Assembly (NCBI GenBank): GCA_019636235.1
Contig: JAHBXW010000011.1
Coordinates: 1 to 64,000, forward strand
Length of the DNA stretch: 64,000 nt
Direction of reading: 5' to 3'
Source of the DNA: Planctomyces sp.
Lineage (GTDB): Bacteria > Planctomycetota > Planctomycetia > Planctomycetales > Planctomycetaceae
The stretch's first letter is position 1; each line of letters starts with the position of its first letter. The position numbers were made by a program, and so were the translations under genes. The notes below the pieces were generated by a model. It saw only the letters and a list, made by a program, of their open reading frames with translations. It made no database searches and was not told the DNA's origin. Below are positions 1 to 64,000 of this stretch, one piece after another.

Positions 1-366
1 GAACAGATTCCCGCTCCCTGGCGCAAATTCCATGCCGAGGTTTTTGGTCCGCTTCTTATACGCACCGCGGAAACTGAGGCCAAGTACCCCGCGAGACCGA
101 TTTGCCATCTTTGGTTGAGAGTCAATTCGATATTGGATAACCTAATCTTCTGCTCAGTTTTGGAAGCCCCTGTCGAATTGCAGCTAAAGAGCGGTACAAG
201 TTATGTCGTCGCGAGCGAGTCGATTGAGGACTGGATGATCAATCAGGACGGGACAGCCTACGGTGGTTTCTCGTTGCGTGTTATTAGATGCAACCTCCCC
301 AAAGAAGACCAATTGAAGTTCGATTCTCACACTGGAGTTCATGAGTTCAAGAACCTGATGCCCTGA
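1..366 (+). CDS. DUF2314-like protein, 3' part
   Basis: The reading frame is open from the first base of the window and ends at TGA 364-366, so the gene starts upstream and only about 121 residues are visible. The C-terminal half carries the pattern of DUF2314/YegJ-like proteins: a run ending in SIEDWMI, followed by an acidic turn and GGFSLRVIR. The second DUF2314 gene at 51365-51946 has the equivalent DEIDDWMYVDD and GGFTIR. The family has no firmly established function. No signal peptide can be judged because the N-terminus is missing. The internal TTG at 115 is probably not the true start, because coding-like sequence continues upstream of it. Confidence 0.7.
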   Translation, partial: EQIPAPWRKFHAEVFGPLLIRTAETEAKYPARPICHLWLRVNSILDNLIFCSVLEAPVELQLKSGTSYVVASESIEDWMINQDGTAYGGFSLRVIRCNLPKEDQLKFDSHTGVHEFKNLMP

Positions 367-381
367 TCTGACTTGCGGCGA

Positions 382-651
382 TCAACCACCGAGAATCCGT
401 CGAAGCCCGGCGTCCCAGCTACGGACTCCGGTGATGAAAAGTTCAATCGGCGTCTTGTCACCCCGACTGAATCGTAACATCAAATCCCGCCAGTGGTTGT
501 GAGAGCGACTGGCGGGATTTGAACGTTTTCGGTCAGCCGGGAGCCTGCTTCCCATGCCGCGAGTGACGTGGATCCTCGAAGCGAGAGTCTTTCCACAGTC
601 GCACTCCGCGATGTGCAATGGGGTGCGTGCGGCCCAATTCGAATTGCCCAT
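382..651 (-). CDS. small hypothetical protein (doubtful)
   Basis: An 89-residue frame starting with ATG. It has a possible Cys pair near the N-terminus (CDCGK) and a basic middle. Its C-terminal tail, IELFITGVRSWDAGLRRIL, looks like a conserved amphipathic helix, and I have the impression of similar short tails in other planctomycete small proteins, but I cannot verify this. Against coding: a perfect 15-bp inverted repeat (480-522) lies inside the frame, and the gene sits in a decayed region. It could be part of a dispersed repeat that happens to stay open. No function can be assigned. Confidence 0.35.
   Translation of the reverse strand: MGNSNWAARTPLHIAECDCGKTLASRIHVTRGMGSRLPADRKRSNPASRSHNHWRDLMLRFSRGDKTPIELFITGVRSWDAGLRRILGG
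480..522. repeat. perfect 15-bp inverted repeat
   Basis: Arms 480-494 (TCAAATCCCGCCAGT) and 508-522 are exact reverse complements separated by a 13-nt loop. The structure would form a strong hairpin on either strand. It lies just after the DUF2314 stop (about 115 bases downstream) and inside a doubtful minus-strand frame. It may act as a bidirectional terminator or be a REP-like element. There is no long T-run after the stem. Confidence 0.75.
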
Positions 652-759
652 TTGGAACGATGATTGGCTCGTCAGCGGCGATCGTCCTGGCCTGCTCCCC
701 GTTTTCTGATCCAGTCGCTATGAGAGTCTCGGAGGCTCTGAAGGGGCAGGAGAGACTCG

Positions 760-855
760 ATGTCGAAACGCAGGCAGCGGCGTAGCCTGGAGCAGATCGT
801 CACGAAGCTGCGGGACGCGGACGCCATGCTGAACGCCGGCCAGGACCTGCCGGCG
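760..855 (+). mobile_element. IS3-family orfA stub (N-terminus only)
   Basis: From ATG 760 the frame reads MSKRRQRRSLEQIVTKLRDA, then DAMLNAGQDLP. This is the characteristic N-terminus of IS3-family OrfA transposase helix-turn-helix proteins. After about 33 residues the similarity stops abruptly and the sequence continues into an SRPBCC gene in another frame. No orfB, right end or target duplication is visible. It is a leftover from an insertion and deletion, not a functional element. Confidence 0.7.
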
Positions 856-1326
856 GATCGAACGTCTCCTGCGGGGGCCAATTGGGCGTGTGTGGGAGCA
901 TCTCACCGAACGTGAGAAACGCGGCAAATGGCTGGCGTCCGGAGAAATGGAGTTACGAGTCGGCGGGAAGGTGCAACTGCACTTTCTCCTCGCGAGCCTG
1001 ACCTCGCATCAGGAGCCGACGCCCGAGCGATTCAAGAACATGGAATGCAGCGTTGGTTTGGCGGCAGGTTCGTGATCACCGATCGGCGCGACGGCGACGA
1101 TGTGGAACACTCAGGCGAATACCTGGAAATCGACCGTCCCCGACGACTCCAGTCCATATTCGGCGTCCCCGCCTACTCATCGGACATAAGCATCGTGACG
1201 ATCGACATCATCCCGCTCGAGTGTGATTGTGAACTCATCCTGACGACCGAACTCAAACGCGAATGGGCCGATCGTACAAAGGAAGGCTGGGGCAAGACTC
1301 TCCGAACCTTGGAAGAGATGTTGTAA
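851..1326 (+). pseudogene. SRPBCC (AHSA1-like) domain protein, broken
   Basis: Frame 2 from about 851 reads RIERLLRGPIGRVWEHLTER followed by EKRGKWLASGEMELRVGG, the typical N-terminal half of AHSA1/SRPBCC ligand-binding proteins. It stops at TGA 1073-1075. The C-terminal half continues in frame 1: GEYLEIDRPRRLQSIFGVPA, then REWADRTKEGWGKTLRTLEE, to TAA 1324-1326. A frameshift therefore lies around 1040-1080. The native start codon is gone, replaced by the IS3 orfA stub. Such proteins in bacteria are often toxin-antitoxin-like or ArsR-linked ligand binders, but this copy cannot make a full-length product. Confidence 0.8.
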
Positions 1327-1344
1327 GAAGCGGCCGCTTTGGCT

Positions 1345-1740
1345 GTCGGAGCCAGCGATTGGCCTCGAACTCCCAGTCGTCCAGCGGAATTGTCGACGCC
1401 CGCAGCAGCTCCTCCCGCGTCGCACCCGCCATGCCTTCCGGATGCGCGTGCGTGACCTCCGCCGACAGCCGCGCCTCGTCGACCACCCGCGGCAGATCGT
1501 CCGCGAAGTAGGCCCGCAGCGGCGCCGCCCGCATCGCGCCGCCGTTCCCGAACGACTTCCGACCGTCGAACATCCCCCGCGAACGTGACCGCCAGTCCAA
1601 ACCGCGATGCAGGTCGCGGAGCAGCTCGTGCTGAGCGCCGCCATATCCGCGGTCCGGGGCGTCGTCATAGCGGCGGCCGAAGACGCGGGCGAGGTCGTCC
1701 TGATCGATCCGCCCATGCCGTTGCTGGCCGGCGCGTGGTT
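1345..1740 (-). pseudogene. ADP-ribosylglycohydrolase fragment
   Basis: On the minus strand the sequence GRIDQDDLARVFGRRYDD, then SFGNGGAMRAAPLRAYFADD and ARLSAEVTHAHPEGMAGA, matches the middle of ADP-ribosylglycohydrolase/DraG-family proteins. The N-terminal part with the metal-binding T-D-D-T motif is missing, and similarity ends after MAGA, where the family would continue with more helices. The frame runs on into the antisense of the SRPBCC pseudogene. It is therefore an internal fragment without start or complete active site. ADP-ribosylglycohydrolases remove ADP-ribose from proteins or nucleic acids. Confidence 0.7.
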
Positions 1741-1835
1741 CGGAGGCCGCCCCCCGGGCGACGACGGCCGCCACCGTCCCGATTGAACGCCGCCGCTTCC
1801 TCAGCCCGATCGATTCGCGCCAGGCGCGGGTCATC

Positions 1836-3119
1836 TCAATTCCGGCCGATGCCGGTCTGCCGCGCCGCCCAGTACAACTGCCAGCCGTCCTGATCGTAGC
1901 CGAAGTCCTGATCCGCCAGTCTCTTCAACGCCTCGAGCACGCGCTCGTTTCGGAAATCGGCCTTCACCTTGACGTTCCGATACCGCTGCCCCCCCTGCGG
2001 ACTGATGATGTTCACGCCGTACGGCAATTGGCCGGTCCGCAGGAGGATCTCGATGTTCGGAGGCAGGATCGACGGGGATCCGCCGACCGAATAGCGGCCG
2101 TCCGGGGAGCGGTTGATGGACACGGCGTCGTTGACGGGCACCTGCACAATGATGCGGTGCGTGGTGATCAGCGCCCGGATCAGGGCGGGGACGACCTTCT
2201 GATCGCCGACGACGCCCAGCGCCGTTCCCGCCCGCTGGACGACCTCGTTGGCGGAGTGGTCAAGCGCTTCGACGTAATAGGGCACGGCGTGGACGTATTG
2301 CCCCGGATCGAGGGCTTGGAAGGCCGCGCGGCGGATGACGTCGCTGGGGTCATGCAGCGAGACGCGGACCAGCGATTCGACCGGCCGTTCGCCGGACATG
2401 GCGTCCAGCCGCTGGACGAGCAGTTCGCGGAGCGGAAGGTGTTCGCTGCCGCCGAGAAACTCGTTGAGAGCGGGGATGGCGTCAGCGTCGTCGACTTTCC
2501 GCAGGTTCGCCAGGCCCTCGACCTGCCGGCCGGCGTTGCGGCCCGTCATCCAGCCCGTCCACAGTCGGACGCGGGGATACCACTCCAGTTCCGCCTTCCG
2601 CTGGGCGGCCGTTTTATTCAGCAGGGCGAATTCCTGCTGGGTGAGGTACTTTCCCTTATGTTTGACGTAGCCCTGCCGCTCCATGGACTCGTCCTTGGAC
2701 ATCCATTCCCCCTGGAACTGGACGTGGCCCAGGCCGCGGCGGGAGGGGACGTGCTCGGGATCGAGCAGCAGGATCGCCTCCAGTTGTTCCTCGCGCTGCT
2801 GGGTGAGACGTTCCTCGCGGCACCATTCAGCGAGTTCCCAGCGGGCCTCGATGACATCGACGACTTCGCGGGCGCGGGTGACATATTCCTCGACCAGCGG
2901 GCTGCGGCGCGAAACCGAGGAGATTTCGGCCCGCGCGAGGATCACCCGACCGCCGAGCAGCGTCTCGAGTTCGACGGTTTCGCCTGGCCGGCGGTCTCCC
3001 TGCAGCAGTCCGCGAACCTCGCCGCCATTGTTCAATCGGACGACATCCGCGCGCACGTCCGGCGTCAACGCCCCGGCGGCGATTCCCAGCGCCAGTCTCA
3101 GAATTGCGTATCGCGACAT
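1836..3119 (-). CDS. secreted HEAT-repeat protein
   Basis: A 427-residue protein. I chose the ATG at 3119 because it begins a clear signal peptide (MSRYAILRLALGIAAGALTP, cleavage likely after DVRA); the frame stays open upstream but is antisense to the leader of the helicase gene. The mature N-terminus (VVRLNNGGEVRGLLQG) looks like a small beta-rich domain. A helical, charged middle contains LLDPEHVPSRRGLGHVQF and GEWMSKDE. Residues about 230-330 form HEAT-like repeats (VSLHDPSDVIRRAAFQAL; HSANEVVQRAGTALGVVGD). Planctomycetes encode many such exported proteins of unknown role. It diverges from the helicase with 266 bases between the starts. Confidence 0.8.
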   Translation of the reverse strand: MSRYAILRLALGIAAGALTPDVRADVVRLNNGGEVRGLLQGDRRPGETVELETLLGGRVILARAEISSVSRRSPLVEEYVTRAREVVDVIEARWELAEWCREERLTQQREEQLEAILLLDPEHVPSRRGLGHVQFQGEWMSKDESMERQGYVKHKGKYLTQQEFALLNKTAAQRKAELEWYPRVRLWTGWMTGRNAGRQVEGLANLRKVDDADAIPALNEFLGGSEHLPLRELLVQRLDAMSGERPVESLVRVSLHDPSDVIRRAAFQALDPGQYVHAVPYYVEALDHSANEVVQRAGTALGVVGDQKVVPALIRALITTHRIIVQVPVNDAVSINRSPDGRYSVGGSPSILPPNIEILLRTGQLPYGVNIISPQGGQRYRNVKVKADFRNERVLEALKRLADQDFGYDQDGWQLYWAARQTGIGRN

Positions 3120-3385
3120 CGAAACCGCTCTGCGCCCGCTGTCCCGCCGACAGCCGAATATTCTACACACAACCGGGCGGCACGTGTCTGCGCCGATCGG
3201 CCGGCAGCGGGAACGCAGTTCAACAACAAAGAGGGCGCCTCTCTGGACATCCGCACCACCACGGATTGGCGACCACGCCCGCCGTGGGAGAGGGTTCCGG
3301 CAGAGCGGCCGCTGCTGAGGACCGGCGTAATGCGGCTCGCGGAGGCGGGATGGCAGGGCCAGCCCCGAACGGCCAAGATGCCTTG

Positions 3386-5992
3386 ATGCCTCAGCCCCCC
3401 GCACGGGACGACCTCGCCGCCCGCTACCTCGATCAGCTTCCGTATCCGCCCTACCCGGTTCAGGAAGAGGCGCTGCTGGCCTGGTTCACCGCGCCGGAAG
3501 GGGTTCTGGTCTGCGCTCCCACGGGAACCGGCAAGACCCTGATCGCCGAAGCCGCGTTGTTCGAAGCCCTGCACACCGGCCGCACGGCGTATTACACGAC
3601 GCCGCTGATCGCGCTCACCGAGCAGAAGTTCCGCGAGTTTCAGGAGGCCGCCGTCCGCTGGGGGTTTTCCGCCGATGACATCGGTCTTGTGACGGGCAAC
3701 CGCCGCGTGAATCCGCAGGCCAAAGTCCTCGTTGTCGTCGCCGAAATCCTGCTGAATCGGCTGTTGCACCCCGAAGGCTTCAACTTCAGCGAGGTCGATG
3801 CCGTCGTGATGGACGAGTTTCACAGCTTCAACGATCCCGAGCGGGGCGTGGTGTGGGAGCTGTCGCTGGCGCTGCTGCCGAAGCATGTCCGGCTGCTGCT
3901 GCTGTCGGCGACGGTCGGCAACGCTGTCGATTTCGTCCTCTGGCTGGACCGCGCGCACGGCCGCAAGGTCGAACTCATCCAGGGGCAGGAGCGCAAGATC
4001 CCGCTGAGTTTCGAATGGGTCAGCGACCTGTTGCTCAGCGAGTACCTGGAACTCGTCGCCCAGGGAGACGGCGAGGCCCGTCGGACCCCCGCCCTGATCT
4101 TCTGCTTCAACCGCAATGACTGCTGGTCCACCGCCGAGCAGCTCAAAGGCAAGGCTCTGCTGGTGGATGGCCAGCAACAGAAGCTGGCCGCCGAGCTCGA
4201 CCAGCACGACTGGAAGATCGGCGCCGGTCCCAAGCTGCGGCAACTGCTGATGCGGGGCGTCGGCGTGCACCATGCCGGCCTGCTGCCGCGCTACCGCCGC
4301 CGAGTCGAAGACCTGTTTCAGCAGAAGCTGCTGTCCGTTTGCGTCTGCACGGAGACGCTCGCCGCAGGCATCAATCTGCCGGCGCGAAGCGTCCTGATGA
4401 CGACGCTGATCAAGGGGCCGCCGGGAAAGAAGACGCTGGTCGATCCCAGTACGGCGCACCAGATCTTCGGCCGGGCCGGGCGACCGCAGTTCGACACCCG
4501 CGGACACGTGATCGCCCTCGCCCACGAGGACGACGTCCGCATCGCGCGTTGGAAGAAGCAGGTCGATCAGATCCCCGAGGACACCCGCGATCCGAACCTG
4601 ATCCGCGCCCGCAAGAACCTCGAACGCAAGAAGCCGACCCGCCGCGCGACCGAGCAATACTGGAACGAGCCCCAGTTTCAGAAACTCATGACGGCTCCGG
4701 CCGCGAAACTCGCCAGCCGCGGCGACCTCCCCTGGCGACTGCTCGCGTATCTCCTCAAGCTCTCGCCCGACGTCAGCCGACTGCGGTCCTTCATCAAGCG
4801 GCGGCTGCTGGACAGCAAGCAGATCGAGCACGCCGAGAAGCGGCTGACTCAGATGCTCGTCACGCTGTGGTCCGAAGACCTGATCGAGCTCGATCCGCCG
4901 CCGCCGGCGGAACTCCGGCCTGTGCCCGTCGTCAATTCCCCGGCCGCCGCAGGCGAGGCCTCCGCCCCGCCACCCCCGCCGCACCGCAGGCCGCTGATCG
5001 ACATCCCGGAGGCCGATGGCGACGACGACTTCGGCGGCGGACTGATCGACGAGCCGGAAAGAGATTCCAAGTCCGCCGACGATTCCGCGGATGCGGCCTC
5101 GGAAGTCCCGCCGCCCCCGCCTTCGTTCGAACAGCTTCCGGCTCCCGCAGCGCCGCCCGACCCTGTTCCCGAAACCACGGCCGTGCACGCCTCGCAGCTC
5201 AAGTGGCTTAAGGACCTGGCGCCGAAGGTCGCCGCGGCGGCGGCCCAGCCGTCGGCCCCGGAATACGCGCCCCGCCTGGCGCGGCCATGCCCCGGCATGG
5301 AGCAGGTGTTCCTGTTCCGGACGATCAATCCGCTGTATGCGTTGTTTCTCCTCAAACACCTGGGCAAGGGAGATGCCGCGGAGCGGATTCAGGCGCTCGA
5401 AAGCGTCCTCGAAATGCCCGGGTCCCTGTTGCCGCAGGTTCGCGTCCCGGGGCCGGACATCCTCCCGCAGGGCCCCCTGGCGACGGGCTTCTTGAACAAC
5501 GAGCTGCTGCAGCGGGGGCTGGCGTCGGCCGAGGAACTCGCGCCGCCGACGCGCGAGGAACTCGATCAGCAGAAGCCCTGGGAGCGGAACGAGCGTCGCC
5601 GCATTCTGGCGCTGGGCGACAAGCTGCGGCTGCTGTTCGAATCCGAGCATCCAGGCCTGCGGGATGTCCGCACCATGCCGGTGTGGGTCGTTGGGGACCT
5701 GCTGCAGTTCGGCGGGGACTTCGCGAAGTACGTTTCGGGTCGCGATCTCGCCAAGCAGGAAGGGCTGATCTTCCGGCACTGCCTGCGGATGGTGCTGTTG
5801 TGCGGTGAGTTCTCGAACGCGACGCCGGACGGCCTGGCGGAAGGGGAATGGCGGCAGGAGATGCGATCGGTGGCGGACCAGTTGACAGCGTCCTGCCGGG
5901 CCGTCGATCCGGAGAGCACGGACCAGTTGCTGGAGAGTCAGTCAGCGGCGGATGTTGTGGCGGCGGAATCGGCGGACGTCCCGACGACCTGA
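3386..5992 (+). CDS. DEAD/DEAH-box SF2 helicase, Ski2-like
   Basis: An 868-residue protein; an in-frame ATG at 3350 is an alternative start. SF2 motifs are complete: APTGTGKTLIAE (I), TTPLIALTEQ (Ia), MDEFHSF (II, DEFH variant of DEVH), LLSATVGN (III), LIFCFNRNDC (IV), TETLAAGINLPAR (V) and QIFGRAGRP (VI). This arrangement resembles Ski2/Brr2-type RNA or nucleic-acid helicases. Residues about 498-597 form a proline- and acid-rich linker, followed by a conserved-looking C-terminal domain with no name I can give (about 598-868). The protein is presumably cytoplasmic and ATP-driven; whether the substrate is RNA or DNA is not evident. It is followed by a decayed intergenic region, so it is likely monocistronic. 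Confidence 0.85.
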   Translation: MPQPPARDDLAARYLDQLPYPPYPVQEEALLAWFTAPEGVLVCAPTGTGKTLIAEAALFEALHTGRTAYYTTPLIALTEQKFREFQEAAVRWGFSADDIGLVTGNRRVNPQAKVLVVVAEILLNRLLHPEGFNFSEVDAVVMDEFHSFNDPERGVVWELSLALLPKHVRLLLLSATVGNAVDFVLWLDRAHGRKVELIQGQERKIPLSFEWVSDLLLSEYLELVAQGDGEARRTPALIFCFNRNDCWSTAEQLKGKALLVDGQQQKLAAELDQHDWKIGAGPKLRQLLMRGVGVHHAGLLPRYRRRVEDLFQQKLLSVCVCTETLAAGINLPARSVLMTTLIKGPPGKKTLVDPSTAHQIFGRAGRPQFDTRGHVIALAHEDDVRIARWKKQVDQIPEDTRDPNLIRARKNLERKKPTRRATEQYWNEPQFQKLMTAPAAKLASRGDLPWRLLAYLLKLSPDVSRLRSFIKRRLLDSKQIEHAEKRLTQMLVTLWSEDLIELDPPPPAELRPVPVVNSPAAAGEASAPPPPPHRRPLIDIPEADGDDDFGGGLIDEPERDSKSADDSADAASEVPPPPPSFEQLPAPAAPPDPVPETTAVHASQLKWLKDLAPKVAAAAAQPSAPEYAPRLARPCPGMEQVFLFRTINPLYALFLLKHLGKGDAAERIQALESVLEMPGSLLPQVRVPGPDILPQGPLATGFLNNELLQRGLASAEELAPPTREELDQQKPWERNERRRILALGDKLRLLFESEHPGLRDVRTMPVWVVGDLLQFGGDFAKYVSGRDLAKQEGLIFRHCLRMVLLCGEFSNATPDGLAEGEWRQEMRSVADQLTASCRAVDPESTDQLLESQSAADVVAAESADVPTT

Positions 5993-6014
5993 TCCGAGAC
6001 GCTGGCGGGCGTGT

Positions 6015-6055
6015 GGCCGGGGCTGGACCAAGGGCAGCGAGGGAAGCCCCGGACG
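6015..6055 (+). repeat. dispersed hairpin repeat A, copy 1
   Basis: Starts GGCCGGGGCTGGACC and ends GCAGCGAGGGAAGCCCCGGA. The ends can pair (CCGGGGCT with AGCCCCGG) to form a stem-loop. The same element recurs in direct orientation at 27514-27556 and 29384-29427, always between genes. Confidence 0.8.
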
Positions 6056-6085
6056 GTTGTTGATGGCCGTGCTTCGACCGCACCC

Positions 6086-6109
6086 GAGCCGAGGGCTTGA
6101 TCCCCTCGG
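6086..6109 (+). repeat. hairpin repeat B, copy 1
   Basis: Sequence GAGCCGAGGGCTTGATCCCC followed by TCGG. The copy at 6577-6600 is its near-exact reverse complement, and each copy can fold on itself (CCGAGGG with CCCTCGG). It is a REP-like element. Confidence 0.7.
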
Positions 6110-6134
6110 GCACGATCCGTCCATTGGGTGCGCT

Positions 6135-6375
6135 ACCCGCCAGTCGTGGGCGCTGTTGGCGTCGGCCAGGGTGCTGCGGGAAATCCGTCCCCGAAAGCCA
6201 GCAAGATCGAGCTTCAGCCCCAGGGCCCGCAGGCAGGTCTCGATGTCCCGCAGGCCCTCGTGAAAGGTGAGCTGCGCGAAGGCCAGCGTCAGGAACTGAT
6301 CGCGGCAGGAGAAGCCCCGCGGCCGGAATCGAAATCGTGCGCGCTCAGGAATCGACGAAGATCCTTGATCACATT
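6135..6375 (-). mobile_element. IS4-family (DUF4372-type) transposase remnant
   Basis: The minus strand reads FSCRDQFLTLAFAQLTFHEG, then LRDIETCLRALGLKL and FRGRISRSTLADANSAHDWR, matching the N-terminal region of IS4-type transposases with a DUF4372 domain. The expected preceding segment (LRRFLSAHDFDSG) is in another frame, so there is a frameshift near 6330. The sequence breaks off after DWRV at about 6135, well before any catalytic DDE residue. It is a dead fragment. Confidence 0.7.
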
Positions 6376-6576
6376 CGCTTCTCGGCTGAACGACAAACCG
6401 TTGGCCGGACGGTTGTGATTTGCGTTTTGCAAACTGCAATGACCAATCCTGGTCGCCAGGCCACGCCCCTCGCCGCAATGCTCGAATCGCTGGATCATCG
6501 CCGGCTCGCCCTCCGGGCTCGTCCGACTCGACGCAACCCTACGGCCCGAGCCCGCCCATCCGCTTCAGGCCACCCA

Positions 6577-6600
6577 CCGAGGGGACAAGCCCCTCGGCTC
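6577..6600 (-). repeat. hairpin repeat B, copy 2 (inverted)
   Basis: Sequence CCGAGGGGACAAGCCCCTCG followed by GCTC, the reverse complement of the element at 6086-6109 with two small differences. Together the copies bracket the IS4-type remnant. Confidence 0.7.
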
Positions 6601-6655
6601 GAGCACAGTCGGACAGGCCAACCGTGGCGCACGGCCCGTTTGTCGCGTTCGTCGC

Positions 6656-7009
6656 TCAGGCTTCTGGAGCGTGCCGCCCCAGCGCCCGGAACGTCAGCGC
6701 CGGTTCGACATGCCACGGCAGCGGCACGCGACGCAGCCGCTCGGCGAGCGCCCGCTGCCCCGCCAGCTTCGCGAGAATGCCGGCCCGCATGTCGTCCGTA
6801 AGATGTTCGGCAGGATAGTGCTCCAGCAGCGCCGCCAGCTGGTGATCAGCAAACGTCAGTGGCTCGCTGACCGTCGCCGGGCCTGCGGAGTCCGCTTCCG
6901 CCGCGCCGGGCGTCGGATCGTCATCTCCCCGGGCGGAAGCAGCCAGCCACGCGCCTGACGCCAGCGCCGCGGCACGCACGGCGAAATCTCGGCGGGACAC
7001 TTCGGACAT
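6656..7009 (-). CDS. small Tat-signal protein of unknown function
   Basis: A 117-residue protein starting MSEVSRRDFAVRAAALASGA, a twin-arginine-type signal (SRRDF then a hydrophobic Ala-rich stretch), so the mature part is probably exported folded. The remainder is mostly helical (LTFADHQLAALLEHYPAEHL, then DDMRAGILAKLAGQRALAER) with no cofactor motif. It starts 18 bases after the ferrochelatase stop on the same strand, so the two are probably co-transcribed. I do not recognise a family. Its Tat signal next to a heme-synthesis gene is suggestive but not informative about function. Confidence 0.65.
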   Translation of the reverse strand: MSEVSRRDFAVRAAALASGAWLAASARGDDDPTPGAAEADSAGPATVSEPLTFADHQLAALLEHYPAEHLTDDMRAGILAKLAGQRALAERLRRVPLPWHVEPALTFRALGRHAPEA

Positions 7010-7027
7010 CGCGCAGCCTCTCGGGGT

Positions 7028-8080
<1,053 letters not shown>

Positions 8081-8170
8081 GCGGACGCGATGACGGGTGA
8101 TCGGGAGGCGCGGGCAGTCAGCGGCTGCCGCTCGATCCGAGGATAGAGCGGGTGCGTCCGGCGTCCAGTC

Positions 8171-9766
8171 TCATCCGCCGAACGCGGGCTGCGGAATGCC
8201 GCTGAGCAGTCGATTCAGGGATTCCCGATCCACCGGCTTGACGAGGTGGAAATCGAATCCGGCGGCGCGCGACCGCTGGCGGTCCTCCTCCTGCCCCCAG
8301 CCCGTCATGGCCACCAGCACGACGACGCGGCTGCCGCTGAGTTCACGGATCCGCCGCGCGGCGTCGTAGCCGTTCAGCCGCGGCAGTCCGATGTCCAGCA
8401 GCACGACGTCCGGCTGAAAATCCCCGGCCTGTTCCACGGCGTCCAGTCCGTCGTAGGCGCATCGGACGGAATGCTTGTCGAACCGCAGTAGCATGGAAAG
8501 CGTATTGGCGGAGTCGCGGTTGTCGTCGACGACCAGGATGCGGCGCCGGGGAATCTCGCCCGGCGCGGCGGCGACGGGAGCGGGCTTCTCGTTCGGGGCG
8601 GTCGGGGCCAGCGGCAGCCGGACGACGAATTCCGTGCCCTGATCGCGGCCCGGACTGTGCGCCTCGATCGTGCCGTTATGCAGTTCGACGAGGCTGCGGA
8701 CGAGCGTCAATCCGATGCCCAGACCGCCGTGCGCGCGGTCGATCGACGAGTCGAGCTGGGCGAACATCTCGAAGATGCGGGCCACCTGGGCGGGGTCAAT
8801 GCCGATGCCGTTGTCGCGGACGCGGATCTCGCATTGTCCTCCGGCGACTCGGGCGGACAGTTCGACGCGGCCCCCCTCTGGCGTGAACTTGCAGGCGTTG
8901 TTCAGCAGATTGCCGACGACCTGGGTCAGGCGGGTGGCGTCGGCCTGCAGCATCAGCGGCTGGTCGGGCAGGTCGACGACAAGCTGCTGGTGGCGGGCGT
9001 CGTGCAGGGGGCGGGCAGCTTCGACGGCGTGGCTGACGATGTCGCGGACGTCGACGGCCGTGCGCCGCAGCTCGATCTTGCCGCGGCTGATGCGGCTGAC
9101 TTCGAGCAGGTCGTCGATGAGCCGCACCATGTGTTCGAGCTGCCGCTCCATGGTTTCGCGGGCTTCGCGGCAGATGTCGGCGTTGTCGGCGGCGTGTTTG
9201 AGCAGCGCCAGGGAGTTGGAGATCGGCGCGAGGGGGTTGCGGAGTTCGTGAGCCAGGATGGCGATGAACTCATCCTTGCGGCGGTCGGCTTCCTTGAGCG
9301 CGGCGTTGGCTTTCTCGAGGTCCGCCGTCCGTTCCTCGACGCGGCGCTCGAGCGCCTCGTTGAGCTTCCGCAGCGCGTTACGGTCCTGCCGGCGTTCGAC
9401 GGCGTAGCGGATCGTGCGTTCCAGCGCCTCGGCGATGTTGGATTTGGGCAGATAGTCGGCGGCGCCGGCCCGCATGGCCTCGACATCGACCTCCCGTTCC
9501 CCCTGCCCGGTCAGCAGGATGATCGGCCGGTCCGAATTCAGTGCCGCGGGATCGCGCAGCAAGTCCAGCCCGGTTCGCTTGCCGAGTCGGTAATCCAGCA
9601 GATAGACGTCGTGCGCGCGGTCCCGCAACGCCTCCAGCCCGGCCTCGTACGTCGAGGCCCAGTCCAGCTGATGCGGCACGCGCAGCGTCTCCGCAAGCAC
9701 GTCGCGCGTCAGGATGAAATCGTCCCGATCGTCGTCGATCAGCAGGATCCGCAGCGGCTCGCTCAT
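8171..9766 (-). CDS. hybrid sensor kinase, receiver-HisKA-HATPase-receiver
   Basis: A 531-residue soluble protein. Domains in order are receiver 1 (ILLIDDDRDD; phospho-acceptor Asp58 in YLLDYR), a coiled-coil linker (about 125-165), HisKA with His173 in LAHELRNPL, HATPase (N-box NLLNNACKF; DNGIGI; GGLGIGL) and receiver 2 (RILVVDDNRDS; Asp458 in VLLDIGLP). There is no transmembrane segment or sensory domain, so it likely works as a phosphorelay hub receiving phosphate from the kinase encoded two genes upstream. It starts 4 bases after the response regulator stop and is the last gene of the operon. Its outputs are unknown; no DNA-binding domain is present in any of the three proteins. Confidence 0.92.
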   Translation of the reverse strand: MSEPLRILLIDDDRDDFILTRDVLAETLRVPHQLDWASTYEAGLEALRDRAHDVYLLDYRLGKRTGLDLLRDPAALNSDRPIILLTGQGEREVDVEAMRAGAADYLPKSNIAEALERTIRYAVERRQDRNALRKLNEALERRVEERTADLEKANAALKEADRRKDEFIAILAHELRNPLAPISNSLALLKHAADNADICREARETMERQLEHMVRLIDDLLEVSRISRGKIELRRTAVDVRDIVSHAVEAARPLHDARHQQLVVDLPDQPLMLQADATRLTQVVGNLLNNACKFTPEGGRVELSARVAGGQCEIRVRDNGIGIDPAQVARIFEMFAQLDSSIDRAHGGLGIGLTLVRSLVELHNGTIEAHSPGRDQGTEFVVRLPLAPTAPNEKPAPVAAAPGEIPRRRILVVDDNRDSANTLSMLLRFDKHSVRCAYDGLDAVEQAGDFQPDVVLLDIGLPRLNGYDAARRIRELSGSRVVVLVAMTGWGQEEDRQRSRAAGFDFHLVKPVDRESLNRLLSGIPQPAFGG

Positions 9767-9770
9767 CCGC

Positions 9771-10229
9771 TCAGGCCTCGTGCACCCCGTTGTCCAGCTC
9801 GACGATCTCCAGCCAGTACTTGCCCAGCGTCCGGATGACCTCCACCAGAGATTCGAACGTCACCGGCTTGGTGATGTAGGACGCGGCCCCCAGATTGTAC
9901 GTCCGGTAAATGTCCTCTTCCGCCTTGGACGTGGTCATCACGATCACCCGGATGCTCCGCAGGTCCGGATCGTTGCGGATGTCCTGCAGCACCTCGCGGC
10001 CGTCCTTTTTCGGCATGTTGAGGTCCAGCAGAATGATGCCCGGACGCGGGGACGAATCCGGATCGGAGAATTTCCCGCGGCGGTACAGATAGTCGAGCAG
10101 TTCGACGCCGTCCTCGACGAAGACCAGCTCGTTGGCGAGCTGGCTGGCCTCGAAGGCCTCCTTCGTCATCAGACGATCATCCGCGTCGTCGTCCGCCATC
10201 AGGATCGTGATCGGGTTGCGATTGGGCAT
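9771..10229 (-). CDS. single-domain response regulator (Rcp1-like)
   Basis: A 152-residue stand-alone receiver of the type that partners phytochrome-like or CHASE3 kinases. Key residues are DDDADD (acid pocket), Asp69 in GIILLDLNMPKKDG, Thr in VIVMTTSKAE and Lys in SYITKPVTF. There is no output domain. Its 5' end overlaps the 3' end of the upstream kinase gene by 53 bases and its stop is 4 bases from the hybrid kinase, indicating translational coupling in one operon. It is probably a phosphate shuttle between the two kinases. Confidence 0.92.
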   Translation of the reverse strand: MPNRNPITILMADDDADDRLMTKEAFEASQLANELVFVEDGVELLDYLYRRGKFSDPDSSPRPGIILLDLNMPKKDGREVLQDIRNDPDLRSIRVIVMTTSKAEEDIYRTYNLGAASYITKPVTFESLVEVIRTLGKYWLEIVELDNGVHEA

Positions 10230-11664
10230 GGCTCGATTCGGTGCTGTCGGAATCCTGCTGCCGCCTGGGCAGCGTCACAAAAAACGTGGCCCCCTGGCCC
10301 GGCGCGCTTCGGGCCGTGATCCGGCCATGGTGCCGCTCGACGATTTTACGGCAGATCGCCAGTCCGATCCCCGTGCCATCATACTCATTCCGGCCGTGAA
10401 GCCGCTGAAAGACTTCAAAGATCCGGTCCAGATAGACCTCCTCGAAGCCGATGCCGTTGTCCTCGAATTCGATCAGGACCTGAGAGCCGTTGGCGCCCGG
10501 CGCGGGCTGCGCCCGGACCCGCACGCGCGGGGCGACGCCCGGTGAGTGAAACTTCAGCGCGTTGCTGATCAGGTTCTGGAACAGTTGCCGCATCTGGGTC
10601 GCGTCGGCGTCGATGGCCGGCAGGTCGCCAATCTCCACCTCGCCCCCGACCTGCTGAATCCGCCCCTCCAGGTCCGATACGACGTCGCTCGCGATCCGCT
10701 TCAGGTCCACCTGCGTGAAGGGCTGGGCCCGGGTCGCCACTCGGGAATAGCTCAACAGGTCATTGATCAGCGTCCGCATCCGCGAGGCCGAGGTCAGGAC
10801 GCGGTCCAGGTAGTCCTGCCCCTGGTCGTCCAACTGCTCGCGATTGCGAGTCTTCAGGCGGTCGCCGAAGGCCTCGATCTTCCGCAGCGGCTCCTGCAGA
10901 TCGTGCGATGCGACCGACGCGAACTGTTCCAGCTCCCGGTTGCTCGCGCCAAGCGCCTTGTTGGCCGACTCCAGCTCCGCCGTCCGCTCCCGAACTTTGC
11001 CTTCCAGCTCCTCGCTGGCGCGCTGCCGCCGGACGATTTCACGGATCGACAGGCCGAACGCCGTACCGACCATCACCAGGCCCAGCAGCGATGTGAGCAG
11101 CGTGGTGGCGAGCGCCACGCGATGGCTGTCGGACGACTCTGCGGAACGCCGTTTCAGCCGGCCCGATTCCCGCTCGTTGATGGTCGCCACGAGGTCGCGC
11201 ACCGCATCCATTTCGGCCTTGCCGACTCCCGTGCGGATGAAGGCGACGCCTCCCTCGAGTCCGGCCAGGTCGCGGGCGTTGACGCCTTGCTGGAGAAAAT
11301 TGAGCCGCTCGGCGACGCGACGCCGCAGTTCCGCCAGTTCGGCGCGCTGTTCCGGATCGTCTTTGGTCGCGGCGTCAATTTCTCTCAGGAGCGCGTTCAC
11401 CCGGGGCGTCGCGTCCCGATGGAGTTCGAGGTATTCGTCGTCTCCCGTGATGATGTAGCCGCGCTGCGAGGTCTCCGCATCGGTCAGGGCCTGGCGGAGC
11501 GCGTCGAGTTGGTGCATGAGGTCGTGGGACTGCGCGACCAGCAAGTCGTTGGCCTGAATGCGGCGCAGGTTCCAGTACGTCGCGGCGCCGCTGACGACGA
11601 TCACCGCGAGCACCAGGCCGAAACCGGCCGCGGCGGTGGAACTGATGGCCAGCGGACGTGCCAT
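10177..11664 (-). CDS. membrane sensor histidine kinase with CHASE3
   Basis: A 495-residue protein from ATG 11664, chosen because TM1 follows directly (about residues 10-31). A CHASE3-type extracytoplasmic domain (about 38-175; SQRGYIITGDDEYL is characteristic) is followed by TM2 (about 184-206) and a coiled coil. The HisKA has His254 in SVASHDLQEPLRKI, the H-box type of phytochrome-like kinases. The HATPase domain shows NLISNALKF, DNGIGF and GTGIGLAI. It probably senses an unknown extracytoplasmic cue and phosphorylates the response regulator encoded immediately downstream. First gene of a three-gene minus-strand operon, divergent from secA. Confidence 0.9.
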   Translation of the reverse strand: MARPLAISSTAAAGFGLVLAVIVVSGAATYWNLRRIQANDLLVAQSHDLMHQLDALRQALTDAETSQRGYIITGDDEYLELHRDATPRVNALLREIDAATKDDPEQRAELAELRRRVAERLNFLQQGVNARDLAGLEGGVAFIRTGVGKAEMDAVRDLVATINERESGRLKRRSAESSDSHRVALATTLLTSLLGLVMVGTAFGLSIREIVRRQRASEELEGKVRERTAELESANKALGASNRELEQFASVASHDLQEPLRKIEAFGDRLKTRNREQLDDQGQDYLDRVLTSASRMRTLINDLLSYSRVATRAQPFTQVDLKRIASDVVSDLEGRIQQVGGEVEIGDLPAIDADATQMRQLFQNLISNALKFHSPGVAPRVRVRAQPAPGANGSQVLIEFEDNGIGFEEVYLDRIFEVFQRLHGRNEYDGTGIGLAICRKIVERHHGRITARSAPGQGATFFVTLPRRQQDSDSTESSHAQSQPDHDPDGGRRRG

Positions 11665-12092
11665 GCGGAGTGAAGCTTTCGTGGATCGTGACGACGGAAT
11701 CGTTGCAGTCTCGCCCCCGCATGGCTGCAGCCGGCGAAGCATAGGAGGCGGGGAAGTGCGGGACAAACGACCGCCGGCATCAGGCCGCGATGTCGAATTG
11801 GCAGCCTGGGGAGCGTGGCGAAACCCGTTGACCCCCTGAGAACCGAGCAATAAACTTCGGCCGGCAGGATGTTTGCGCTGATTGTCTGCGCAGCGGACGG
11901 ATTCCGGTCCGGCACGTGCAATTGCGTGCCGAAGGCGGTTTTTTCAATCGGTTCCGCGTTTCGGCGATCGACGTCCGTCGGTTGCGGCCGCGGTTCAATC
12001 ACCCTGCCCGGGTCGTCCCTTCGGGGCCGACACGTCGTTCGCCGCCGGAGCGCGGCGGGCGTTTGCGATACCTCCCGAGAGAAGCGGACGTT
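11665..12092. other. divergent intergenic region, kinase operon / secA
   Basis: These 428 bases separate the starts of the sensor kinase (minus) and secA (plus), so both promoters should lie here. I see no convincing -35/-10 pair. The notable element is a hairpin followed by a T-run (11910-11944), about 150 bases upstream of the secA start. The secA ATG is preceded by a purine-rich GAGAGAAGCGGA. Confidence 0.5.
11910..11944 (+). terminator. hairpin plus T-run in the secA leader
   Basis: Arms CGGCACG (11910-11916) and CGTGCCG (11925-11931) form a 7-bp stem with loop TGCAATTG. After a 7-nt spacer there is a run of six T (11939-11944). The spacer is longer than in a standard intrinsic terminator. 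No plus-strand gene ends just upstream, so it could be a leader attenuator for secA. Confidence 0.35.
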
Positions 12093-15000
12093 ATGGAATT
12101 CTTTGATCGCCTGGGCGACATCTTCAACGCTGTCACGGCCTTCATCGAGCGGTTGATCCGCAGCCTGTTCGGCTCGTCCAACGAGCGGGACGTCCGGCGG
12201 ATCGGCTTCCGCCGCGAGAAGGACGGCCGGACGTCGGTCCACCCGGGGTCGACTCTGGACCGCATCAACCAGCTCGAGCCCGAATACGAGCGGCTGTCGG
12301 ATGGGGAGCTGAAGGAAACCGCTTCGCGGATGCGGGCCCGGATGGCGGGGGGGCAGACGGTCCATGACATTCTGCCGGAGGCGTTCGCGGCGGCCCGGGA
12401 ATCGGGCAAGCGCTACCTGAAGATGCGTCACTACGACGTGCAAATGGTCGGCGGCTACGTGCTGAATCAGGGCAAAATCGCCGAAATGGTCACCGGCGAA
12501 GGCAAAACGCTGGTCGCCACGCTGCCCGCGGCGCTGAACGCCATGGCCGGCAAGGTGCACGTCGTCACCGTCAACGACTACCTCGCCAAGCGCGACATGG
12601 AGTGGATGGGCCCGCTGTACCTGGGGCTGGGCCTCAGCGTGGGCGCCATTCAGTCGTCGATGCGGCCCAACGACCGCCAGCCTTCGTACTCCTGCGACAT
12701 CACGTACGGCACGAACAACGAGTTCGGTTTCGACTATCTCCGGGACAACATGAAGGTCCGCGTCGAGGACCAGGTCCAGGGGCGGCTGGATTACGCGATC
12801 GTCGACGAAATCGACAACATCCTGATCGACGAGGCGCGGACGCCGCTGATCATCTCCGGCCCGGCCTTCGACGACACCACGAAATACCCCAAGGCCGACA
12901 AGATCGCCCGCAAGCTCGTCAAGGGCGAAGACTTCGAGGTCAAGGAGAAGGAGCACTCCTGCCACATGACCGACGTCGGCATCCGCAAGGCCGAGGAACT
13001 TGCCGAAGTCGAGAGCTTCTACACCGCCGGCAACATGGAGTGGCCGCACCTGATTGACAACGCGCTCAAGGCGCATCACCTCTACAAACGGGATGTGAAC
13101 TACGTCGTCGAGCAGGGAGAAGTGGTCATCGTCGATGAGCACACCGGCCGCAAAATGGTCGGCCGGCAGTGGAGCGACGGGCTGCACCAGGCCGTCGAGG
13201 CCAAGGAAGGCGTCCGCATCAAGGAGGTCAGCCAGACCCTCGCCACGATCACGCTGCAGAACTACTTCAAGCTGTACAAGAAGCTGTGCGGCATGACGGG
13301 CACGGCGATGACGGAGGCGCAGGAGTTCTACAAGATTTACGGGCTGGACGTCGTCGCGGTGCCCACGAATCGGCCGATGAGCCGCATCAATTATCCGGAC
13401 GTCATCTTCCGGACCGAGCCGGAGAAGTGGCACGCGGTCGTCGATGAGATCATGGAAGTCCACAAGTCGGGCCGCCCGATCCTCGTCGGCACGGTGTCCA
13501 TCGAAAAGAGCGAACGCCTGTCGAACATGCTGCAGCGGCGGGGCATCCAGCACGCCGTGCTGAACGCCAAGTACCACGAGCGCGAGGCGGAGTTCGTGGC
13601 CCAGGCGGGCCGGCTGGGCGGGGTCACGATCGCCACCAACATGGCCGGCCGGGGCACGGACATCATCCTGGGGGGCAACCCGGAATACCTGGCGTGGGAG
13701 GTGTTGAAGAACGAGTACGCCTCGCGCCTGGATGTTCCCAAGACGGTGTGGGACGACAAATCGGCGGAGATCGCCGAGCGCGAGGGCATGAAAGCCGAAG
13801 CGGCGAAGGTCGCCGAAGTGGGGGGCCTGCACGTCATCGGCACCGAGCGGCATGACGCGCGGCGCATCGACCTGCAGTTGCGGGGCCGCTCCGGCCGGCA
13901 GGGGGACCCGGGATCGAGCCGGTTCTTCCTGTCGCTGGAAGACGACCTGATGCGGATCTTCATGGGCGAGAAGGTCCAGGCGATGCTCACCTGGCTGGGC
14001 ATGCAGGAAGGCGAGGCCATCGAAAGCCCGATGGTCACCCGGCAGATCGAGAAGGCGCAGAAGCGCGTCGAGGAACGGCACTTCGAGTCCCGCAAGAACC
14101 TGCTCGAATACGACGAGGTCATGGACTTCCAGCGCAAGGAGGTCTACCGCTACCGGCAGCGGATTCTGGAAGGGGCGAACTGCCGCGAGCTGATCCTGCA
14201 GGCCATCGACCGGCAGCTCGACCGGCTGACGAAACGGCCGGACGACGCCATCGTGATGGGGCTGATCGAGGAATCGCAGATCGACCGGTTCCGCCACTTT
14301 CTCCACGAACTGTACGCCTGGGACATCGCCTCAGGCTGGGCGCGGATCGCCCTCAAGATCGAAGTTGAACCGCAGCGCATCCAGGGCATGGAGTTCGAGC
14401 AGCTCAAAGAGTTCCTCAGCGAAGAGGCCGTGCGGCAGTCGGAACAACTGATCCGCGAACAGCTCGAGGAGAACGTGTCGGCCGACATGGACCGCCGGGA
14501 CTGGAACTGGCAGGCGCTCGCGAGCTGGGCCAACCGCACGCTGGGCATGAACACCAACGACCGCGAGCTGCGCAAGATCTGCGCGCCGCCGTCGGACGAG
14601 GACGACATCGATCGCGACTCGCTGGAGCGGTTCCTGTATGAGGGCGCCCAGCAGTCCGTGCAGCGGACCGACTTCTCCGCGCTGGAGACGATCTGCCGGG
14701 CGGACTTCCCGCAACAGCAGCTCGCGGGCTGGCTGAACCATCAGTTCACGCTGCAGATTGATCCGGCGGAGATCGCCGGGCACGAGGAGGCGACGGCGGC
14801 GGTCGAGATGCTCAAGCAGCGGCTGCGGACGCTGTATCAGGATCAGGAGATCCGGTTCCCGGTGTCGGTGGGACTGACGCGGTTCATGCCCGAGCATCAG
14901 GGCAGCGATCGCGGCGGACTGATCGGCTGGGCGAACCAGCGGTTCCGGGCGCGGCTCAGCCCGGATGCGCTGCAGGACGCGCCGCGGCGGAAGATCGAGG

Positions 15001-15746
15001 AGGAATTGCTGGCCGCGAGCCGCAACTACTACCCGGGCGAGGCGGCGCTGGTGCGGATCGACGAGGAGGTCGACCGGGCGCAGGGCCGCGTCAACGGGCA
15101 TCCCGATCCGCAGGCCTGGGGCTCGCTGGTGCAGTACGGCAACGAGTCGCTCGAACTGGGGCTGCAGCCGCAGTCGCTGTCGGAGCTTCCCAAAACGGCC
15201 GTGAAGCAGGCGGTCTACCGGGCGTTCGAACGCCGTTATCGGCCGGAGATGGGTCAGGCCGAACGGGCCATCCTGCTGGAGGTGCTGGACACCGCCTGGA
15301 AGGAGCACCTGTACCTGATGGATCACCTGCGGCAATCGATCGGCCTGGAGGGCTACGCCGGCAAGGACCCGAAGGTGGAGTTCAAGCGGCAGGGCATGCG
15401 GGCCTTCGAGGGGATGTGGGACCGCGTCCGCGAGCAGGTCACCGGGGCGATCTTCCGTCTCGAGCATGAAAGCCCGATGTTCCTCGGCCACCTCTGGCAG
15501 ATCACCGATACGTCGCATGCCGACGCCCAGTCTCTGGCCGAGGAGTTCGCCCCGCAGCCTCCGCAACAGGCGTCCCCTCAGCAGCAGCAGCGCCGTCCCG
15601 AACCGGAGCACACCACGTCCGGCCCCGGCGACGACGCCAAGCCCATCGAGCCGATCCGCAACTACCAGGCGAAAGTCGGCCGTAACGACCCCTGCCCCTG
15701 CGGCAGCGGGAAGAAGTACAAGAAGTGCTGCGGCGGAAACGAGTGA
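12093..15746 (+). CDS. secA: preprotein translocase ATPase SecA, extended form
   Basis: A 1217-residue SecA, about 300 longer than the E. coli protein (901). ATG 12093 follows a GAGAGAAGCGGA ribosome-binding region. SecA drives proteins through SecYEG using ATP. Visible features are [11 protein letters not shown] (Walker A), [16 protein letters not shown] (DEAD region), [42 protein letters not shown], the [15 protein letters not shown] segment of the scaffold helix and a C-terminal zinc motif ([16 protein letters not shown]). The extra length lies in the C-terminal helical region, where about residues 800-1070 hold four related units (tryptophan/tyrosine-x-asparagine cores at about 810, 877, 945 and 1012). 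Surrounding genes are functionally unrelated. Confidence 0.95.
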
Positions 15747-15767
15747 ACCCGGGGCGCGGATCGAGCG

Positions 15768-15799
15768 GCCGCAGGCGCGGTTCTCTCCGGGCCTGCGGC
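15768..15799. terminator. hairpin between convergent genes
   Basis: Arms GCCGCAGGC (15768-15776) and GCCTGCGGC (15791-15799) pair perfectly over 9 bp around a 14-nt loop. The hairpin lies between the secA stop (15746) and the converging DUF1501 stop (15822). It has no T-run, so it is a possible bidirectional transcript end without a classic tract. Confidence 0.45.
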
Positions 15800-15821
15800 G
15801 CTGCGTCCCCCGAGCCGAACC

Positions 15822-17261
15822 TCAGGCGAGAACCTCCCGGATCACTTCGCCGGCGACGTCGGTCAGCCGGTAGCTGCGGCCGTTGTGGAAGTAGGTCAGC
15901 CGCTCGTGATCCAGGCCCAGCAGGTGCAGGATCGTGGCGTGCAGGTCGTTCACGCTGACACGGTTCTCGACCGCCTCGTAGCCGATCTCGTCGGTCTCTC
16001 CGTAGCTGACGCCTCCGCGGATGCCGGCGCCGGCCATCCATTGCAGGAAGCCCTTCGGATTGTGATCGCGCCCTCTTCCGTTCTGGGAGATCGGCATGCG
16101 GCCAAACTCGCCGCCCCAGATCACCAGCGTCGAGTCGAGCAGGCCGCGGGCCTCCAGGTCGGTCAACAGGCCGGCCACCGGGACGTCCGTCGCCGCACAA
16201 TGGTGCGTGTGGTTCTCTTCGAGGTTGTCGTGAGCGTCCCACTCTCCATCGCTGTACACCTGCACGAACCGCACGCCGCTTTCGATCAGCCGCCGGGCCA
16301 TCAGGCACTTGGACCCGACCGACCTGGAAGCCGGGTTGTCGATCCCGTACAGCGCCTGCGTCGCCTGCGTCTCGCGTGAAATGTCGACGACCTCCAGGGC
16401 GTCCTGCTGCATGCGATACGCCAGCTCGAACGACTGCATGCGGTTCGCGAACTCGGCATCCCGCGGATGTCGCCGCAGATGCTCATCGTTCAACCGGGCC
16501 ATCAGGTCCAGTTGTGCGCGCTGATCCTGCCGGGTGACTTCCGGCTGCCGGTTGAGGTTCAGGACAGGCGCGCCCTGCGAGCGGAACAGCGTTCCCTGGA
16601 ACGTCGAGGGCAGGAACCCGGCGCCCCAGTTGTGCGGCCCCCCTTTGGCGCCCTGGGTGTTGCCCATCACGACGTAGCCCGGCAGGTTCTGGTTCTCGCT
16701 GCCCAGGCCGTAGGTCACCCAGGCGCCGGCGGTGGGAAAGCCCGGTCGCGGCAGTCCGCTGTTGATCTGATAGATCGCCGGCACGTGGTCGTTCGACTCG
16801 CTGTGGCAGGACTTGATGAAGGCCATTTTGTCGACGTGCTGGGCGACGTGGGTGTACTTGTCGCAGACCCACTGCCCGCATTCGCCATACTGCTGAAATG
16901 AAAACGGCGACTTCATCAACGGCCCGGGATTGCCGAAGAACGCCTGAATGTCCGTGGTGTCGCCGTCGCGTTTATCGAGCTCGGGCTTGCGGTCGAAGAT
17001 GTCGACCGCGCTGGGAGCGCCTTCCATGAACAGCCAGATGACCGATGTCGCTTTGGCGGCGTAATGCCCCGGGCGCGGCAGCAGCGACTCGACGGGCTGG
17101 GCTGACGGCTCCGACGGGGGCGCGGCAAGCAGGCCCTGCTCCGCCAGAAGATTGGCGAGGCCGATCATTCCCGCGCCGGCGCCGGCGCGGCAGAGCCACT
17201 CGCGGCGACTCAGCAGGTTCGCCACGCGACCGCAGGGAAACATCGTGGAAGGGACTGCCAT
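15822..17261 (-). CDS. DUF1501 family protein (sulfatase-like fold)
   Basis: A 479-residue DUF1501 protein. An early SRREWLCRAGAGAGMIGLAN segment is a twin-arginine-type signal, so export in folded form is likely. The fold is related to alkaline phosphatase/sulfatase: IWLFMEGAPSAVDIFDRKP at the N-terminus, CHSESNDHVPAIYQINSG, VIWGGEFGRMP, GRDHNPKGF and LHATILHLLGLDHERLTY near the C-terminus. Planctomycetes encode these in pairs with PSD1/DUF1549-DUF1553 proteins; here the partner ends only 9 bases upstream. The biochemical activity of the pair is not established; roles in processing extracellular polymers have been proposed. Confidence 0.9.
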   Translation of the reverse strand: MAVPSTMFPCGRVANLLSRREWLCRAGAGAGMIGLANLLAEQGLLAAPPSEPSAQPVESLLPRPGHYAAKATSVIWLFMEGAPSAVDIFDRKPELDKRDGDTTDIQAFFGNPGPLMKSPFSFQQYGECGQWVCDKYTHVAQHVDKMAFIKSCHSESNDHVPAIYQINSGLPRPGFPTAGAWVTYGLGSENQNLPGYVVMGNTQGAKGGPHNWGAGFLPSTFQGTLFRSQGAPVLNLNRQPEVTRQDQRAQLDLMARLNDEHLRRHPRDAEFANRMQSFELAYRMQQDALEVVDISRETQATQALYGIDNPASRSVGSKCLMARRLIESGVRFVQVYSDGEWDAHDNLEENHTHHCAATDVPVAGLLTDLEARGLLDSTLVIWGGEFGRMPISQNGRGRDHNPKGFLQWMAGAGIRGGVSYGETDEIGYEAVENRVSVNDLHATILHLLGLDHERLTYFHNGRSYRLTDVAGEVIREVLA

Positions 17262-17270
17262 TTCCGCTCC

Positions 17271-19637
17271 TCAGTCGACGTAAATGAATTCATTGAGTCC
17301 GAACAGCGACTGGCAATAGTCGGCCAGCGATTCGCTGCGGGGGTCGTCGTCCCCGCGCCCGGTTCGGGACTGGAACTGTCCGTCGAGAAACTCGAGCGAG
17401 GCCTCGAATTCCGCCGGAGTCGGCGACCGCGCGAACAACGCCTCGAACGCCTCCGCGATGATCGGCCGCAGCTCCTCTTCCGTCGGAGCCGATTGACCGG
17501 CGGGCTTCGGAGCCAGCCGGCTGGCGACATCGCGGGCAATGGTGCGGACGAAGCGATCGTTCAGCAGAACCATGGCCTGCGGCGCGACGGTCGTGGTCTG
17601 CCGGTTGGCGCAACTGGTCATCAGGTCCGGGCGGTCAAACGCCTGGAACATCGGATACGGGATCAGCCGCTTGTGGAACATGTACACGCTGCGCCGCCGG
17701 GTGGAGGCGTCGTCCGGCGCGTCATTCGGATAGCCGCCCCCCTTGATGTTGCGGGCGAGGTTGGCCTCGGGAGCGATGTACGGCTTGAATCCCGGGCCGC
17801 CTGCTTCCAGGTTCAGCGTTCCGCTGACGGCCAGCATCGCGTCCCGCATCACCTCGGCTTCGAGCCGCTGCGGCGTCATCCGCCACAGCAGCGTGTTGGC
17901 GGGATCGATCTGCGGGCCGCGCTCGTCCAGGCCGCCTTGCGTGCTGGCCTGCCGCCAGACGGCGCTGGTCAGGATCGATCGATGCAGGGCCTTAATGTCC
18001 CAGCCGCTCTCCACGAACTCGTTGCCCAAATGCTCGAGCAGCTCCGGATGAGACGGCGGATCGCCGCGCACGCCAAAATCGCTGGTGGTCCGCACGAGAC
18101 CCTGGCCAAAGTGATGGCTCCAGACCCGGTTGACGAAGACTCGGGCCAGCAGCGCTCCGCCCCCCTGCTGCGTGTCCGTGATCCAGTCGGCCAGGGCTCG
18201 TCGCTGCAGGGTGCTCGCCGCCTCTCCGATTTCTCCGTAGCCGTCCTTTGCCTTCCGCCAGTAGTCGTCGGCATCCGCGCCCGCCGACAGCATGGCAGGA
18301 AACCCGATGCCGACTTCGATCTCGCGGTCGTAGAAATCGCTTCGGCGAAACAACCAGGTTGTGCGGCGCTCGTGGTCGAAGTCCCGGAAAAAGAAGCCCT
18401 CCTTCCCGCTGGGCAAGTTGGCCGTGACGCGGTCGCCGCTGTGAAACACGCCCAGCAACTGGTAGTACTCGCTCGCCGTGAACGCGTCGTACTTGTGGTC
18501 GTGACAGCGGGCGCAGGCGACCGTAATCCCCAGCAGCCCGGATCCGACTGTGGAGATCACGTCGTCCAGCTCGTTGTATCGATTCAGCAGACGTTCGCTC
18601 TCGATGAACGTGTCCGGCAACTTGAAGGACGGCCCGGCGGTCAGAAAGCCGGTCGCTGAGACCGCAGCATCATTGCCCGGCTCGTATTCGTCGCCGGCGA
18701 TCTGCCAGCGCACGAACTGGTCGTACGGCAGGTTGTCATTGAGCGCCTGGATCACGAAGTCGCGATAGACATACGCGTGCGGACGGTCCATGTCGGATTC
18801 CTGTCCGTCGCTGTCGGCGTACCGCGCCACATCCAACCAATGCCGGCCCCAGCGCTCGCCGTAACGGGGCGAGTCCAGCAGCTGGTCCACCAGATTGCGC
18901 ACGGCGGAATCGGGATCCTCGGCATGCGCCGCGACGAACTCTCGGGTCTGCTCCGGAGTCGGCGGCAGGCCGATCGCATCAAAGTGCAATCGTCGCACCA
19001 GCGTCCGTGCATCGGCGGGCGGCGCTGGCCGGAGTCCGGCGTCGTGGAGTCGCCGCAGCACGAACCGATCGATCGGTCCTTTCGACCAGGCGTCGTCGGA
19101 CGCCCGGGCAGGCGCCGTGGGCCGGGCAAGTCGCTGGAACGCCCAGTGCTTCCGGGCCCGATCGAGTTTCGGATCCACGATGTCCGCGTCTTCGGGCCAC
19201 GCCGCGCCCTGGTCGATCCAGGAGCGAAGCAGGCCGACCTGCTCGCCGGTCAGCGGCGCCCTGCCTTTCGGCGGCATCAGCCGCTCGTCTCCTCCGGACA
19301 CGAACTGAATCAGCGGGCTCTCCTCGCCCTGGCCGGCGATGATCGCGGCGCCGCTGTCCCCTCCCTGGAATGCCCGGGACTTGATGCCCAGGTTCAGGCC
19401 CCCTTCTTCCGTGGACCCGGCGTGGCACTCGTAACAATTGTTTTGCAGGATCGGCTGAATCTCGCGCAGAAAGTCCACGGGTGCAGCGCGTGCCGCCGGC
19501 GACGGCGCGCTTGGGACGCCCGCTGCGGCAGGGTCGTCGGCGTGCTGCGCCAGGGCGATGCTGTGAACCATTCCCAGGCAGAGCGCCAGGCACGCGGGGC
19601 GACAGCGCGACGGAGAGATGCGGGACAGGGCCTTCAT
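17271..19637 (-). CDS. PSD1 / planctomycete cytochrome c protein (DUF1549-DUF1553)
   Basis: A 788-residue secreted protein. ATG 19637 gives a signal peptide ending around SIALA at residue 30; two further ATGs 15-16 codons upstream are alternatives. A planctomycete cytochrome C motif, NNCYECHAG (C68-H72), is followed by a segment with MPPKGRAPLTGEQV. DUF1549 starts near PIDRFVLRRLHDAGLRP and contains a second cysteine motif (CARCHDHKYD). DUF1553 forms the C-terminal third (GGALLARVFVNRVWSHHFGQ; RRSVYMFHKRLIPYPMFQAF). Gene order PSD1 - DUF1501 with a 9-base gap is the standard planctomycete operon. The covalent heme suggests an electron-transfer or redox-sensing role, but the substrate is unknown. 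Confidence 0.9.
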   Translation of the reverse strand: MKALSRISPSRCRPACLALCLGMVHSIALAQHADDPAAAGVPSAPSPAARAAPVDFLREIQPILQNNCYECHAGSTEEGGLNLGIKSRAFQGGDSGAAIIAGQGEESPLIQFVSGGDERLMPPKGRAPLTGEQVGLLRSWIDQGAAWPEDADIVDPKLDRARKHWAFQRLARPTAPARASDDAWSKGPIDRFVLRRLHDAGLRPAPPADARTLVRRLHFDAIGLPPTPEQTREFVAAHAEDPDSAVRNLVDQLLDSPRYGERWGRHWLDVARYADSDGQESDMDRPHAYVYRDFVIQALNDNLPYDQFVRWQIAGDEYEPGNDAAVSATGFLTAGPSFKLPDTFIESERLLNRYNELDDVISTVGSGLLGITVACARCHDHKYDAFTASEYYQLLGVFHSGDRVTANLPSGKEGFFFRDFDHERRTTWLFRRSDFYDREIEVGIGFPAMLSAGADADDYWRKAKDGYGEIGEAASTLQRRALADWITDTQQGGGALLARVFVNRVWSHHFGQGLVRTTSDFGVRGDPPSHPELLEHLGNEFVESGWDIKALHRSILTSAVWRQASTQGGLDERGPQIDPANTLLWRMTPQRLEAEVMRDAMLAVSGTLNLEAGGPGFKPYIAPEANLARNIKGGGYPNDAPDDASTRRRSVYMFHKRLIPYPMFQAFDRPDLMTSCANRQTTTVAPQAMVLLNDRFVRTIARDVASRLAPKPAGQSAPTEEELRPIIAEAFEALFARSPTPAEFEASLEFLDGQFQSRTGRGDDDPRSESLADYCQSLFGLNEFIYVD

Positions 19638-20060
19638 GCGGGTTCGCCGGTCGGGCGCCGAGGGTGCAAGAGAAGGCGGCATCATGATTCCATATACCGA
19701 GCGTCGCGATGAATGGAACGGCGTGCGGAGTCTTCGCCGCCGACATGTCCTCGAATCGAGCGTCGTCAGCAGGGCCAACCGCCGACTGTCTGCCGCGTTC
19801 TGACTATGGCTCAGTCTATGCGAAATCCGATGGCCAGCAATGCGATGCTGCGCACGGCAATTTCGATTGTTCTCGCTGGCCGGATAACGTCGCGGTTCCG
19901 CCGCCGCGTTGGGTGCCATGGGCGGCTTGTCCGCCCGTGTACGGCTTGCGTTGGGTGCCATGTGCGGACGTTCAAAGACCTGTCCGCGTCGCTGGGCAGA
20001 CCTGCCCTGGTCCAGCGAATTCTTCAGGCATTCAACACACCTCGATGTCCCCGCCTGTTA
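19638..20060. repeat. intergenic region with REP-like hairpins
   Basis: This 423-base gap has no gene. GCGTTGGGTGCCATG occurs twice in direct orientation (19906-19920 and 19948-19962). The first copy runs into a hairpin (GGGCGG, loop CTTGT, CCGCCC; 19920-19936). The second continues into TGCGGAC and GTCCGCG about 20 bases apart, which could also pair. Elements of this kind (TGCC-AT followed by a Gly-rich stem and CTTGT loop) look like dispersed planctomycete hairpins. Confidence 0.6.
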
Positions 20061-20990
20061 TCAGTCTTCATGAGTTGGCCCCTGTCGTGCTCCAAACGTG
20101 CGTTTGACGATCGCCTCGTACTCATTGACGGTTCGATGCAGCCAGTCGCACGCGACGTCCCAGCTGGAGTCGTCATCGGGATCAATCGGGTGACGCTGGA
20201 TGAGATAGCGACCTTCCGCGTGCGGCTCGAGCGCCACACCGGTCCCCGCCTCCAGCACCTCGCGCTGCGACGCAAGTCGCTCGAAGACGGTTTCGTTCTC
20301 GGCGCCAAAAGCTCCGCGGACAAACACGCCGCAGTCCTGCCGTCCAACGTAGGCCCCGAGATACAGGCCGAGATCCCTCAATGTCCGTCGTCTGGTGTTT
20401 CCGCCGTTCGCGGGGCCGTAGACCGCCTCGGAGGGATGCCGGAGCAACAGACGCGACCAGAACCGCGAGCAGAGCTGACCATATTCGCTCTGAGCCGTCT
20501 GCGCGATCGTGTGCAGCCGGCGCTCCCAGCCGTTCGGCCGGCAGAGAATCTCAAACTGCGGTGCGGGGAGCGAATCGCCGATCCGGACGGCCCGCAGGCG
20601 GACGGCGAAAAAGGCACACGACTCGTCTGTGTGTTCGTTCAGCCAGCGCAGTGCCGAGAGATGTGGTTCCCGAAACTCGCGGGCGATCCAGATCACCGTC
20701 TTCGCGTCAAGCCCCGCCAGATAGGTCAGGATCTGACCAAGATGCCAGTGATCGGACGCCTCCAGCTGATTCTCGATCAGCACGAGCGTGCCATCGCTGA
20801 TGTTTCTCGCAAGAAGGTCCGCCGCGAAGCGTTCGACAGCGACCTCCGTCCCCTCCAGCTCCAGCCGCAGGTCGAGAAGCTGTGAGAGATGGTCCAGATT
20901 GGCCGCCAGCCAGGGCGTCAGACTGTGCGCTTCATGCGGCCAGGCTTCCCGGAGATCGACTTCGACAAGCCGGCCGAGTTCGGGAATCAT
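20061..20990 (-). CDS. DUF4268 protein with PD-(D/E)XK-like nuclease core
   Basis: A 309-residue cytoplasmic protein. The N-terminal half (LGRLVEVDLREAWPHEAHSL, then FAADLLARN and LVLIENQLEASDHWHLGQIL) matches an uncharacterised family with a probable PD-(D/E)XK core, where the Asp in AADLL and the ENQ triplet would bind metal. TYLAGLDAKTVIWIAREF follows. The C-terminal half is the DUF4268 region (WSRLLLRHPSE; GLYLGAYVGRQDCGVFVRG). Related proteins are often found as stand-alone genes or near restriction systems; there are no partner genes here. Flanking spacers are long (over 400 bases), consistent with an isolated, possibly transferred gene. Nuclease activity is an inference. Confidence 0.75.
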   Translation of the reverse strand: MIPELGRLVEVDLREAWPHEAHSLTPWLAANLDHLSQLLDLRLELEGTEVAVERFAADLLARNISDGTLVLIENQLEASDHWHLGQILTYLAGLDAKTVIWIAREFREPHLSALRWLNEHTDESCAFFAVRLRAVRIGDSLPAPQFEILCRPNGWERRLHTIAQTAQSEYGQLCSRFWSRLLLRHPSEAVYGPANGGNTRRRTLRDLGLYLGAYVGRQDCGVFVRGAFGAENETVFERLASQREVLEAGTGVALEPHAEGRYLIQRHPIDPDDDSSWDVACDWLHRTVNEYEAIVKRTFGARQGPTHED

Positions 20991-21578
20991 GAGGCGGCGT
21001 CCGGAGTTCCAATCGGGCGGCGCATCCTGAAGGCCGCTGAAGGCGGGGCTTTGGAAGAAACCTTCGCCGGCCGGAAGGGCGTGGCGAATGTTGCTGGCGC
21101 CTCCGACAAGCAGGTCCTCTTCCTCAATGACCGGCCGCTTAATGACTTGCTGGCTCGAACGATGGTCAGTCGCTGAGGGTCATCGCTTAAACAGAACATA
21201 GCGTGGCGCATTGCAAGGCTCAATCGGCAAGCCGATTCACGGGAGAACGGGGCGCACTTGTCGTCGCAATGCAAACGCCCTCGCGGCGCTCTGATGCTCC
21301 GCCGAATCACGGTCCGCCGGTTCGCAACGCCGCTGCGAGGATTTTCCCGGGCTCTCTCCGAACCGGGAAAACCCCACTCCCACGATTCCGCCAAACGGCA
21401 CGGGGCGCACAATCCGCACGAATGGCGCGGGCCGCAACAGCCGAACTCAAGGGCGAATCGCTATCCGCAACCGGCCATTCCGCCGGTTGCCACGCTTGAC
21501 GAAGCCGCCTTCCCGCAGCGCGACCTAACGTTCCGCAGGGTCGGGCCTCAACGACTCACTGTGGGCAGACACAAAACC
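20991..21578. other. intergenic region without recognisable content
   Basis: 588 bases between the divergent DUF4268 gene and the FHA-EAL gene. Frames are open in several directions but none has a start, ribosome-binding site or family signature that I trust. The in-frame extension upstream of the DUF4268 start reaches a TGA near 21183 without any usable start codon. A lower-GC patch around 21180-21210 (CTTAAACAGAACATAGCG) may hold a promoter. Confidence 0.4.
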
Positions 21579-22742
21579 ATGCAGACGACGACGATCCCGA
21601 CCGGGAAAGCCACACACGATGTTCGCAACCAGACCGGCTGGTGCCTCATCGGGTGCCTGCCGCCATCGCGCCAGCTCATGCGCTCGGTCGTGGACTGCGA
21701 AGCGTTCGTCATCGGGCGCCGGCCGGGCGTCAACCTGCAGGTGCACTCCCCCAAAGTCTCCGGACGGCACGCCGAACTCCTCACCATCGGCCACTGCCTG
21801 TTCATCCGCGACCTGGGCAGCACGAACGGCACGTACGTCAACCGCCGCCGCATCCGCCAGCCCACGCCGCTCGTCGCCGGCGACCACATCGAACTCGCCG
21901 ACGTCGAATTCCGCGTCGAACTCGACGGCGGACTGACGCACGAAGTCGTCCACCCGCAGCTCAAGAACACCTGTCAGGACATCGACACGATCGAGGACGA
22001 GTGGGTCCTCAGCCAGCTCGATCGCCTGATCCGCGAACGGGCCGTCACGCCGCACTACCAGCCGATCGTCTCGCTCATCGATTCCGACGCCACCACCGGC
22101 TACGAGGCGCTGGCCCGCAGCAAAATGTGCGGCTTCGAAAGCCCGTTCAAGATGTTTGAGACCGCGCGGATCGCCAACCGTGAGGTCGAACTCAGCCTGG
22201 TCTGTCGGCAGCGGGCCATTGAAATCGCCCCCCAGCTGCCCGCCCGCCGGCCGGTGTTCGTGAACACGCATCCCACGGAAAGCTTCACCGTCGACGTGCT
22301 CCCCTCGGTGCGGAACCTGCGCCGCCAGATCCCCGACGTGCCGATGGTCGTCGAGGTGCACGAGGCGGCCGTCCACGACGCCCACAGCGTCCGTGAGTTC
22401 CGCGCCGAACTGAAGGACCTCGACGTGCAGCTCGCCTACGACGACTTCGGCGCGGGGCGCTCCCGGCTGATGGAACTCGTCAAGGCGCCCCCCGACTACC
22501 TGAAGTTCGACGCCTCGATGATCCGCAACGTCGACCAGGCCAGCACGCAGCACTGGCGGATGATCAAGACGCTGGTCGAACTCGTCATGGAGTTCGACAC
22601 CCGTCCGCTGGCGGAAGGCATCGAGACGACTGAAGAGGTCCAGGCCTGCCGTGATCTGGGATTCACGTTCGCCCAGGGCTACTACTTCGGGCGGCCGGCC
22701 GATCCCAAGTCGTTCGCCGAGACGACGGCGCTCGCCAACTGA
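21579..22742 (+). CDS. FHA-EAL protein, probable c-di-GMP phosphodiesterase
   Basis: A 387-residue soluble protein from ATG 21579. An FHA domain (about 42-115; FVIGRRPG, SGRHAELL, LGSTNGTYVN) binds phosphothreonine. An EAL domain follows (about 145-385) with the residues expected for catalysis: Glu176 in YEALARS, Asn229 in FVNTHP, Glu259 in VVEVHE, Asp288-Asp289 in AYDDFGAG, Lys309 in YLKFD, Glu346 in LAEGIETTEE, and QGYYFG. It should therefore hydrolyse cyclic di-GMP to pGpG, probably under control of a Ser/Thr kinase through the FHA domain. No GGDEF domain or kinase is adjacent. The spacer upstream is long, so it probably has its own promoter. Confidence 0.88.
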   Translation: MQTTTIPTGKATHDVRNQTGWCLIGCLPPSRQLMRSVVDCEAFVIGRRPGVNLQVHSPKVSGRHAELLTIGHCLFIRDLGSTNGTYVNRRRIRQPTPLVAGDHIELADVEFRVELDGGLTHEVVHPQLKNTCQDIDTIEDEWVLSQLDRLIRERAVTPHYQPIVSLIDSDATTGYEALARSKMCGFESPFKMFETARIANREVELSLVCRQRAIEIAPQLPARRPVFVNTHPTESFTVDVLPSVRNLRRQIPDVPMVVEVHEAAVHDAHSVREFRAELKDLDVQLAYDDFGAGRSRLMELVKAPPDYLKFDASMIRNVDQASTQHWRMIKTLVELVMEFDTRPLAEGIETTEEVQACRDLGFTFAQGYYFGRPADPKSFAETTALAN

Positions 22743-22777
22743 CGCGGCAGCCCGTCGGAATGCCAGGCCGCAGCCGG

Positions 22778-23827
22778 TTATTCGGCGCGCATGCCAAGTT
22801 CGACTTGAATGCGCCGGGCTTTGCCTTCCCGCAGCACTTCGATCGTCACGACCTCGCCCGGGCGCTTCTCGCCGACCAGCTCGACGAGCGCCGCCAGCGT
22901 CGTCACTTTCTTCGAGCTGAACAGAACCAGGATGTCCCCCGTCAGCACGCCCGCGCGCTCGGCCGGTTCGCCGCGGTAGACCTCGGTCACCAGCAGGCCC
23001 CGGTTTTCCGGATCGGGTCGCCCCGTCAGCCCCAGCAGCGCCCCGCTGTGGCCGGGAAAGTCCTCCCCCGAAGCCAGCCGGTCCCATTCGTCCCGGTACA
23101 CCGCGACCGGCACGTGAAAGTTGTAATTCGGGTTCTCGCCGATCCGGCTGTGGATCGCCACCACGCGCCCCGCCATGTCGAACAGCGGTCCGCCCGAGTC
23201 GCCGCCAACCAGCTGGCAGTCCGTCTGGATGAACCGCCGCCGGGATGAAATGACGCGCCCCAGCCGCAGGACGACGCCGCGATCGGAATCGTAGCCGCCG
23301 GGATGCCCCAGCGCCGCGCACCATGCGCCCGGCCCCGCCGACGTTTGCTCCGCCAGCTCCACGTGCGGCCACTTGCGGTCCTTCGGCAACTGCACCATCC
23401 CGGAATCGAACGACCGGTTTCGTCCAAGCGTCTCGCCGCGGACGGTCGATCCGTCCCACAGCGTCACGTCCACGCGACGCCCGGGCTCGCCGATCACATG
23501 GCCAGCCGTCAGCACAATGCCTCCCTCGGTGACGATCACGCCCGTCCCGAACGCCCGGCCGATCCGCAGCCCCACCGTCGCGCGCTGCGACCGCTCGACC
23601 AGACGCGTCAGATGCGTCTCCATCTCCCGCACGTCGGCCAGCGTTTCCGGTTCGCTCTTCAGGAACACGGCTGGCGGGGACAGCGGTGCGATCAACTGCG
23701 TCGACGTGGCTGTCCGCTGCGAGGGCTGCGCCAAGGCTGACGACGCGCCCAGAGGAATCAGCCCCAGCCCCAGACTGGCCAGTGCCAGCCAGCGGACGCG
23801 GTTTTGCACGCGAGGCAGCTGCGGCAT
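22778..23827 (-). CDS. secreted trypsin-like serine protease with PDZ domain (DegP-like)
   Basis: A 349-residue protein from ATG 23827, preceded by AAGGGGAAAAGG; an ATG 9 codons earlier is possible. The signal peptide (WLALASLGLGLIPLGASSAL) directs it to the periplasm or outside. The catalytic triad is complete: His110 in LTAGHVIG, Asp141 in SFDSGMVQ and Ser211 in GGDSGGPLF. A single PDZ domain occupies about 255-345 (GEPAERAGVLTGDILVLFSS). It is shorter than DegP (one PDZ). Likely role: quality control or signalling proteolysis in the cell envelope. It lies 55 bases downstream of purM on the same strand, so read-through is possible. Confidence 0.88.
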   Translation of the reverse strand: MPQLPRVQNRVRWLALASLGLGLIPLGASSALAQPSQRTATSTQLIAPLSPPAVFLKSEPETLADVREMETHLTRLVERSQRATVGLRIGRAFGTGVIVTEGGIVLTAGHVIGEPGRRVDVTLWDGSTVRGETLGRNRSFDSGMVQLPKDRKWPHVELAEQTSAGPGAWCAALGHPGGYDSDRGVVLRLGRVISSRRRFIQTDCQLVGGDSGGPLFDMAGRVVAIHSRIGENPNYNFHVPVAVYRDEWDRLASGEDFPGHSGALLGLTGRPDPENRGLLVTEVYRGEPAERAGVLTGDILVLFSSKKVTTLAALVELVGEKRPGEVVTIEVLREGKARRIQVELGMRAE

Positions 23828-23882
23828 CCTTTTCCCCTTGGGTTCCGGCCGCACGATCCGGCTCCATCGGCCGCGCGGCGAC

Positions 23883-24935
23883 TCAGTCTTCGCAGTCTGC
23901 GCCCGGCTCGCCGGGCCGCACCTCCCCGATCACTCGACTTTCCAGCCCGCACGCCCGCACCGACTCGATGGCGGCATCCGCGGCATCCGCCCGAACCGTC
24001 GCTGTCAGGCCGATGCCCATATTGAACACTCGGAACATTTCTTCGCGGTCGACATTACCCAACCGCCGCAGCCAGTCAAACACCGGCGGGGGCGTCCAGG
24101 CGTCGCGGCGAATGTGCAGCCGGCAACCCTCCGGCAGAATCCGCGCGACGTTCTCGGCCAATCCTCCCCCGGTGATGTGCGCCAGGCCCGTCAACCGCTC
24201 GCCCAGCCGCGACTGCAGGGCGGCTGTGGTCTTCGCGTAGATCCGCGTCGGCGTCAGCAGGACGTCGCCGACCGTCCCGCCCAGCTCCGAAACGGGCTCG
24301 GACACATCCAGCCCCGCATGTTCGAACACGATCTTGCGGACCAGGCTGAACCCGTTCGAATGCAGGCCGCTGGAGTCGACGCCAATCAGGACGTCCCCGG
24401 GCCGGATGGCCTTGCCATCGAGGATCCGGTCGCGTTCGACGACCCCCACGCAGAACCCGGCCAGGTCGAAGTCGTCCGCCGCGTACAGGTCGGGCATGAT
24501 GGCTGTCTCGCCCCCCAGCAGGGCGGCCCCGGCCTCGACGCAACCCTCGCAGACGCCCTTCACGAGGCTGGCGATCAGGTCCGGATTGTCCCGGCCCAGC
24601 GCCAGGTAGTCGAGAAAGAACAGCGGCTCCGCCCCCAGACAGAGGCAGTCGTTCACGCACATCGCGACCAGGTCGATGCCGACCGTGTCGAACTTCCCGG
24701 CCAGCGCGGCGACTTTGATCTTCGTGCCCACCCCGTCCGTCCCGGAGACCAGCACCGGGTCGACGTATTTCTTTCCCTCGCCGAACAGTCGAAACAGCCC
24801 CGCGAAGCCCCCTGGGAGCGGCATGACGCGGGGCGTGTTGGTCCGCGCCATCAGTGCGGGCAGCCGGCCCATCGCCTCCTCATACAGGTCGAGATCGACG
24901 CCTGCGGAACGGTAGGTCAGCGAGGACTCGGACAC
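23883..24935 (-). CDS. purM: phosphoribosylformylglycinamidine cyclo-ligase (AIR synthetase)
   Basis: A 350-residue PurM, which converts FGAM plus ATP to aminoimidazole ribotide in purine synthesis. The start is a GTG at 24935: the conserved sequence begins SESSLTYRSAGVDLDLYEEA, and no ATG or other start fits near it. Family motifs are VSGTDGVGTKIKVA (the metal/ATP loop), VAMCVNDCLCLGAEPLFFLD, GCVEAGAALLGGETAIMPDL, DSSGLHSNGFSLVRKI and AHITGGGLAENVARILPEG. Length and motif order are standard. The neighbouring protease gene is functionally unrelated. Confidence 0.95.
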   Translation of the reverse strand: MSESSLTYRSAGVDLDLYEEAMGRLPALMARTNTPRVMPLPGGFAGLFRLFGEGKKYVDPVLVSGTDGVGTKIKVAALAGKFDTVGIDLVAMCVNDCLCLGAEPLFFLDYLALGRDNPDLIASLVKGVCEGCVEAGAALLGGETAIMPDLYAADDFDLAGFCVGVVERDRILDGKAIRPGDVLIGVDSSGLHSNGFSLVRKIVFEHAGLDVSEPVSELGGTVGDVLLTPTRIYAKTTAALQSRLGERLTGLAHITGGGLAENVARILPEGCRLHIRRDAWTPPPVFDWLRRLGNVDREEMFRVFNMGIGLTATVRADAADAAIESVRACGLESRVIGEVRPGEPGADCED

Positions 24936-25185
24936 GTCGGACAGTTCGTAGGGGAGCGGGGGCGGAGACCCGCAGGGACGCGCGCGGATGGCGGCCGCCT
25001 GCCGGAAACCGAAGGATATCGAACCGCCCGGGAAGTTCGACAGTTCACGGGGCCGGCGGGACGGCGTCGCGACAGGTCCGCCCCTCCTCGCGGCCCGACA
25101 GCGCGCGGCGCAGCGACGCGATTGACGGCGTTTCCGCCATCCCGTAGAGATCGATTTCCCCCGCCCCGGATCACGGAGACCGTGC

Positions 25186-25677
25186 ATGAACCCCCGCGAC
25201 GCCCTGCAACTGACCATTCAGATGGGGGAATTCGTCGGACTCGCGTACATCAATGACCTCAGCGACGAGGACCTGATGCGCCGCGCGGCCCCCGGCATCA
25301 ACCACATCAACTGGCAGCTCGGACATCTCATCGCCTCCGAACACGAGATGCTCAACGGCAGCCTGCCCGGCTCGATGCCCCCCCTGCCGCAGGGCTTCGC
25401 GGAACGCTATGCGAAGGACAAGGCCGCCAGCGACAACCCCGCCGACTTCGCCTCCAAGGCCGAGCTGTTGCGCGTCTACCGGGAACAGCGCGAGGCCATG
25501 CTGACAGCCCTCGGCGAACAGAGCGACGAGGCGCTCGACAAGGTCTCCCCCGAGGCGTTTCGCAGCTATGCCCCCACGCTGGGCGCGGTGTTCGCCCTGC
25601 AGGGCAGCCACTGGCTGATGCACTGCGGCCAGTGGGCAGTCGTCCGTCGCCAATTGGGACGTCCGCCGCTGTTCTGA
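25186..25677 (+). CDS. DinB/YfiT-superfamily protein
   Basis: A 163-residue four-helix protein of the DinB superfamily (metal-dependent or thiol-transferase-like helical bundles). The metal-binding histidine pattern fits: His in HINWQLGHLIASEHEML and two His in GSHWLMHCGQWAVVRR near the C-terminus. Members range from DNA-damage-inducible proteins to mycothiol/bacillithiol transferases; the substrate here is unknown. It diverges from purM. The LutA-like gene begins 72 bases downstream on the same strand, so a small operon with it and the aldo/keto reductase is possible. Confidence 0.8.
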   Translation: MNPRDALQLTIQMGEFVGLAYINDLSDEDLMRRAAPGINHINWQLGHLIASEHEMLNGSLPGSMPPLPQGFAERYAKDKAASDNPADFASKAELLRVYREQREAMLTALGEQSDEALDKVSPEAFRSYAPTLGAVFALQGSHWLMHCGQWAVVRRQLGRPPLF

Positions 25678-25748
25678 CCTGCGCATCCGACGCCGCGATT
25701 TTGTCTCGCCCCGCTGTCAACGCCCCGCCCGCCCCGCCGATCACCCGC

Positions 25749-26510
25749 ATGCGCGTCGGACTGTTCATCCCCTGTTACGTCGATCAGTTCTATCCCGACG
25801 TCGGCATGGCGACGCTGGAGCTGCTGGAGAAACTCGGCTGCGACGTCGACTTTCCCCCGGCGCAGACGTGTTGCGGCCAGCCCATGGCGAACACCGGCTG
25901 CTGGGACGACATGCGGCCGCTGGCCGAGCAGTTCCTGAAGATCTTCGCCCCCTACGAGGCGGTCGTCTGCCCGTCGGGGAGCTGCACGGCGATGGTCACG
26001 CACCATTACGAGCACGCGCTGCATGGCCAGCCGGGGTTCGAGGAGCTGAAAGCGAAGACGTTCGAACTGACGCAGTTTCTGACGGACGTCCTGCAGGTCG
26101 ACCGGTTCGAGGGGCTGCGGTTTCCGCACCGGGTCGGGCTGCACAACAGTTGCCACGGGCTGCGGGAACTGCGGCTGGGACGCTCCAGCGAGCGCATGGA
26201 ACCGGACTTCAACAAGGCGCGGCAGTTGCTGGAGCTGGTCGAGGGGCTGGAACTCGTGCCGCTGCAGCGGCCGGACGAATGTTGCGGATTCGGGGGGACG
26301 TTTGCGGTGTCGGAAGAGGCCGTTTCGTGCATGATGGGGCTGGACCGCGTCCACGACCACGAGCAGGCGGGCGCGGAGGTCATCACGGCGGGGGACATGT
26401 CCTGTCTGATGCACCTGGAGGGGCTGATCCGGAGGCAGAAGAAGCCGCTCGCCGTGATGCACATCGCGCAGATTCTTGCGGGACGCCAGCCAGCGACGGC
26501 GGCGACCTAG
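25749..26510 (+). CDS. LutA/LldE-like Fe-S oxidoreductase subunit
   Basis: A 253-residue protein with two CCG domains (CCGQPMANTG at about residue 41 and ECCGFGGTF near 180), as in LutA of the LutABC L-lactate oxidation complex and in heterodisulfide-reductase-like subunits. ATG 25749 begins MRVGLFIPCYVDQFYPDVG, the standard family N-terminus. LutB and LutC partners are not in the window, so the gene is an orphan here. If it functions in lactate oxidation the other subunits must be elsewhere; otherwise it may serve another 2-hydroxyacid. Followed after 21 bases by an aldo/keto reductase. Confidence 0.85.
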   Translation: MRVGLFIPCYVDQFYPDVGMATLELLEKLGCDVDFPPAQTCCGQPMANTGCWDDMRPLAEQFLKIFAPYEAVVCPSGSCTAMVTHHYEHALHGQPGFEELKAKTFELTQFLTDVLQVDRFEGLRFPHRVGLHNSCHGLRELRLGRSSERMEPDFNKARQLLELVEGLELVPLQRPDECCGFGGTFAVSEEAVSCMMGLDRVHDHEQAGAEVITAGDMSCLMHLEGLIRRQKKPLAVMHIAQILAGRQPATAAT

Positions 26511-26531
26511 GCCATCAATACGGAAGTCGTC

Positions 26532-27473
26532 ATGGAACGCCGCCCACTCGGCAACACGGGACTGACACTGCCCGTTCTGGGATTCGGAGCCTCCTCGCTG
26601 GGCCAGGAGTTCCGGCAGATCGATCTGCAGGAGGCGCTGGCCACGATTCCGGCGGCCCTTGAAGTCGGCATGAACTTCATCGACACCTCGCCGTTTTACG
26701 GGCGGGGCCTGTCCGAAGTCCTGCTGGGCGTCGCCCTGCGGACGGTTCCCCGCGATTCGTACACGCTGTGCACCAAGCTGGGCCGATACAGCGGCACGCA
26801 TTTTGACTTTTCGGCCCGTCGCGTGACGGAAAGCGTGGACATCAGCCTGGAGCGGATGGGGGTCGACCACGTCGACATCATGCTCTGCCACGACATCGAG
26901 TTCGTCGACATGCGGCAGATCGTTGAAGAGACGCTGCCGGCGCTGCGTCGCGAGCAGGAAAAGGGGAAGCTGCGGTTCGTCGGCATCTCGGGTTATCCGA
27001 TGAACATTTTCCGGTACGTGCTGGATCGCGCCCCGCTGGACGTCGTGCTTTCGTACAACCACTACACGCTGCAGAACACGATGTTCGCCGACCTCGTGCC
27101 GTACCTGCAGTCGAAGGGCGTGGGCGTCATGAACGCGGCGCCGTTCTCGGCCCGGCTGCTGACGGCCGATCCGCTCCCCAAGTGGCATAAGGCGACGCCG
27201 GAGGTGCGGGAGGTCGCGGCCCGCGCGGCGAAACACTGCCGCAAACGCGGCGTGGACATCGCCAGGCTGGCGCTGCAGTTTTCGATCGCGCATCCGGAGA
27301 TGACGACCTGCATCACGGGCAGCGCGCGGCCCGACCGCGTCCGGCAGTGGGCCCGCTGGGCGCAGGAGCCGATCGACCGCGAGCTGCTGGCCGAGGTGCA
27401 GGAGATCCTGCGTCCGATCCACAACTGGTTCTACATCGAGGGACGGCCGGAGAACAACGACCCCCGGCCATAG
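26532..27473 (+). CDS. aldo/keto reductase
   Basis: A 313-residue NADPH-dependent oxidoreductase of the aldo/keto reductase fold. It begins MERRPLGNTGLTLPVLGFGA. The catalytic tetrad is recognisable: Asp and Tyr in FIDTSPFYGRGLSE, Lys in CTKLGRYSG and His in DIMLCHDIEF. The closest functional group by pattern (SPFYG, LGRYSG, DIMLCHDIE) is the L-galactose/L-fucose dehydrogenase-like branch, but the substrate cannot be fixed by eye. It begins 21 bases after the LutA-like gene, probably in the same transcript. Confidence 0.88.
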   Translation: MERRPLGNTGLTLPVLGFGASSLGQEFRQIDLQEALATIPAALEVGMNFIDTSPFYGRGLSEVLLGVALRTVPRDSYTLCTKLGRYSGTHFDFSARRVTESVDISLERMGVDHVDIMLCHDIEFVDMRQIVEETLPALRREQEKGKLRFVGISGYPMNIFRYVLDRAPLDVVLSYNHYTLQNTMFADLVPYLQSKGVGVMNAAPFSARLLTADPLPKWHKATPEVREVAARAAKHCRKRGVDIARLALQFSIAHPEMTTCITGSARPDRVRQWARWAQEPIDRELLAEVQEILRPIHNWFYIEGRPENNDPRP

Positions 27474-27513
27474 GGCGTCGTTGCGGCACGACCGAGATCG
27501 CGGCGATGGGCAT

Positions 27514-27556
27514 GGCCGGGCGGACCGGGCGCAGCGAGGGAAGCCCCGGAGCGCCG
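27514..27556 (+). repeat. dispersed hairpin repeat A, copy 2
   Basis: GGCCGGGCGGACCGGGCGCA, then GCGAGGGAAGCCCCGGAGCG. It corresponds to copies at 6015-6055 and 29384-29427, with a slightly degenerate left arm. It lies between the aldo/keto reductase stop and the DUF1501 start. Confidence 0.75.
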
Positions 27557-27698
27557 TCGTAACCACACGCCGACCGCGTCCGAGCCGGCATGCTCCACCG
27601 GATTGCGCTGTGCCGCGCCGCATCTGGCCCTTCCCCTCGCTGACGCCGACAGTCATCATCAATGGTCCCGCCTCGTCCCTCGAGCTGAGACCCGCCCC

Positions 27699-29141
27699 AT
27701 GGTCGGTCCCTCCCCGTTGCATGCCGCCACGCGTCGGCACTTCTTCGCCGACTGCCGCGTCGGCCTCGGCGCCATCGCCCTGGGCTCCCTGTTGGCGAAG
27801 GACGCCCGCCCCGCCGACGCCCCGCAGAACCCCGATCGACTGCCGCTGGCCCCCAAACGCACGCACTTCCCGGCCCGCGCCCGACGCGTCATCTTCCTGT
27901 TCATGGCCGGCGGGCCCAGCCAGCTCGAACTCTTCGACGACAAGCCGCGGCTCCGCGAACTCGACGGACAGATCGTTCCCAGCGACGTCACCCAGGGCAA
28001 ACGCTTCGCCTTCATCAAGGGAGACGCCCGGCTGCTCGGCGGACGACGCCAGTTCGCCAGACACGGCGAGTCCGGCGCCGAACTCAGCGAACTCCTGCCC
28101 CACACCGCCGCCATCGCAGATGACCTGACCTTCATCCGCGGCATGGCGACCGATGTGTTCAATCATGGGCCCGCCAAGCTGTTCATGAACTCCGGCTCCG
28201 CCCGGTTCGGCATGCCGTCGATGGGCGCCTGGCTGACCTACGGCATCGGCAGCGAATCGCAGTCGCTGCCCGGGTTCGTCGTCCTGCAGTCCGGCCCTCG
28301 CGGGCCCCGCGGCGGCACGGCCCTGTGGGGCAGCGGCTTTCTGCCCACCACTTACCAGGGCGTTCCGTTCCTGTCCGGTCCCGAGCCCATTCTGAATCTC
28401 GCCAGTCCGCCGGGAATCGATGACGACCGCCAGGCCGCCTTCTTCAGCGCCGTGCGGGATCTCAACCGCTCCCGGCTGGAAACCGTGCAGGACCCGGAGA
28501 TCGCCACGCGGATCGCCGCCTACGAAATGGCGTACCGCATGCAGTCCAGCGCCCCGGAACTGGTCGACCTGTCCGGCGAAACGCGCGAGACGCTGGACCT
28601 GTACGGCGCCGAGCCCGGGCAGCCGTCGTTCGCGAACAACTGCCTGCTGGCGCGGCGGCTCGTCGAGCGCGGCGTGCGGTTCGTGCAGTTGTATCACACC
28701 GACTGGGACCACCACGGCAACAACGATACGCACCTGGGCGAGCCGCTGGAGGCCCGCTGCAAAGAAGTCGACCGCGCTTCGGCGGCGCTGGTGAAGGACC
28801 TCAAGCAGCGGGGCCTGCTGGAAGATACGATTGTCGTGTGGGGGGGCGAGTTCGGCCGCACGCCGATGGGCGAGCCCCGGGACCTGATCGGCCGGGACCA
28901 CCATATCGAGGCGTTCACGATGTGGGCGGCTGGAGGCGGGTTCAAGCCGGGGCAGACGGTGGGCCGGACCGACGATCTGGGCTATTACGTGGTGGAGGAC
29001 CGGGTGCACGTGCACGATCTGCACGCGACGCTGCTGCACCTGCTGGGCCTGGACCACGAGCGGCTGACGTTCCGATTCCAGGGCCGGGACTTCCGGCTGA
29101 CGGACGTGGCGGGGAACGTGGTGTCGAAGCTGATTGCTTGA
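27699..29141 (+). CDS. DUF1501 family protein (orphan)
   Basis: A 480-residue DUF1501 protein from ATG 27699. The N-terminus has TRRHFFADCRVGLGAIALGS, a twin-arginine-like export signal. Sulfatase-like core motifs are RVIFLFMAGGPSQLELFDDK, FNHGPAKLFMNSGS, FVVLQSGPRGPRGG, VVWGGEFGRTPMG, GRDHHIEAFTMW and LHATLLHLLGLDHERLTF. Unlike the other DUF1501 gene in this window it has no PSD1/DUF1549 partner next to it; spacers with repeats lie on both sides. Function unknown. Confidence 0.9.
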   Translation: MVGPSPLHAATRRHFFADCRVGLGAIALGSLLAKDARPADAPQNPDRLPLAPKRTHFPARARRVIFLFMAGGPSQLELFDDKPRLRELDGQIVPSDVTQGKRFAFIKGDARLLGGRRQFARHGESGAELSELLPHTAAIADDLTFIRGMATDVFNHGPAKLFMNSGSARFGMPSMGAWLTYGIGSESQSLPGFVVLQSGPRGPRGGTALWGSGFLPTTYQGVPFLSGPEPILNLASPPGIDDDRQAAFFSAVRDLNRSRLETVQDPEIATRIAAYEMAYRMQSSAPELVDLSGETRETLDLYGAEPGQPSFANNCLLARRLVERGVRFVQLYHTDWDHHGNNDTHLGEPLEARCKEVDRASAALVKDLKQRGLLEDTIVVWGGEFGRTPMGEPRDLIGRDHHIEAFTMWAAGGGFKPGQTVGRTDDLGYYVVEDRVHVHDLHATLLHLLGLDHERLTFRFQGRDFRLTDVAGNVVSKLIA

Positions 29142-29383
29142 CGGGGGCGGCAGGGCGGCGTCGAGCCAGGCGGCCTGCACCGGATCGAGGGCCGTCCCGG
29201 CATCCCTGCGCGGGAAGGCTCGCTGAGTTCGCGAGAATTCTTGCCCCCTGCTGACACCAACCCGAAAGCGCCACCCATGTCCTGACCACTCACCACCACT
29301 CAGTGAATAGGTCATTGGTCACCAGCCATTGGTCATTGCAAAGTGCAAAACGGCAATTGAAATGTGCAAACTGCAACGGGTGT

Positions 29384-29427
29384 GGCCGGGGCTGGACCGA
29401 ACGCAGCGAGGGAAGCCCCGGAACGCC
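29384..29427 (+). repeat. dispersed hairpin repeat A, copy 3
   Basis: GGCCGGGGCTGGACCGAACG, then CAGCGAGGGAAGCCCCGGAA. This is the best preserved copy, with arms CCGGGGCT and AGCCCCGG. Same orientation as copies at 6015 and 27514. Confidence 0.8.
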
Positions 29428-29587
29428 GTGGTTCCCCGCGTCCGGCCAATGAATGGACCACGGATCAAAGGGATCGCACGGATGGTCGGAGGCTGACCAC
29501 GCGTCCATCGACAGGCCGCAACGACTTCTCGCGCGCCTGTTGAGATAACAGCCTGTGGTTCTAACAGCGCCCCGATCGCTCCTGGCC

Positions 29588-29695
29588 CCTTTCGTGTCTT
29601 TCGTGTCTTTCGTGTCTTTCGTTGTTTTCGTGGTTCTCGTTTCTGGCTCGGTTCCAGCAGGTTCCAACCACGAAAGGCACGAAAGAAACGAAAGG
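29588..29695. repeat. 9-bp tandem array with inverted partner
   Basis: CTTTCGTGT is repeated three times exactly (29589-29615), then two diverged units follow to 29633. The segment 29666-29695 (AACCACGAAAGGCACGAAAG, then AAACGAAAGG) is the approximate reverse complement of the array, so a long imperfect stem-loop can form. Confidence 0.8.
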
Positions 29696-29806
29696 CCGCA
29701 CGGCGTGGGCCGACCAGCTTCAACCGGCGGCCCGGTGTGTGGGGCCTGTCCGTGGCTCCGTATGAGATCGAGTCGGTCTGGATGCCTGTCGTTTTCCGCG
29801 GCCGCA

Positions 29807-32533
29807 TCAGGCCCCGGCCGGCTTGTCCCGCTTGAGCCACAGCCGCAGGCCTTTCTCCGCCTCCACGACGACATACGTGCCCAGCCCCGTCAGCAGAATC
29901 CGCCACCAGGCGTCCAAGCCAATCGGCGCGCTGTGGAAGGCCCGGTTCAGCAACGGCACATACGTGAACAGCATCTGCATGCCCACCATCGCCGCCGAAC
30001 CCACCAGCACCCAGTGATTCGTCAGCGGGCCGATCTGGAAGATTGACCGCGTCAGCGACCGGCAGTTGTACAGGTAGAACAACTCCACGAACACGAACAC
30101 GTTCACCGCCACGGTCCGGGCCGCGTTCTCGCTCATGCCTTCATCCAGCGCCCAGCGGAACGAACCGAACGCCCCCGCCAGCATGATCGAAGCCACGATC
30201 AGAATCCGCACGATCAGCGTCGGCGTCAGCAGCGGCTCGGCCGGATCGCGCGGCGGACGCGTCATGATGTCCGGCTCCTTCGGCTCGAACGCCAGCATCA
30301 TTCCCAGGAACACCGCCGTGGTCATGTTGATCCACAGAATCTGCACCGGGTAAACGGGCAGCACGACGCCCAGGATCACAGCGGCGAGAATCACGAGGCC
30401 CTCGCCTGCGTTCGTCGGCAGCGTCCAGACGATGAACTTCGTCAGGTTGTCAAAGACGCCCCGCCCCTCCTCGACGGCCGCCTCGATCGTCGCGAAGTTG
30501 TCGTCCGTGAGGACCATGTCGGCGGCCTCCTTGGCCACCTCGGTTCCGCCCCGGCCCATCGCCACGCCGATGTCCGCCTGCTTGAGCGCCGGCGCATCAT
30601 TCACGCCGTCCCCGGTCATCGCCACCACGCGGTCGCTGGCCTGCAGCGCCCGGACCAGCCGCAGCTTCTGCTCGGGAGTGACCCGCGCGAACACCGCCAC
30701 GCGGTCCGCCGCCTCGATGAGTTCCTTGTCCGACAGTTCCGCCAGCTCGTTGGCCGTCAGCGTCTTGAGTTCACCGGCATCATCCGCCAGGCCCTGCAGG
30801 CCGATCTGCTGGGCGATGGCCCGGGCCGTCGCGGCGTGATCGCCGGTGATCATCTTCACATGCACGCCCGCCTGCTGGCAGGCGGCGATGGCGCTGATGG
30901 CCTCCGGCCGCGGCGGATCGATCATGCCCTGCAGGCCCAGGAACACCAGATCCTGCACGTCCGGATGGTCGATCGACTTGGTTCCTTCCGGCATTTCTTT
31001 GTAGGCGAACCCCAGCACCCGCAGCCCCTGCGACGCCAGCGCGTCGAAGTGTTGTTGAATGGCGGACGCGTCGACCGGCCGGACGTCCCCCTCGGACGAC
31101 AACGCGCCCCGGCAGCGGCTGAGCAGAACTTCCATGGCGCCTTTGACGCACAGCAGACGTTTGCCGGACTCCCGGTCGTCATGCAGCGTCGCCATGTACT
31201 GGTGCTGGCTTTCAAAGGGAATCGAGTCGAGCCGTTTGCGGCGCGCCTGCCAGTCCGCGTCGGCGAAGCCGGCTTTCCGGGCGGCGACGATCAGCGCGGC
31301 CTCGGTCGGGTCCCCCTGGATGGCCGGGTGGCCGTCCTCCTCGTAGACCGAGGAATCCGAGCACAGCAGGCCGACGAGCAGCATTTCCCGGAGCGCCGGA
31401 TTCTCCTCGGGGGCCGCGCCGTCGGCCGGCCGGGTGAACTGGCCGTCCGCGCCGTAGCCCGTGCCGGTCACTTCATACGCCGCGCCTCCCGCCCAGCAGC
31501 CCCGCACGGTCATCTGGTTGACCGTCAGCGTGCCGGTCTTGTCGGAGCAGATCGTCGTGGTGCTGCCCAGCGTTTCGACAGCCGGCAGCTTGCGGATGAT
31601 GGCCCGCCGCTGGGCCATGCGGGAGACGCCGATGGCGAGAATGATCGTTACGGCGGCCGGCAGACCTTCGGGAATCGCCGCGACGGCCAGCGCCACGGCC
31701 GACATGAAAATGTCGATCGGCGGCTGGTCCCGGACGAGACCGATGATGACCGTCAGCGCCGCGAGACAGAGGATGACGATCAACAGCAGATGGCTGAACT
31801 GGGCGATCCGCCGGGTGAGGGGCGTTTCCAGGACGTCGGCGGTGGAGATCAGGTTCGAGATGCGGCCGATCTCGGTTTCCTTGCCGGTCCCGTAGACGAC
31901 CCCGCGTCCCTGGCCGTAGGTGACGAGCGTGGAGGAGAACGCGAGGTTCTTGCGGTCGCCGAGCGCCACCCGGCCAGCCAGCTGGTCGATCTTCTTGGAG
32001 ACGGGGACGGACTCGCCGGTCAGCGCGGACTCGTCGATCTGCAGGTCGCGGGACTGGATGAGGCGGAGGTCGGCGGGGACCTTGTCGCCGGACTGGAGGA
32101 GGACAATATCGCCGGGGGCGAGCTGGTCGGAGGGAATCGTGCGGATTTCGCCGCTGCGGAGGACGCGGGCCTCGGTGTGGGTGGTCTGGGCGAGGGCTTC
32201 GAGGGCGCGGGCGGCTTTGGATTCCTGGAGGAAGCCGATAATGGCGTTGACCAGGACGACGCCGAAGATCACGCCGGCGTCGACCCATTCATGCAGGACG
32301 AGGGTGATCGCGGCGGCCGCGAGCAGGATGTAGACCAGCGGCTGGTGGAACTGCAGCAGGAAGCGCTTGAAGGGGCCGTGCCCCGCGGTGGCTGGGATGA
32401 CATTCAGCCCGAAGCGTTCATGCCGGGCGCGAACTTCAAGGAGATCCAGCCCTTTCTCAGCGTTGACGTCGAGCAGTTCGAGAACTTCATCGGCCGGCAG
32501 CTGATGAATGTTGTCTCCCAGCATCCGTTCCAT
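29807..32533 (-). CDS. P2-type cation-transporting ATPase
   Basis: A 908-residue membrane pump of the P2 (Ca2+/Mg2+/Na+) type. It has an N-terminal cation-ATPase domain, a TGES actuator motif (LTGESVPVSK), M4 PEGLPAAVTI, phosphorylation at Asp331 in CSDKTGTLT, the hinge GDGVNDAPALK, and C-terminal helices M5-M10. M5 has the acidic residue in TNAGEGLVIL, but M6 reads LWINMTTAVFLG where Ca2+ pumps of the SERCA type have N-x-x-T-D-G, so the M6 aspartate is absent and ion specificity may differ from calcium. It ends in a lysine-rich tail after the last helix. Monocistronic by position. Confidence 0.92.
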   Translation of the reverse strand: MERMLGDNIHQLPADEVLELLDVNAEKGLDLLEVRARHERFGLNVIPATAGHGPFKRFLLQFHQPLVYILLAAAAITLVLHEWVDAGVIFGVVLVNAIIGFLQESKAARALEALAQTTHTEARVLRSGEIRTIPSDQLAPGDIVLLQSGDKVPADLRLIQSRDLQIDESALTGESVPVSKKIDQLAGRVALGDRKNLAFSSTLVTYGQGRGVVYGTGKETEIGRISNLISTADVLETPLTRRIAQFSHLLLIVILCLAALTVIIGLVRDQPPIDIFMSAVALAVAAIPEGLPAAVTIILAIGVSRMAQRRAIIRKLPAVETLGSTTTICSDKTGTLTVNQMTVRGCWAGGAAYEVTGTGYGADGQFTRPADGAAPEENPALREMLLVGLLCSDSSVYEEDGHPAIQGDPTEAALIVAARKAGFADADWQARRKRLDSIPFESQHQYMATLHDDRESGKRLLCVKGAMEVLLSRCRGALSSEGDVRPVDASAIQQHFDALASQGLRVLGFAYKEMPEGTKSIDHPDVQDLVFLGLQGMIDPPRPEAISAIAACQQAGVHVKMITGDHAATARAIAQQIGLQGLADDAGELKTLTANELAELSDKELIEAADRVAVFARVTPEQKLRLVRALQASDRVVAMTGDGVNDAPALKQADIGVAMGRGGTEVAKEAADMVLTDDNFATIEAAVEEGRGVFDNLTKFIVWTLPTNAGEGLVILAAVILGVVLPVYPVQILWINMTTAVFLGMMLAFEPKEPDIMTRPPRDPAEPLLTPTLIVRILIVASIMLAGAFGSFRWALDEGMSENAARTVAVNVFVFVELFYLYNCRSLTRSIFQIGPLTNHWVLVGSAAMVGMQMLFTYVPLLNRAFHSAPIGLDAWWRILLTGLGTYVVVEAEKGLRLWLKRDKPAGA

Positions 32534-32578
32534 TTGGGGATCACTCCAGTTGTTGTCGCGGGTCGAGGACGCGGTGTA

Positions 32579-32842
32579 TCAACAACGGCCGGGCAAATCG
32601 CGTGCTCCCGGATGGGATTTCATGCCGATTTTAACTGCCCGGCGATCAGTTTCGCAGATTCGCCGGGAATTGGCTGGCCCGCATGCGATCGGCGCCGAGT
32701 GACGTGAGCCGCGGGGGGACGCCGCGGCGGTCTCCGCCTGATATTGCAGTAGGATCGCGTCCAGCTCGCTCGACCCCTGTCCGAGGGCTGCCGCGCCAGT
32801 GACCACGCATGTCAGAAACATGACTGGCGCCGCACGCATCAC
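32579..32842 (-). CDS. small secreted protein (doubtful)
   Basis: An 87-residue frame beginning MMRAAPVMFLTCVVTGAAAL, a plausible signal peptide, then GQGSSELDAILLQYQAET. The rest is low-complexity and basic, without a recognisable domain. It lies in the 351-base gap between the P-type ATPase and the GT39-like gene, pointing away from the latter. It could be a real small exported protein, a truncated gene, or chance. Nothing else of note was seen in this gap. Confidence 0.35.
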   Translation of the reverse strand: MMRAAPVMFLTCVVTGAAALGQGSSELDAILLQYQAETAAASPRGSRHSAPIACGPANSRRICETDRRAVKIGMKSHPGARDLPGRC

Positions 32843-32884
32843 TGGTCGAGCGCCTCAGAGGGCCACGCAGGTCGCCAGAGTGAC

Positions 32885-34726
32885 GTGACAGGCAGTCTAC
32901 AGGCCGACGTGTCCGCAAGCGCAGCCATCGACGAGGATTCCGCCGCCACACATTTTCCCGCATCTTCGCACCGCGCGACGGACGCACTTGACGCATCTGG
33001 ATGCGGTCTCGACGCTGGCGGGGTGCAATCACCAGTCCCACCTCCGGCCGCGTCCCCAAAGCCCCGGCGCTTTCGCGGCATGGGGCCAGCGTTTCTCCTG
33101 GCGCTCGCGGCCGCCGCGCTGGTGCTCCTCACGTCAGGGCGAGAGGCGTTCCGGGGCGCCGTCGCCGAAGGGCCGGGCATCACGCTCGACGAATCGTTCA
33201 ACGTCGAAACGGGCGTGTATCTCATTCGCAGCCTCCGGGAGTTCGGACTGGCGGCGCTGCATCCCGACTCGGTCCGGGAGATCTGGGGGGCCGCGGCATA
33301 CAACCCCGATCACCCGCCGCTGGGGCGACTGGCCCTGGGGCTGGCGCATGACGCCAACGTCGATCGCGAGTCGTCGGGGATTCGCGACTCGGCTGCCCGG
33401 CCGGCCTCGGCGATCGCCTTCGCCCTGACGGTCTGGCTGGTCGCCTGGTGCGGCGGCCGGTGGTACGGGCGGACGGCGGGGATCGTCGGCGGAGCGTCGG
33501 TGCTGCTGATGCCGCGACAGTTCGGGCACGCGCATCTCGCGTCGCTGGAGACGTTCATCGGGCTCGCCTATGCCGCGGCCGTGCTGGCGATTGCGGAGAC
33601 ATGGAGCGTCGACGCCGAGGTCGCGAGCCGGGCGGGGGGCCGACGTCCGCTGCCCGGTTGGGGGAACGTGCTCGGCGGAGGCGCGCTGATCGGCCTGGCG
33701 CTGTTGACGAAGATTCAGGCCGTGTTTCTGGGGCCGGCCGTGGCGGTCTGGGCGCTGGCGCGGTTTGGAATGCGGGGTCTGCCGCGGCTGGCGGCCTGCG
33801 GCGGGATGGCGCTGGCCGTGTTCTTCGCGGGGTGGCCCTGGCTGTGGCTCGATCCCGCCGCGCACCTGCACGAATATTTCGCGCGAACGACCGAGCGGCA
33901 GACTCTTTACTGCTTCTACTGGGGCGAGCGCTGGGCGGATCTCGACGTGCCGTGGCATTACCCCTGGGTGCAGTTCGCCGTCGTCGTCCCGCTGGGACTG
34001 CAGCTGCTGGGCCTGGTCGGGCTCGGGACGGGGGAAGACGGTCGATCGGCGCGGCGCGACCCGCGTCTGGCACTCGTCCTGCTGGCGGTTGTGATTCCGC
34101 TGATCGTGTTTTCGTTGCCCGGAATCCGGGTCTACGACGGCGAACGGCTGTTTGCGGTCAGCTTTCCGCTGTGGGGAATCGTCATCGGCCGGGGCGGAGC
34201 ACGCGCGATGGCCTGGTTGCGGGCGCGCCTGTCTGCACCCGCTGCGATCAGCATCGCGACCGCGTTCGTCGCCGCGCAGGGCTGGGGACTGGCGCGCCTG
34301 CATCCCTGCCAGCTCAGCTATTACAACCTGGCCGTCGGGGGGCTGCAGGGCGCGGCCGGGCTGGGCTTTGAGACCAGCTACTGGGCCGACAGTCTGACCG
34401 AATCGCTGCAGCGGCGGATCGTCGAAGCGGTTCCCCGAGGCAGCCGGATTGATGTGGCGCCGGTCCTGCATCCAATCTACCTGGACCACCTGCTCAGCCA
34501 GTCGCCTCTGCTGCAGGCCGCGGAGTTGCGGCTGGAGCCCTACGACGACAAGGTTCCGGGCGGGTCGCGGCTGGTGCTGTTGTTTCATCGCCGGGCCGAT
34601 CCCTGGGAGTCGCTGGACCCGCCGCCCGAGGGGACCGAGGTCCTGGCGCGGCTGGAGCGGGCCGGCGTGCCGCTGGCGACTCTGCTGCGGCTGCCCGAGG
34701 GCGAACGACCGGCAGAGTTTCCGTGA
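32885..34726 (+). CDS. GT39-like polytopic membrane glycosyltransferase
   Basis: A 613-residue integral membrane protein with about ten hydrophobic helices. The region after the first helix contains ITLDESFNVETGVYL, the acidic DE motif of ArnT/PMT-type (GT39 superfamily) glycosyltransferases that use polyprenyl-phosphate sugars. Later helices include ALIGLALLTKIQAVFLGP and FFAGWPWLWLDP. The C-terminus is soluble. The start is uncertain: GTG 32885 gives a proline-rich cytoplasmic leader, while ATG 33080 would begin directly before TM1 (MGPAFLLALAAAALVLL). Acceptor unknown; possibly modification of envelope lipids or proteins. Confidence 0.75.
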   Translation: MTGSLQADVSASAAIDEDSAATHFPASSHRATDALDASGCGLDAGGVQSPVPPPAASPKPRRFRGMGPAFLLALAAAALVLLTSGREAFRGAVAEGPGITLDESFNVETGVYLIRSLREFGLAALHPDSVREIWGAAAYNPDHPPLGRLALGLAHDANVDRESSGIRDSAARPASAIAFALTVWLVAWCGGRWYGRTAGIVGGASVLLMPRQFGHAHLASLETFIGLAYAAAVLAIAETWSVDAEVASRAGGRRPLPGWGNVLGGGALIGLALLTKIQAVFLGPAVAVWALARFGMRGLPRLAACGGMALAVFFAGWPWLWLDPAAHLHEYFARTTERQTLYCFYWGERWADLDVPWHYPWVQFAVVVPLGLQLLGLVGLGTGEDGRSARRDPRLALVLLAVVIPLIVFSLPGIRVYDGERLFAVSFPLWGIVIGRGGARAMAWLRARLSAPAAISIATAFVAAQGWGLARLHPCQLSYYNLAVGGLQGAAGLGFETSYWADSLTESLQRRIVEAVPRGSRIDVAPVLHPIYLDHLLSQSPLLQAAELRLEPYDDKVPGGSRLVLLFHRRADPWESLDPPPEGTEVLARLERAGVPLATLLRLPEGERPAEFP

Positions 34727-34918
34727 TCTGCGAACGCGTCGAATGCGGCAGGGGCCGCCGGGCTTCGCCGTCCGACAGACGCGAGGGTCGAAGACGCCCA
34801 ATGCCCGCGAACGCCGCTTGCCCCCCCTTGCAGCGTGTGGGAGACTCGCAATGTCCCGCGAGCGCCGTGTGCGCCGCCGGGGGTCTCCGCGCCGATCCAC
34901 TCCCGCAGCAGATACGCC

Positions 34919-35752
34919 ATGCGAGTTTCCCGTCGCCTCCGCACGTCGGTTTTCGGCCTGGTGCTGGCGTGCTTCGCCGCGGCGCCCGCCTTCGGGCAGG
35001 GTCTGCTGAACAACCTGCCGGATGAGGACGGCGTGGGCGTGCGGTACGAAGGGACCTACCGCCAGCTCGTCAAACGGCCCAACGCGGTCGAAGGCGATAC
35101 GACGATCCAATGGAGCCGCCGGCTGCGGATCGCGTCCGTGGGCCGTGAGGAGGCCGAGTACCGGGGGCAGCTCCAGCCCTGCCGATGGATCGAGTTCCGC
35201 GTGCAGACGGGTCGCCCGAAGGAGGGTGACATCGACGCCGGACCAGGCTCGACCCGGATCTACAAGGTCCTCGTCCCGGAGAGCGCCGTCCGCGGCACGA
35301 TCGATGAGCCGATCGCCGAAAACCGGCAGATCTTCGTCTCGTACATTCCGATCGTCCGCGGCTTCCGCAAGATCGGCGACGAGCCGGCGCAGCCGATCGA
35401 GCCCCCGGTCCTGCAGGCCCGGCCCGTTCTGACGCAGCTTCACCACTACCGCAACCTGATGCCCGATGGCGCTCCCGGAGATTTCCAGGCGCCCGCCGGC
35501 AATTTTGATTCGCAGTTGTACAAGGGCTCGCAGTCCGCGGAATCGACCACGCAGCGTTCCGCGAGCACCGCGGAAATCTATCGCAGCGACGCGATTCCGT
35601 TCGGGCTCGTCAAGTGGACTGTGAAGACGGTCGTCGAGGAAAAGCCGACAACGGCGCCGCGGACCGACTACGTCATCACCAACGAGATCACCGAAGAGAT
35701 GTCGGCGTTCGAGATCCTCAACGGCGTGGACTCCGAGCTGATCACCGACTGA
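34919..35752 (+). CDS. secreted protein of unknown function
   Basis: A 277-residue protein from ATG 34919 with a clear signal peptide (RLRTSVFGLVLACFAAAPAF, cleavage before GQG). The mature part has two sections: a beta-rich half (GVRYEGTYRQLVKRPNAVEG; WIEFRVQTGRPKEGDI) and a tail (EIYRSDAIPFGLVKWTVKTV; YVITNEITEEMSAFEIL) of regular strands. I do not recognise a family. The mature part has a single cysteine and no heme motif or catalytic pattern. Its neighbours (GT39-like protein, acetate kinase) give no clue. Confidence 0.75.
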   Translation: MRVSRRLRTSVFGLVLACFAAAPAFGQGLLNNLPDEDGVGVRYEGTYRQLVKRPNAVEGDTTIQWSRRLRIASVGREEAEYRGQLQPCRWIEFRVQTGRPKEGDIDAGPGSTRIYKVLVPESAVRGTIDEPIAENRQIFVSYIPIVRGFRKIGDEPAQPIEPPVLQARPVLTQLHHYRNLMPDGAPGDFQAPAGNFDSQLYKGSQSAESTTQRSASTAEIYRSDAIPFGLVKWTVKTVVEEKPTTAPRTDYVITNEITEEMSAFEILNGVDSELITD

Positions 35753-36025
35753 TCTGCGGACCGCCAGACGCCCGATGGCTTCAAGGCGGGCGTCCCTTGC
35801 GGGCGAGGCATTCCGCTCGTCGCATCGATCGGTGCGATCCCTCTCGATCCGTGACTTCCCCGTTGCGTTCGACAGCCATGGACGTGGACCACTCAACGTT
35901 CGAATCGAACGGATGGGGCCGCGCGCGACCGACGCCTTAGATTCCGCCACTTGGGTTGAGTGCGCCGGGCCGCTGCACGATGCTGTCACGCCATCGCCTG
36001 CCCACTGCGTTCCAGCCCTCCGACC

Positions 36026-37213
36026 ATGATCATTCTTGTCGCCAACCTCGGCTCGACGTCTTTCAAATACCGCGTGTTCGACATGCCGGCCGAACGCCAG
36101 CTGGCGCGCGGCGGGATCGACCGGATCGGCCAGGCCCAGAGCCGCTGCACCGTCGAGATCGGCGACCACAAGGGCGAGCTGACCCGCGAGATTCCCGATC
36201 ACGCCGCCGCCGTGCAGATGTGCCTCGATCAACTGACCGATCCCCAGCACGGCTGCCTGAAGTCCGCGGAGGACGTGGCCGCGATCGGCTTCAAGGCGGT
36301 GTTCGCGGGGAAGCTGAGCGGCGTGCGGATCGTCGATGACGCGGTGCTGGGAGAAATGGAGCGTCTGGCGGACGTCGCGCCGGCGCACAATCCGCCCTAC
36401 GCGCGGGCGATGCGGCAGTTGCGTTCGGCCTTTCCGCAGATTCCGCTCGTCGCTGCGCTGGAGACAGGCTTCCATGACACCATTCCCGAGGCCCAGCGCG
36501 CCTACGCCGTGCCCTATGAATGGAAACAGGAGTACGGCATCCAGCGCTGGGGTTTTCACGGCGCCAGCCATCGCTTCATCGGCGGCCGCATCGCCCAGCT
36601 CATCGGGCGAGACGATCTCAAAGTCATCTCCTGCCACCTCGGGGGCAGCAACTCGCTGTGCGCCATGGAGCGCGGCGTCTCGCAGGCCAATTCGCTGGGC
36701 ATGAGCCCGCAGACGGGTCTGCCGCACAACAACCGCGTCGGCGACTTCGATCCCTTCGCCCTGCCCGTGCTGCTGAAGGCGACCGGCCGGACCTTGGAGC
36801 AGTTGCTGGACGACCTCGCGGAGCGGAGCGGACTGTTGGGCGTCAGCGGGCTGTCGCAGGACGTGCGCGATCTCGAGGAAGCGGCGGCGAAGGGGCATGT
36901 CCGGGCCGACCTGGCGCTGAATGTGTTCGCCGTGGCGATCCGGCAATACCTGGGGGCCTATCTGGCGCTGCTCAACGGCGCGGACGCAATTGTGTTCACG
37001 GGCGGAATCGGGGAGAACTCCGTCCGCATCCGGCGGCAGGTCTGCGAGAATCTGGATTACGCGGGCATCCGGCTGGACGCGGCGCGGAACGCCGAGGCGC
37101 GGGGCGAATGCCGGATCTCCGCGGCCGACTCGCGCACGGAAATCTGGGTCGTCCCGACGAACGAGGAGATCGTGGTCGCGCGGCAGTCGCTGGCGGCCGT
37201 GGACGCGAAGTAG
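36026..37213 (+). CDS. ackA: acetate kinase
   Basis: A 395-residue acetate/propionate kinase (ASKHA fold) interconverting acetyl phosphate plus ADP and acetate plus ATP. ATG 36026 begins [19 protein letters not shown], containing the nucleotide-binding N-x-G-S-x-S/T motif. Other signatures are [50 protein letters not shown]-equivalent [11 protein letters not shown], and [17 protein letters not shown]. Length is standard. No phosphotransacetylase gene is nearby. An alpha/beta hydrolase follows 31 bases downstream. Confidence 0.93.
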
Positions 37214-37244
37214 TTCCAGCACCCACGCGGCGGAAGGCGGGCCC

Positions 37245-38225
37245 ATGCGGAGCCGAGTCGGCGGGATCGTCGGACTGGCGGCGCTGATCGCTTTGGCCAG
37301 CGGCGTCGCGCTCGGCTGGCGGTGGGGCGCGACGACCATCGCCGACCAGCGTGCGGATGAGCTCGCCGACATGACCCGCCAGCGGGACGACGTGCTGGAA
37401 CGGCTTGCGGCTCAACGGCCGCTGTTGCGCCAGGAGGCGCTGCACCCCAGCGAACGGGCGCTCGAGGAAATGTTCGCCATGTTCCCGGCGAAACATCCGC
37501 TGGGGGACTGGAGTCCCGCGGACAGCCGCTTCGAGGACTGCTGGTTCCCCAGCCTCGACGAACTTCAGTTGCATGGCTGGCTGCTGTGGCGCCCGAATCC
37601 CCGCGCGGCGGTGCTGCACATTCACGGGAACGCGGGCAACCTGACGCATCGGGCCTGGCTCGCGGAACTCCTGCACGATGAGTTCGACTGTTCGGTGCTG
37701 ATCTTCGATTACCGGGGCTACGGGCGCAGCGAGGGGACGCCGACGCTGGACGGGCTGGTGCGCGATGCCCGGGCCGCGCGGGACGAACTCGCCCGTCGGC
37801 AGGGGATCGAGCCGTCCCAGGTCGTGCTGCAGGGGGAGTCGCTGGGGGGCGCCGTCGCCGTGCAACTGGCCGCGGAGGACGGCGCGCGGGGTCTGGTGCT
37901 GGAGAACACGTTCTCGTCACTCCGGGAGGCCGCCTCGTCGCACTGGCCGCCGGCGCTTGTGCGGCTGGTGGTTTCGAATCGTCTCGACTCGCGGACAGCC
38001 ATTCGGAATTACCGGGGTCCGCTGCTGCAGCGGCACGGGACGGCCGATTCGGTGATCCCCTACGCGTCGGGAGAAGCGCTGTTCCGGGAGGCGAACCAGC
38101 CCAAACGGTTCGTCATGGCGCGCGGAGGCGAACACAACGATCCGCCGCCGCCCGAGTTCCTCAAGGCGTTGGGCGAGTTTCTCGGCGCGCTGCCAGCCCC
38201 CAGCTCGGAACCCGCCGGTCCCTGA
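37245..38225 (+). CDS. membrane-anchored alpha/beta hydrolase
   Basis: A 326-residue hydrolase with an N-terminal membrane anchor or signal (GGIVGLAALIALASGVALGW) and a short coiled coil. The catalytic core has HIHGNAGNLTHR (oxyanion loop), the nucleophile Ser in LQGESLGGAVAV, Asp in HGTADSVIPY and His in GGEHNDPP. The pattern resembles the ABHD13/BEM46-like serine hydrolases. Substrate unknown. It starts 31 bases after ackA and likely shares its transcript. Confidence 0.88.
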   Translation: MRSRVGGIVGLAALIALASGVALGWRWGATTIADQRADELADMTRQRDDVLERLAAQRPLLRQEALHPSERALEEMFAMFPAKHPLGDWSPADSRFEDCWFPSLDELQLHGWLLWRPNPRAAVLHIHGNAGNLTHRAWLAELLHDEFDCSVLIFDYRGYGRSEGTPTLDGLVRDARAARDELARRQGIEPSQVVLQGESLGGAVAVQLAAEDGARGLVLENTFSSLREAASSHWPPALVRLVVSNRLDSRTAIRNYRGPLLQRHGTADSVIPYASGEALFREANQPKRFVMARGGEHNDPPPPEFLKALGEFLGALPAPSSEPAGP

Positions 38226-38559
38226 ACGGGCGGCGCCAGGCGGTCCCGAGAACTCCTGAAGTCCAGGGTCGCCGTCAGAATCGGCGGAACCGCTGCGACC
38301 GCTGCATTCGCGCGACTCCCCGCCAGGTCGCCCCGATTTCGCAGTTTTCCATGATGCGTTCCGTCACCAGACCGGAATGGGACGCAAACTTGTCGCGACG
38401 CAACTTCGCGAGTCGGATCAGGCTGCCAGAGTGCGCCCCGGCCCCGCCCCCCGAACATCCGCCAGGCGGATCGCGGGACCGGAGCCCGGGATGCGAATGG
38501 CGGTCCAGGAGAGAGCCGGCCGGGTCGTCATGTTCCCTCAGCGTGAAAGGCAGCTCCCC
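38226..38559. other. intergenic region, nothing recognised
   Basis: A 334-base gap before the small basic protein gene. An in-frame upstream extension (including [15 protein letters not shown]) exists, but the conserved part starts at 38560. No repeat, RNA motif or convincing promoter was seen. Confidence 0.4.
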
Positions 38560-38892
38560 ATGACCGAGTCCGTCTCGACGGCCGTCGCCGAAAAGGCCAA
38601 TCGGCGACTGCAGAACCGTCGCATCCGCCCCGAACGGCGCGGGCCCGCCGAAGCTCCGTTCCAGGGCGACGAGCGGCGTGCCGCTCCGCGCCGCAAGGTC
38701 GAACGCCGCCGGCAGATCGACCCCACGACGTGCGAGCGCGACTATCAGCCGGACGAAGTTGAATTCATGAAGGCCATGGACGATTACAAGCGCCGCAGCG
38801 GCCGCCAGTTCCCGACCTGGAGCGAGGTTCTCGAAGTGATCCGCGACCTGGGCTACCGCAAGGTCGCCGAGCCGATGCGGACCTACGACTGA
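38560..38892 (+). CDS. small conserved basic protein of unknown function
   Basis: A 110-residue cytoplasmic protein starting [20 protein letters not shown], strongly basic and probably disordered for its first half ([18 protein letters not shown]). The C-terminal half is well ordered in appearance: [20 protein letters not shown], then [20 protein letters not shown]. This second half has the look of a conserved planctomycete family, possibly nucleic-acid binding, but I cannot name it. A strong intrinsic terminator follows the stop by 31 bases, supporting a real, separately transcribed gene. Confidence 0.75.
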
Positions 38893-38923
38893 AGCCCGCG
38901 TCCGACGACTCGCATGCCATCTG

Positions 38924-38953
38924 CGCCGGTCCGAACCTGGGACCGGCGTTTTT
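38924..38953 (+). terminator. intrinsic terminator
   Basis: A perfect 9-bp stem (CGCCGGTCC at 38924-38932, GGACCGGCG at 38940-38948), loop of 7 nt, followed directly by TTTTTG. It is the clearest Rho-independent terminator in the window and ends the transcript of the small basic protein. Confidence 0.9.
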
Positions 38954-39100
38954 GTTGGATGCCCGGCAGGCTGGGCCTCTCCAGGACGCATGCTCGCCAC
39001 GGGTCGTGAGGACCGGAACGGCGCTCTGCGAGGACCAAGGCCGAGCGCGCGGTCGTCTGCGGATGATCGCGCGCTCGATCATTTTCGCCTCGTTGGGTTT

Positions 39101-39120
39101 GCCTGCCGGCGGCGGCAGGC
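39101..39120. repeat. short GC hairpin
   Basis: GCCTGCCGGCGGCGGCAGGC folds with 8-bp arms (GCCTGCCG and CGGCAGGC). It lies in the gap between the terminator and the RidA-family gene and is likely another small dispersed hairpin. Confidence 0.5.
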
Positions 39121-39208
39121 CGATACTCAGGGCCGCAGTCTCCGACTTCTGCCGCGCCTGACGCGCGGGAATCGGCCTCCTCGAAACTCTCCGCCTGCGC
39201 CCGCCGTC

Positions 39209-39673
39209 ATGTTCCACGAATCGCGTCTGGAAGAGCTGAAGATCATTCTGCCTGAGGCGCCCAAGCCCGTCGCCGCTTACGTGCCGGCCGTCCGCACGGG
39301 AGACCTCGTATTCGTCAGCGGTCAGTTGCCCCTGGCGATGGGTTCGATGACGACGGGCAAGGTCCCCTCGAAAGTCTCCGTGGAGGCTGGAGCGGAGGCG
39401 GCGCGGGCCTGCTTGCTGAATTCACTGGCCGTGCTGCGGGACGTGATCGGCAACCTGTCCAAGCTGCGGCGGGTGGTGCGGATCGGAGTGTTCGTCCAGT
39501 GCGATTCGGACTTCACGGAGCAGGCGCTGGTGGCCAACGGGGCCAGCGAGCTGCTGCAGCGGATCTTCGGCGACATCGGCCGGCATGCGCGGACGACAAT
39601 CGGCGTTCCGGCGCTGCCGTTGAACGCCAGCGTCGAGGTCGAGGCGGTGTACGAGGTGTTGCCGCAGGCCTGA
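39209..39673 (+). CDS. RidA family protein
   Basis: A 154-residue protein of the RidA/YjgF superfamily. ATG 39209 begins MFHESRLEELKIILPEAPKP. Conserved features are GDLVFVSGQLPLAMG, the substrate-binding Arg in HARTTIGVPALPLNASVEVE, and the terminal beta-strand. RidA members deaminate reactive enamine/imine intermediates released by PLP enzymes; the length and GQLP pattern suggest one of the non-archetypal RidA subgroups. Independent transcription is likely, as both sides have spacers near or above 190 bases. Confidence 0.88.
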   Translation: MFHESRLEELKIILPEAPKPVAAYVPAVRTGDLVFVSGQLPLAMGSMTTGKVPSKVSVEAGAEAARACLLNSLAVLRDVIGNLSKLRRVVRIGVFVQCDSDFTEQALVANGASELLQRIFGDIGRHARTTIGVPALPLNASVEVEAVYEVLPQA

Positions 39674-39863
39674 TCTTCCGCGGTTCGCAGCGCCGCGACC
39701 GCTTTCGGGCGCCCGCGCGCGAAGTTTCCAGCATTGGGGCTGGCGAGAGGAAAACGCGCGTGGGATACTGTCGCGCTTCCCGCAAGTCGGGCCGGCCCGG
39801 GAGGGACGCGGGACGGCCGTCAGCGGGCCTCCCTGTGAGCAACCACCACGGACATTGGGATCG

Positions 39864-41405
39864 ATGATCTGCGTTTCACTCGGCCGCACGCGACATCGGG
39901 AGCTGGTCAAGTCGCATCAGGCTCTGGCAGAGAAGGGAGCCGAACTCGTCGAGCTGCGGATCGACTGGCTGCGCTACCCGCCCGATCTCAGCCGCGTCAT
40001 CAAGGAGCGTCCGACAGCGATCGTCGTGACCTGCCGCAGGCCGCAGGACGGGGGCCGCTGGCGCGGCAGCGAGGACGACCGGCTGATGCTGCTCCGGCAG
40101 GCGATCGCCTCGGGCGTCGATTACGTCGACCTGGAAGAAGACATCGCGAAGAAGATTCCAAGGTACGGCAAGACGAAGCGGATCGTCAGCTATCACAACT
40201 TCGAGGAGACGCCGGACGACTTCGACCTGCCGGACATTTACGAGAGGATGTTGGAGCTCGACGCCGACATCATCAAGATCGTCACGATGGCGCAGACGCC
40301 CGCGGACAACGTCCGCATGCTGCAGCTGCAGGCGGAGGCCGAACGGCCGACCGTCGCGTTCTGCATGGGGGACATCGGCATCCCCAGCCGCGTGCTGTGC
40401 GGCAGGTACGGCGCTCCCTTCACCTACGCCACGTATTCCAGGGAGCGGGTCCTCGCCCCCGGACAGTTGTCGTTCGACGAGCTGCGCGACCTGTACCGCT
40501 ATGAGGAGATCAACCGGGAAACGCGGGTGTTTGGCGTGCTGGGAGATCCGATCGGCCACAGCTGGAGTCCGCTGATCCACAACACGGCGCTGCGGAGCGA
40601 GGGCATCAACGCGGTGTATCTCCCGCTGCGCGTTCCGGCGGAACAACTGGTCGAAACTCTCCGGGAGTTCGAATGGCTGAGGCCGCAGGGGTACAGCGTC
40701 ACGATTCCGCACAAGGAGGCGGTCGCGGGGATGGGCGTCCTGCCCGATGCGACCGTCGTCGATTCCGGTGCGGCGAACACGCTGTACCGCAACGAAGGCG
40801 GGAAATGGTGCGCGACGAACACGGACTATGAGGCCGCGCTGACCGTTCTGCGCGAGGGGCTGGCCGAAACCGGCGACGACTCGCTGGAGGGCAAGCGGGT
40901 CCTGATCCTCGGGGCGGGGGGCGTGGCCCGGGCCATCGCGCTCGGCCTGTCCCGCGCCGGCGCGGCCATCACCATCACCAACCGCAGCAAGGACCGCGGC
41001 CGGGCGCTCGCCGAGCAGCTCGACTGCCAGTTCGTCGGCTGGGAGAACCGCGGCTCGACCTTCGCCGACGTGCTCATCAACTGCACGCCCATCGGCATGT
41101 TCCCGGACGTGGAGAGCACCCCCTTTCCGCAGCACTGGCTGAGGGACGGCATGCTCGTCTTCGACACGATTTACAATCCGGAGAATACGCTGCTGCTCAA
41201 GGAGGCCAAGACGCACTTCTGCCGGACCGTGAGCGGACTGGAGATGTTCGTCCGTCAGGCGGCGGCGCAGTTCGAATGCTTCACGCACCTGCCAGCCCCG
41301 GTCGACCTGATCCGCGAGACGCTGCGCCGCGGCATCTCGCCGGTGCGGATCAAGGGCGCTCCTGAGAAGCCGCCGGGGGCGCCGACTCTGGATCCGGCGG
41401 AGTAG
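39864..41405 (+). CDS. aroDE: fused 3-dehydroquinate dehydratase (type I) / shikimate dehydrogenase
   Basis: A 513-residue bifunctional shikimate-pathway enzyme. ATG 39864 starts MICVSLGRTRHREL; a TTG three codons upstream is unlikely. The AroD part (about 1-215) has ELRIDWL, His in IVSYHNFEETP and the Schiff-base Lys in IIKIVTMAQT. The AroE part (about 220-490) has FGVLGDPIGHSWSPLIHN, catalytic Lys in VTIPHKEAVAG, NTDYEAALTVL, the NADP loop ILGAGGVARAIALGLSRAG and INCTPIGMFPD. It converts 3-dehydroquinate to shikimate in two steps. Its 3' end overlaps the converging gene by 56 bases. Confidence 0.95.
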   Translation: MICVSLGRTRHRELVKSHQALAEKGAELVELRIDWLRYPPDLSRVIKERPTAIVVTCRRPQDGGRWRGSEDDRLMLLRQAIASGVDYVDLEEDIAKKIPRYGKTKRIVSYHNFEETPDDFDLPDIYERMLELDADIIKIVTMAQTPADNVRMLQLQAEAERPTVAFCMGDIGIPSRVLCGRYGAPFTYATYSRERVLAPGQLSFDELRDLYRYEEINRETRVFGVLGDPIGHSWSPLIHNTALRSEGINAVYLPLRVPAEQLVETLREFEWLRPQGYSVTIPHKEAVAGMGVLPDATVVDSGAANTLYRNEGGKWCATNTDYEAALTVLREGLAETGDDSLEGKRVLILGAGGVARAIALGLSRAGAAITITNRSKDRGRALAEQLDCQFVGWENRGSTFADVLINCTPIGMFPDVESTPFPQHWLRDGMLVFDTIYNPENTLLLKEAKTHFCRTVSGLEMFVRQAAAQFECFTHLPAPVDLIRETLRRGISPVRIKGAPEKPPGAPTLDPAE

Positions 41406-42297
41406 CGGCAGGGCCCACGCCGGCCGCCGCGCTCAGCGCATCCGCCAGCCCTTCCCGATACGTTGGAAACTCGAACCGGAATTCGAGTTCGTCCCGGGTC
41501 CGCGAGCCATTGCAGCGTTTGTTCAGCCCGCGCGCGGAACCCCGAGCGCCGTCAGCGTCCGGATCGAACGCTGGCGGCGGCGCGCCCGCCAGTTCCGCCA
41601 GCTGGCGGTAGAACTCCTCGCGACGCACCGGTTCCTGATCGCTCCCCAGATACGTGCGCCCCGCTCGGCCTCGCTCCGCGCAGCGGATGGCCAGCCGCGC
41701 CGCGTCCTCGGCATGAATCAGATTCAACCAGGCGTCTCCCCGCCCGGGCATCGTCACCCCTCGGTGAAGCGCGTCCAACCGCGCCAACAGCCGGCCCGGA
41801 CCGTACAGCCCCGCAAACCGCAGCAGCATCGTCGCACTGCCCTGGCCCGCGCCAGACGCCCAGTCCCACAGCGCCCGCTCCGCCGCCAGGCAAACCTCTC
41901 CCGATTCGCCGGCCGGCGTCGTCGCCGAATCCTCGTCGACCTCCTCGCCGTGCTGCTGGCCGTACACGCTGGTGCTTGAGATCGCGACGACGCGTCCGCA
42001 GCGGCCGGTCATCGCCCGCAGCACATTCGACAATCCGTCGACGTAGACCTGCTGACGAGTCGCCGCGCCGCGCGGATCGTAGCCCACGGCGAAATACAGC
42101 ACGTCCACCTCCGGCAGGTCGGCCAGAGTCTCCGGCTGGGTGACGTCGGCCCGGATCGCCTGCCAGCCGGCGCGCGTCCACTCCTCCGCCCGCTCCGACG
42201 ACCGCGTGACGGCATACGCTTCCCAGCCATCCTCCCGCAGGCGCCGCGCGATCCGCGCCCCCACGTAGCCGCAGCCAAAGATCAGCGTCCTGTTCAT
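41350..42297 (-). CDS. YeeZ-like NAD(P)-binding epimerase/dehydratase
   Basis: A 315-residue Rossmann protein of the extended SDR type. It starts MNRTLIFGCGYVGARIARRL, with a GxGYVG dinucleotide-binding loop, then VDVLYFAVGYDPRGA, ISSTSVYGQ (Tyr-containing loop), FAGLYGPGRLLARL and NLIHAEDAARLAI. The compact size and GCGYVG start resemble the YeeZ group rather than sugar epimerases. Substrate unknown. The last 56 bases overlap the converging aroDE gene, so its proline-rich tail (PPDPESAPPAASQ) is coded antisense to the aroDE tail. Confidence 0.85.
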   Translation of the reverse strand: MNRTLIFGCGYVGARIARRLREDGWEAYAVTRSSERAEEWTRAGWQAIRADVTQPETLADLPEVDVLYFAVGYDPRGAATRQQVYVDGLSNVLRAMTGRCGRVVAISSTSVYGQQHGEEVDEDSATTPAGESGEVCLAAERALWDWASGAGQGSATMLLRFAGLYGPGRLLARLDALHRGVTMPGRGDAWLNLIHAEDAARLAIRCAERGRAGRTYLGSDQEPVRREEFYRQLAELAGAPPPAFDPDADGARGSARGLNKRCNGSRTRDELEFRFEFPTYREGLADALSAAAGVGPAATPPDPESAPPAASQERP

Positions 42298-42358
42298 CCC
42301 CGCGCCTCCTGACTCCGCGAGCGAACCGGACGCCCCTCAGACGTTCCGGCGACGCCGC

Positions 42359-45298
42359 TCAATCCGACGCGTCCGCCTCCGCCGCGGCGGGTCGTTCCCG
42401 CGCGACTTCCTGCCGCGGCGCATCCGAAGGCAGCTCCGGCGCCCCGCCCCGCTGCAGCGGGTAGATCGTCAGCGCCTCGGCCGCATGGTTGCCATGCGGA
42501 TAACGCTTCCGCGCCTCGGCGATCGCCCTGCCGCGGATGTTATCGTCCTCCTTGTACTTCATGTGTTCCAGATGATGCCACGCGGACAGGCGTTCATACT
42601 CCTCCTGCCTGGCTTCCGTCGTCGCCAGCGATTTGAGCTGCGCGTACAACTGCTGCAGCCCGTAATGGGCCGCGACGTTCTCGCTGTCCAGCGCCAGCGT
42701 CTTCTGGAAGGTCTCCACGGCCTCCTCGAACAGGGCGATCTTCTCCCCCTTGCGGGTCGGACTGCGGACCTGCTTGCCCAGGTCGAACAGCGTGCCGCCC
42801 AGCTCGTTGATGGCGTTATAGTCCAGGCTGAAGTCGAACTTCCGGTCCGGAACGGTCATCGCGAGCAACGCCTTCAGGTTCTTCTCGGCCTCGACGAGAT
42901 GCCCCTGCTGGCGATTCACGCGGGCCGTGAACCAGGCCATTGACCACGGGGGCGGCGGGGGATCGGTGAAGGCCGAGGCGCGGTCCAGGTCGGCGACGGC
43001 GTCTTTCAGACGTCCTTCCACCAGCGCCACGCGCGCCTTGTTGACCGCTCCGTCCCAGCGGCCCAGACGCTCGACGTGGTCGAACGCCTCCGTCGCCTGG
43101 CGCAGCTCCGCCTTGCCCTCCAGCAGCAGGCCAATGCCGTAATCGTTCCAGCGCTGCCACTCGGGGATGTCCCGCGGCGTGGCCACGGGCGCCGGCCCCG
43201 CGACCCCTTCCACGGGCAGCGTCACGACGTCGCTGGCCAGCGTGACCACCGGCAGATCGTTGCGGACCGGGCTCGTCGCATCCTGGCTTCGGAAGTGCGG
43301 GTCGCCGGGACGCGCCTTGCGGACAAAAAAGTCCACGTACTCCTGGTCGAACTTCCGGTACTGCAGTTTGACTTCGATCGTGACGTGTTCCGACATCGTC
43401 TCGGGCAACTGGAATCCGTAGTGCACCACCTGCCCCGCGCCAGGCGGAATCTGGTGGTTGTACAGCGGCACGCGGATGTCCTGCGGGTTCCGGCGATTGA
43501 TGCGGTTGCCGTCCTGGTCGAGCATGAACACGTTCACGAAGTGCGACCAGCGGTCGACTTCCCGCTTCTCGTCCATGCCGCCCGAGCGACCGATCACGCG
43601 GTCCCCCGCGCGCAGCGTCACGTCCATCCAGATCTCGTTCGAATCGGCCGTCCCCTGCGTGAACTGGTGACCCAGCTTCAGCGTGCGGATGACCGTCTCC
43701 AGCAGATACGTCTCCCCCGGCTTAAGGGTCGGCAGCGCCGGCCGCAGCGGCGCCGACAGCGGACTGTCGATATCGCCGCCCGCCTTGATCCCGAACACGT
43801 CCACCCGCACCACGTCCTTCAGGAACTCCTTTTGACGCTCGACGATGTCGTCAAACCCCAGCAGCCACGCCAGGCCGGTGTTCGCGCCGGGGAACAGGTG
43901 GTCGTGCACCTGCAGTTCACTCCCGCCGTCGTACGGCTTGGCTCCGAAATCGGTGGACGCCACCAGCGGCATATGGCATTCCGCACAATTTTGCTTCGCC
44001 ACGTCCGGGTAGTAGAAGCTCTGCACGCCATGCCCGGACACTCCGCTCAGCAGATACGGATCGAAGTGGTTCTGACCGCGCAGGAACTCCTTGTAATGCG
44101 TCAGTTCCTGAGGCAGATGCACCTTGTGGCAGGTGCTGCAGAACTCCGACTGCATGTGTCCCTGGTGGAAGGGCTTCAGGAAGGTCTTCTTGTGGAACGA
44201 CGGCTTGGCCTTCACGAGCTGGTTGTTGATCCACTGCAGGACGGCGTTATCGCTGGTCGCGAAGGGGTAATGCGTCGGCTCCTCGATGGTGTAGTCCGCG
44301 TTGCCGCGGGTGGAGTTCACGTGCGTCACCGCGTGGCAGACCGTGCAGGTGATGCCGGCCTGCGCCGTGGGATGGTGCACGTCGTCGAAGTTCGGATCAT
44401 CGAACGCCCCGCTGACGAACGGCACGATGTCGTGGCAGCCCGCGCACCACCGCGAAGCCTGCACGTTCCCGTCCCGCTTGAGCGACACTTCGCGGGTCTC
44501 ACGGACGCTCGCCAGGTAGGCCGGATTGTTGAACGAACTGAAGTGGTGCGCGCTCTTCTCCCATTGCGCGTGCACGTCCGCATGACACTTCTTGCAGTAG
44601 TCGTCCATCATCAGCACGTCGCCGTCGATGAAGTTGCCCGTCGACGTCCGCAGCAGCGACGGCTGGAAATATTTCTCTCCCTCCTTCGGACCGGCCACGT
44701 TCCACTGCCGCGGATCCTGCGCATGGTTCAGCGTCAGCAGCAGCACGCCCGCGGCCACCATTCCGCCGTAAATCAGGCCGAACCGCCAACGGACTTTCGC
44801 GCCCGCCAGCCGATGCAGCAGATACAGCCACACCGCCAGTATCGGCGTCACCACGTGCGCCCAGTACACCGCCTGCCGAGCCGCCGGATGCCTGAGGTCG
44901 AACCCCGGCAGACGAAACAGCGCCAGACCCGTGACCAGCACGGCGATCGACATCGCGAACAGCACGTAGCCCACCCTCACCGCCCGGCGGTTCCGACGGT
45001 TCCGCGTGTTGCGCATGTGCGCCAGCGAAAACACAATGAAGGGCACGATCAGCAGCAGTCCCACGCCGATATGGACCAGAATCATCCACAGGTAAAACCA
45101 GTTCTCATACGACTGACCCGTCACCACGCCCACCAGACGGATCGTCCCCAGGTAGGCCGAGTTCGCGAACAGCACTCCCAGGAGCGCCAGCACCACATAC
45201 AGCAGTTTGCGCAGCCTTGGACCGACCGCCTTCACAACCCGGTGCACCGGGCGCGGAGCGGGGGCCGCCGCCGGCGAAGTCCCCTCAATGGCCGACAT
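42359..45298 (-). CDS. membrane multiheme cytochrome c with TPR-like tail
   Basis: A 979-residue protein from ATG 45298. Five N-terminal membrane helices (about residues 30-205) carry several His residues that could bind b-type heme. Five CXXCH sites follow: CKKCH near 233, CAGCH near 283, CTVCH near 317, CSTCH near 386 and CAECH near 436. The arrangement recalls cytochrome c554 or tetraheme-type electron carriers. A beta-rich region comes next (LLETVIRTLKLGHQFTQGTA), then TPR-like helices to the C-terminus (NDYGIGLLLEGKAELRQATE; GRLKDAVADLDRASAF). It likely moves electrons between the membrane and the periplasm. It is 80 bases downstream of the EF-hand/deiodinase-like gene and probably co-transcribed with it. 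Confidence 0.88.
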   Translation of the reverse strand: MSAIEGTSPAAAPAPRPVHRVVKAVGPRLRKLLYVVLALLGVLFANSAYLGTIRLVGVVTGQSYENWFYLWMILVHIGVGLLLIVPFIVFSLAHMRNTRNRRNRRAVRVGYVLFAMSIAVLVTGLALFRLPGFDLRHPAARQAVYWAHVVTPILAVWLYLLHRLAGAKVRWRFGLIYGGMVAAGVLLLTLNHAQDPRQWNVAGPKEGEKYFQPSLLRTSTGNFIDGDVLMMDDYCKKCHADVHAQWEKSAHHFSSFNNPAYLASVRETREVSLKRDGNVQASRWCAGCHDIVPFVSGAFDDPNFDDVHHPTAQAGITCTVCHAVTHVNSTRGNADYTIEEPTHYPFATSDNAVLQWINNQLVKAKPSFHKKTFLKPFHQGHMQSEFCSTCHKVHLPQELTHYKEFLRGQNHFDPYLLSGVSGHGVQSFYYPDVAKQNCAECHMPLVASTDFGAKPYDGGSELQVHDHLFPGANTGLAWLLGFDDIVERQKEFLKDVVRVDVFGIKAGGDIDSPLSAPLRPALPTLKPGETYLLETVIRTLKLGHQFTQGTADSNEIWMDVTLRAGDRVIGRSGGMDEKREVDRWSHFVNVFMLDQDGNRINRRNPQDIRVPLYNHQIPPGAGQVVHYGFQLPETMSEHVTIEVKLQYRKFDQEYVDFFVRKARPGDPHFRSQDATSPVRNDLPVVTLASDVVTLPVEGVAGPAPVATPRDIPEWQRWNDYGIGLLLEGKAELRQATEAFDHVERLGRWDGAVNKARVALVEGRLKDAVADLDRASAFTDPPPPPWSMAWFTARVNRQQGHLVEAEKNLKALLAMTVPDRKFDFSLDYNAINELGGTLFDLGKQVRSPTRKGEKIALFEEAVETFQKTLALDSENVAAHYGLQQLYAQLKSLATTEARQEEYERLSAWHHLEHMKYKEDDNIRGRAIAEARKRYPHGNHAAEALTIYPLQRGGAPELPSDAPRQEVARERPAAAEADASD

Positions 45299-45378
45299 GA
45301 CACGAGATCCTTGAACGAACGAAACGAAAAAACGAAACGACACTCAGTCGAAACAACTCGCACAGGTAAAACCGAATC

Positions 45379-46707
45379 TCAATTCTCGCTGGAAGCCCCC
45401 GGCGACGAGGTCGCGCGCGTCCCGCTTCCCGCCGGATCCGACGCCGTCCCCCCTTCGGACAGCAGCCAGATCAGCGATTGTTCCATCTCGGCCGGCTTGA
45501 ACCCGAACGGGCCCCGGCCGCTCTTGTAAACCACCACGCCGGCGCGATCGATCACGTACAACCGGCTGGGCATCCCGCTATAGGCCTGCCCCGCAGCGTC
45601 GTCGATCGTGTCCACGACCATGTCCCACGGCAGGCGCAGCCGCGCCTGGCATTGCTGCGCGACCGACTCGCGCTCCGCCTGCGTCTGCGGCTGCGGCAGC
45701 GTCACGCCATGCGTCTCATTGACCGACAACTGCCAGCCGTCGGTCGGGTGCGCCTCGCGCACGTAGACGGTCAAAAACTCCGCCTGATCCCTGTAACGCC
45801 GGTGCACGCGCTCCACGTTCCCCGAGTGCGCGCGGAACGGACCGCAGGTGAAGTTCCCGAACACCAGCACCAGCGGCTTGTTCCGATGCCGCGAACGGAG
45901 ACTCACGTCCTCTAAACCGTCGTGCGTCCGCAGCGTGAAGTCCGGCGCCGTTTCGCCAATCGCCGGCCCCTCGTTCCACGCGCCGATCTCCTGACGGATC
46001 AGACCCTTCAGCAGCATTTCCCGCGTGGGGCCATCCGATCCCGGCCCGCTCGGCGGCCTCGGTGCGAAGGCCGCTTTCAGGTCGTCCAGGCTCAGTTCGC
46101 CGACCTTGTCGCGATCGAACTTCAGAAACAACGCGGCGATCTCCTCGTGCGTCAACTTGCCGTTGCCGTCCTCGTCCCCCCAGTAAAAGAGCTGGGTCAC
46201 GGGAGAACCGGCCAGCGCGTGCTCCTCCCACTTCAAATCCGCCGGATCGATGGCGCCGGAGGAATCCCGGTCAAGCCGCTGGAAATCGGCATCCGGCCCG
46301 GGGAACTCCTCGCGGACGATCTTGCCGTCCTGATCGAGGTCGTATCGGGCCGACAACGCCTCCCACGTGTAACGCGTCGTGCCCTGCGAGAGCGCGAACC
46401 AGCCATCCCGCGGCCCCATCTCGGCCCCCGTCAGAATCGCGTCCAGCATGGCCCGGGCTTCCGTCCCCTCGTCGAGCTTCTCAATCAGCTCGTCCGCGAT
46501 CCGCTGTTCCTCCTCGGACAGCGGCGGCGCTTCGGGCGGCGCGTCGTCCGTCCCGGCGTCTTCGGCCGACTCAGCGGGCGCGGGCTCGTTGGCCGACTCC
46601 GACTCGGACTCCGCGGCGTTCGCCATTCCGAACATCAATGCGGCCGCCAGCGGCGCCGACCACACGGAACGCGAGACAGGACGAAGCAGCAGGGATCGGA
46701 ATGACAT
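45379..46707 (-). CDS. EF-hand protein with iodothyronine deiodinase-like thioredoxin domain
   Basis: A 442-residue secreted protein from ATG 46707 (signal peptide ending AALMFGMANAA). After an acidic linker, four EF-hand loops are visible: DLDQDGKIVREE, DRDSSGAIDPAD, DEDGNGKLTHEE and DRDKVGELSLDD, which should bind Ca2+ (the last is degenerate). The C-terminal half is a thioredoxin fold of the deiodinase family: VFGNFTCGPFRAHSG with Cys288 where animal enzymes have selenocysteine, YVREAHPTDGWQL and SRLYVIDRAGVVVYKSGRGP. TGC codes for Cys here, so no selenocysteine. Substrate in bacteria is not established. The five-heme cytochrome gene follows on the same strand. Confidence 0.85.
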   Translation of the reverse strand: MSFRSLLLRPVSRSVWSAPLAAALMFGMANAAESESESANEPAPAESAEDAGTDDAPPEAPPLSEEEQRIADELIEKLDEGTEARAMLDAILTGAEMGPRDGWFALSQGTTRYTWEALSARYDLDQDGKIVREEFPGPDADFQRLDRDSSGAIDPADLKWEEHALAGSPVTQLFYWGDEDGNGKLTHEEIAALFLKFDRDKVGELSLDDLKAAFAPRPPSGPGSDGPTREMLLKGLIRQEIGAWNEGPAIGETAPDFTLRTHDGLEDVSLRSRHRNKPLVLVFGNFTCGPFRAHSGNVERVHRRYRDQAEFLTVYVREAHPTDGWQLSVNETHGVTLPQPQTQAERESVAQQCQARLRLPWDMVVDTIDDAAGQAYSGMPSRLYVIDRAGVVVYKSGRGPFGFKPAEMEQSLIWLLSEGGTASDPAGSGTRATSSPGASSEN

Positions 46708-46898
46708 GACAACCTTGCAGCCGGCCATGGGCGGCCGGAGGAAACGGAAACGGAAATCGGAGCCGACGGCTCCGGGGAGACGCACCGACTCAACCGGCGA
46801 CGCAGTCGGCTGAGTCCGGATGGCAGGCGCCCGGCGCCATGACGCGGGAGGCGCGCAGCGCAGCAACCGCAGCACGGACGTCCGCGGCCGCGAACGAT

Positions 46899-47366
46899 TC
46901 AGAGAGATTCCGGAGGCCGGAAGATCGGCCAGGCGACGCCCTCCAGGGCGAATGCCCGAGCGCCCGCTTCTCCCGGAAGAGCCGGGCGGCGTGGGGCGTG
47001 ACGATCGGCGGACGTCAGCATGCAAGGCAGACGGTCCGAATCGCTCCCCGGTGCGGGCGCGGTCGGCGTCGGTTCGAACGGCAGGTTCTGGCAGCCGGGG
47101 CCATCGCAGCGCGGCGCCAGGGGCAGCGGCATGCGGTTCGCCGGCGCCGGAACGGCGTCCGCCCTGATCTCGATGCGCGACAGCGGACTCGTCAGTTCGA
47201 TCCGCGACAGCCGGCTCGACAAATGGTCGCCGCAGGCTGCGTGCGCCGCGCCGGCATCCACCAGGACGACTGCGACCGCGACGCCAACCGCCAGCCCGAA
47301 CCGGGCCGGCAGGCGATTCGCGTCGCGCATCGAGGCGCGGCAGCTCGCTCGCAACAGGGATGTCAT
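46899..47366 (-). CDS. small secreted protein of unknown function
   Basis: A 155-residue frame. ATG 47366 or 47330 precedes a good signal peptide (RFGLAVGVAVAVVLVDAGAA, cleavage near AHA). The mature part contains CGDHL, a repeated-looking segment (SSRLSRIELTSPLSRIEIRA) and PRCDGPGCQNLPFEPTPTAP, a Cys-Pro-rich linker of the kind seen in planctomycete exported proteins. The tail after about residue 115 is low-complexity and may lie beyond the conserved part. It is 191 bases upstream of the deiodinase-like gene on the same strand. Function unknown. Confidence 0.55.
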   Translation of the reverse strand: MTSLLRASCRASMRDANRLPARFGLAVGVAVAVVLVDAGAAHAACGDHLSSRLSRIELTSPLSRIEIRADAVPAPANRMPLPLAPRCDGPGCQNLPFEPTPTAPAPGSDSDRLPCMLTSADRHAPRRPALPGEAGARAFALEGVAWPIFRPPESL

Positions 47367-47684
47367 ACGCGTCGTCCGGAGCATCGGCGGTTCGTGACGG
47401 AATCCGATGCCTCTGCTGCGATTATGCAGCGGGGGGGGCGGGCGTCAAGACTGACCGAATCGTCCGCGGAAGCCAGGTCGACTGAGTCAATTGGTCGGAC
47501 GTCGAGCGGCTTGAGCGTTCGCCCCCGTGAGATTGCAGCGATTTCCACTCTCCGCCGGCGCCGCGGCCGCCGGCTGTTTCCAGTTCGCGGCGGACGCTTT
47601 CGCGAGGACGGCGTCGCCGCGTACAGTCGCGTCTGCTGCTGCGACGCTGTCCGACGTTTTCTGCCGCCTCTCAGGCCCGCCGCC
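47367..47684. other. intergenic region, nothing recognised
   Basis: These 318 bases separate the divergent small secreted protein and the ABC ATPase gene. A G-run (GCGGGGGGGGCGGGC near 47429-47443) is the only visible oddity. No convincing promoter or RNA motif was seen. Confidence 0.4.
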
Positions 47685-48626
47685 ATGTCCGTTGTCCGAC
47701 TGCAGGAGATCGTCAAGGACTACGGGTCGTACCGCGCGCTCGATTCGGTGACCTGCGAGATCGGCGAGGGCGTGACGGGTCTGCTGGGGCCGAACGGCGC
47801 GGGCAAGTCGACGCTGATCAAGGTGTTGATGGGGCTGGTGCGGATCACGAAGGGGACCGGCGAGGTGCTGGGGATTCCGCTGGCGTCGGATCACCGGGCG
47901 ATCCGGGCGAGGATCGGCTACATGGCCGAGGACGACTGTTACATCCCCGGGCTGACGGGCGTGGAGATGGTCCAGTTCGCGGCACGGCTGTCGGGCATCC
48001 CGCCGATCGAGGCCCTGCGGCGGGCGCACGAGATCCTGGACTTCTGCGGGGCCGAGCAGGAGCGGTACCGCGAGGTCGACGGGTATTCGACCGGCATGCG
48101 GCAGAAACTGAAGTTCGCGCAGAGCATCGTCCACGATCCGGACCTGATGATTCTCGACGAGCCGACGGCGGGGCTGGATCCCGAGGAACGCAAACAGATG
48201 CTGAACCGCATCCGGGTGCTGTCGCAGCGCGCGGGGAAGGCGGTCCTGATTTCGACGCACATTCTTCCGGACGTGCAGGAGATCTGCGATTCGGTGGTGA
48301 TACTGGCGCGTGGGCGGGTGCGGCTGACGCAGGGTCTGGACATGCTGAAGCGGCCGTCGTCGCCGACGTATTATCTGCGCGGCAGCGGTCCGATGGAGGA
48401 GTTTCTGGCGCGGGCCCGCCAGGCGGGAATCGAACCGCAGCTCGATGAACAGGGCGTGGTTCGGCTGCCGAACGTCGATGCTTCGAATGTCGAACAGGTC
48501 TGGAGCTGGGCCCTGGAGACGGGCCTGGGCGTGCGGTCACTGGCGCCGGCGCGGAACACGCTGGAGGCGGTGTTCATGGAGGCGATCCGGGACAGCCGCG
48601 AGCCGGCCCAGGGGGACGAGAGCTGA
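47685..48626 (+). CDS. ABC transporter ATP-binding protein
   Basis: A 313-residue ABC ATPase from ATG 47685. It has Walker A LLGPNGAGKSTLIK (35-43), Q-loop region IGYMAEDDCYIPGL, signature YSTGMRQKLKFAQ (variant STGMR for LSGGQ), Walker B LMILDEPTAGLDP and the switch His in LISTHILPDVQE. The C-terminal 90 residues form the extra domain typical of DrrA/NatA-type exporters (ABC-2). The expected permease gene does not follow; the next gene is unrelated and 239 bases away, so the membrane partner must be elsewhere. Likely an exporter or membrane-remodelling ABC-2 system. Confidence 0.9.
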   Translation: MSVVRLQEIVKDYGSYRALDSVTCEIGEGVTGLLGPNGAGKSTLIKVLMGLVRITKGTGEVLGIPLASDHRAIRARIGYMAEDDCYIPGLTGVEMVQFAARLSGIPPIEALRRAHEILDFCGAEQERYREVDGYSTGMRQKLKFAQSIVHDPDLMILDEPTAGLDPEERKQMLNRIRVLSQRAGKAVLISTHILPDVQEICDSVVILARGRVRLTQGLDMLKRPSSPTYYLRGSGPMEEFLARARQAGIEPQLDEQGVVRLPNVDASNVEQVWSWALETGLGVRSLAPARNTLEAVFMEAIRDSREPAQGDES

Positions 48627-48713
48627 GGACCTGCCGTGGCGGGCGTCCGCAACAGGCTGTCAAGCGCTTTTTGGGAATTCGGCGACACTCGCGCGTGGGA
48701 CGGACAAGTTCGT

Positions 48714-48743
48714 TGCCACTGATCAAAAGTCGCCGATACACTG
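48714..48743 (+). promoter_or_regulatory. candidate sigma-70 promoter
   Basis: TTGCCA at 48714-48719 (5 of 6 matches to TTGACA) and TACACT at 48738-48743 (4 of 6 to TATAAT), separated by 18 bases. The pair is about 120 bases upstream of the ATG at 48866 of the three-gene operon. Plausible but not proven. Confidence 0.35.
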
Positions 48744-48865
48744 GCGGTCTCATACCTCAGCGCCAGCGGCCCCTGCGGCCGCGGCCCGCCAAATCGTTCG
48801 ACGCCTCCCCAGTGCGTCGTCCCGCCCAACGCCCCGCCTTGTCTGAACGTCCTGAAGGACCGCCG

Positions 48866-51283
48866 ATGAACGTAAGACTGGTCTGCCTGTGCGGCGCCAT
48901 GTGTCTGGCCGCCGCGGCCGATGCCGCGGAGTTGACTGAACTCCGAGTCGCGCCGACCAGCGTGAACCTCAGCACCGCGCGGGACCGTCAGTCCGTGGCC
49001 GTGCAGGCGTTCTACTCGGACGGCGTCACCCGGGATGTCGCCGGTGAAGCGGCCTGGACTGTGGCCGCCCCGGACGTCGCGCGGATCGACGGTCGGACCT
49101 TGTATCCCGCCGGCGACGGCACGACGGAACTGAAGATCTCGTTCGAAGGCCGCGACGTCGTCGTTCCGGTCGTCGTCGAGCGCGCCGCCGAACAGACGCC
49201 CGTCAGCTTCAAGCTGGACGTGATGCCGGTGTTCATGAAGGCCGGCTGCAACTCCGGCAGCTGCCATGGCGCGGCCCGCGGCAAGGACGGGTTCCGCCTG
49301 TCGCTGTTCGGCTACGACGCGGACGGCGACCATTACCGGATCACGCGCGAGCAGAGCGGCCGTCGGATCGACCTGGCGATTCCGTCCGCGAGCCTGATGG
49401 TCGAGAAGTCGGTCGGCGACGTGCCGCACACCGGCGGCAAGCGGTTCGCGGCCGATTCGGAACTCAACGCCATGCTGGTCTCCTGGATCGGGGCCGGCTG
49501 CCCGCAGGATCCGCAGGATGTCGCCTGGTGCACGAGCATCGAGTTGTTCCCCGAGAACGGCGTGCTCGATGGCGACGGCGAGACGCAGCAGCTGACGGTG
49601 CTCGCGAAATACTCCGACGGCACGGACCGGGACGTGACGCATCTGTCGGTGTTTCTGACCAACAATGAGACGTCGGCCGCGGTGTCGCAGGACGGACTCG
49701 TGACGGCCGGGGCCCGCGGCGAAGCCTTCGTGATGGCCCGCTTCGCGACGCACACCGTCGGCTCGCAGTTCATCGTGATTCCCAAGGGCCTCAAGTACGA
49801 ACAGCAGCCCGACGCTCCGTCGAACTACATCGACGAATTCGTGGCCGCCAAGCTGCAGAAGCTGCGGATGCACCCGTCCGGCTTGTGTTCGGACGAGGAG
49901 TTTCTGCGGCGGGTGTCGATCGACCTGGTCGGCCTGACGCCCTCGCGCGAAGAGTACGCGGCGTTCCTCGCGGACTCCGATCCGGACAAGCGGGCGCGGA
50001 AGGTGGACGAACTGCTGGAGCGCAAGGAATTCACCGAGCTGTGGGTCTCCAAGTGGGCCGAATGGCTGATGATGCGGTCCAGCCAGATCGTGTCCTACAA
50101 GTCGATCGTGCTGTACTACCAGTGGCTGAGCGATCAGATCGCGAAGAACGTGCCCCTGGACGAGATGGTGCAGGACCTGCTGGGAGCGACGGGCGGGACG
50201 TTCAAGACTCCGCAGACGAACTTTTACGAGACGGAGCGGGACCGCCTGAAGGTGGCGGAGAACGTGGCCCAAATCTTCATGGGCATGCGGATTCAGTGCG
50301 CCCAGTGCCACAACCATCCGTTCGATCGCTGGACGCAGGACGACTATTACAACTTCGCGGCCTTCTTTGCCCAGGTGGGGCGGAAGGCGGCTGAGGACCC
50401 GCGCGAGCAGATCATCTTCAACGCCGGCGGCGGCGAGGTGCAGCACGTAGTGACGGGGCAGAATGCGGTTCCGCACTTCCTGGGAGGCGGCAAGGCCGAA
50501 ACGGCCGGCAAGGACCGTCGCGAGGTGCTCGCCGGCTGGCTGGCCTCGCCCGAGAACCCATACTTCGCCCGGAACTTCGCGAACCGCGTGTGGCAGCACT
50601 TCTTCGGCATCGGCATCGTTGAGCCGGTGGACGATGTGCGGATCAGCAACCCGGCGTCCAATCCGGAGCTGCTGGACGAGCTGGCGCGGCGGTTCACCGA
50701 TTCCCGGTACGACTTCAAGCAACTGGTGCGGGACATCTGCAACTCGAAGACCTATCAGCGGTCGACCGGCCGGAACGAATCGAACCAGACCGACGAGCTG
50801 AACTTCGCGCATCAGAACATCCGCCGGATCAAGGCGGAGTCCATGCTGGACATCATCAGCCAGGTGACGGACACGAAGGACAAGTTCCGGGGCCTGCCGT
50901 TGGGGGCCCGGGCGGTGCAGATCGCGGACGGTGCGACGAGCGACTACTTCCTGACGACGTTCGGCCGGGCGACGCGGGAGACGGCCTGCTCCTGCGAAGT
51001 GAAGATGGAGCCGACCCTGTCGCAGGCGCTGCACCTGATGAACGGCGACGTCGTAAACAACAAGATCGCCGCGGGCGGGGTGATTGACGCGTTGAGCCAG
51101 GGGGACCGCCCGCCGCTGGACGTGGTGGCCGACCTGTACATCACCTGTCTGTCGCGGCGCCCGACCGAGGAGGAGCTGGCGACGCTGTCGCCGATGTTCG
51201 CCGAGGGGAGCGACGTGAAAAAGGCTTTGGAGGATGTGTTCTGGGCGCTCCTGAACAGCCGAGAAATGTTGTTCAATCACTAG
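48866..51283 (+). CDS. BIG2-PSD1-type planctomycete cytochrome protein (DUF1549-DUF1553)
   Basis: An 805-residue secreted protein with signal peptide MNVRLVCLCGAMCLAAAADA. Two Ig-like BIG2 domains (about 25-105 and 235-320) flank a segment with CNSGSCHG (Cys128-His134, a CX4CH variant of the heme motif). DUF1549 follows (NYIDEFVAAKLQKLRMHPSG, with CAQCHNHPFDRW near 477), then DUF1553 (VLAGWLASPENPYFARNFAN; AHQNIRRIKAESMLDIIS; MEPTLSQALHLMNGDVV). It is a different architecture from the PSD1 protein at 17271-19637. It is the first gene of an operon with a DUF2314 and a WD40-cytochrome gene, without DUF1501. Function unknown. Confidence 0.9.
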   Translation: MNVRLVCLCGAMCLAAAADAAELTELRVAPTSVNLSTARDRQSVAVQAFYSDGVTRDVAGEAAWTVAAPDVARIDGRTLYPAGDGTTELKISFEGRDVVVPVVVERAAEQTPVSFKLDVMPVFMKAGCNSGSCHGAARGKDGFRLSLFGYDADGDHYRITREQSGRRIDLAIPSASLMVEKSVGDVPHTGGKRFAADSELNAMLVSWIGAGCPQDPQDVAWCTSIELFPENGVLDGDGETQQLTVLAKYSDGTDRDVTHLSVFLTNNETSAAVSQDGLVTAGARGEAFVMARFATHTVGSQFIVIPKGLKYEQQPDAPSNYIDEFVAAKLQKLRMHPSGLCSDEEFLRRVSIDLVGLTPSREEYAAFLADSDPDKRARKVDELLERKEFTELWVSKWAEWLMMRSSQIVSYKSIVLYYQWLSDQIAKNVPLDEMVQDLLGATGGTFKTPQTNFYETERDRLKVAENVAQIFMGMRIQCAQCHNHPFDRWTQDDYYNFAAFFAQVGRKAAEDPREQIIFNAGGGEVQHVVTGQNAVPHFLGGGKAETAGKDRREVLAGWLASPENPYFARNFANRVWQHFFGIGIVEPVDDVRISNPASNPELLDELARRFTDSRYDFKQLVRDICNSKTYQRSTGRNESNQTDELNFAHQNIRRIKAESMLDIISQVTDTKDKFRGLPLGARAVQIADGATSDYFLTTFGRATRETACSCEVKMEPTLSQALHLMNGDVVNNKIAAGGVIDALSQGDRPPLDVVADLYITCLSRRPTEEELATLSPMFAEGSDVKKALEDVFWALLNSREMLFNH

Positions 51284-51364
51284 GGGTCGCCGCGGCCCGC
51301 CGGGTCGCCGCGAATGCCTGCAAGGTCAACCGCTCAAACACGTTATGCACGGAGGATTGACGCC

Positions 51365-51946
51365 ATGATTTCACTCGCCCGTTGGACCCGAAGCGAACGC
51401 CGCAGCCTGCTTCTGGGCAGCGCGCTGTGCGTCGCCGGCACGACCGGCATGTTCGGACTGTTCTCCGGAGATTCGATCGGCGCGGACGGACAGCGTCCCC
51501 GCGACCGCCGCAAAGCGGAAATTCAGCGGACGGCCGGCGAAGAGGCCGCTGCGGCCGAGTACGCCGCGAAGATGGAAGCCGCCATGGACCAGGCGTCCGA
51601 GAAGCTGGACGATTTCATCGCGGCCCTGAAGAAGCCGGCGGCGACGCAGAAGGACTTCTCGGTGAAGTACCTGGTCGAGCAGGGGGAGGCCGGGGAATAC
51701 CTGTGGGTCAATGAAGTGAAGTTCGACGGCAAGAAGTTCACGGGGAAGGTCGCCAACCATCCGCAGGTCGTGAAGACCCTGAAATTCGGCCAGCAGGTGG
51801 CCCTGCAGGAGGACGAAATCGACGACTGGATGTACGTCGACGACGGCAAGCTGAAGGGCGGGTTCACGATTCGCGCACAGCGGGAAATGCTGAAGGGCGC
51901 GGACCGCAAGAAGTTCGACGAGCAGTTCAAGTTCACGTTTGAGTAA
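51365..51946 (+). CDS. exported DUF2314 family protein
   Basis: A 193-residue protein. The N-terminus has a basic/hydrophobic segment (RRSLLLGSALCVAGTTGMFG) that could be a signal or anchor, then a charged helix (EEAAAAEYAAKMEAAMDQAS). The DUF2314 domain is clear: GEYLWVNEVKFDGKKFTGKV, DEIDDWMYVDDGKLKGG and FTIRAQREML. The start at ATG 51365 follows CGGAGGATTGACGCC. It sits between the BIG2-PSD1 and WD40 genes on the same strand, so it is probably a third component of that exported system. A homologous DUF2314 fragment lies at the start of the window. Confidence 0.82.
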   Translation: MISLARWTRSERRSLLLGSALCVAGTTGMFGLFSGDSIGADGQRPRDRRKAEIQRTAGEEAAAAEYAAKMEAAMDQASEKLDDFIAALKKPAATQKDFSVKYLVEQGEAGEYLWVNEVKFDGKKFTGKVANHPQVVKTLKFGQQVALQEDEIDDWMYVDDGKLKGGFTIRAQREMLKGADRKKFDEQFKFTFE

Positions 51947-52038
51947 TCGAGCGGCGTCGGACCGCGGATGCCGGCCCGGGCGCGAGAGCGTTCCGGGCCG
52001 TTCCCGGCCGGCCCGTTGCAACGACCCAGGTCGCCGCC

Positions 52039-53991
52039 ATGTTTCGATCCGCTGTTGTGGTGTGTCTCGTCAGCAGTGCCGCTGTCGTCGTCGCGGAGGA
52101 CGCCCCGGCTGAGAAAGTGACGTACGCCGACCACGCGCTGCCGGTGCTGCGCCAGCGGTGCGGATCGTGCCACAACGCGAACGACAAGAAGGGGGGCCTG
52201 GTCGTCGACAACTACGCCGCGCTGCTGGCGGGCGGTTCGTCGGGGCCGGTGCTGGAAGGCGGCGATCTTTCGGCCAGCTATCTCTGGAATCTGGTGAACC
52301 ATGATTCCGAGCCGAAGATGCCGCCCAACAGCGACAAGCTGCCGCAGGCGGAACTTGACGTCCTGAGCAAGTGGATCGAAGGGGGCCTGCTCGAGAAGTC
52401 GGACAGCGTCGCCAAAATCCGGATGACGAAGTCGCTGGCCAAAATTGAAGTCAGCGGCGCGCGGCCGGAATCCATTGCGATGCCGGATCGCTACCTCGGC
52501 GAACCGAAAGTGCTGTCGGAATCGTCGAACGCGGTGACGGCGCTGGCGGTCAGCCCCTGGGCGCCGCTGGCGGCCGTGTCGGGACACCGGCAGATCGCGC
52601 TGTGGAACACGGCGACGTTCGAGTTGCTGGGCGTGCTCGATTATCCGGAAGGTCAGCCGCACATTCTGAAGTTCAGCCGGAACGGGTCGCTGCTGCTGGC
52701 GGGGGGCGGCCGGGGCGGGGCGTCGGGACGCGTCGTGGTGTTCGACGTCGCGACGGGCGAGCGCGAGGTCGAGGTGGGCGATGAGTATGACGTCGTCCTG
52801 GGCGCGGACATCAGCCCCGATCAGACGCAGATCGCCCTGGGCGGCCCCAAGAAAATGCTCCGCGTCTACGCGACGGAAACGGGCGAACTGCTGTACGAAA
52901 TGAAGAAGCACACCGACTGGATCACGGCGGTGGAGTACAGCCCGGATGGCGTGCTGCTCGCCTCGGGCGACCGCGCGAACGGCCTGGTCGTGTGGGAGAG
53001 CTTCACGGGGCGGGAGTTCTACACCTTGAACGGCCACCAGGGGGCGGTGAACGATGTGTCGTGGCGTCCGGACAGCAACGTGCTGGCCTCGGCCAGCGAG
53101 GACAACACGATCCGGCTGTGGGAGATGACGAACGGAACGCAGGTGAAGTCCTGGAATGCTCATGGCGGCGCCGCGGCGGTGGATTACACCCGGGACGGCC
53201 GGCTGGTTTCCACGGGGCGCGACCGCGTTGTGAGGCTGTGGAACGGAGACGGTGGCCAGGAGAAGGAATTCGGCGGCATGGCGGACGTCGGCCTGGAGGT
53301 CGCGTTCGACAACGAAAGCGAACGCGTCCTTGGCGGCGACTGGACCGGCACGGTGCGGATCTGGAACGTCGCGGACGGCTCGGAGCTGTTCCAGTTCCGG
53401 ACCAGCCCGGAACCGGCGTCCGTTCGAATGACCGCCCTCCTGCAGCAGATCGAACAGGCGGAGACGCAGGCGGCGCAGCAGACGGCGGCCGTGACGTCGC
53501 TGACCGAGGCGCTGGCGCCGCTGAAAGCGGCAGCCGACATGGCGGCGGCCGAGGCGGCGGCGGCGGCGACGACGCGTGAGGAATCCATTTCGGCTCGCGC
53601 GGCGGCGGATGCGGTGCTGGCCGAGAAGCAGGCGGCGGTCGCGGCGGCGGAAGAAGCGCTGGTCGCGGCCCGCGCGGCGTATGAGAAGGCGATCCTCGAG
53701 AAGGATGCCGTGGCGCGGACGCAGTCGGCGGCCGACTCGCAATTGGCGGCCGCGAAAGACGCCGAAGCGGCCGCGACGCAGATGGCCGCGGAGAAACAGG
53801 CGGCCGCAGAAGCGGCCGCGGCCGCGGCGAATGGGACCGACGAGCAGCGACAGGCGCTGGCGGCCGCGCGGGCGGCGGCTCAAGCGGCCTCGGAGCGGGC
53901 TGCGACGCTGAAGGCTCAGCGGGAACGGCTCGAAGCCATCATTCAGGCCGCGTTGCAGGGCGAAGCCAACCAGCAGGCGTCGGCGAACTGA
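52039..53991 (+). CDS. secreted cytochrome c - WD40 protein with Ala-rich coiled coil
   Basis: A 650-residue protein. The signal peptide (MFRSAVVVCLVSSAAVVVAE) is followed by a cytochrome c domain with CGSCHNANDKKGGLVVDNY and a distal Met in EPKMPPNSDKL. WD40-type repeats (about 150-440) end in LWNT, VVWESF, IRLWEMTNG, VVRLWNG and VRIWNVADG, probably a seven-blade propeller. The last 200 residues are a long alanine/glutamate-rich coiled coil (AAATQMAAEKQAAAEAAAAA). This is the third gene of the operon and presumably acts with the BIG2-PSD1 protein outside the cytoplasm. Function not established. Confidence 0.88.
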   Translation: MFRSAVVVCLVSSAAVVVAEDAPAEKVTYADHALPVLRQRCGSCHNANDKKGGLVVDNYAALLAGGSSGPVLEGGDLSASYLWNLVNHDSEPKMPPNSDKLPQAELDVLSKWIEGGLLEKSDSVAKIRMTKSLAKIEVSGARPESIAMPDRYLGEPKVLSESSNAVTALAVSPWAPLAAVSGHRQIALWNTATFELLGVLDYPEGQPHILKFSRNGSLLLAGGGRGGASGRVVVFDVATGEREVEVGDEYDVVLGADISPDQTQIALGGPKKMLRVYATETGELLYEMKKHTDWITAVEYSPDGVLLASGDRANGLVVWESFTGREFYTLNGHQGAVNDVSWRPDSNVLASASEDNTIRLWEMTNGTQVKSWNAHGGAAAVDYTRDGRLVSTGRDRVVRLWNGDGGQEKEFGGMADVGLEVAFDNESERVLGGDWTGTVRIWNVADGSELFQFRTSPEPASVRMTALLQQIEQAETQAAQQTAAVTSLTEALAPLKAAADMAAAEAAAAATTREESISARAAADAVLAEKQAAVAAAEEALVAARAAYEKAILEKDAVARTQSAADSQLAAAKDAEAAATQMAAEKQAAAEAAAAAANGTDEQRQALAAARAAAQAASERAATLKAQRERLEAIIQAALQGEANQQASAN

Positions 53992-54410
53992 GTTCGCGAG
54001 GGAGTGGATTGGCTGGACGCCGACGGGTCCTGATGCCGATCAACAGGGTGAGGAGTGCGTCGTGCCAGCCCCATGCTGACGGGGCCGGTCGGCTGAGTCG
54101 CCGACCATCGATTCTCTCCCGTAAGGACTTTTGATCCTCAGGCACGACGCCGCAGTCGCGACAGGTTCCGCCCCATCGGCGGGCCTCCGGCGGGACTGTG
54201 TTCAGCCAGGATGGTTGCGTTGGAGCAACCATGATCCATTCCGATTCCGGCTCGTCCCGCGGCAACAACTTCTCTTCCCGCAAGGGCTTTCGTGGCCGTG
54301 GCAAACGCCCGTTGTCCCCCGGCGTGGTGCTGCGGTATGATCCCGCCGATGCGCTGGCCGATTCCGACCCCAAGGGGACAGGCGGTGCAGAATTTTCGAA
54401 GGACGCCGAC
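53992..54410. other. flgM upstream region
   Basis: This 419-base gap contains a small perfect hairpin: ATGGTTGC (54211-54218), loop GTTGGA, GCAACCAT (54225-54232). A weak GCCGATTC near 54357 is reminiscent of a sigma-28 -10 element, but no matching -35 was seen. Nothing else recognised. Confidence 0.4.
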
Positions 54411-54701
54411 ATGGAAGTGACGGGCGCCGGTTTTGTGGGGGGCGCAGGTTCCGTCCGCCCGATTCAACCGCTGTCGACGGGAGGCGTTGCGCCTTCCGCG
54501 GCCTCGGGGCTGCAGGCTCCGCGGGATGAAATCCTGATCTCGGACGCGGCCCGCTCGTTGAGCGAAATGCAGATGGACCCTCAGGTCCGCGCGGCGCGGC
54601 TCGCGGAAATCCGCTCGGCGATCGAATCCGGAACGTATGACACCCCGCAGCGGCTGGAAGCGGCCATCGAGAAGATGATCGCCGGCTGGCAGCGGCACTG
54701 A
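54411..54701 (+). CDS. flgM: anti-sigma-28 factor FlgM
   Basis: A 96-residue protein from ATG 54411, preceded by GAAGGA. It starts MEVTGAGFVGGAGSVRPIQP and has the FlgM C-terminal helices: DEILISDAARSLSEMQMD, then RAARLAEIRSAIESGTYDTP and QRLEAAIEKMIAGW. FlgM binds and inhibits the flagellar sigma factor FliA until the hook is complete, then is exported. It implies that the organism has flagella (swarmer stage). No other flagellar gene is in the window. Confidence 0.85.
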   Translation: MEVTGAGFVGGAGSVRPIQPLSTGGVAPSAASGLQAPRDEILISDAARSLSEMQMDPQVRAARLAEIRSAIESGTYDTPQRLEAAIEKMIAGWQRH

Positions 54702-54791
54702 CCGATCGCGGCGGCCATCCCGGGCTCGCGGCCAGCCCGGACGCCAGGACGGCGCGTCGCGACGGATCCCCCGGACGACGGCTCCGCGGAA

Positions 54792-55496
54792 TCACTCCGC
54801 GGGTTCGCCCTTCGCCGGTCCGACGATTCGTGTCCGGTGGCTTTCGATGTGCGTCCGCAACTGCGTCTCGGCGCGGGACACGCGGCCGGCGCGGAGATCG
54901 TCGAGGATCGCCTGGTGGGCGACCACTCCGCCCGACCATTCCGCCTTGCGGACGCTTTCGCGAAACCGCTGAAAGAAGACGGCCAGGACGTCGGCGAAGG
55001 CCATCAACGGCGTCAGGCCGCTGGCCTCGATCAGGCTGCGGTGGAACTCGATGTCCAGCGTGACCCAGCGCTGCAGGGTCCGCGCATCCCGGAGGCGGGC
55101 GTTGATGCCGCTGAGCCCATCGTAAAGGGCGGGGTCGTCCTTCATGCGGCGGGCGACGTGCGGCAGAACGCCCGTTTCGATGATCACGCGCGTGTCGATC
55201 AGCACGGCGGGGTCGGCCTCCTGCAGCGCGGGATTGAGGCCCAGGTAGCCGGTGATGCGTTCCATCCGCATCCGGCCGACCGTCAATCCGCGCCCCGGCC
55301 GGGCTTCCAGAACGCCGATGAACTCCAGCGACTTGGTGGCCTCGCGAAGGCTCAGCCGGCTGACTCCGAAGCGGGTCGCGAGCTCGCCTTCGGTCGGCAG
55401 CCGATCCCCGGGCCGGAGCCCCTCGTCGGCGATGTATTGCTGGATGCGCTGGGCGACGACGTCCCGCAACCGGGTCCGGCCGATGGTTTCCAGCAT
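54792..55496 (-). CDS. FadR/GntR-family transcriptional regulator
   Basis: A 234-residue regulator from ATG 55496. The N-terminal winged HTH of the GntR type (LRDVVAQRIQQYIADEGLRP, then RLPTEGELATRFGVSRLSLR) is followed by an FCD ligand-binding domain (about 85-215) with DTRVIIETGVLPHVARRM, LDIEFHRSLIEASG and HQAILDDLRAGR, including the Asp/His residues that bind metal and small carboxylates in FCD proteins. It diverges from the dehydrogenase gene at 55654 over 157 bases containing a FadR-like palindrome (55568-55578). It probably represses the six-gene operon until a hydroxyacid or related carboxylate is present. Confidence 0.92.
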   Translation of the reverse strand: MLETIGRTRLRDVVAQRIQQYIADEGLRPGDRLPTEGELATRFGVSRLSLREATKSLEFIGVLEARPGRGLTVGRMRMERITGYLGLNPALQEADPAVLIDTRVIIETGVLPHVARRMKDDPALYDGLSGINARLRDARTLQRWVTLDIEFHRSLIEASGLTPLMAFADVLAVFFQRFRESVRKAEWSGGVVAHQAILDDLRAGRVSRAETQLRTHIESHRTRIVGPAKGEPAE

Positions 55497-55567
55497 GCAC
55501 AGGCTCCGAAACGGGAACGACGGCGGCGGGGCGAGGATGCTTGCAGCGCGCCGCGCCGGCGGGTAGT

Positions 55568-55578
55568 TTATCTGACAA
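55568..55578. promoter_or_regulatory. candidate FadR-type operator
   Basis: TTATCTGACAA is an imperfect palindrome (TTGTC / GACAA with one mismatch) and fits the FadR-subfamily consensus T-N-G-T-N3-A-C-N-A at all but one position. It lies in an AT-rich patch of the divergent region, 75 bases before the dehydrogenase start and 71 bases before the regulator start. A direct repeat ATCTGA occurs at 55570 and 55578. The position would let the regulator control both directions. Confidence 0.45.
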
Positions 55579-55653
55579 TCTGATGGTACGCCAGCCAGTC
55601 CCGGCGCGCCGCTTTCGCCCATTCCGTATCTGTCCCATCGCCCCAGGCCCCCG

Positions 55654-56631
55654 ATGAAGGTCGCGGTCACCGATTACTCGTTCCCCGACCTGTCCATTGA
55701 GGAGGGCCTGCTCCGCGGCCCGGACTGCGACATCGTCGCCTGGAAGGAACGGCGGACCCCGCGGGAACTCACGGAACTGGTCGCCGACGCGGGCGCCGTG
55801 CTGACCCAGTTCGCTCCCGTCAATGCGGAAGTCATCGCCGCAATGGGCCGGGCGCGGGTCATCGTCCGGTACGGCATCGGCGTCGACAATGTGGACCTGG
55901 CCGCCGCCCGCGCGCGGGGCATCCCGGTCTGCAACATCCCCGATTACTGCATCGACGAAGTCGCCGATCACACGCTGGCGTTCATTCTCGGCTGCACGCG
56001 GCAGGTCCTTCCGAATGCCTTGCTGGTCCGCGAGGGGCAATGGGGGCTGGCGACGCCTTTGGAGGGGCTCAGGACGCTGCGCGACCAGGTCGTGGGCTGC
56101 GTGGGCTTCGGGCGGATCGGCCGGGAAGTGCTGAGCCGGCTCGCGCCGTTCAAATGCCGACGGCTGGTGTTCGATCCGATGGTCCCCCCGGAAGCGATCC
56201 GCGCCGCCGGCTGCGAACCGTCGACGCTCGACGCGCTGCTCGCGGAATCGGACATCGTGACGCTGCACTGCCCGTCGACCCCCGAGACGCGGAAACTCCT
56301 GAACGCGTCGTCGATCGCCCGCATGCGGCCGGGCGGCATCGTGGTGAATCTCGCGCGGGGCGACCTCGTGGACACCGCGGCGCTGGCGGCGGCGCTCGAA
56401 TCCGGCCAACTGTCGGCAGCGGCCATCGACGTCTGCGACCCGGAACCGATCCCTGAAGACAGCCCGCTGCGCACGCTGCCCAACGTGATCGCGGCGTCGC
56501 ACATCGCCTCAGCCAGCCCGAAGGCGGTGCGGACGCTGCGTGAAACGGCTGCGCGGATCGCGGGCATGGCGCTGCGCGGCGAGCGTCTGCCGAACATCGT
56601 CAACGGCGTCGAGCCGGCGGGTGCTCCATGA
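55654..56631 (+). CDS. D-2-hydroxyacid dehydrogenase (C-terminal-binding-protein-like)
   Basis: A 325-residue NAD-dependent dehydrogenase of the D-isomer 2-hydroxyacid family. It has VIVRYGIGVDNVDL, the NAD loop VGCVGFGRIGREV, catalytic Arg in VVNLARGDLVD, Glu in DVCDPEPIPE and His in VIAASHIASAS. It should oxidise a D-2-hydroxyacid or reduce a 2-oxoacid; the true substrate is unknown. The gene overlaps the next by 4 bases (ATGA), so translation is coupled with the Ldh2-type dehydrogenase, which has the opposite stereochemical preference in many members. Confidence 0.9.
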   Translation: MKVAVTDYSFPDLSIEEGLLRGPDCDIVAWKERRTPRELTELVADAGAVLTQFAPVNAEVIAAMGRARVIVRYGIGVDNVDLAAARARGIPVCNIPDYCIDEVADHTLAFILGCTRQVLPNALLVREGQWGLATPLEGLRTLRDQVVGCVGFGRIGREVLSRLAPFKCRRLVFDPMVPPEAIRAAGCEPSTLDALLAESDIVTLHCPSTPETRKLLNASSIARMRPGGIVVNLARGDLVDTAALAAALESGQLSAAAIDVCDPEPIPEDSPLRTLPNVIAASHIASASPKAVRTLRETAARIAGMALRGERLPNIVNGVEPAGAP

Positions 56632-57698
56632 CGGCCGGCGGGCGGGTTCCGGTCGCCGCGCTGCGCGGGTTCGCGGCGGCGGCGTTTCGCGCCGTCGGGC
56701 TGGCGCCTGTCGATGCTGACGAGTCCGCCGATCTTCTGGCGACGACCGACGCCATGGGCGTCCACACTCACGGGACGAAGTTGCTGGCGGGGTATCTGCG
56801 AAAGTTGAAGGGGGGCGGCTACGATCCGGGCGCGCGTCCGCGGATCGAGCGGGAAGGCCCGGCGTGGGCGATTCTGGACGGGGCGTCGTCGTTGGGACAG
56901 ATCGGCTGTCTGCAGGCGGTGCGGACGGCGATCGACAAGGCCCGCGCCTGCGGCATCGCGTACGTCGGATTGCGGAACACGGGACACATCGGCGCCGCCG
57001 GGCAGTACGCGGCATTGGCCGCCCGCGAGGGGCTGATCGCAATGGTTGCCGGGAACGACATTCCCAGCGTGGCGGCGCCCGGTTCCTGCAGGGCCGTGCT
57101 GGGCAGCAACCCGATCGCCTATGGGATTCCCGTCGCAGGAGGGGATCCGATTCTGCTGGACATCGCGACGGCGGCCGTCGCGGGCGGCAAAGTCTACGCG
57201 GCGCTGCAGCGCGGCGAGAGGATTCCGCCGACCTGGTTGATCGGCCCCGACGGCCATCCGACGTGCGATGGCTCGCTGTATCCCCAGCAGGCGTCGCTGG
57301 CGCCGATGGCCGGCCACAAGGGCTACGGGTTCGGCCTGTGGTGCGAAGTGCTGTCCGCCGTGCTGCCGGCAGGGCACAGCACATGGCAGGTGGGGAGCTG
57401 GATCTTCGATGAGCCCTCGCGGCCGTCGTGGCACAATGCGGCGTTCACGGTGATTGATGTCGGCCAGTTGACGCCGCGCGGGGAATTCGACGCCCGGTTG
57501 CGGCGGCTGATTGATGAGCTGCATGCCGCGCCCCCGGCGGAAGGCACGCAGGGAGTCGAGCTGCCGGGCGAACGGGAGTGGCGCTGGCTGCGCCGGTCGG
57601 AGGCGGACGGCATCGAGTTGCCGGCCGATGTGCGGTTGAAGCTCCGGGAGGCTGCGGCGGTCGCTGAATTGCCATTGCCGGAATGGTGCGCTGGCTGA
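56628..57698 (+). CDS. Ldh2/MDH-type 2-hydroxyacid dehydrogenase
   Basis: A 356-residue NAD(P)-dependent dehydrogenase of the malate/L-lactate/ureidoglycolate/sulfolactate family (Ldh2). Features are DAMGVHTHGTKLLAGYLRKL (the catalytic-site His-x-His region), NTGHIGAAGQYA, SNPIAYGIPVAGGDPILLDI and MAGHKGYGFGLWCEVLS. It overlaps the preceding gene by 4 bases. A pair of stereochemically opposite dehydrogenases could racemise a hydroxyacid via its oxoacid, as in SlcC/ComC sulfolactate metabolism; whether sulfolactate is the substrate here cannot be decided from sequence. Confidence 0.88.
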   Translation: MTAGGRVPVAALRGFAAAAFRAVGLAPVDADESADLLATTDAMGVHTHGTKLLAGYLRKLKGGGYDPGARPRIEREGPAWAILDGASSLGQIGCLQAVRTAIDKARACGIAYVGLRNTGHIGAAGQYAALAAREGLIAMVAGNDIPSVAAPGSCRAVLGSNPIAYGIPVAGGDPILLDIATAAVAGGKVYAALQRGERIPPTWLIGPDGHPTCDGSLYPQQASLAPMAGHKGYGFGLWCEVLSAVLPAGHSTWQVGSWIFDEPSRPSWHNAAFTVIDVGQLTPRGEFDARLRRLIDELHAAPPAEGTQGVELPGEREWRWLRRSEADGIELPADVRLKLREAAAVAELPLPEWCAG

Positions 57699-57735
57699 CG
57701 AATTCATCAGATCCGGTCCTGCTTGGGAGGGAAGC

Positions 57736-59496
57736 ATGACGAGACATCCACACGGCCGCTCACATCTGCACCGGGGGGGCTCGCCGATCGGCGCGGGGCT
57801 CGCGCGACGGGCCGCGACGCTGGCGGCCGCCGCGGCGCTGGTCGCCGCCCTCTCAATGACGTCTGGCGCGGTCGCGGACGAACCGTCCAGGTTCGTCGAC
57901 CACTCGCTGCTGATCGCGCCCGAGCTGCCCTGCACGTGGCCCTCGTATCCGTTCCCCCGATTTCAGATCACCCATCAGCGGCGGATCGGTCCGGATTCGG
58001 CGTACAACGTCGACGTTCTGTTGATCGACGGCAACACGGGGACGCAGCTCGACGTGCCGCCGCATTCGGTGGCGCGTCCGGACCTGAACCGCGAAAAGTC
58101 GGGGCCGTTGGGGCTGGCGTTCACCGACCGGATCGAGGCCTGGCAGTTCGGCGGCGAGGCGTGCGTCGTCGATGTCCGGGACCTGCTCGACCAGGCGCCC
58201 AAGGGAGTCAGCCCGCTGGTTCTGCGGCAGCACGTCGAACGGTTCGAAGCGGCCAACCGTCCGCTGCGGTTCGGGGATGTGGCGCTGTTTCGCAGCGACT
58301 ATTCGGACCGCTACTACCGCCCCTTTCCGGAGGGGCGGCGATTCATCGCGGACGTCCTTGATCGGCAGGCGCCGGGGTATCCGGATCCTGATCCGGACTG
58401 CATGGAGTTTCTCGCCAGCCGCGGCGTGATGGCTCTCGGAACGGACAGCGCCAGCATGGGGCCGTTGCCCGATCTCGCGGAGCCGACGCATTACGCCGGG
58501 TTGAAGCACGGCATGATCTGGACGGAGAGCGCGACGAACCTGGGAGCGCTGCCGGCGACGGGGGCGTTCTATTGCATGCTGGGCCCCCGGCACGAAGGCG
58601 GTCCCTACGGCGAGGGGCGGGCCTTCTCGATCGTCGGCGGCGAGTTGCCGGCGCGGCTCATCGACTCGGCTCGGAACCGCCGGGCAGTCGAATTGTCGCC
58701 CGTGCTGTCGCCCCGCCATCCGGTGACGAATCCCGGGATCGGTTCCGGGGAGCACCGCCAGACGTACTTGAAGATCGATTTTCTGTACTCCGAGTACCTG
58801 GACCTGTGGCATCACGCGCATCTCATGGACGCGATGGCGGGGACGCATCTCGTGCCGCCGTCTTACGCTCTGCCCGAGAAAGAACTCGACGAACCCTACG
58901 CTCCCGAAGTCCGGGGCTGGCTGGAGGAATACGAGCGTCGCTATGGCGAGCGGGGCTTCAGTTCGCTGACGACCGAGAAAGTGCCGCTCGACTGGACGTG
59001 CGGTCCGGCGCGGGTCGTGGATGTGCGGTCGCTGGTCGGCAGCGTTGAACGTTCGCAGTGGCCGGCGTCGCCGGAGATCACCCCCGCGCTGCTGGAAGCC
59101 TGGGAGGCGGAACACGGACGGCTGCGCGAGGGGGACGTCGTGCTGCTCCGCACGGGCCATCTCGACGCGCATTATCGGGAGTCGCCGGAGGAGGCAGGCG
59201 CGTGGGCCGATCCGCAGGCCGGCAAGGCGGAAGGCTGGCCGGCGCTGGGGCCGGACGCCGTCGTGTTCTTGAAATCTCGAGGCATTCGCTGCGTGGGGAC
59301 GGATGCGCCGGACCTGGGGGGCGTCGATGCCCGGCGGGCGCTGATGACGTACTGGGCGCTCGGCAGCCGGGAGATGGTGGGCGTTGAGTTCCTGCACAAC
59401 CTGGGGAACGTGCCCGACGGCGCGTACTTCCTGTTCGCGGCGCTGAAGATCGCGGACTGCCATGGGGGCCCGGGCCGGGCCATCGTCCTGTACTGA
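57736..59496 (+). CDS. secreted two-domain cyclase family protein (KynB-like)
   Basis: A 586-residue protein with a long signal peptide ([20 protein letters not shown]). Two domains of the cyclase/kynurenine formamidase family lie in tandem. Each has a recognisable core (first: LRFGDVALFRSDYSDRYY, GVMALGTDSASMGP; second: LREGDVVLLRTGHLDAHY, GIRCVGTDAPDLGG). The family metal motif HxGTHxDxPxH is incomplete in both: the first reads NTGTQLDVPPH (Asp and last His kept), the second AGTHLVPPSY (middle His kept). The retained ligands are complementary, so a composite site or loss of metal binding is possible. Located 37 bases after the Ldh2 gene, in the operon. Confidence 0.82.
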   Translation: MTRHPHGRSHLHRGGSPIGAGLARRAATLAAAAALVAALSMTSGAVADEPSRFVDHSLLIAPELPCTWPSYPFPRFQITHQRRIGPDSAYNVDVLLIDGNTGTQLDVPPHSVARPDLNREKSGPLGLAFTDRIEAWQFGGEACVVDVRDLLDQAPKGVSPLVLRQHVERFEAANRPLRFGDVALFRSDYSDRYYRPFPEGRRFIADVLDRQAPGYPDPDPDCMEFLASRGVMALGTDSASMGPLPDLAEPTHYAGLKHGMIWTESATNLGALPATGAFYCMLGPRHEGGPYGEGRAFSIVGGELPARLIDSARNRRAVELSPVLSPRHPVTNPGIGSGEHRQTYLKIDFLYSEYLDLWHHAHLMDAMAGTHLVPPSYALPEKELDEPYAPEVRGWLEEYERRYGERGFSSLTTEKVPLDWTCGPARVVDVRSLVGSVERSQWPASPEITPALLEAWEAEHGRLREGDVVLLRTGHLDAHYRESPEEAGAWADPQAGKAEGWPALGPDAVVFLKSRGIRCVGTDAPDLGGVDARRALMTYWALGSREMVGVEFLHNLGNVPDGAYFLFAALKIADCHGGPGRAIVLY

Positions 59497-59555
59497 ACTG
59501 ACGGTCGCTGGCGGGTCCCGCACGGCAAAGTGTGGGGAGGCGCGGCGCCGGAACG

Positions 59556-61142
59556 ATGGAGGCGACGACGAACATGACGCAGGCCGGCGCGATCCCCCCC
59601 TGGGACAAGGCGGAGCTTCCCGAGCCCCGCCCCCTGTCCTGGCGGAACTGGACCAGCTTCATTGGTCCCGGCATCGTGATGATGGGGATTCAGATCGGCG
59701 GCGGCGAATGGCTGCTGGGTCCGACGGTGACGGCGAAATACGGCGGCGGGCTGATGTGGATCGCGACCATCGCGATTCTCTGCCAGGTGTTTTACAACCT
59801 GGAATGCGGCCGATACGCGCTGTACTGCGGCGAGCCGGTGCTGACGGGCTTCATGCGCTGCCGCCCGGGTCCGCCGTTCTGGCTGGGGCTGATGCTGCTG
59901 CTGAACCTTTCGGCGCTGGTGCCGGGCCTCTCAACGCATGGCGCGGCGATCATCGCGTCGCTGATTCTGGATCGTCCGCCGACGCTCGACGACCGCTGGC
60001 TGGTGACGGCGCTGGCCTACGCGTGCCTGTTTGGAGTCGCGCTGCCGGTGCTGATCGGCGGCAAGGTGTATAACGTGCTGCAGGTGGTGATGACGGCCAA
60101 GGTCATCATTGTGCTGGGGTTCTGCCTGACGATCGGCATCCTGTTTGTCAGTCCGGCGAGCTGGTGGAACGTGCTCAGCGGGTTCGTGAAGTTCGGGCAC
60201 GTGCCGGTCAGCGACGGGCAGGGGGGCGAAGTCGTCGTCAGCGGGCTGGGCCACTACTGGGGCACGGGGGAGTGGCCGGTGGTGTCGATGACCAGCATCG
60301 TCGTGCTGGGCGCGTTCGCCGGCTACGCGGGGGGCGGGGGACTGGCGAACTCGACGTATTCCAGTTTCGTGCGCGACAAGGGCTGGGGCATGGGCAGCCA
60401 GGTGGGCGCGATCCCCAGCGCCGTCGGCGGGCATGCCGTGGCGCTCAGCCATGTCGGCAAGGTGTTCGACCTGACGCCCGAGAACCTGCGGCGCTGGAAG
60501 GGATGGTGGCGTTACGTCATCACCGATCAGGTCTTCATCTGGGCCCCGGGGTGCTTCATGGGCATGGCCCTGCCGGCCCTGATTTCGATGCAGTTCTCGC
60601 AGTATTCGACCATCACCGGCGAACAGGCCAGCGTCGCGCAGGCGCTGATCACGGCCGACGGCATCCGCAACGCGGGGTTCAGCCCCGTCGTCGCGCAGAT
60701 CCTGTGGCTGGCCGCGCTGTTCACCGGCCTGATGGTCATGCTGCCCAGCCAGATGTCGATCGTGGACGATTTCAGCCGTCGCTGGACGGACGCCATCTGG
60801 ACGGCCAACCGCCGCGTCCGCGACACCATGCGGCCGCATCAGGTGAAATACATCTACTACGCCATCCTGGGCAGCTACGTGCTGTGGTCGTTCGTGTGCG
60901 CGTACTTTTTCAGCGCCGTGCCGCGGCTGATGACCGACTTCATCGCCAACTTCAACAACCTGGCGCTGGGGGTGACGTCGTTTCAGCTGCTGTGGATCAA
61001 CCATCGGCTGTTGCCGAAGGCGGTCCGCCCGCGGTGGCATCACTCCCTGGGGGTGCTGTGCTGCGGGACGTTCTACCTGGGCCTGACGTGGCTGGTGTTC
61101 GCGTACAAGATCTGGCCGCTGATGACGGGCCGGGGAGCATGA
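59556..61142 (+). CDS. Nramp-like membrane transporter without metal motif
   Basis: A 528-residue integral membrane protein of about 12 helices, distantly Nramp-like (LeuT fold). ATG 59556 was chosen because a GGGGAGG lies upstream; GTG 59532 is possible. TM1 reads FIGPGIVMMGIQIGGGEWLL; Nramp proteins have D-P-G-N here, which binds the metal, and it is replaced by G-G-G-E. The TM6 region reads FAGYAGGGGLANSTYSS, without the M-P-H motif. Other helices are well formed (AKVIIVLGFCLTIGILFVS). It lies between a cyclase and an SDR gene in a catabolic operon, so an organic carboxylate may be carried rather than Mn2+ or Fe2+. Confidence 0.78.
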   Translation: MEATTNMTQAGAIPPWDKAELPEPRPLSWRNWTSFIGPGIVMMGIQIGGGEWLLGPTVTAKYGGGLMWIATIAILCQVFYNLECGRYALYCGEPVLTGFMRCRPGPPFWLGLMLLLNLSALVPGLSTHGAAIIASLILDRPPTLDDRWLVTALAYACLFGVALPVLIGGKVYNVLQVVMTAKVIIVLGFCLTIGILFVSPASWWNVLSGFVKFGHVPVSDGQGGEVVVSGLGHYWGTGEWPVVSMTSIVVLGAFAGYAGGGGLANSTYSSFVRDKGWGMGSQVGAIPSAVGGHAVALSHVGKVFDLTPENLRRWKGWWRYVITDQVFIWAPGCFMGMALPALISMQFSQYSTITGEQASVAQALITADGIRNAGFSPVVAQILWLAALFTGLMVMLPSQMSIVDDFSRRWTDAIWTANRRVRDTMRPHQVKYIYYAILGSYVLWSFVCAYFFSAVPRLMTDFIANFNNLALGVTSFQLLWINHRLLPKAVRPRWHHSLGVLCCGTFYLGLTWLVFAYKIWPLMTGRGA

Positions 61143-61152
61143 GGTCGTGGCG

Positions 61153-61986
61153 ATGAACCTGTTTGATCTGAGTGGCCGTGTGGCGGTGGTGTCGGGGGCG
61201 GCGCAGGGGCTGGGCCGCGCGACGGCGCTGGCGGTCGCGGAGCAGGGCGCGGACGTCGCGCTGGTCGACCGCAATGCGGCGGGGGCCGAGGCGACCGCGG
61301 CCGAGATTCGGAAGATGGGACGCCGAACGCTCGTTTCGGGCTGTGACGTCTCGTCGCCGGAGGCGATCGCCGGGCTGTTTCGCGAAGTGGATCGCGAGTT
61401 CGGGCGCGTGGATTTCCTGGGGAACATCGCGGGGGACGGGCATCTCGCCCCACCGGAGGAGCTGTCGATCGATGACCTGCAGCGGGTGTTGCAGAACCTT
61501 GTCGTGGGCCGGTTCGCCATGTGTCAGGAGGCGGGTCGGCGGATGCTGGCCCGGGGGCGGGGCTCGATCATGAACATCGGATCGCTGGCCAGCACGACGG
61601 CGCTGGGCCGGGGCCATGTGGCGTACAGCATGGCGATGGGCGCGGTGGTGCAGATGACGCGCGAGCTCAGCACCGAATGGAGCGCCCGCGGCGTGCGGGT
61701 CAACGCCGTCCTGCCGGCGCAGGTCGTGAATCCCAGCCTGGAGGCGCGGATGTCGCAGGACCCGCTGCTGGAGGGCCGGTTCCTGAAGGGCATCCCGGCC
61801 GGTCGGCTGGGTCAGCCACGGGACATCATGGGTCTGGCGGTGCTGCTGGCCTCGGACGCCTCCGAGTGGATCACCGGGGCCATCATTGCCATGGATGGCG
61901 GCAACCTGGCGATGAATGCTGGCGGCACGCCGGGCCATGAAGCGCATCGCGTGCAGTCATTTCGAGCGGAAACGAGCAGGACGTAA
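61153..61986 (+). CDS. short-chain dehydrogenase/reductase, catalytic Lys missing
   Basis: A 277-residue classical SDR. ATG 61153 is preferred over GTG 61147 because the AGG at 61142 is then 8 bases away. It has the cofactor loop VVSGAAQGLGRAT, NIAG in place of NNAG, Ser in IMNIGSLAS and the Tyr in AYSMAMGAVV. At Tyr+4 the sequence has Met where nearly all SDRs have Lys (Y-S-M-A-M instead of Y-x-x-x-K), so catalysis would be impaired or altered. The C-terminus (AIIAMDGGN) is typical. It starts 10 bases after the transporter and is directly followed by the E1 gene (TAAATG). Confidence 0.85.
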   Translation: MNLFDLSGRVAVVSGAAQGLGRATALAVAEQGADVALVDRNAAGAEATAAEIRKMGRRTLVSGCDVSSPEAIAGLFREVDREFGRVDFLGNIAGDGHLAPPEELSIDDLQRVLQNLVVGRFAMCQEAGRRMLARGRGSIMNIGSLASTTALGRGHVAYSMAMGAVVQMTRELSTEWSARGVRVNAVLPAQVVNPSLEARMSQDPLLEGRFLKGIPAGRLGQPRDIMGLAVLLASDASEWITGAIIAMDGGNLAMNAGGTPGHEAHRVQSFRAETSRT

Positions 61987-63996
61987 ATGCCCACAGCCAC
62001 TGTCGACGCCCCCAGCGTCCCCGATGTCGCGTTCGCGCTGTACCGGACGATGCAGATCATCCGGCAGACGGAAGAGGAGCTGGCCCGCTGCCACCAGCGG
62101 GGCCTGATTCATGGAGCCTGCCACACCTACGTGGGGCAGGAGGCCATCGCCGCCGGCGTCTGCGCCCATTTGACGCGCGACGACGTCGTGTTCAGCACGC
62201 ACCGCGGGCACGGGCACGCCCTGGCGAAGGGCATGCCGCCCAAGGAACTCATGGCCGAGCTGTTCGGCCGCGAGACCGGTTGCTCGCGGGGGCGGGGGGG
62301 CAGCATGCATCTGTTCTCCCCCGAGATCGGCATGATGGGGACCAGCGGCATCGTCGGCCCCTGCATCCTGCAGGCCTGCGGAGGCGGGTACAGCGCGAAG
62401 CTCACGCGCTCCGGCCGGGTCGCCGTCGCGTTCTTCGGGGACGGCGCCGTAAACAACGGAGCCTTCCACGAGGGCCTGAACATGGCCAGCATCTGGAAAC
62501 TGCCGGTGCTGTTCATCTGCGAGAACAATCAGTTCGCGACGGAGGTGCCGTTCGCCTATGCCAGCGGCAATCCGAGCGTCGGCAACCGCGGCGCCGCCTA
62601 TGGCCTGCCCGGGTTCGAACTCGACGGCAACGACGTCCGCGAGATTCATCGCGTCGCCGGGGACGCGGTCCGCCGGGCCCGCGCGGGGGACGGTCCGACG
62701 CTGATCGAATGCCGCACCTACCGGACCCGCGCTCATGCCGAGGGCATGGGAGACTTCTCCTATCGCACGCGCGAGGACGTCGAGGAGTGGAAGCAGCGCT
62801 GCCCGATCGTCCGTCTGCGATCGGAACTGGTCGCCGGGAAGGGGGCCAAGACGGCTGCGAAATCGCTGGATGCGATTGATGAGGACGTCCGCCAGATGGT
62901 TCAGGAGGCTCGGGAGTTCGCAGAATCGAGCCCCGAGCCCGATCCGGCGACGGCGCTCGAGCATGTTTATGCGCCGCCGCGCGTCATCCGCTCCGCGCCG
63001 CCGGAACCGGGGACCGGGACCCGCACGCTGACGTATTCCCAGGCGACGCTGGAGGCGCTGGCGGCCGAGATGGAGCGGAATCCGAACATCTTCGTGATGG
63101 GAGAAGGCATCGGCGCCCGCGGCGGGAACTTCCTGACGACGAAGGGGCTGTACGATCGGTTCGGTCCGGAGCGGCTGTGCGATACGCCGATCTGCGAGCG
63201 CGGGTTCGTCGGGCTGGCCTGCGGCGCGGCGATGACGGGCACGCGGCCGGTCATCGACTTCATGTTCGCGGACTTCGTGCTCGACGGATTCGGCGAGATC
63301 GTCAATCAGATCGCGAAGATGCAGTACATGTCGAGCGGGCGGCTGCGGATGCCCGTGTTGCTGCGGGGCTGCATCGGCATCGGGCATTCCGCGGCGACGC
63401 ACCATTCAGGCAGCTACTACGGGATGTACGGGCAGGTTCCCGGCCTGCGGGTCGTGGTTCCTTCATCGCCCGCGGACGCCCGGGGGCTGTTGACGCATGC
63501 CCTGCGCTGCGACGATCCGGTCCTGTTTCTGGAGCATCGCGAGATTCTGCAGGCCAGGGGGCCGGTGCCCGAGGGGGACTGGGAGATCGAGTTCGGCCGC
63601 GCGCGGATCGTCCGCCCGGGGCGAGATGTGACGGTCGTCGCCCTGGCCCGGATGGTGCACTTCGCCGCCGCGGTCGCCGAGGAACTCGCGGGGCAGGGCG
63701 TCTCGGTGGAACTCATCGACCCGCGGACGGTCCTGCCGCTGGATGTCGACGCCATTCTCGAGTCGGTGGGGCGCACGGGACGGCTGCTGATCGTCGATGA
63801 GCCTCCTGCGCCGTTCGGCGTTTCGGCGGAGATTGCGGCCCGGCTGGCGGACGATGGCTTCAACGATCTCGACGCCCCCATCCGCCGCGTGACCGGGCGG
63901 TTCTGCCCGACGCCCTACAGCCCGTCGCTGGAGTCGGCCGTCGCGCCTGGTCCGGCCGACATCCGCGCGGCCATTGAACGACTGATGAAGGAATAG
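61987..63996 (+). CDS. fused alpha-beta E1 2-oxoacid dehydrogenase (TPP-dependent)
   Basis: A 669-residue fusion of the usual separate alpha and beta subunits of pyruvate/branched-chain/acetoin-type dehydrogenase E1. The alpha half (about 1-320) has HRGHGHALAKGM, GCSRGRGGSMHLF and the TPP motif GDGAVNNGAFHEGL with its trailing ENNQF. The beta half (about 345-669) has VMGEGIGARGGNFLTTKGLY, CERGFVGLACGAAMTG, VDEPPAPFGVSAEI and the C-terminal FCPTPYSPSLE. It would decarboxylate a 2-oxoacid; the E2 and E3 subunits are not in the window and may be downstream. Zero-base gap to the SDR gene shows coupling. Confidence 0.92.
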   Translation: MPTATVDAPSVPDVAFALYRTMQIIRQTEEELARCHQRGLIHGACHTYVGQEAIAAGVCAHLTRDDVVFSTHRGHGHALAKGMPPKELMAELFGRETGCSRGRGGSMHLFSPEIGMMGTSGIVGPCILQACGGGYSAKLTRSGRVAVAFFGDGAVNNGAFHEGLNMASIWKLPVLFICENNQFATEVPFAYASGNPSVGNRGAAYGLPGFELDGNDVREIHRVAGDAVRRARAGDGPTLIECRTYRTRAHAEGMGDFSYRTREDVEEWKQRCPIVRLRSELVAGKGAKTAAKSLDAIDEDVRQMVQEAREFAESSPEPDPATALEHVYAPPRVIRSAPPEPGTGTRTLTYSQATLEALAAEMERNPNIFVMGEGIGARGGNFLTTKGLYDRFGPERLCDTPICERGFVGLACGAAMTGTRPVIDFMFADFVLDGFGEIVNQIAKMQYMSSGRLRMPVLLRGCIGIGHSAATHHSGSYYGMYGQVPGLRVVVPSSPADARGLLTHALRCDDPVLFLEHREILQARGPVPEGDWEIEFGRARIVRPGRDVTVVALARMVHFAAAVAEELAGQGVSVELIDPRTVLPLDVDAILESVGRTGRLLIVDEPPAPFGVSAEIAARLADDGFNDLDAPIRRVTGRFCPTPYSPSLESAVAPGPADIRAAIERLMKE

Positions 63997-64000
63997 CCGT

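Follow-up and report, generated by a model that had tools for sequence, protein, structure and literature searches.

An Nramp-related carrier without the canonical metal-site motifs in a putative catabolic operon of Planctomyces sp., probably an importer of a small organic acid

The window analysed here is a 64,000-nucleotide stretch of a Planctomyces sp. contig (JAHBXW010000011.1, positions 1 to 64,000). Toward its end, a divergent GntR/FCD regulator gene precedes genes for a D-2-hydroxyacid dehydrogenase, an Ldh_2 dehydrogenase, a PF04199 cyclase, a membrane carrier, an SDR, and the E1 and E2 components of a 2-oxoacid dehydrogenase (Table 1). Pfam placed the cyclase on one side of the carrier and the SDR on the other, as a sequence-only reading of the window had stated. 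The genes form a putative single transcript, and no second transporter was found among those identified from 55654 to the end of E2. The carrier frame opens at ATG 59556 and closes with the stop codon at 61140–61142; GTG 59532 and ATG 59574 are alternative starts. The below-cut-off NCBIfam matches of the regulator include LldR, NanR, and PdhR. The E1 alpha–beta fusion was the single one of its kind found in its genome, the next best match being 29% identical. PF04199 cyclases usually carry the metal motif HxGTHxDxPxH. The present cyclase reads DGNTGTQLDVPPH in domain 1 and MAGTHLVPP in domain 2, and its metal motif is altered. GNTGTQ or GNVGTQ was kept in 28 of the 31 orthologs examined, and the remaining three have HTGTQ. 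An Rfam scan of 53500–64000 at E ≤ 1 gave one sub-threshold match and no riboswitch, and riboswitch control of the carrier was rejected. Upstream of the operon, 48863–53988 encodes a PSCyt2/PSD1 protein, a DUF2314 protein, and a PSCyt1 + WD40 protein; ORF clusters c6 and c8, each present in 13 of 42 fetched loci, were identified with these families by eye.

Table 1. Genes and sequence features of the locus (window coordinates).
Feature	Coordinates	Strand	Evidence or remark
GntR/FCD transcriptional regulator, divergent	54792..55502	-	Pfam GntR 2.7e-17, FCD 2.3e-14; start uncertain
D-isomer-specific 2-hydroxyacid dehydrogenase	55654..56631	+	PF02826 1e-53
Ldh_2 family dehydrogenase (malate/L-lactate/ureidoglycolate/sulfolactate type)	56628..57698	+	PF02615 4.2e-95
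Two-domain PF04199 "cyclase" hydrolase, hydrophobic N-terminus	57736..59496	+	PF04199 2.7e-33, two stretches
Nramp-related carrier	59556..61142	+	528 aa, about 11 predicted TM helices (grouped from the helices of the model), LeuT/APC fold
G48-G49-G50-E51 codons, TM1 position of DPGN	59697..59708	+	Alignments, clade conservation; AlphaFold2 helix break 47–48
G259–Y268 codons (GGGGLANSTY), unwound TM6 and start of TM6b, without MPH	60330..60359	+	Alignment, clade conservation, helix break 259–264
SDR-family dehydrogenase	61153..61986	+	PF13561 1.7e-51
2-Oxoacid dehydrogenase E1, alpha–beta fusion	61987..63996	+	PF00676 1.1e-74, PF02779 8e-41, PF02780 8.7e-35
E2 lipoyl acyltransferase, first bases	63999..64000	+	PF00198 1.2e-56 (L002:4000-5361); runs past the window to contig C3 position 65360

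The NCBIfam model Nramp_1 (NF037982) matched the carrier with E = 2.6e-42 and 145.5 bits, above its curated cut-off of 50, which places the protein in the Nramp superfamily. Pfam gave no family at E ≤ 1, the narrower PF01566 Nramp included. A phmmer search of the solved structures with the carrier (P0001) returned nothing at E ≤ 1, and a profile of its clade matched only two channels, which were discarded as chance-level. Aligning the clade with canonical Nramps by hhalign yielded weak, non-significant scores; GGGE was nonetheless aligned to DPGN. Therefore, the membership rests on the NCBIfam model and the fold. The AlphaFold2 model, built from 51 sequences (mean pLDDT 86.4, pTM 0.89), has a LeuT/Nramp fold with TM1 broken at 47–48 and TM6 at 259–264. 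In the VIA-align comparison, rows 1–25 were all Nramp-family structures, including the YcsG model 9a52 (Z = 25.1–31.0); KimA, amino-acid carriers, NSS, NKCC, and one further Nramp filled rows 26–50 (Z = 22.5–24.9). Foldseek returned Nramps intermixed with other APC carriers. By family model and predicted structure, the carrier is a divergent Nramp relative; the NF037982 match and the 25 top structural rows bear out its earlier description as Nramp-like.

The TM1 sequence of the carrier is FIGPGIVMMGIQIGGGEWLLG, and that of TM6 is GYAGGGGLANSTYSSFVRDKG. The GP pair at the start of TM1 is conserved: G37-P38 of the carrier aligned with G45-P46 of D. radiodurans Nramp, giving an offset of 8. Several structural rows showed the same offset (among them 36->44, 37->45, and 35->43), and others were off by one or more residues. 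With the GP-based offset, D56-P57-G58-N59 therefore corresponds to G48-G49-G50-E51. The control protein, E. coli MntH, showed DPGN at this site in the alignment. For TM6, the register is uncertain by about 1–3 residues, as the MAFFT alignment and the predicted break at 259–264 disagree; neither the Met nor the His of MPH is present at this site of the carrier in any register.

Conservation was assessed in 79 clade sequences of at least 499 aa, comprising the window protein and 78 of the best 80 contig loci (of 564); L110 and L153 were left out as fragments. G49, G50, E51, and W52 occur in all 79 sequences, and position 48 is Gly in 75 and Ala in four. N265 and R273 are invariant, whereas S266 and T267 are found in 68 and 70 sequences, respectively. 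Neither DPGN nor MPH occurs in any of the 79. Both motif claims of the sequence-only reading, G-G-G-E in place of D-P-G-N (in the offset-8 register) and the absence of M-P-H, were thus confirmed. Glu51 is the sole conserved acid of TM1. Across the same sequences, no Asp, Glu, His, Lys, or Arg of TM3 (106–138) reaches 95% conservation, no counterpart of the TM3 proton-pathway acid (E134 of D. radiodurans) was found, and the ionisable residues of TM9 (427–451) likewise fall short of 95%. The TM1 motifs of the other relatives examined were GSGE, SSGE, GAGE, GAGD, GTAD, GAAD, GPGT, and other non-DPGN strings. The carrier and the canonical proteins (D. radiodurans Nramp, E. coli MntH) share the predicted fold and helix order (Z up to 31.0 over 380 residues at 11% identity), the GP pair, and discontinuous TM1 and TM6. 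The carrier differs from them by lacking DPGN, MPH, a conserved ionisable residue in TM3, and a Pfam Nramp match at E ≤ 1.

In a midpoint-rooted tree of 41 proteins, clade 1, which contains the window carrier, stood beside clade 2, a group of GGGE paralogs with a second copy from the same genome, and then clade 3. Next came the Rubrobacter, Aureimonas, and haloarchaeal GSGE/SSGE group, a sister branch joined to clades 1–3 at 100/100; all 24 proteins were held together at this support. Deinococcus (98/86) and then the GSGEL type, with a third copy from the same genome, were further out. Canonical MntH was found in the other half of the tree, together with GPGT and related proteins. The carrier lies in the GxGE branch of the Nramp-related proteins, the root of the tree being the midpoint. 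It combines homology and fold with the absence of DPGN/MPH and of the TM3/TM9 proton-pathway residues, and it falls among the Nramp-related orphan outgroup, which is defined by the lack of the canonical motifs (PMC12873925). In the rooted tree reported by Gaudet's group, such motif-less proteins are paraphyletic to canonical Nramps (PMC12873925), and according to Shin et al. the outgroup may be seen as a connection to transporters whose substrates are not metals (PMC4072509). The sequence-only reading had held that the Mn2+/Fe2+ site was lost. Its canonical ligands are indeed missing, but "lost" is the less likely term because the published rooted tree sets the motif-less relatives outside canonical Nramps; probably, the site was never there, our own tree being unrooted but for its midpoint.

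Gene neighbourhoods were compared in the contig loci of the best 80 of 564 relatives, which are 53–80% identical to the carrier. Many of these contigs are short, gene runs are often cut by contig ends, and the flanking ORF calls are heuristic. Among the 80 loci, an SDR was found in 57, E1 in 45, E2 in 39, the cyclase in 32, the 2-hydroxyacid dehydrogenase in 29, and Ldh_2 in 22. FAA hydrolase (18), FGGY kinase (15), GntR (13), epimerase (7), and DHDPS (4) were rarer. At an identity of at least 40% and on the same strand, the counts were 54 for SDR, 45 for E1, 37 for E2, 27 for 2-hydroxyacid dehydrogenase, 21 for Ldh_2, and 13 for FGGY kinase. The 80-locus count includes weak matches to SDR (29–35% in L123, L139, and L171), 2-hydroxyacid dehydrogenase (34% and 38% in L123 and L140), Ldh_2 (31% in L133), E2 (36% and 39% in L139 and L161), and FGGY kinase (34% in L144 and L149). 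The SDR began within 4 kb downstream of the carrier in 54 loci, and 12 of the 80, a set with many short contigs, had no partner at all.

From the same 80, 31 relatives have at least 6.5 kb of upstream and 6 kb of downstream sequence. These well-flanked loci contained SDR in 25 cases (24 when same-strand genes of at least 40% identity are counted), E1 in 23, E2 in 21 (20), cyclase in 17, 2-hydroxyacid dehydrogenase in 14 (13), Ldh_2 in 12, FAA hydrolase in eight, and FGGY kinase in eight (6). Six were partnerless (L121, L146, L148, L158, L164, and L170), as were L163 and L175, which have shorter flanks. The 20 clade-1 loci of the genome set overlap with the 80 contig loci, so the two sets were not summed. 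Since the planctomycete loci share ancestry, the counts do not represent independent events. As a control, we used 17 clade-2 paralogs (16 fetched loci and the copy from the same genome), assigned by identity and motif; eight of them are also in the tree, and two have one short flank. Their loci contained no E1, E2, cyclase, Ldh_2, or 2-hydroxyacid dehydrogenase and a single SDR (36%). Outside planctomycetes, the carrier and SDR were found together in three MAGs named Verrucomicrobia (L125–L127), where L127 has an E2-like gene downstream, seen by eye and without a match at the threshold of the count, and in two named Bryobacterales/Acidobacteria (L179 with E1 and E2, L177 with the SDR alone). 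A fourth Verrucomicrobia MAG, L171, has E1, E2, and cyclase in another order. According to a heuristic hydropathy count, five of the 54 SDR-downstream loci encode another polytopic protein in the same-strand run: an L-lactate permease in L131 (4.2e-161, same gene run as the carrier), an MFS protein in L179, two ABC-type proteins, and a prepilin peptidase.

The optional genes gave hints of the substrate. The nearest model of the FAA hydrolase was 2,4-didehydro-3-deoxy-L-rhamnonate hydrolase, below the NCBIfam cut-off, and the nearest models of the FGGY kinase, the KdgD/DHDPS type, and the epimerase were all likewise below theirs; together, these four families appear to point to sugar acids. The L179 locus also holds a mandelate-racemase/enolase enzyme, and in L127 a lactate-racemase N-domain gene adjoins the carrier. 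Lactate racemase was rejected as a general partner, being present in two of the 122 loci searched. In the sister branch, seven haloarchaeal regions, four of which represent one shared Haloarcula locus, contained an L-lactate permease near the carrier in five cases and an FAD/Fe-S protein, which we take to be lactate-dehydrogenase-like, in six. H. pelagica has the gene rhcF (2,4-diketo-3-deoxy-L-rhamnonate hydrolase) at a distance of about 5 kb from the carrier. The Rubrobacter carrier is followed by LutB- and LUD-type genes, and an acid-sugar kinase is also present. Pfam confirmed the Halobellus permease, the H. hispanica FAD/Fe-S protein, and the Rubrobacter genes; the remainder follow the annotation. 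No lactate gene was seen in the regions examined near the relatives of Aureimonas, Deinococcus, and Halomicrococcus. Other Nramp-related genes stand beside a CoA transferase and a thiolase in Mesobacillus, beside an amidase in Rhodococcus, and, with the motif GPGT, directly before two hydantoinase/oxoprolinase-family genes in Haloferax (L099:4989-9825). A clear catabolic setting was not seen for the relatives in Ketogulonicigenium, Pseudoalteromonas, Skermanella, Rhizobium, and Mesorhizobium.

From the open reading frame, the predicted fold, the missing metal motifs, the conservation of the replacing motif, and the conserved neighbourhood, all obtained by computation, we infer a secondary carrier with the Nramp (LeuT/APC) fold. 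We think it reasonably probable that it imports a small organic acid for the surrounding operon, probably a 2-hydroxycarboxylate (such as lactate or glycerate) or a (deoxy)sugar acid; substrate, direction, and coupling are proposals. An organic acid is the best fit to the conserved catabolic neighbourhood. An organic acid or amide had been suggested before, and the acid part stood. The amide part found no specific support because the cyclase is rarer than SDR and E1 in the best 80 of 564 loci (32 against 57 and 45) and its first-domain motif is unusual.

As a mechanism, we propose that the substrate carboxylate would be held by backbone amides of unwound TM1 (GGG), facing unwound TM6 (GGGG), as in BasC. 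In BasC, the alpha-carboxyl group is reported to be bound through the backbone nitrogens of Ala20 and Gly21 in unwound TM1, and the amino group by carbonyls of TM1 and TM6 (PMC6472337). The invariant Glu51 would bind the driving ion, H+ or Na+, and two further invariant residues, Asn265 and Arg273 of TM6b, are candidates for contacts with the remainder of the substrate or for a role in gating. Once imported, the acid would be oxidised by the SDR and both hydroxyacid dehydrogenases, and the resulting 2-oxoacid would be converted into an acyl-CoA by E1/E2. The APC amino-acid carriers (BasC, Asc-1/SLC7A10, LATs; Z = 22.5–24.9) resemble the carrier in surrounding the substrate with an unwound TM1, glycine-containing in BasC, and an unwound TM6. 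They differ in that their structural similarity is below that of most Nramps and that the carrier has an invariant Glu after the TM1 glycines.

The catabolic setting has a precedent, albeit a disputed one, among the known Nramp-related proteins. PxpT, an NRAMP-family protein encoded in a C. glutamicum operon under a GntR-type regulator, is reported to be required for growth on 5-oxoproline (PMC13274462), whereas YcsG, 50% identical to PxpT, is reported to import Mn (PMC10448178). Therefore, gene context can mislead in this superfamily. The carrier resembles YcsG/PxpT in being an Nramp-related protein within a catabolic operon and in its predicted structure (Z = 29.4 to the YcsG integrative model 9a52); pxpABC is absent among the genes identified around the carrier. 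The partnerless loci and the related regions lacking a lactate gene speak against the organic-acid reading, and lactate could enter through the L-lactate permease in L131 and the haloarchaea, with the Nramp-like protein doing something else.

The first competing explanation, which we regard as unlikely, is that the carrier still moves a cation, most plausibly Mg2+ or another hard ion, for the operon enzymes. Glu51 would replace the TM1 acid, with the Asn/Ser/Thr residues of TM6b and backbone carbonyls serving as further ligands. The complete conservation of Glu51 and the polar positions 265–267 after the TM6 break are consistent with such a site. In addition, the Nramp-related NRMTs are reported to carry Mg2+ (PMC4072509), YcsG was described as an Mn importer despite its location in the pxp operon (PMC10448178), and the NCBI family model names such proteins "Nramp family divalent metal transporter". 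However, the D56 position holds no acid in the clade, TM3 has no conserved ionisable residue, no Rfam riboswitch lies near the carrier, and the adjacent genes belong to carbon catabolism and not to metal homeostasis. The genome itself has matches to other families able to import metals (ZnuA type, ZIP, and FeoB); a canonical DPGN Nramp was not detected in it, the three relatives found having GGGEW, GGGEW, and GSGEL. EleNRMT (7qia, 7qji; Z = 28.7–28.8), the single NRMT compared, likewise has the Nramp fold without the full metal motif, but it keeps the TM1 aspartate in the alignment (DAGG), whereas the carrier has Gly48 and its clade Gly or Ala throughout. The NRMT group, as first described, is under an M-box riboswitch, unlike the carrier in the region scanned, and no mgtE-like gene was found among the operon genes identified around the carrier.

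Less probable still is that the substrate is an organic molecule other than a simple hydroxy or sugar acid (an amino acid, amide, lactone, or sugar) or that the carrier exports a pathway product. After the Nramps, the next-best folds include the amino-acid exchangers SLC7A10 (Z = 24.9) and LAT2 (Z = 23.9), the PF04199-type cyclase, which often precedes the carrier, matches an arylformamidase model below its cut-off, and the Rhodococcus gene adjoins an amidase. However, many loci do without the cyclase, conservation is highest for the SDR and the 2-oxoacid dehydrogenase, and the sister branch is often near lactate genes. We consider it highly improbable that the carrier is a generic membrane protein whose neighbours are hitch-hikers, linked only by common descent of one planctomycete gene block: the loci are mostly planctomycete and six of the 31 well-flanked orthologs lie elsewhere, but carrier and SDR recur in the Bryobacterales/Acidobacteria and Verrucomicrobia MAGs, L171 has a different gene order, the paralogs are without the neighbourhood, and the TM1 GGE is invariant in 79 sequences.

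Should this branch transport hydroxy or sugar acids, its members in planctomycetes, haloarchaea, and actinobacteria that are annotated as metal transporters would have to be renamed, and the catabolism of sugar acids and lactate would gain an importer that had been missing. The evolution of a metal site on an amino-acid-carrier fold would then become directly testable with close relatives. More tentatively, the whole GxGE branch (GGGE here, GSGE/SSGE in the sisters) may consist of organic-anion carriers with an APC-type backbone carboxylate site, the metal-carrying Nramps having arisen by a change from G-x-G-E to D-P-G-N; we hold this to be possible but doubtful. If so, the carrier would be a living stage between amino-acid-type and metal carriers. 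No published description of the operon or of the GGGE Nramp clade was recognised among the literature matches listed, which consisted mostly of titles and abstract openings.

Several minor observations concern the relatives. In L146, a clade-2 and a clade-1 GGGEW carrier stand in tandem (7079-8815 and 8995-10581). The GGGEW paralog of the window's genome (L013:6520-8496, contig C23) has a long TM5–TM6 insert rich in DxDGDG-like repeats, which look calcium-binding by eye; Pfam gave no match. The GSGEL relative of the same genome (L003:6023-7666, contig C9) lies just downstream of a long ORF resembling RNA polymerase beta-prime, again by eye. The carrier had 13 matches in plasmid records, of which 11 were examined; one of these, from Nonomuraea, was without annotation. 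The plasmid relatives of Rhizobium (L096:4612-6947) and Mesorhizobium (L097:4567-6912) have a different TM1, LEIGS/LEVGS, and in both cases three small hypothetical genes flank the relative in the same arrangement.
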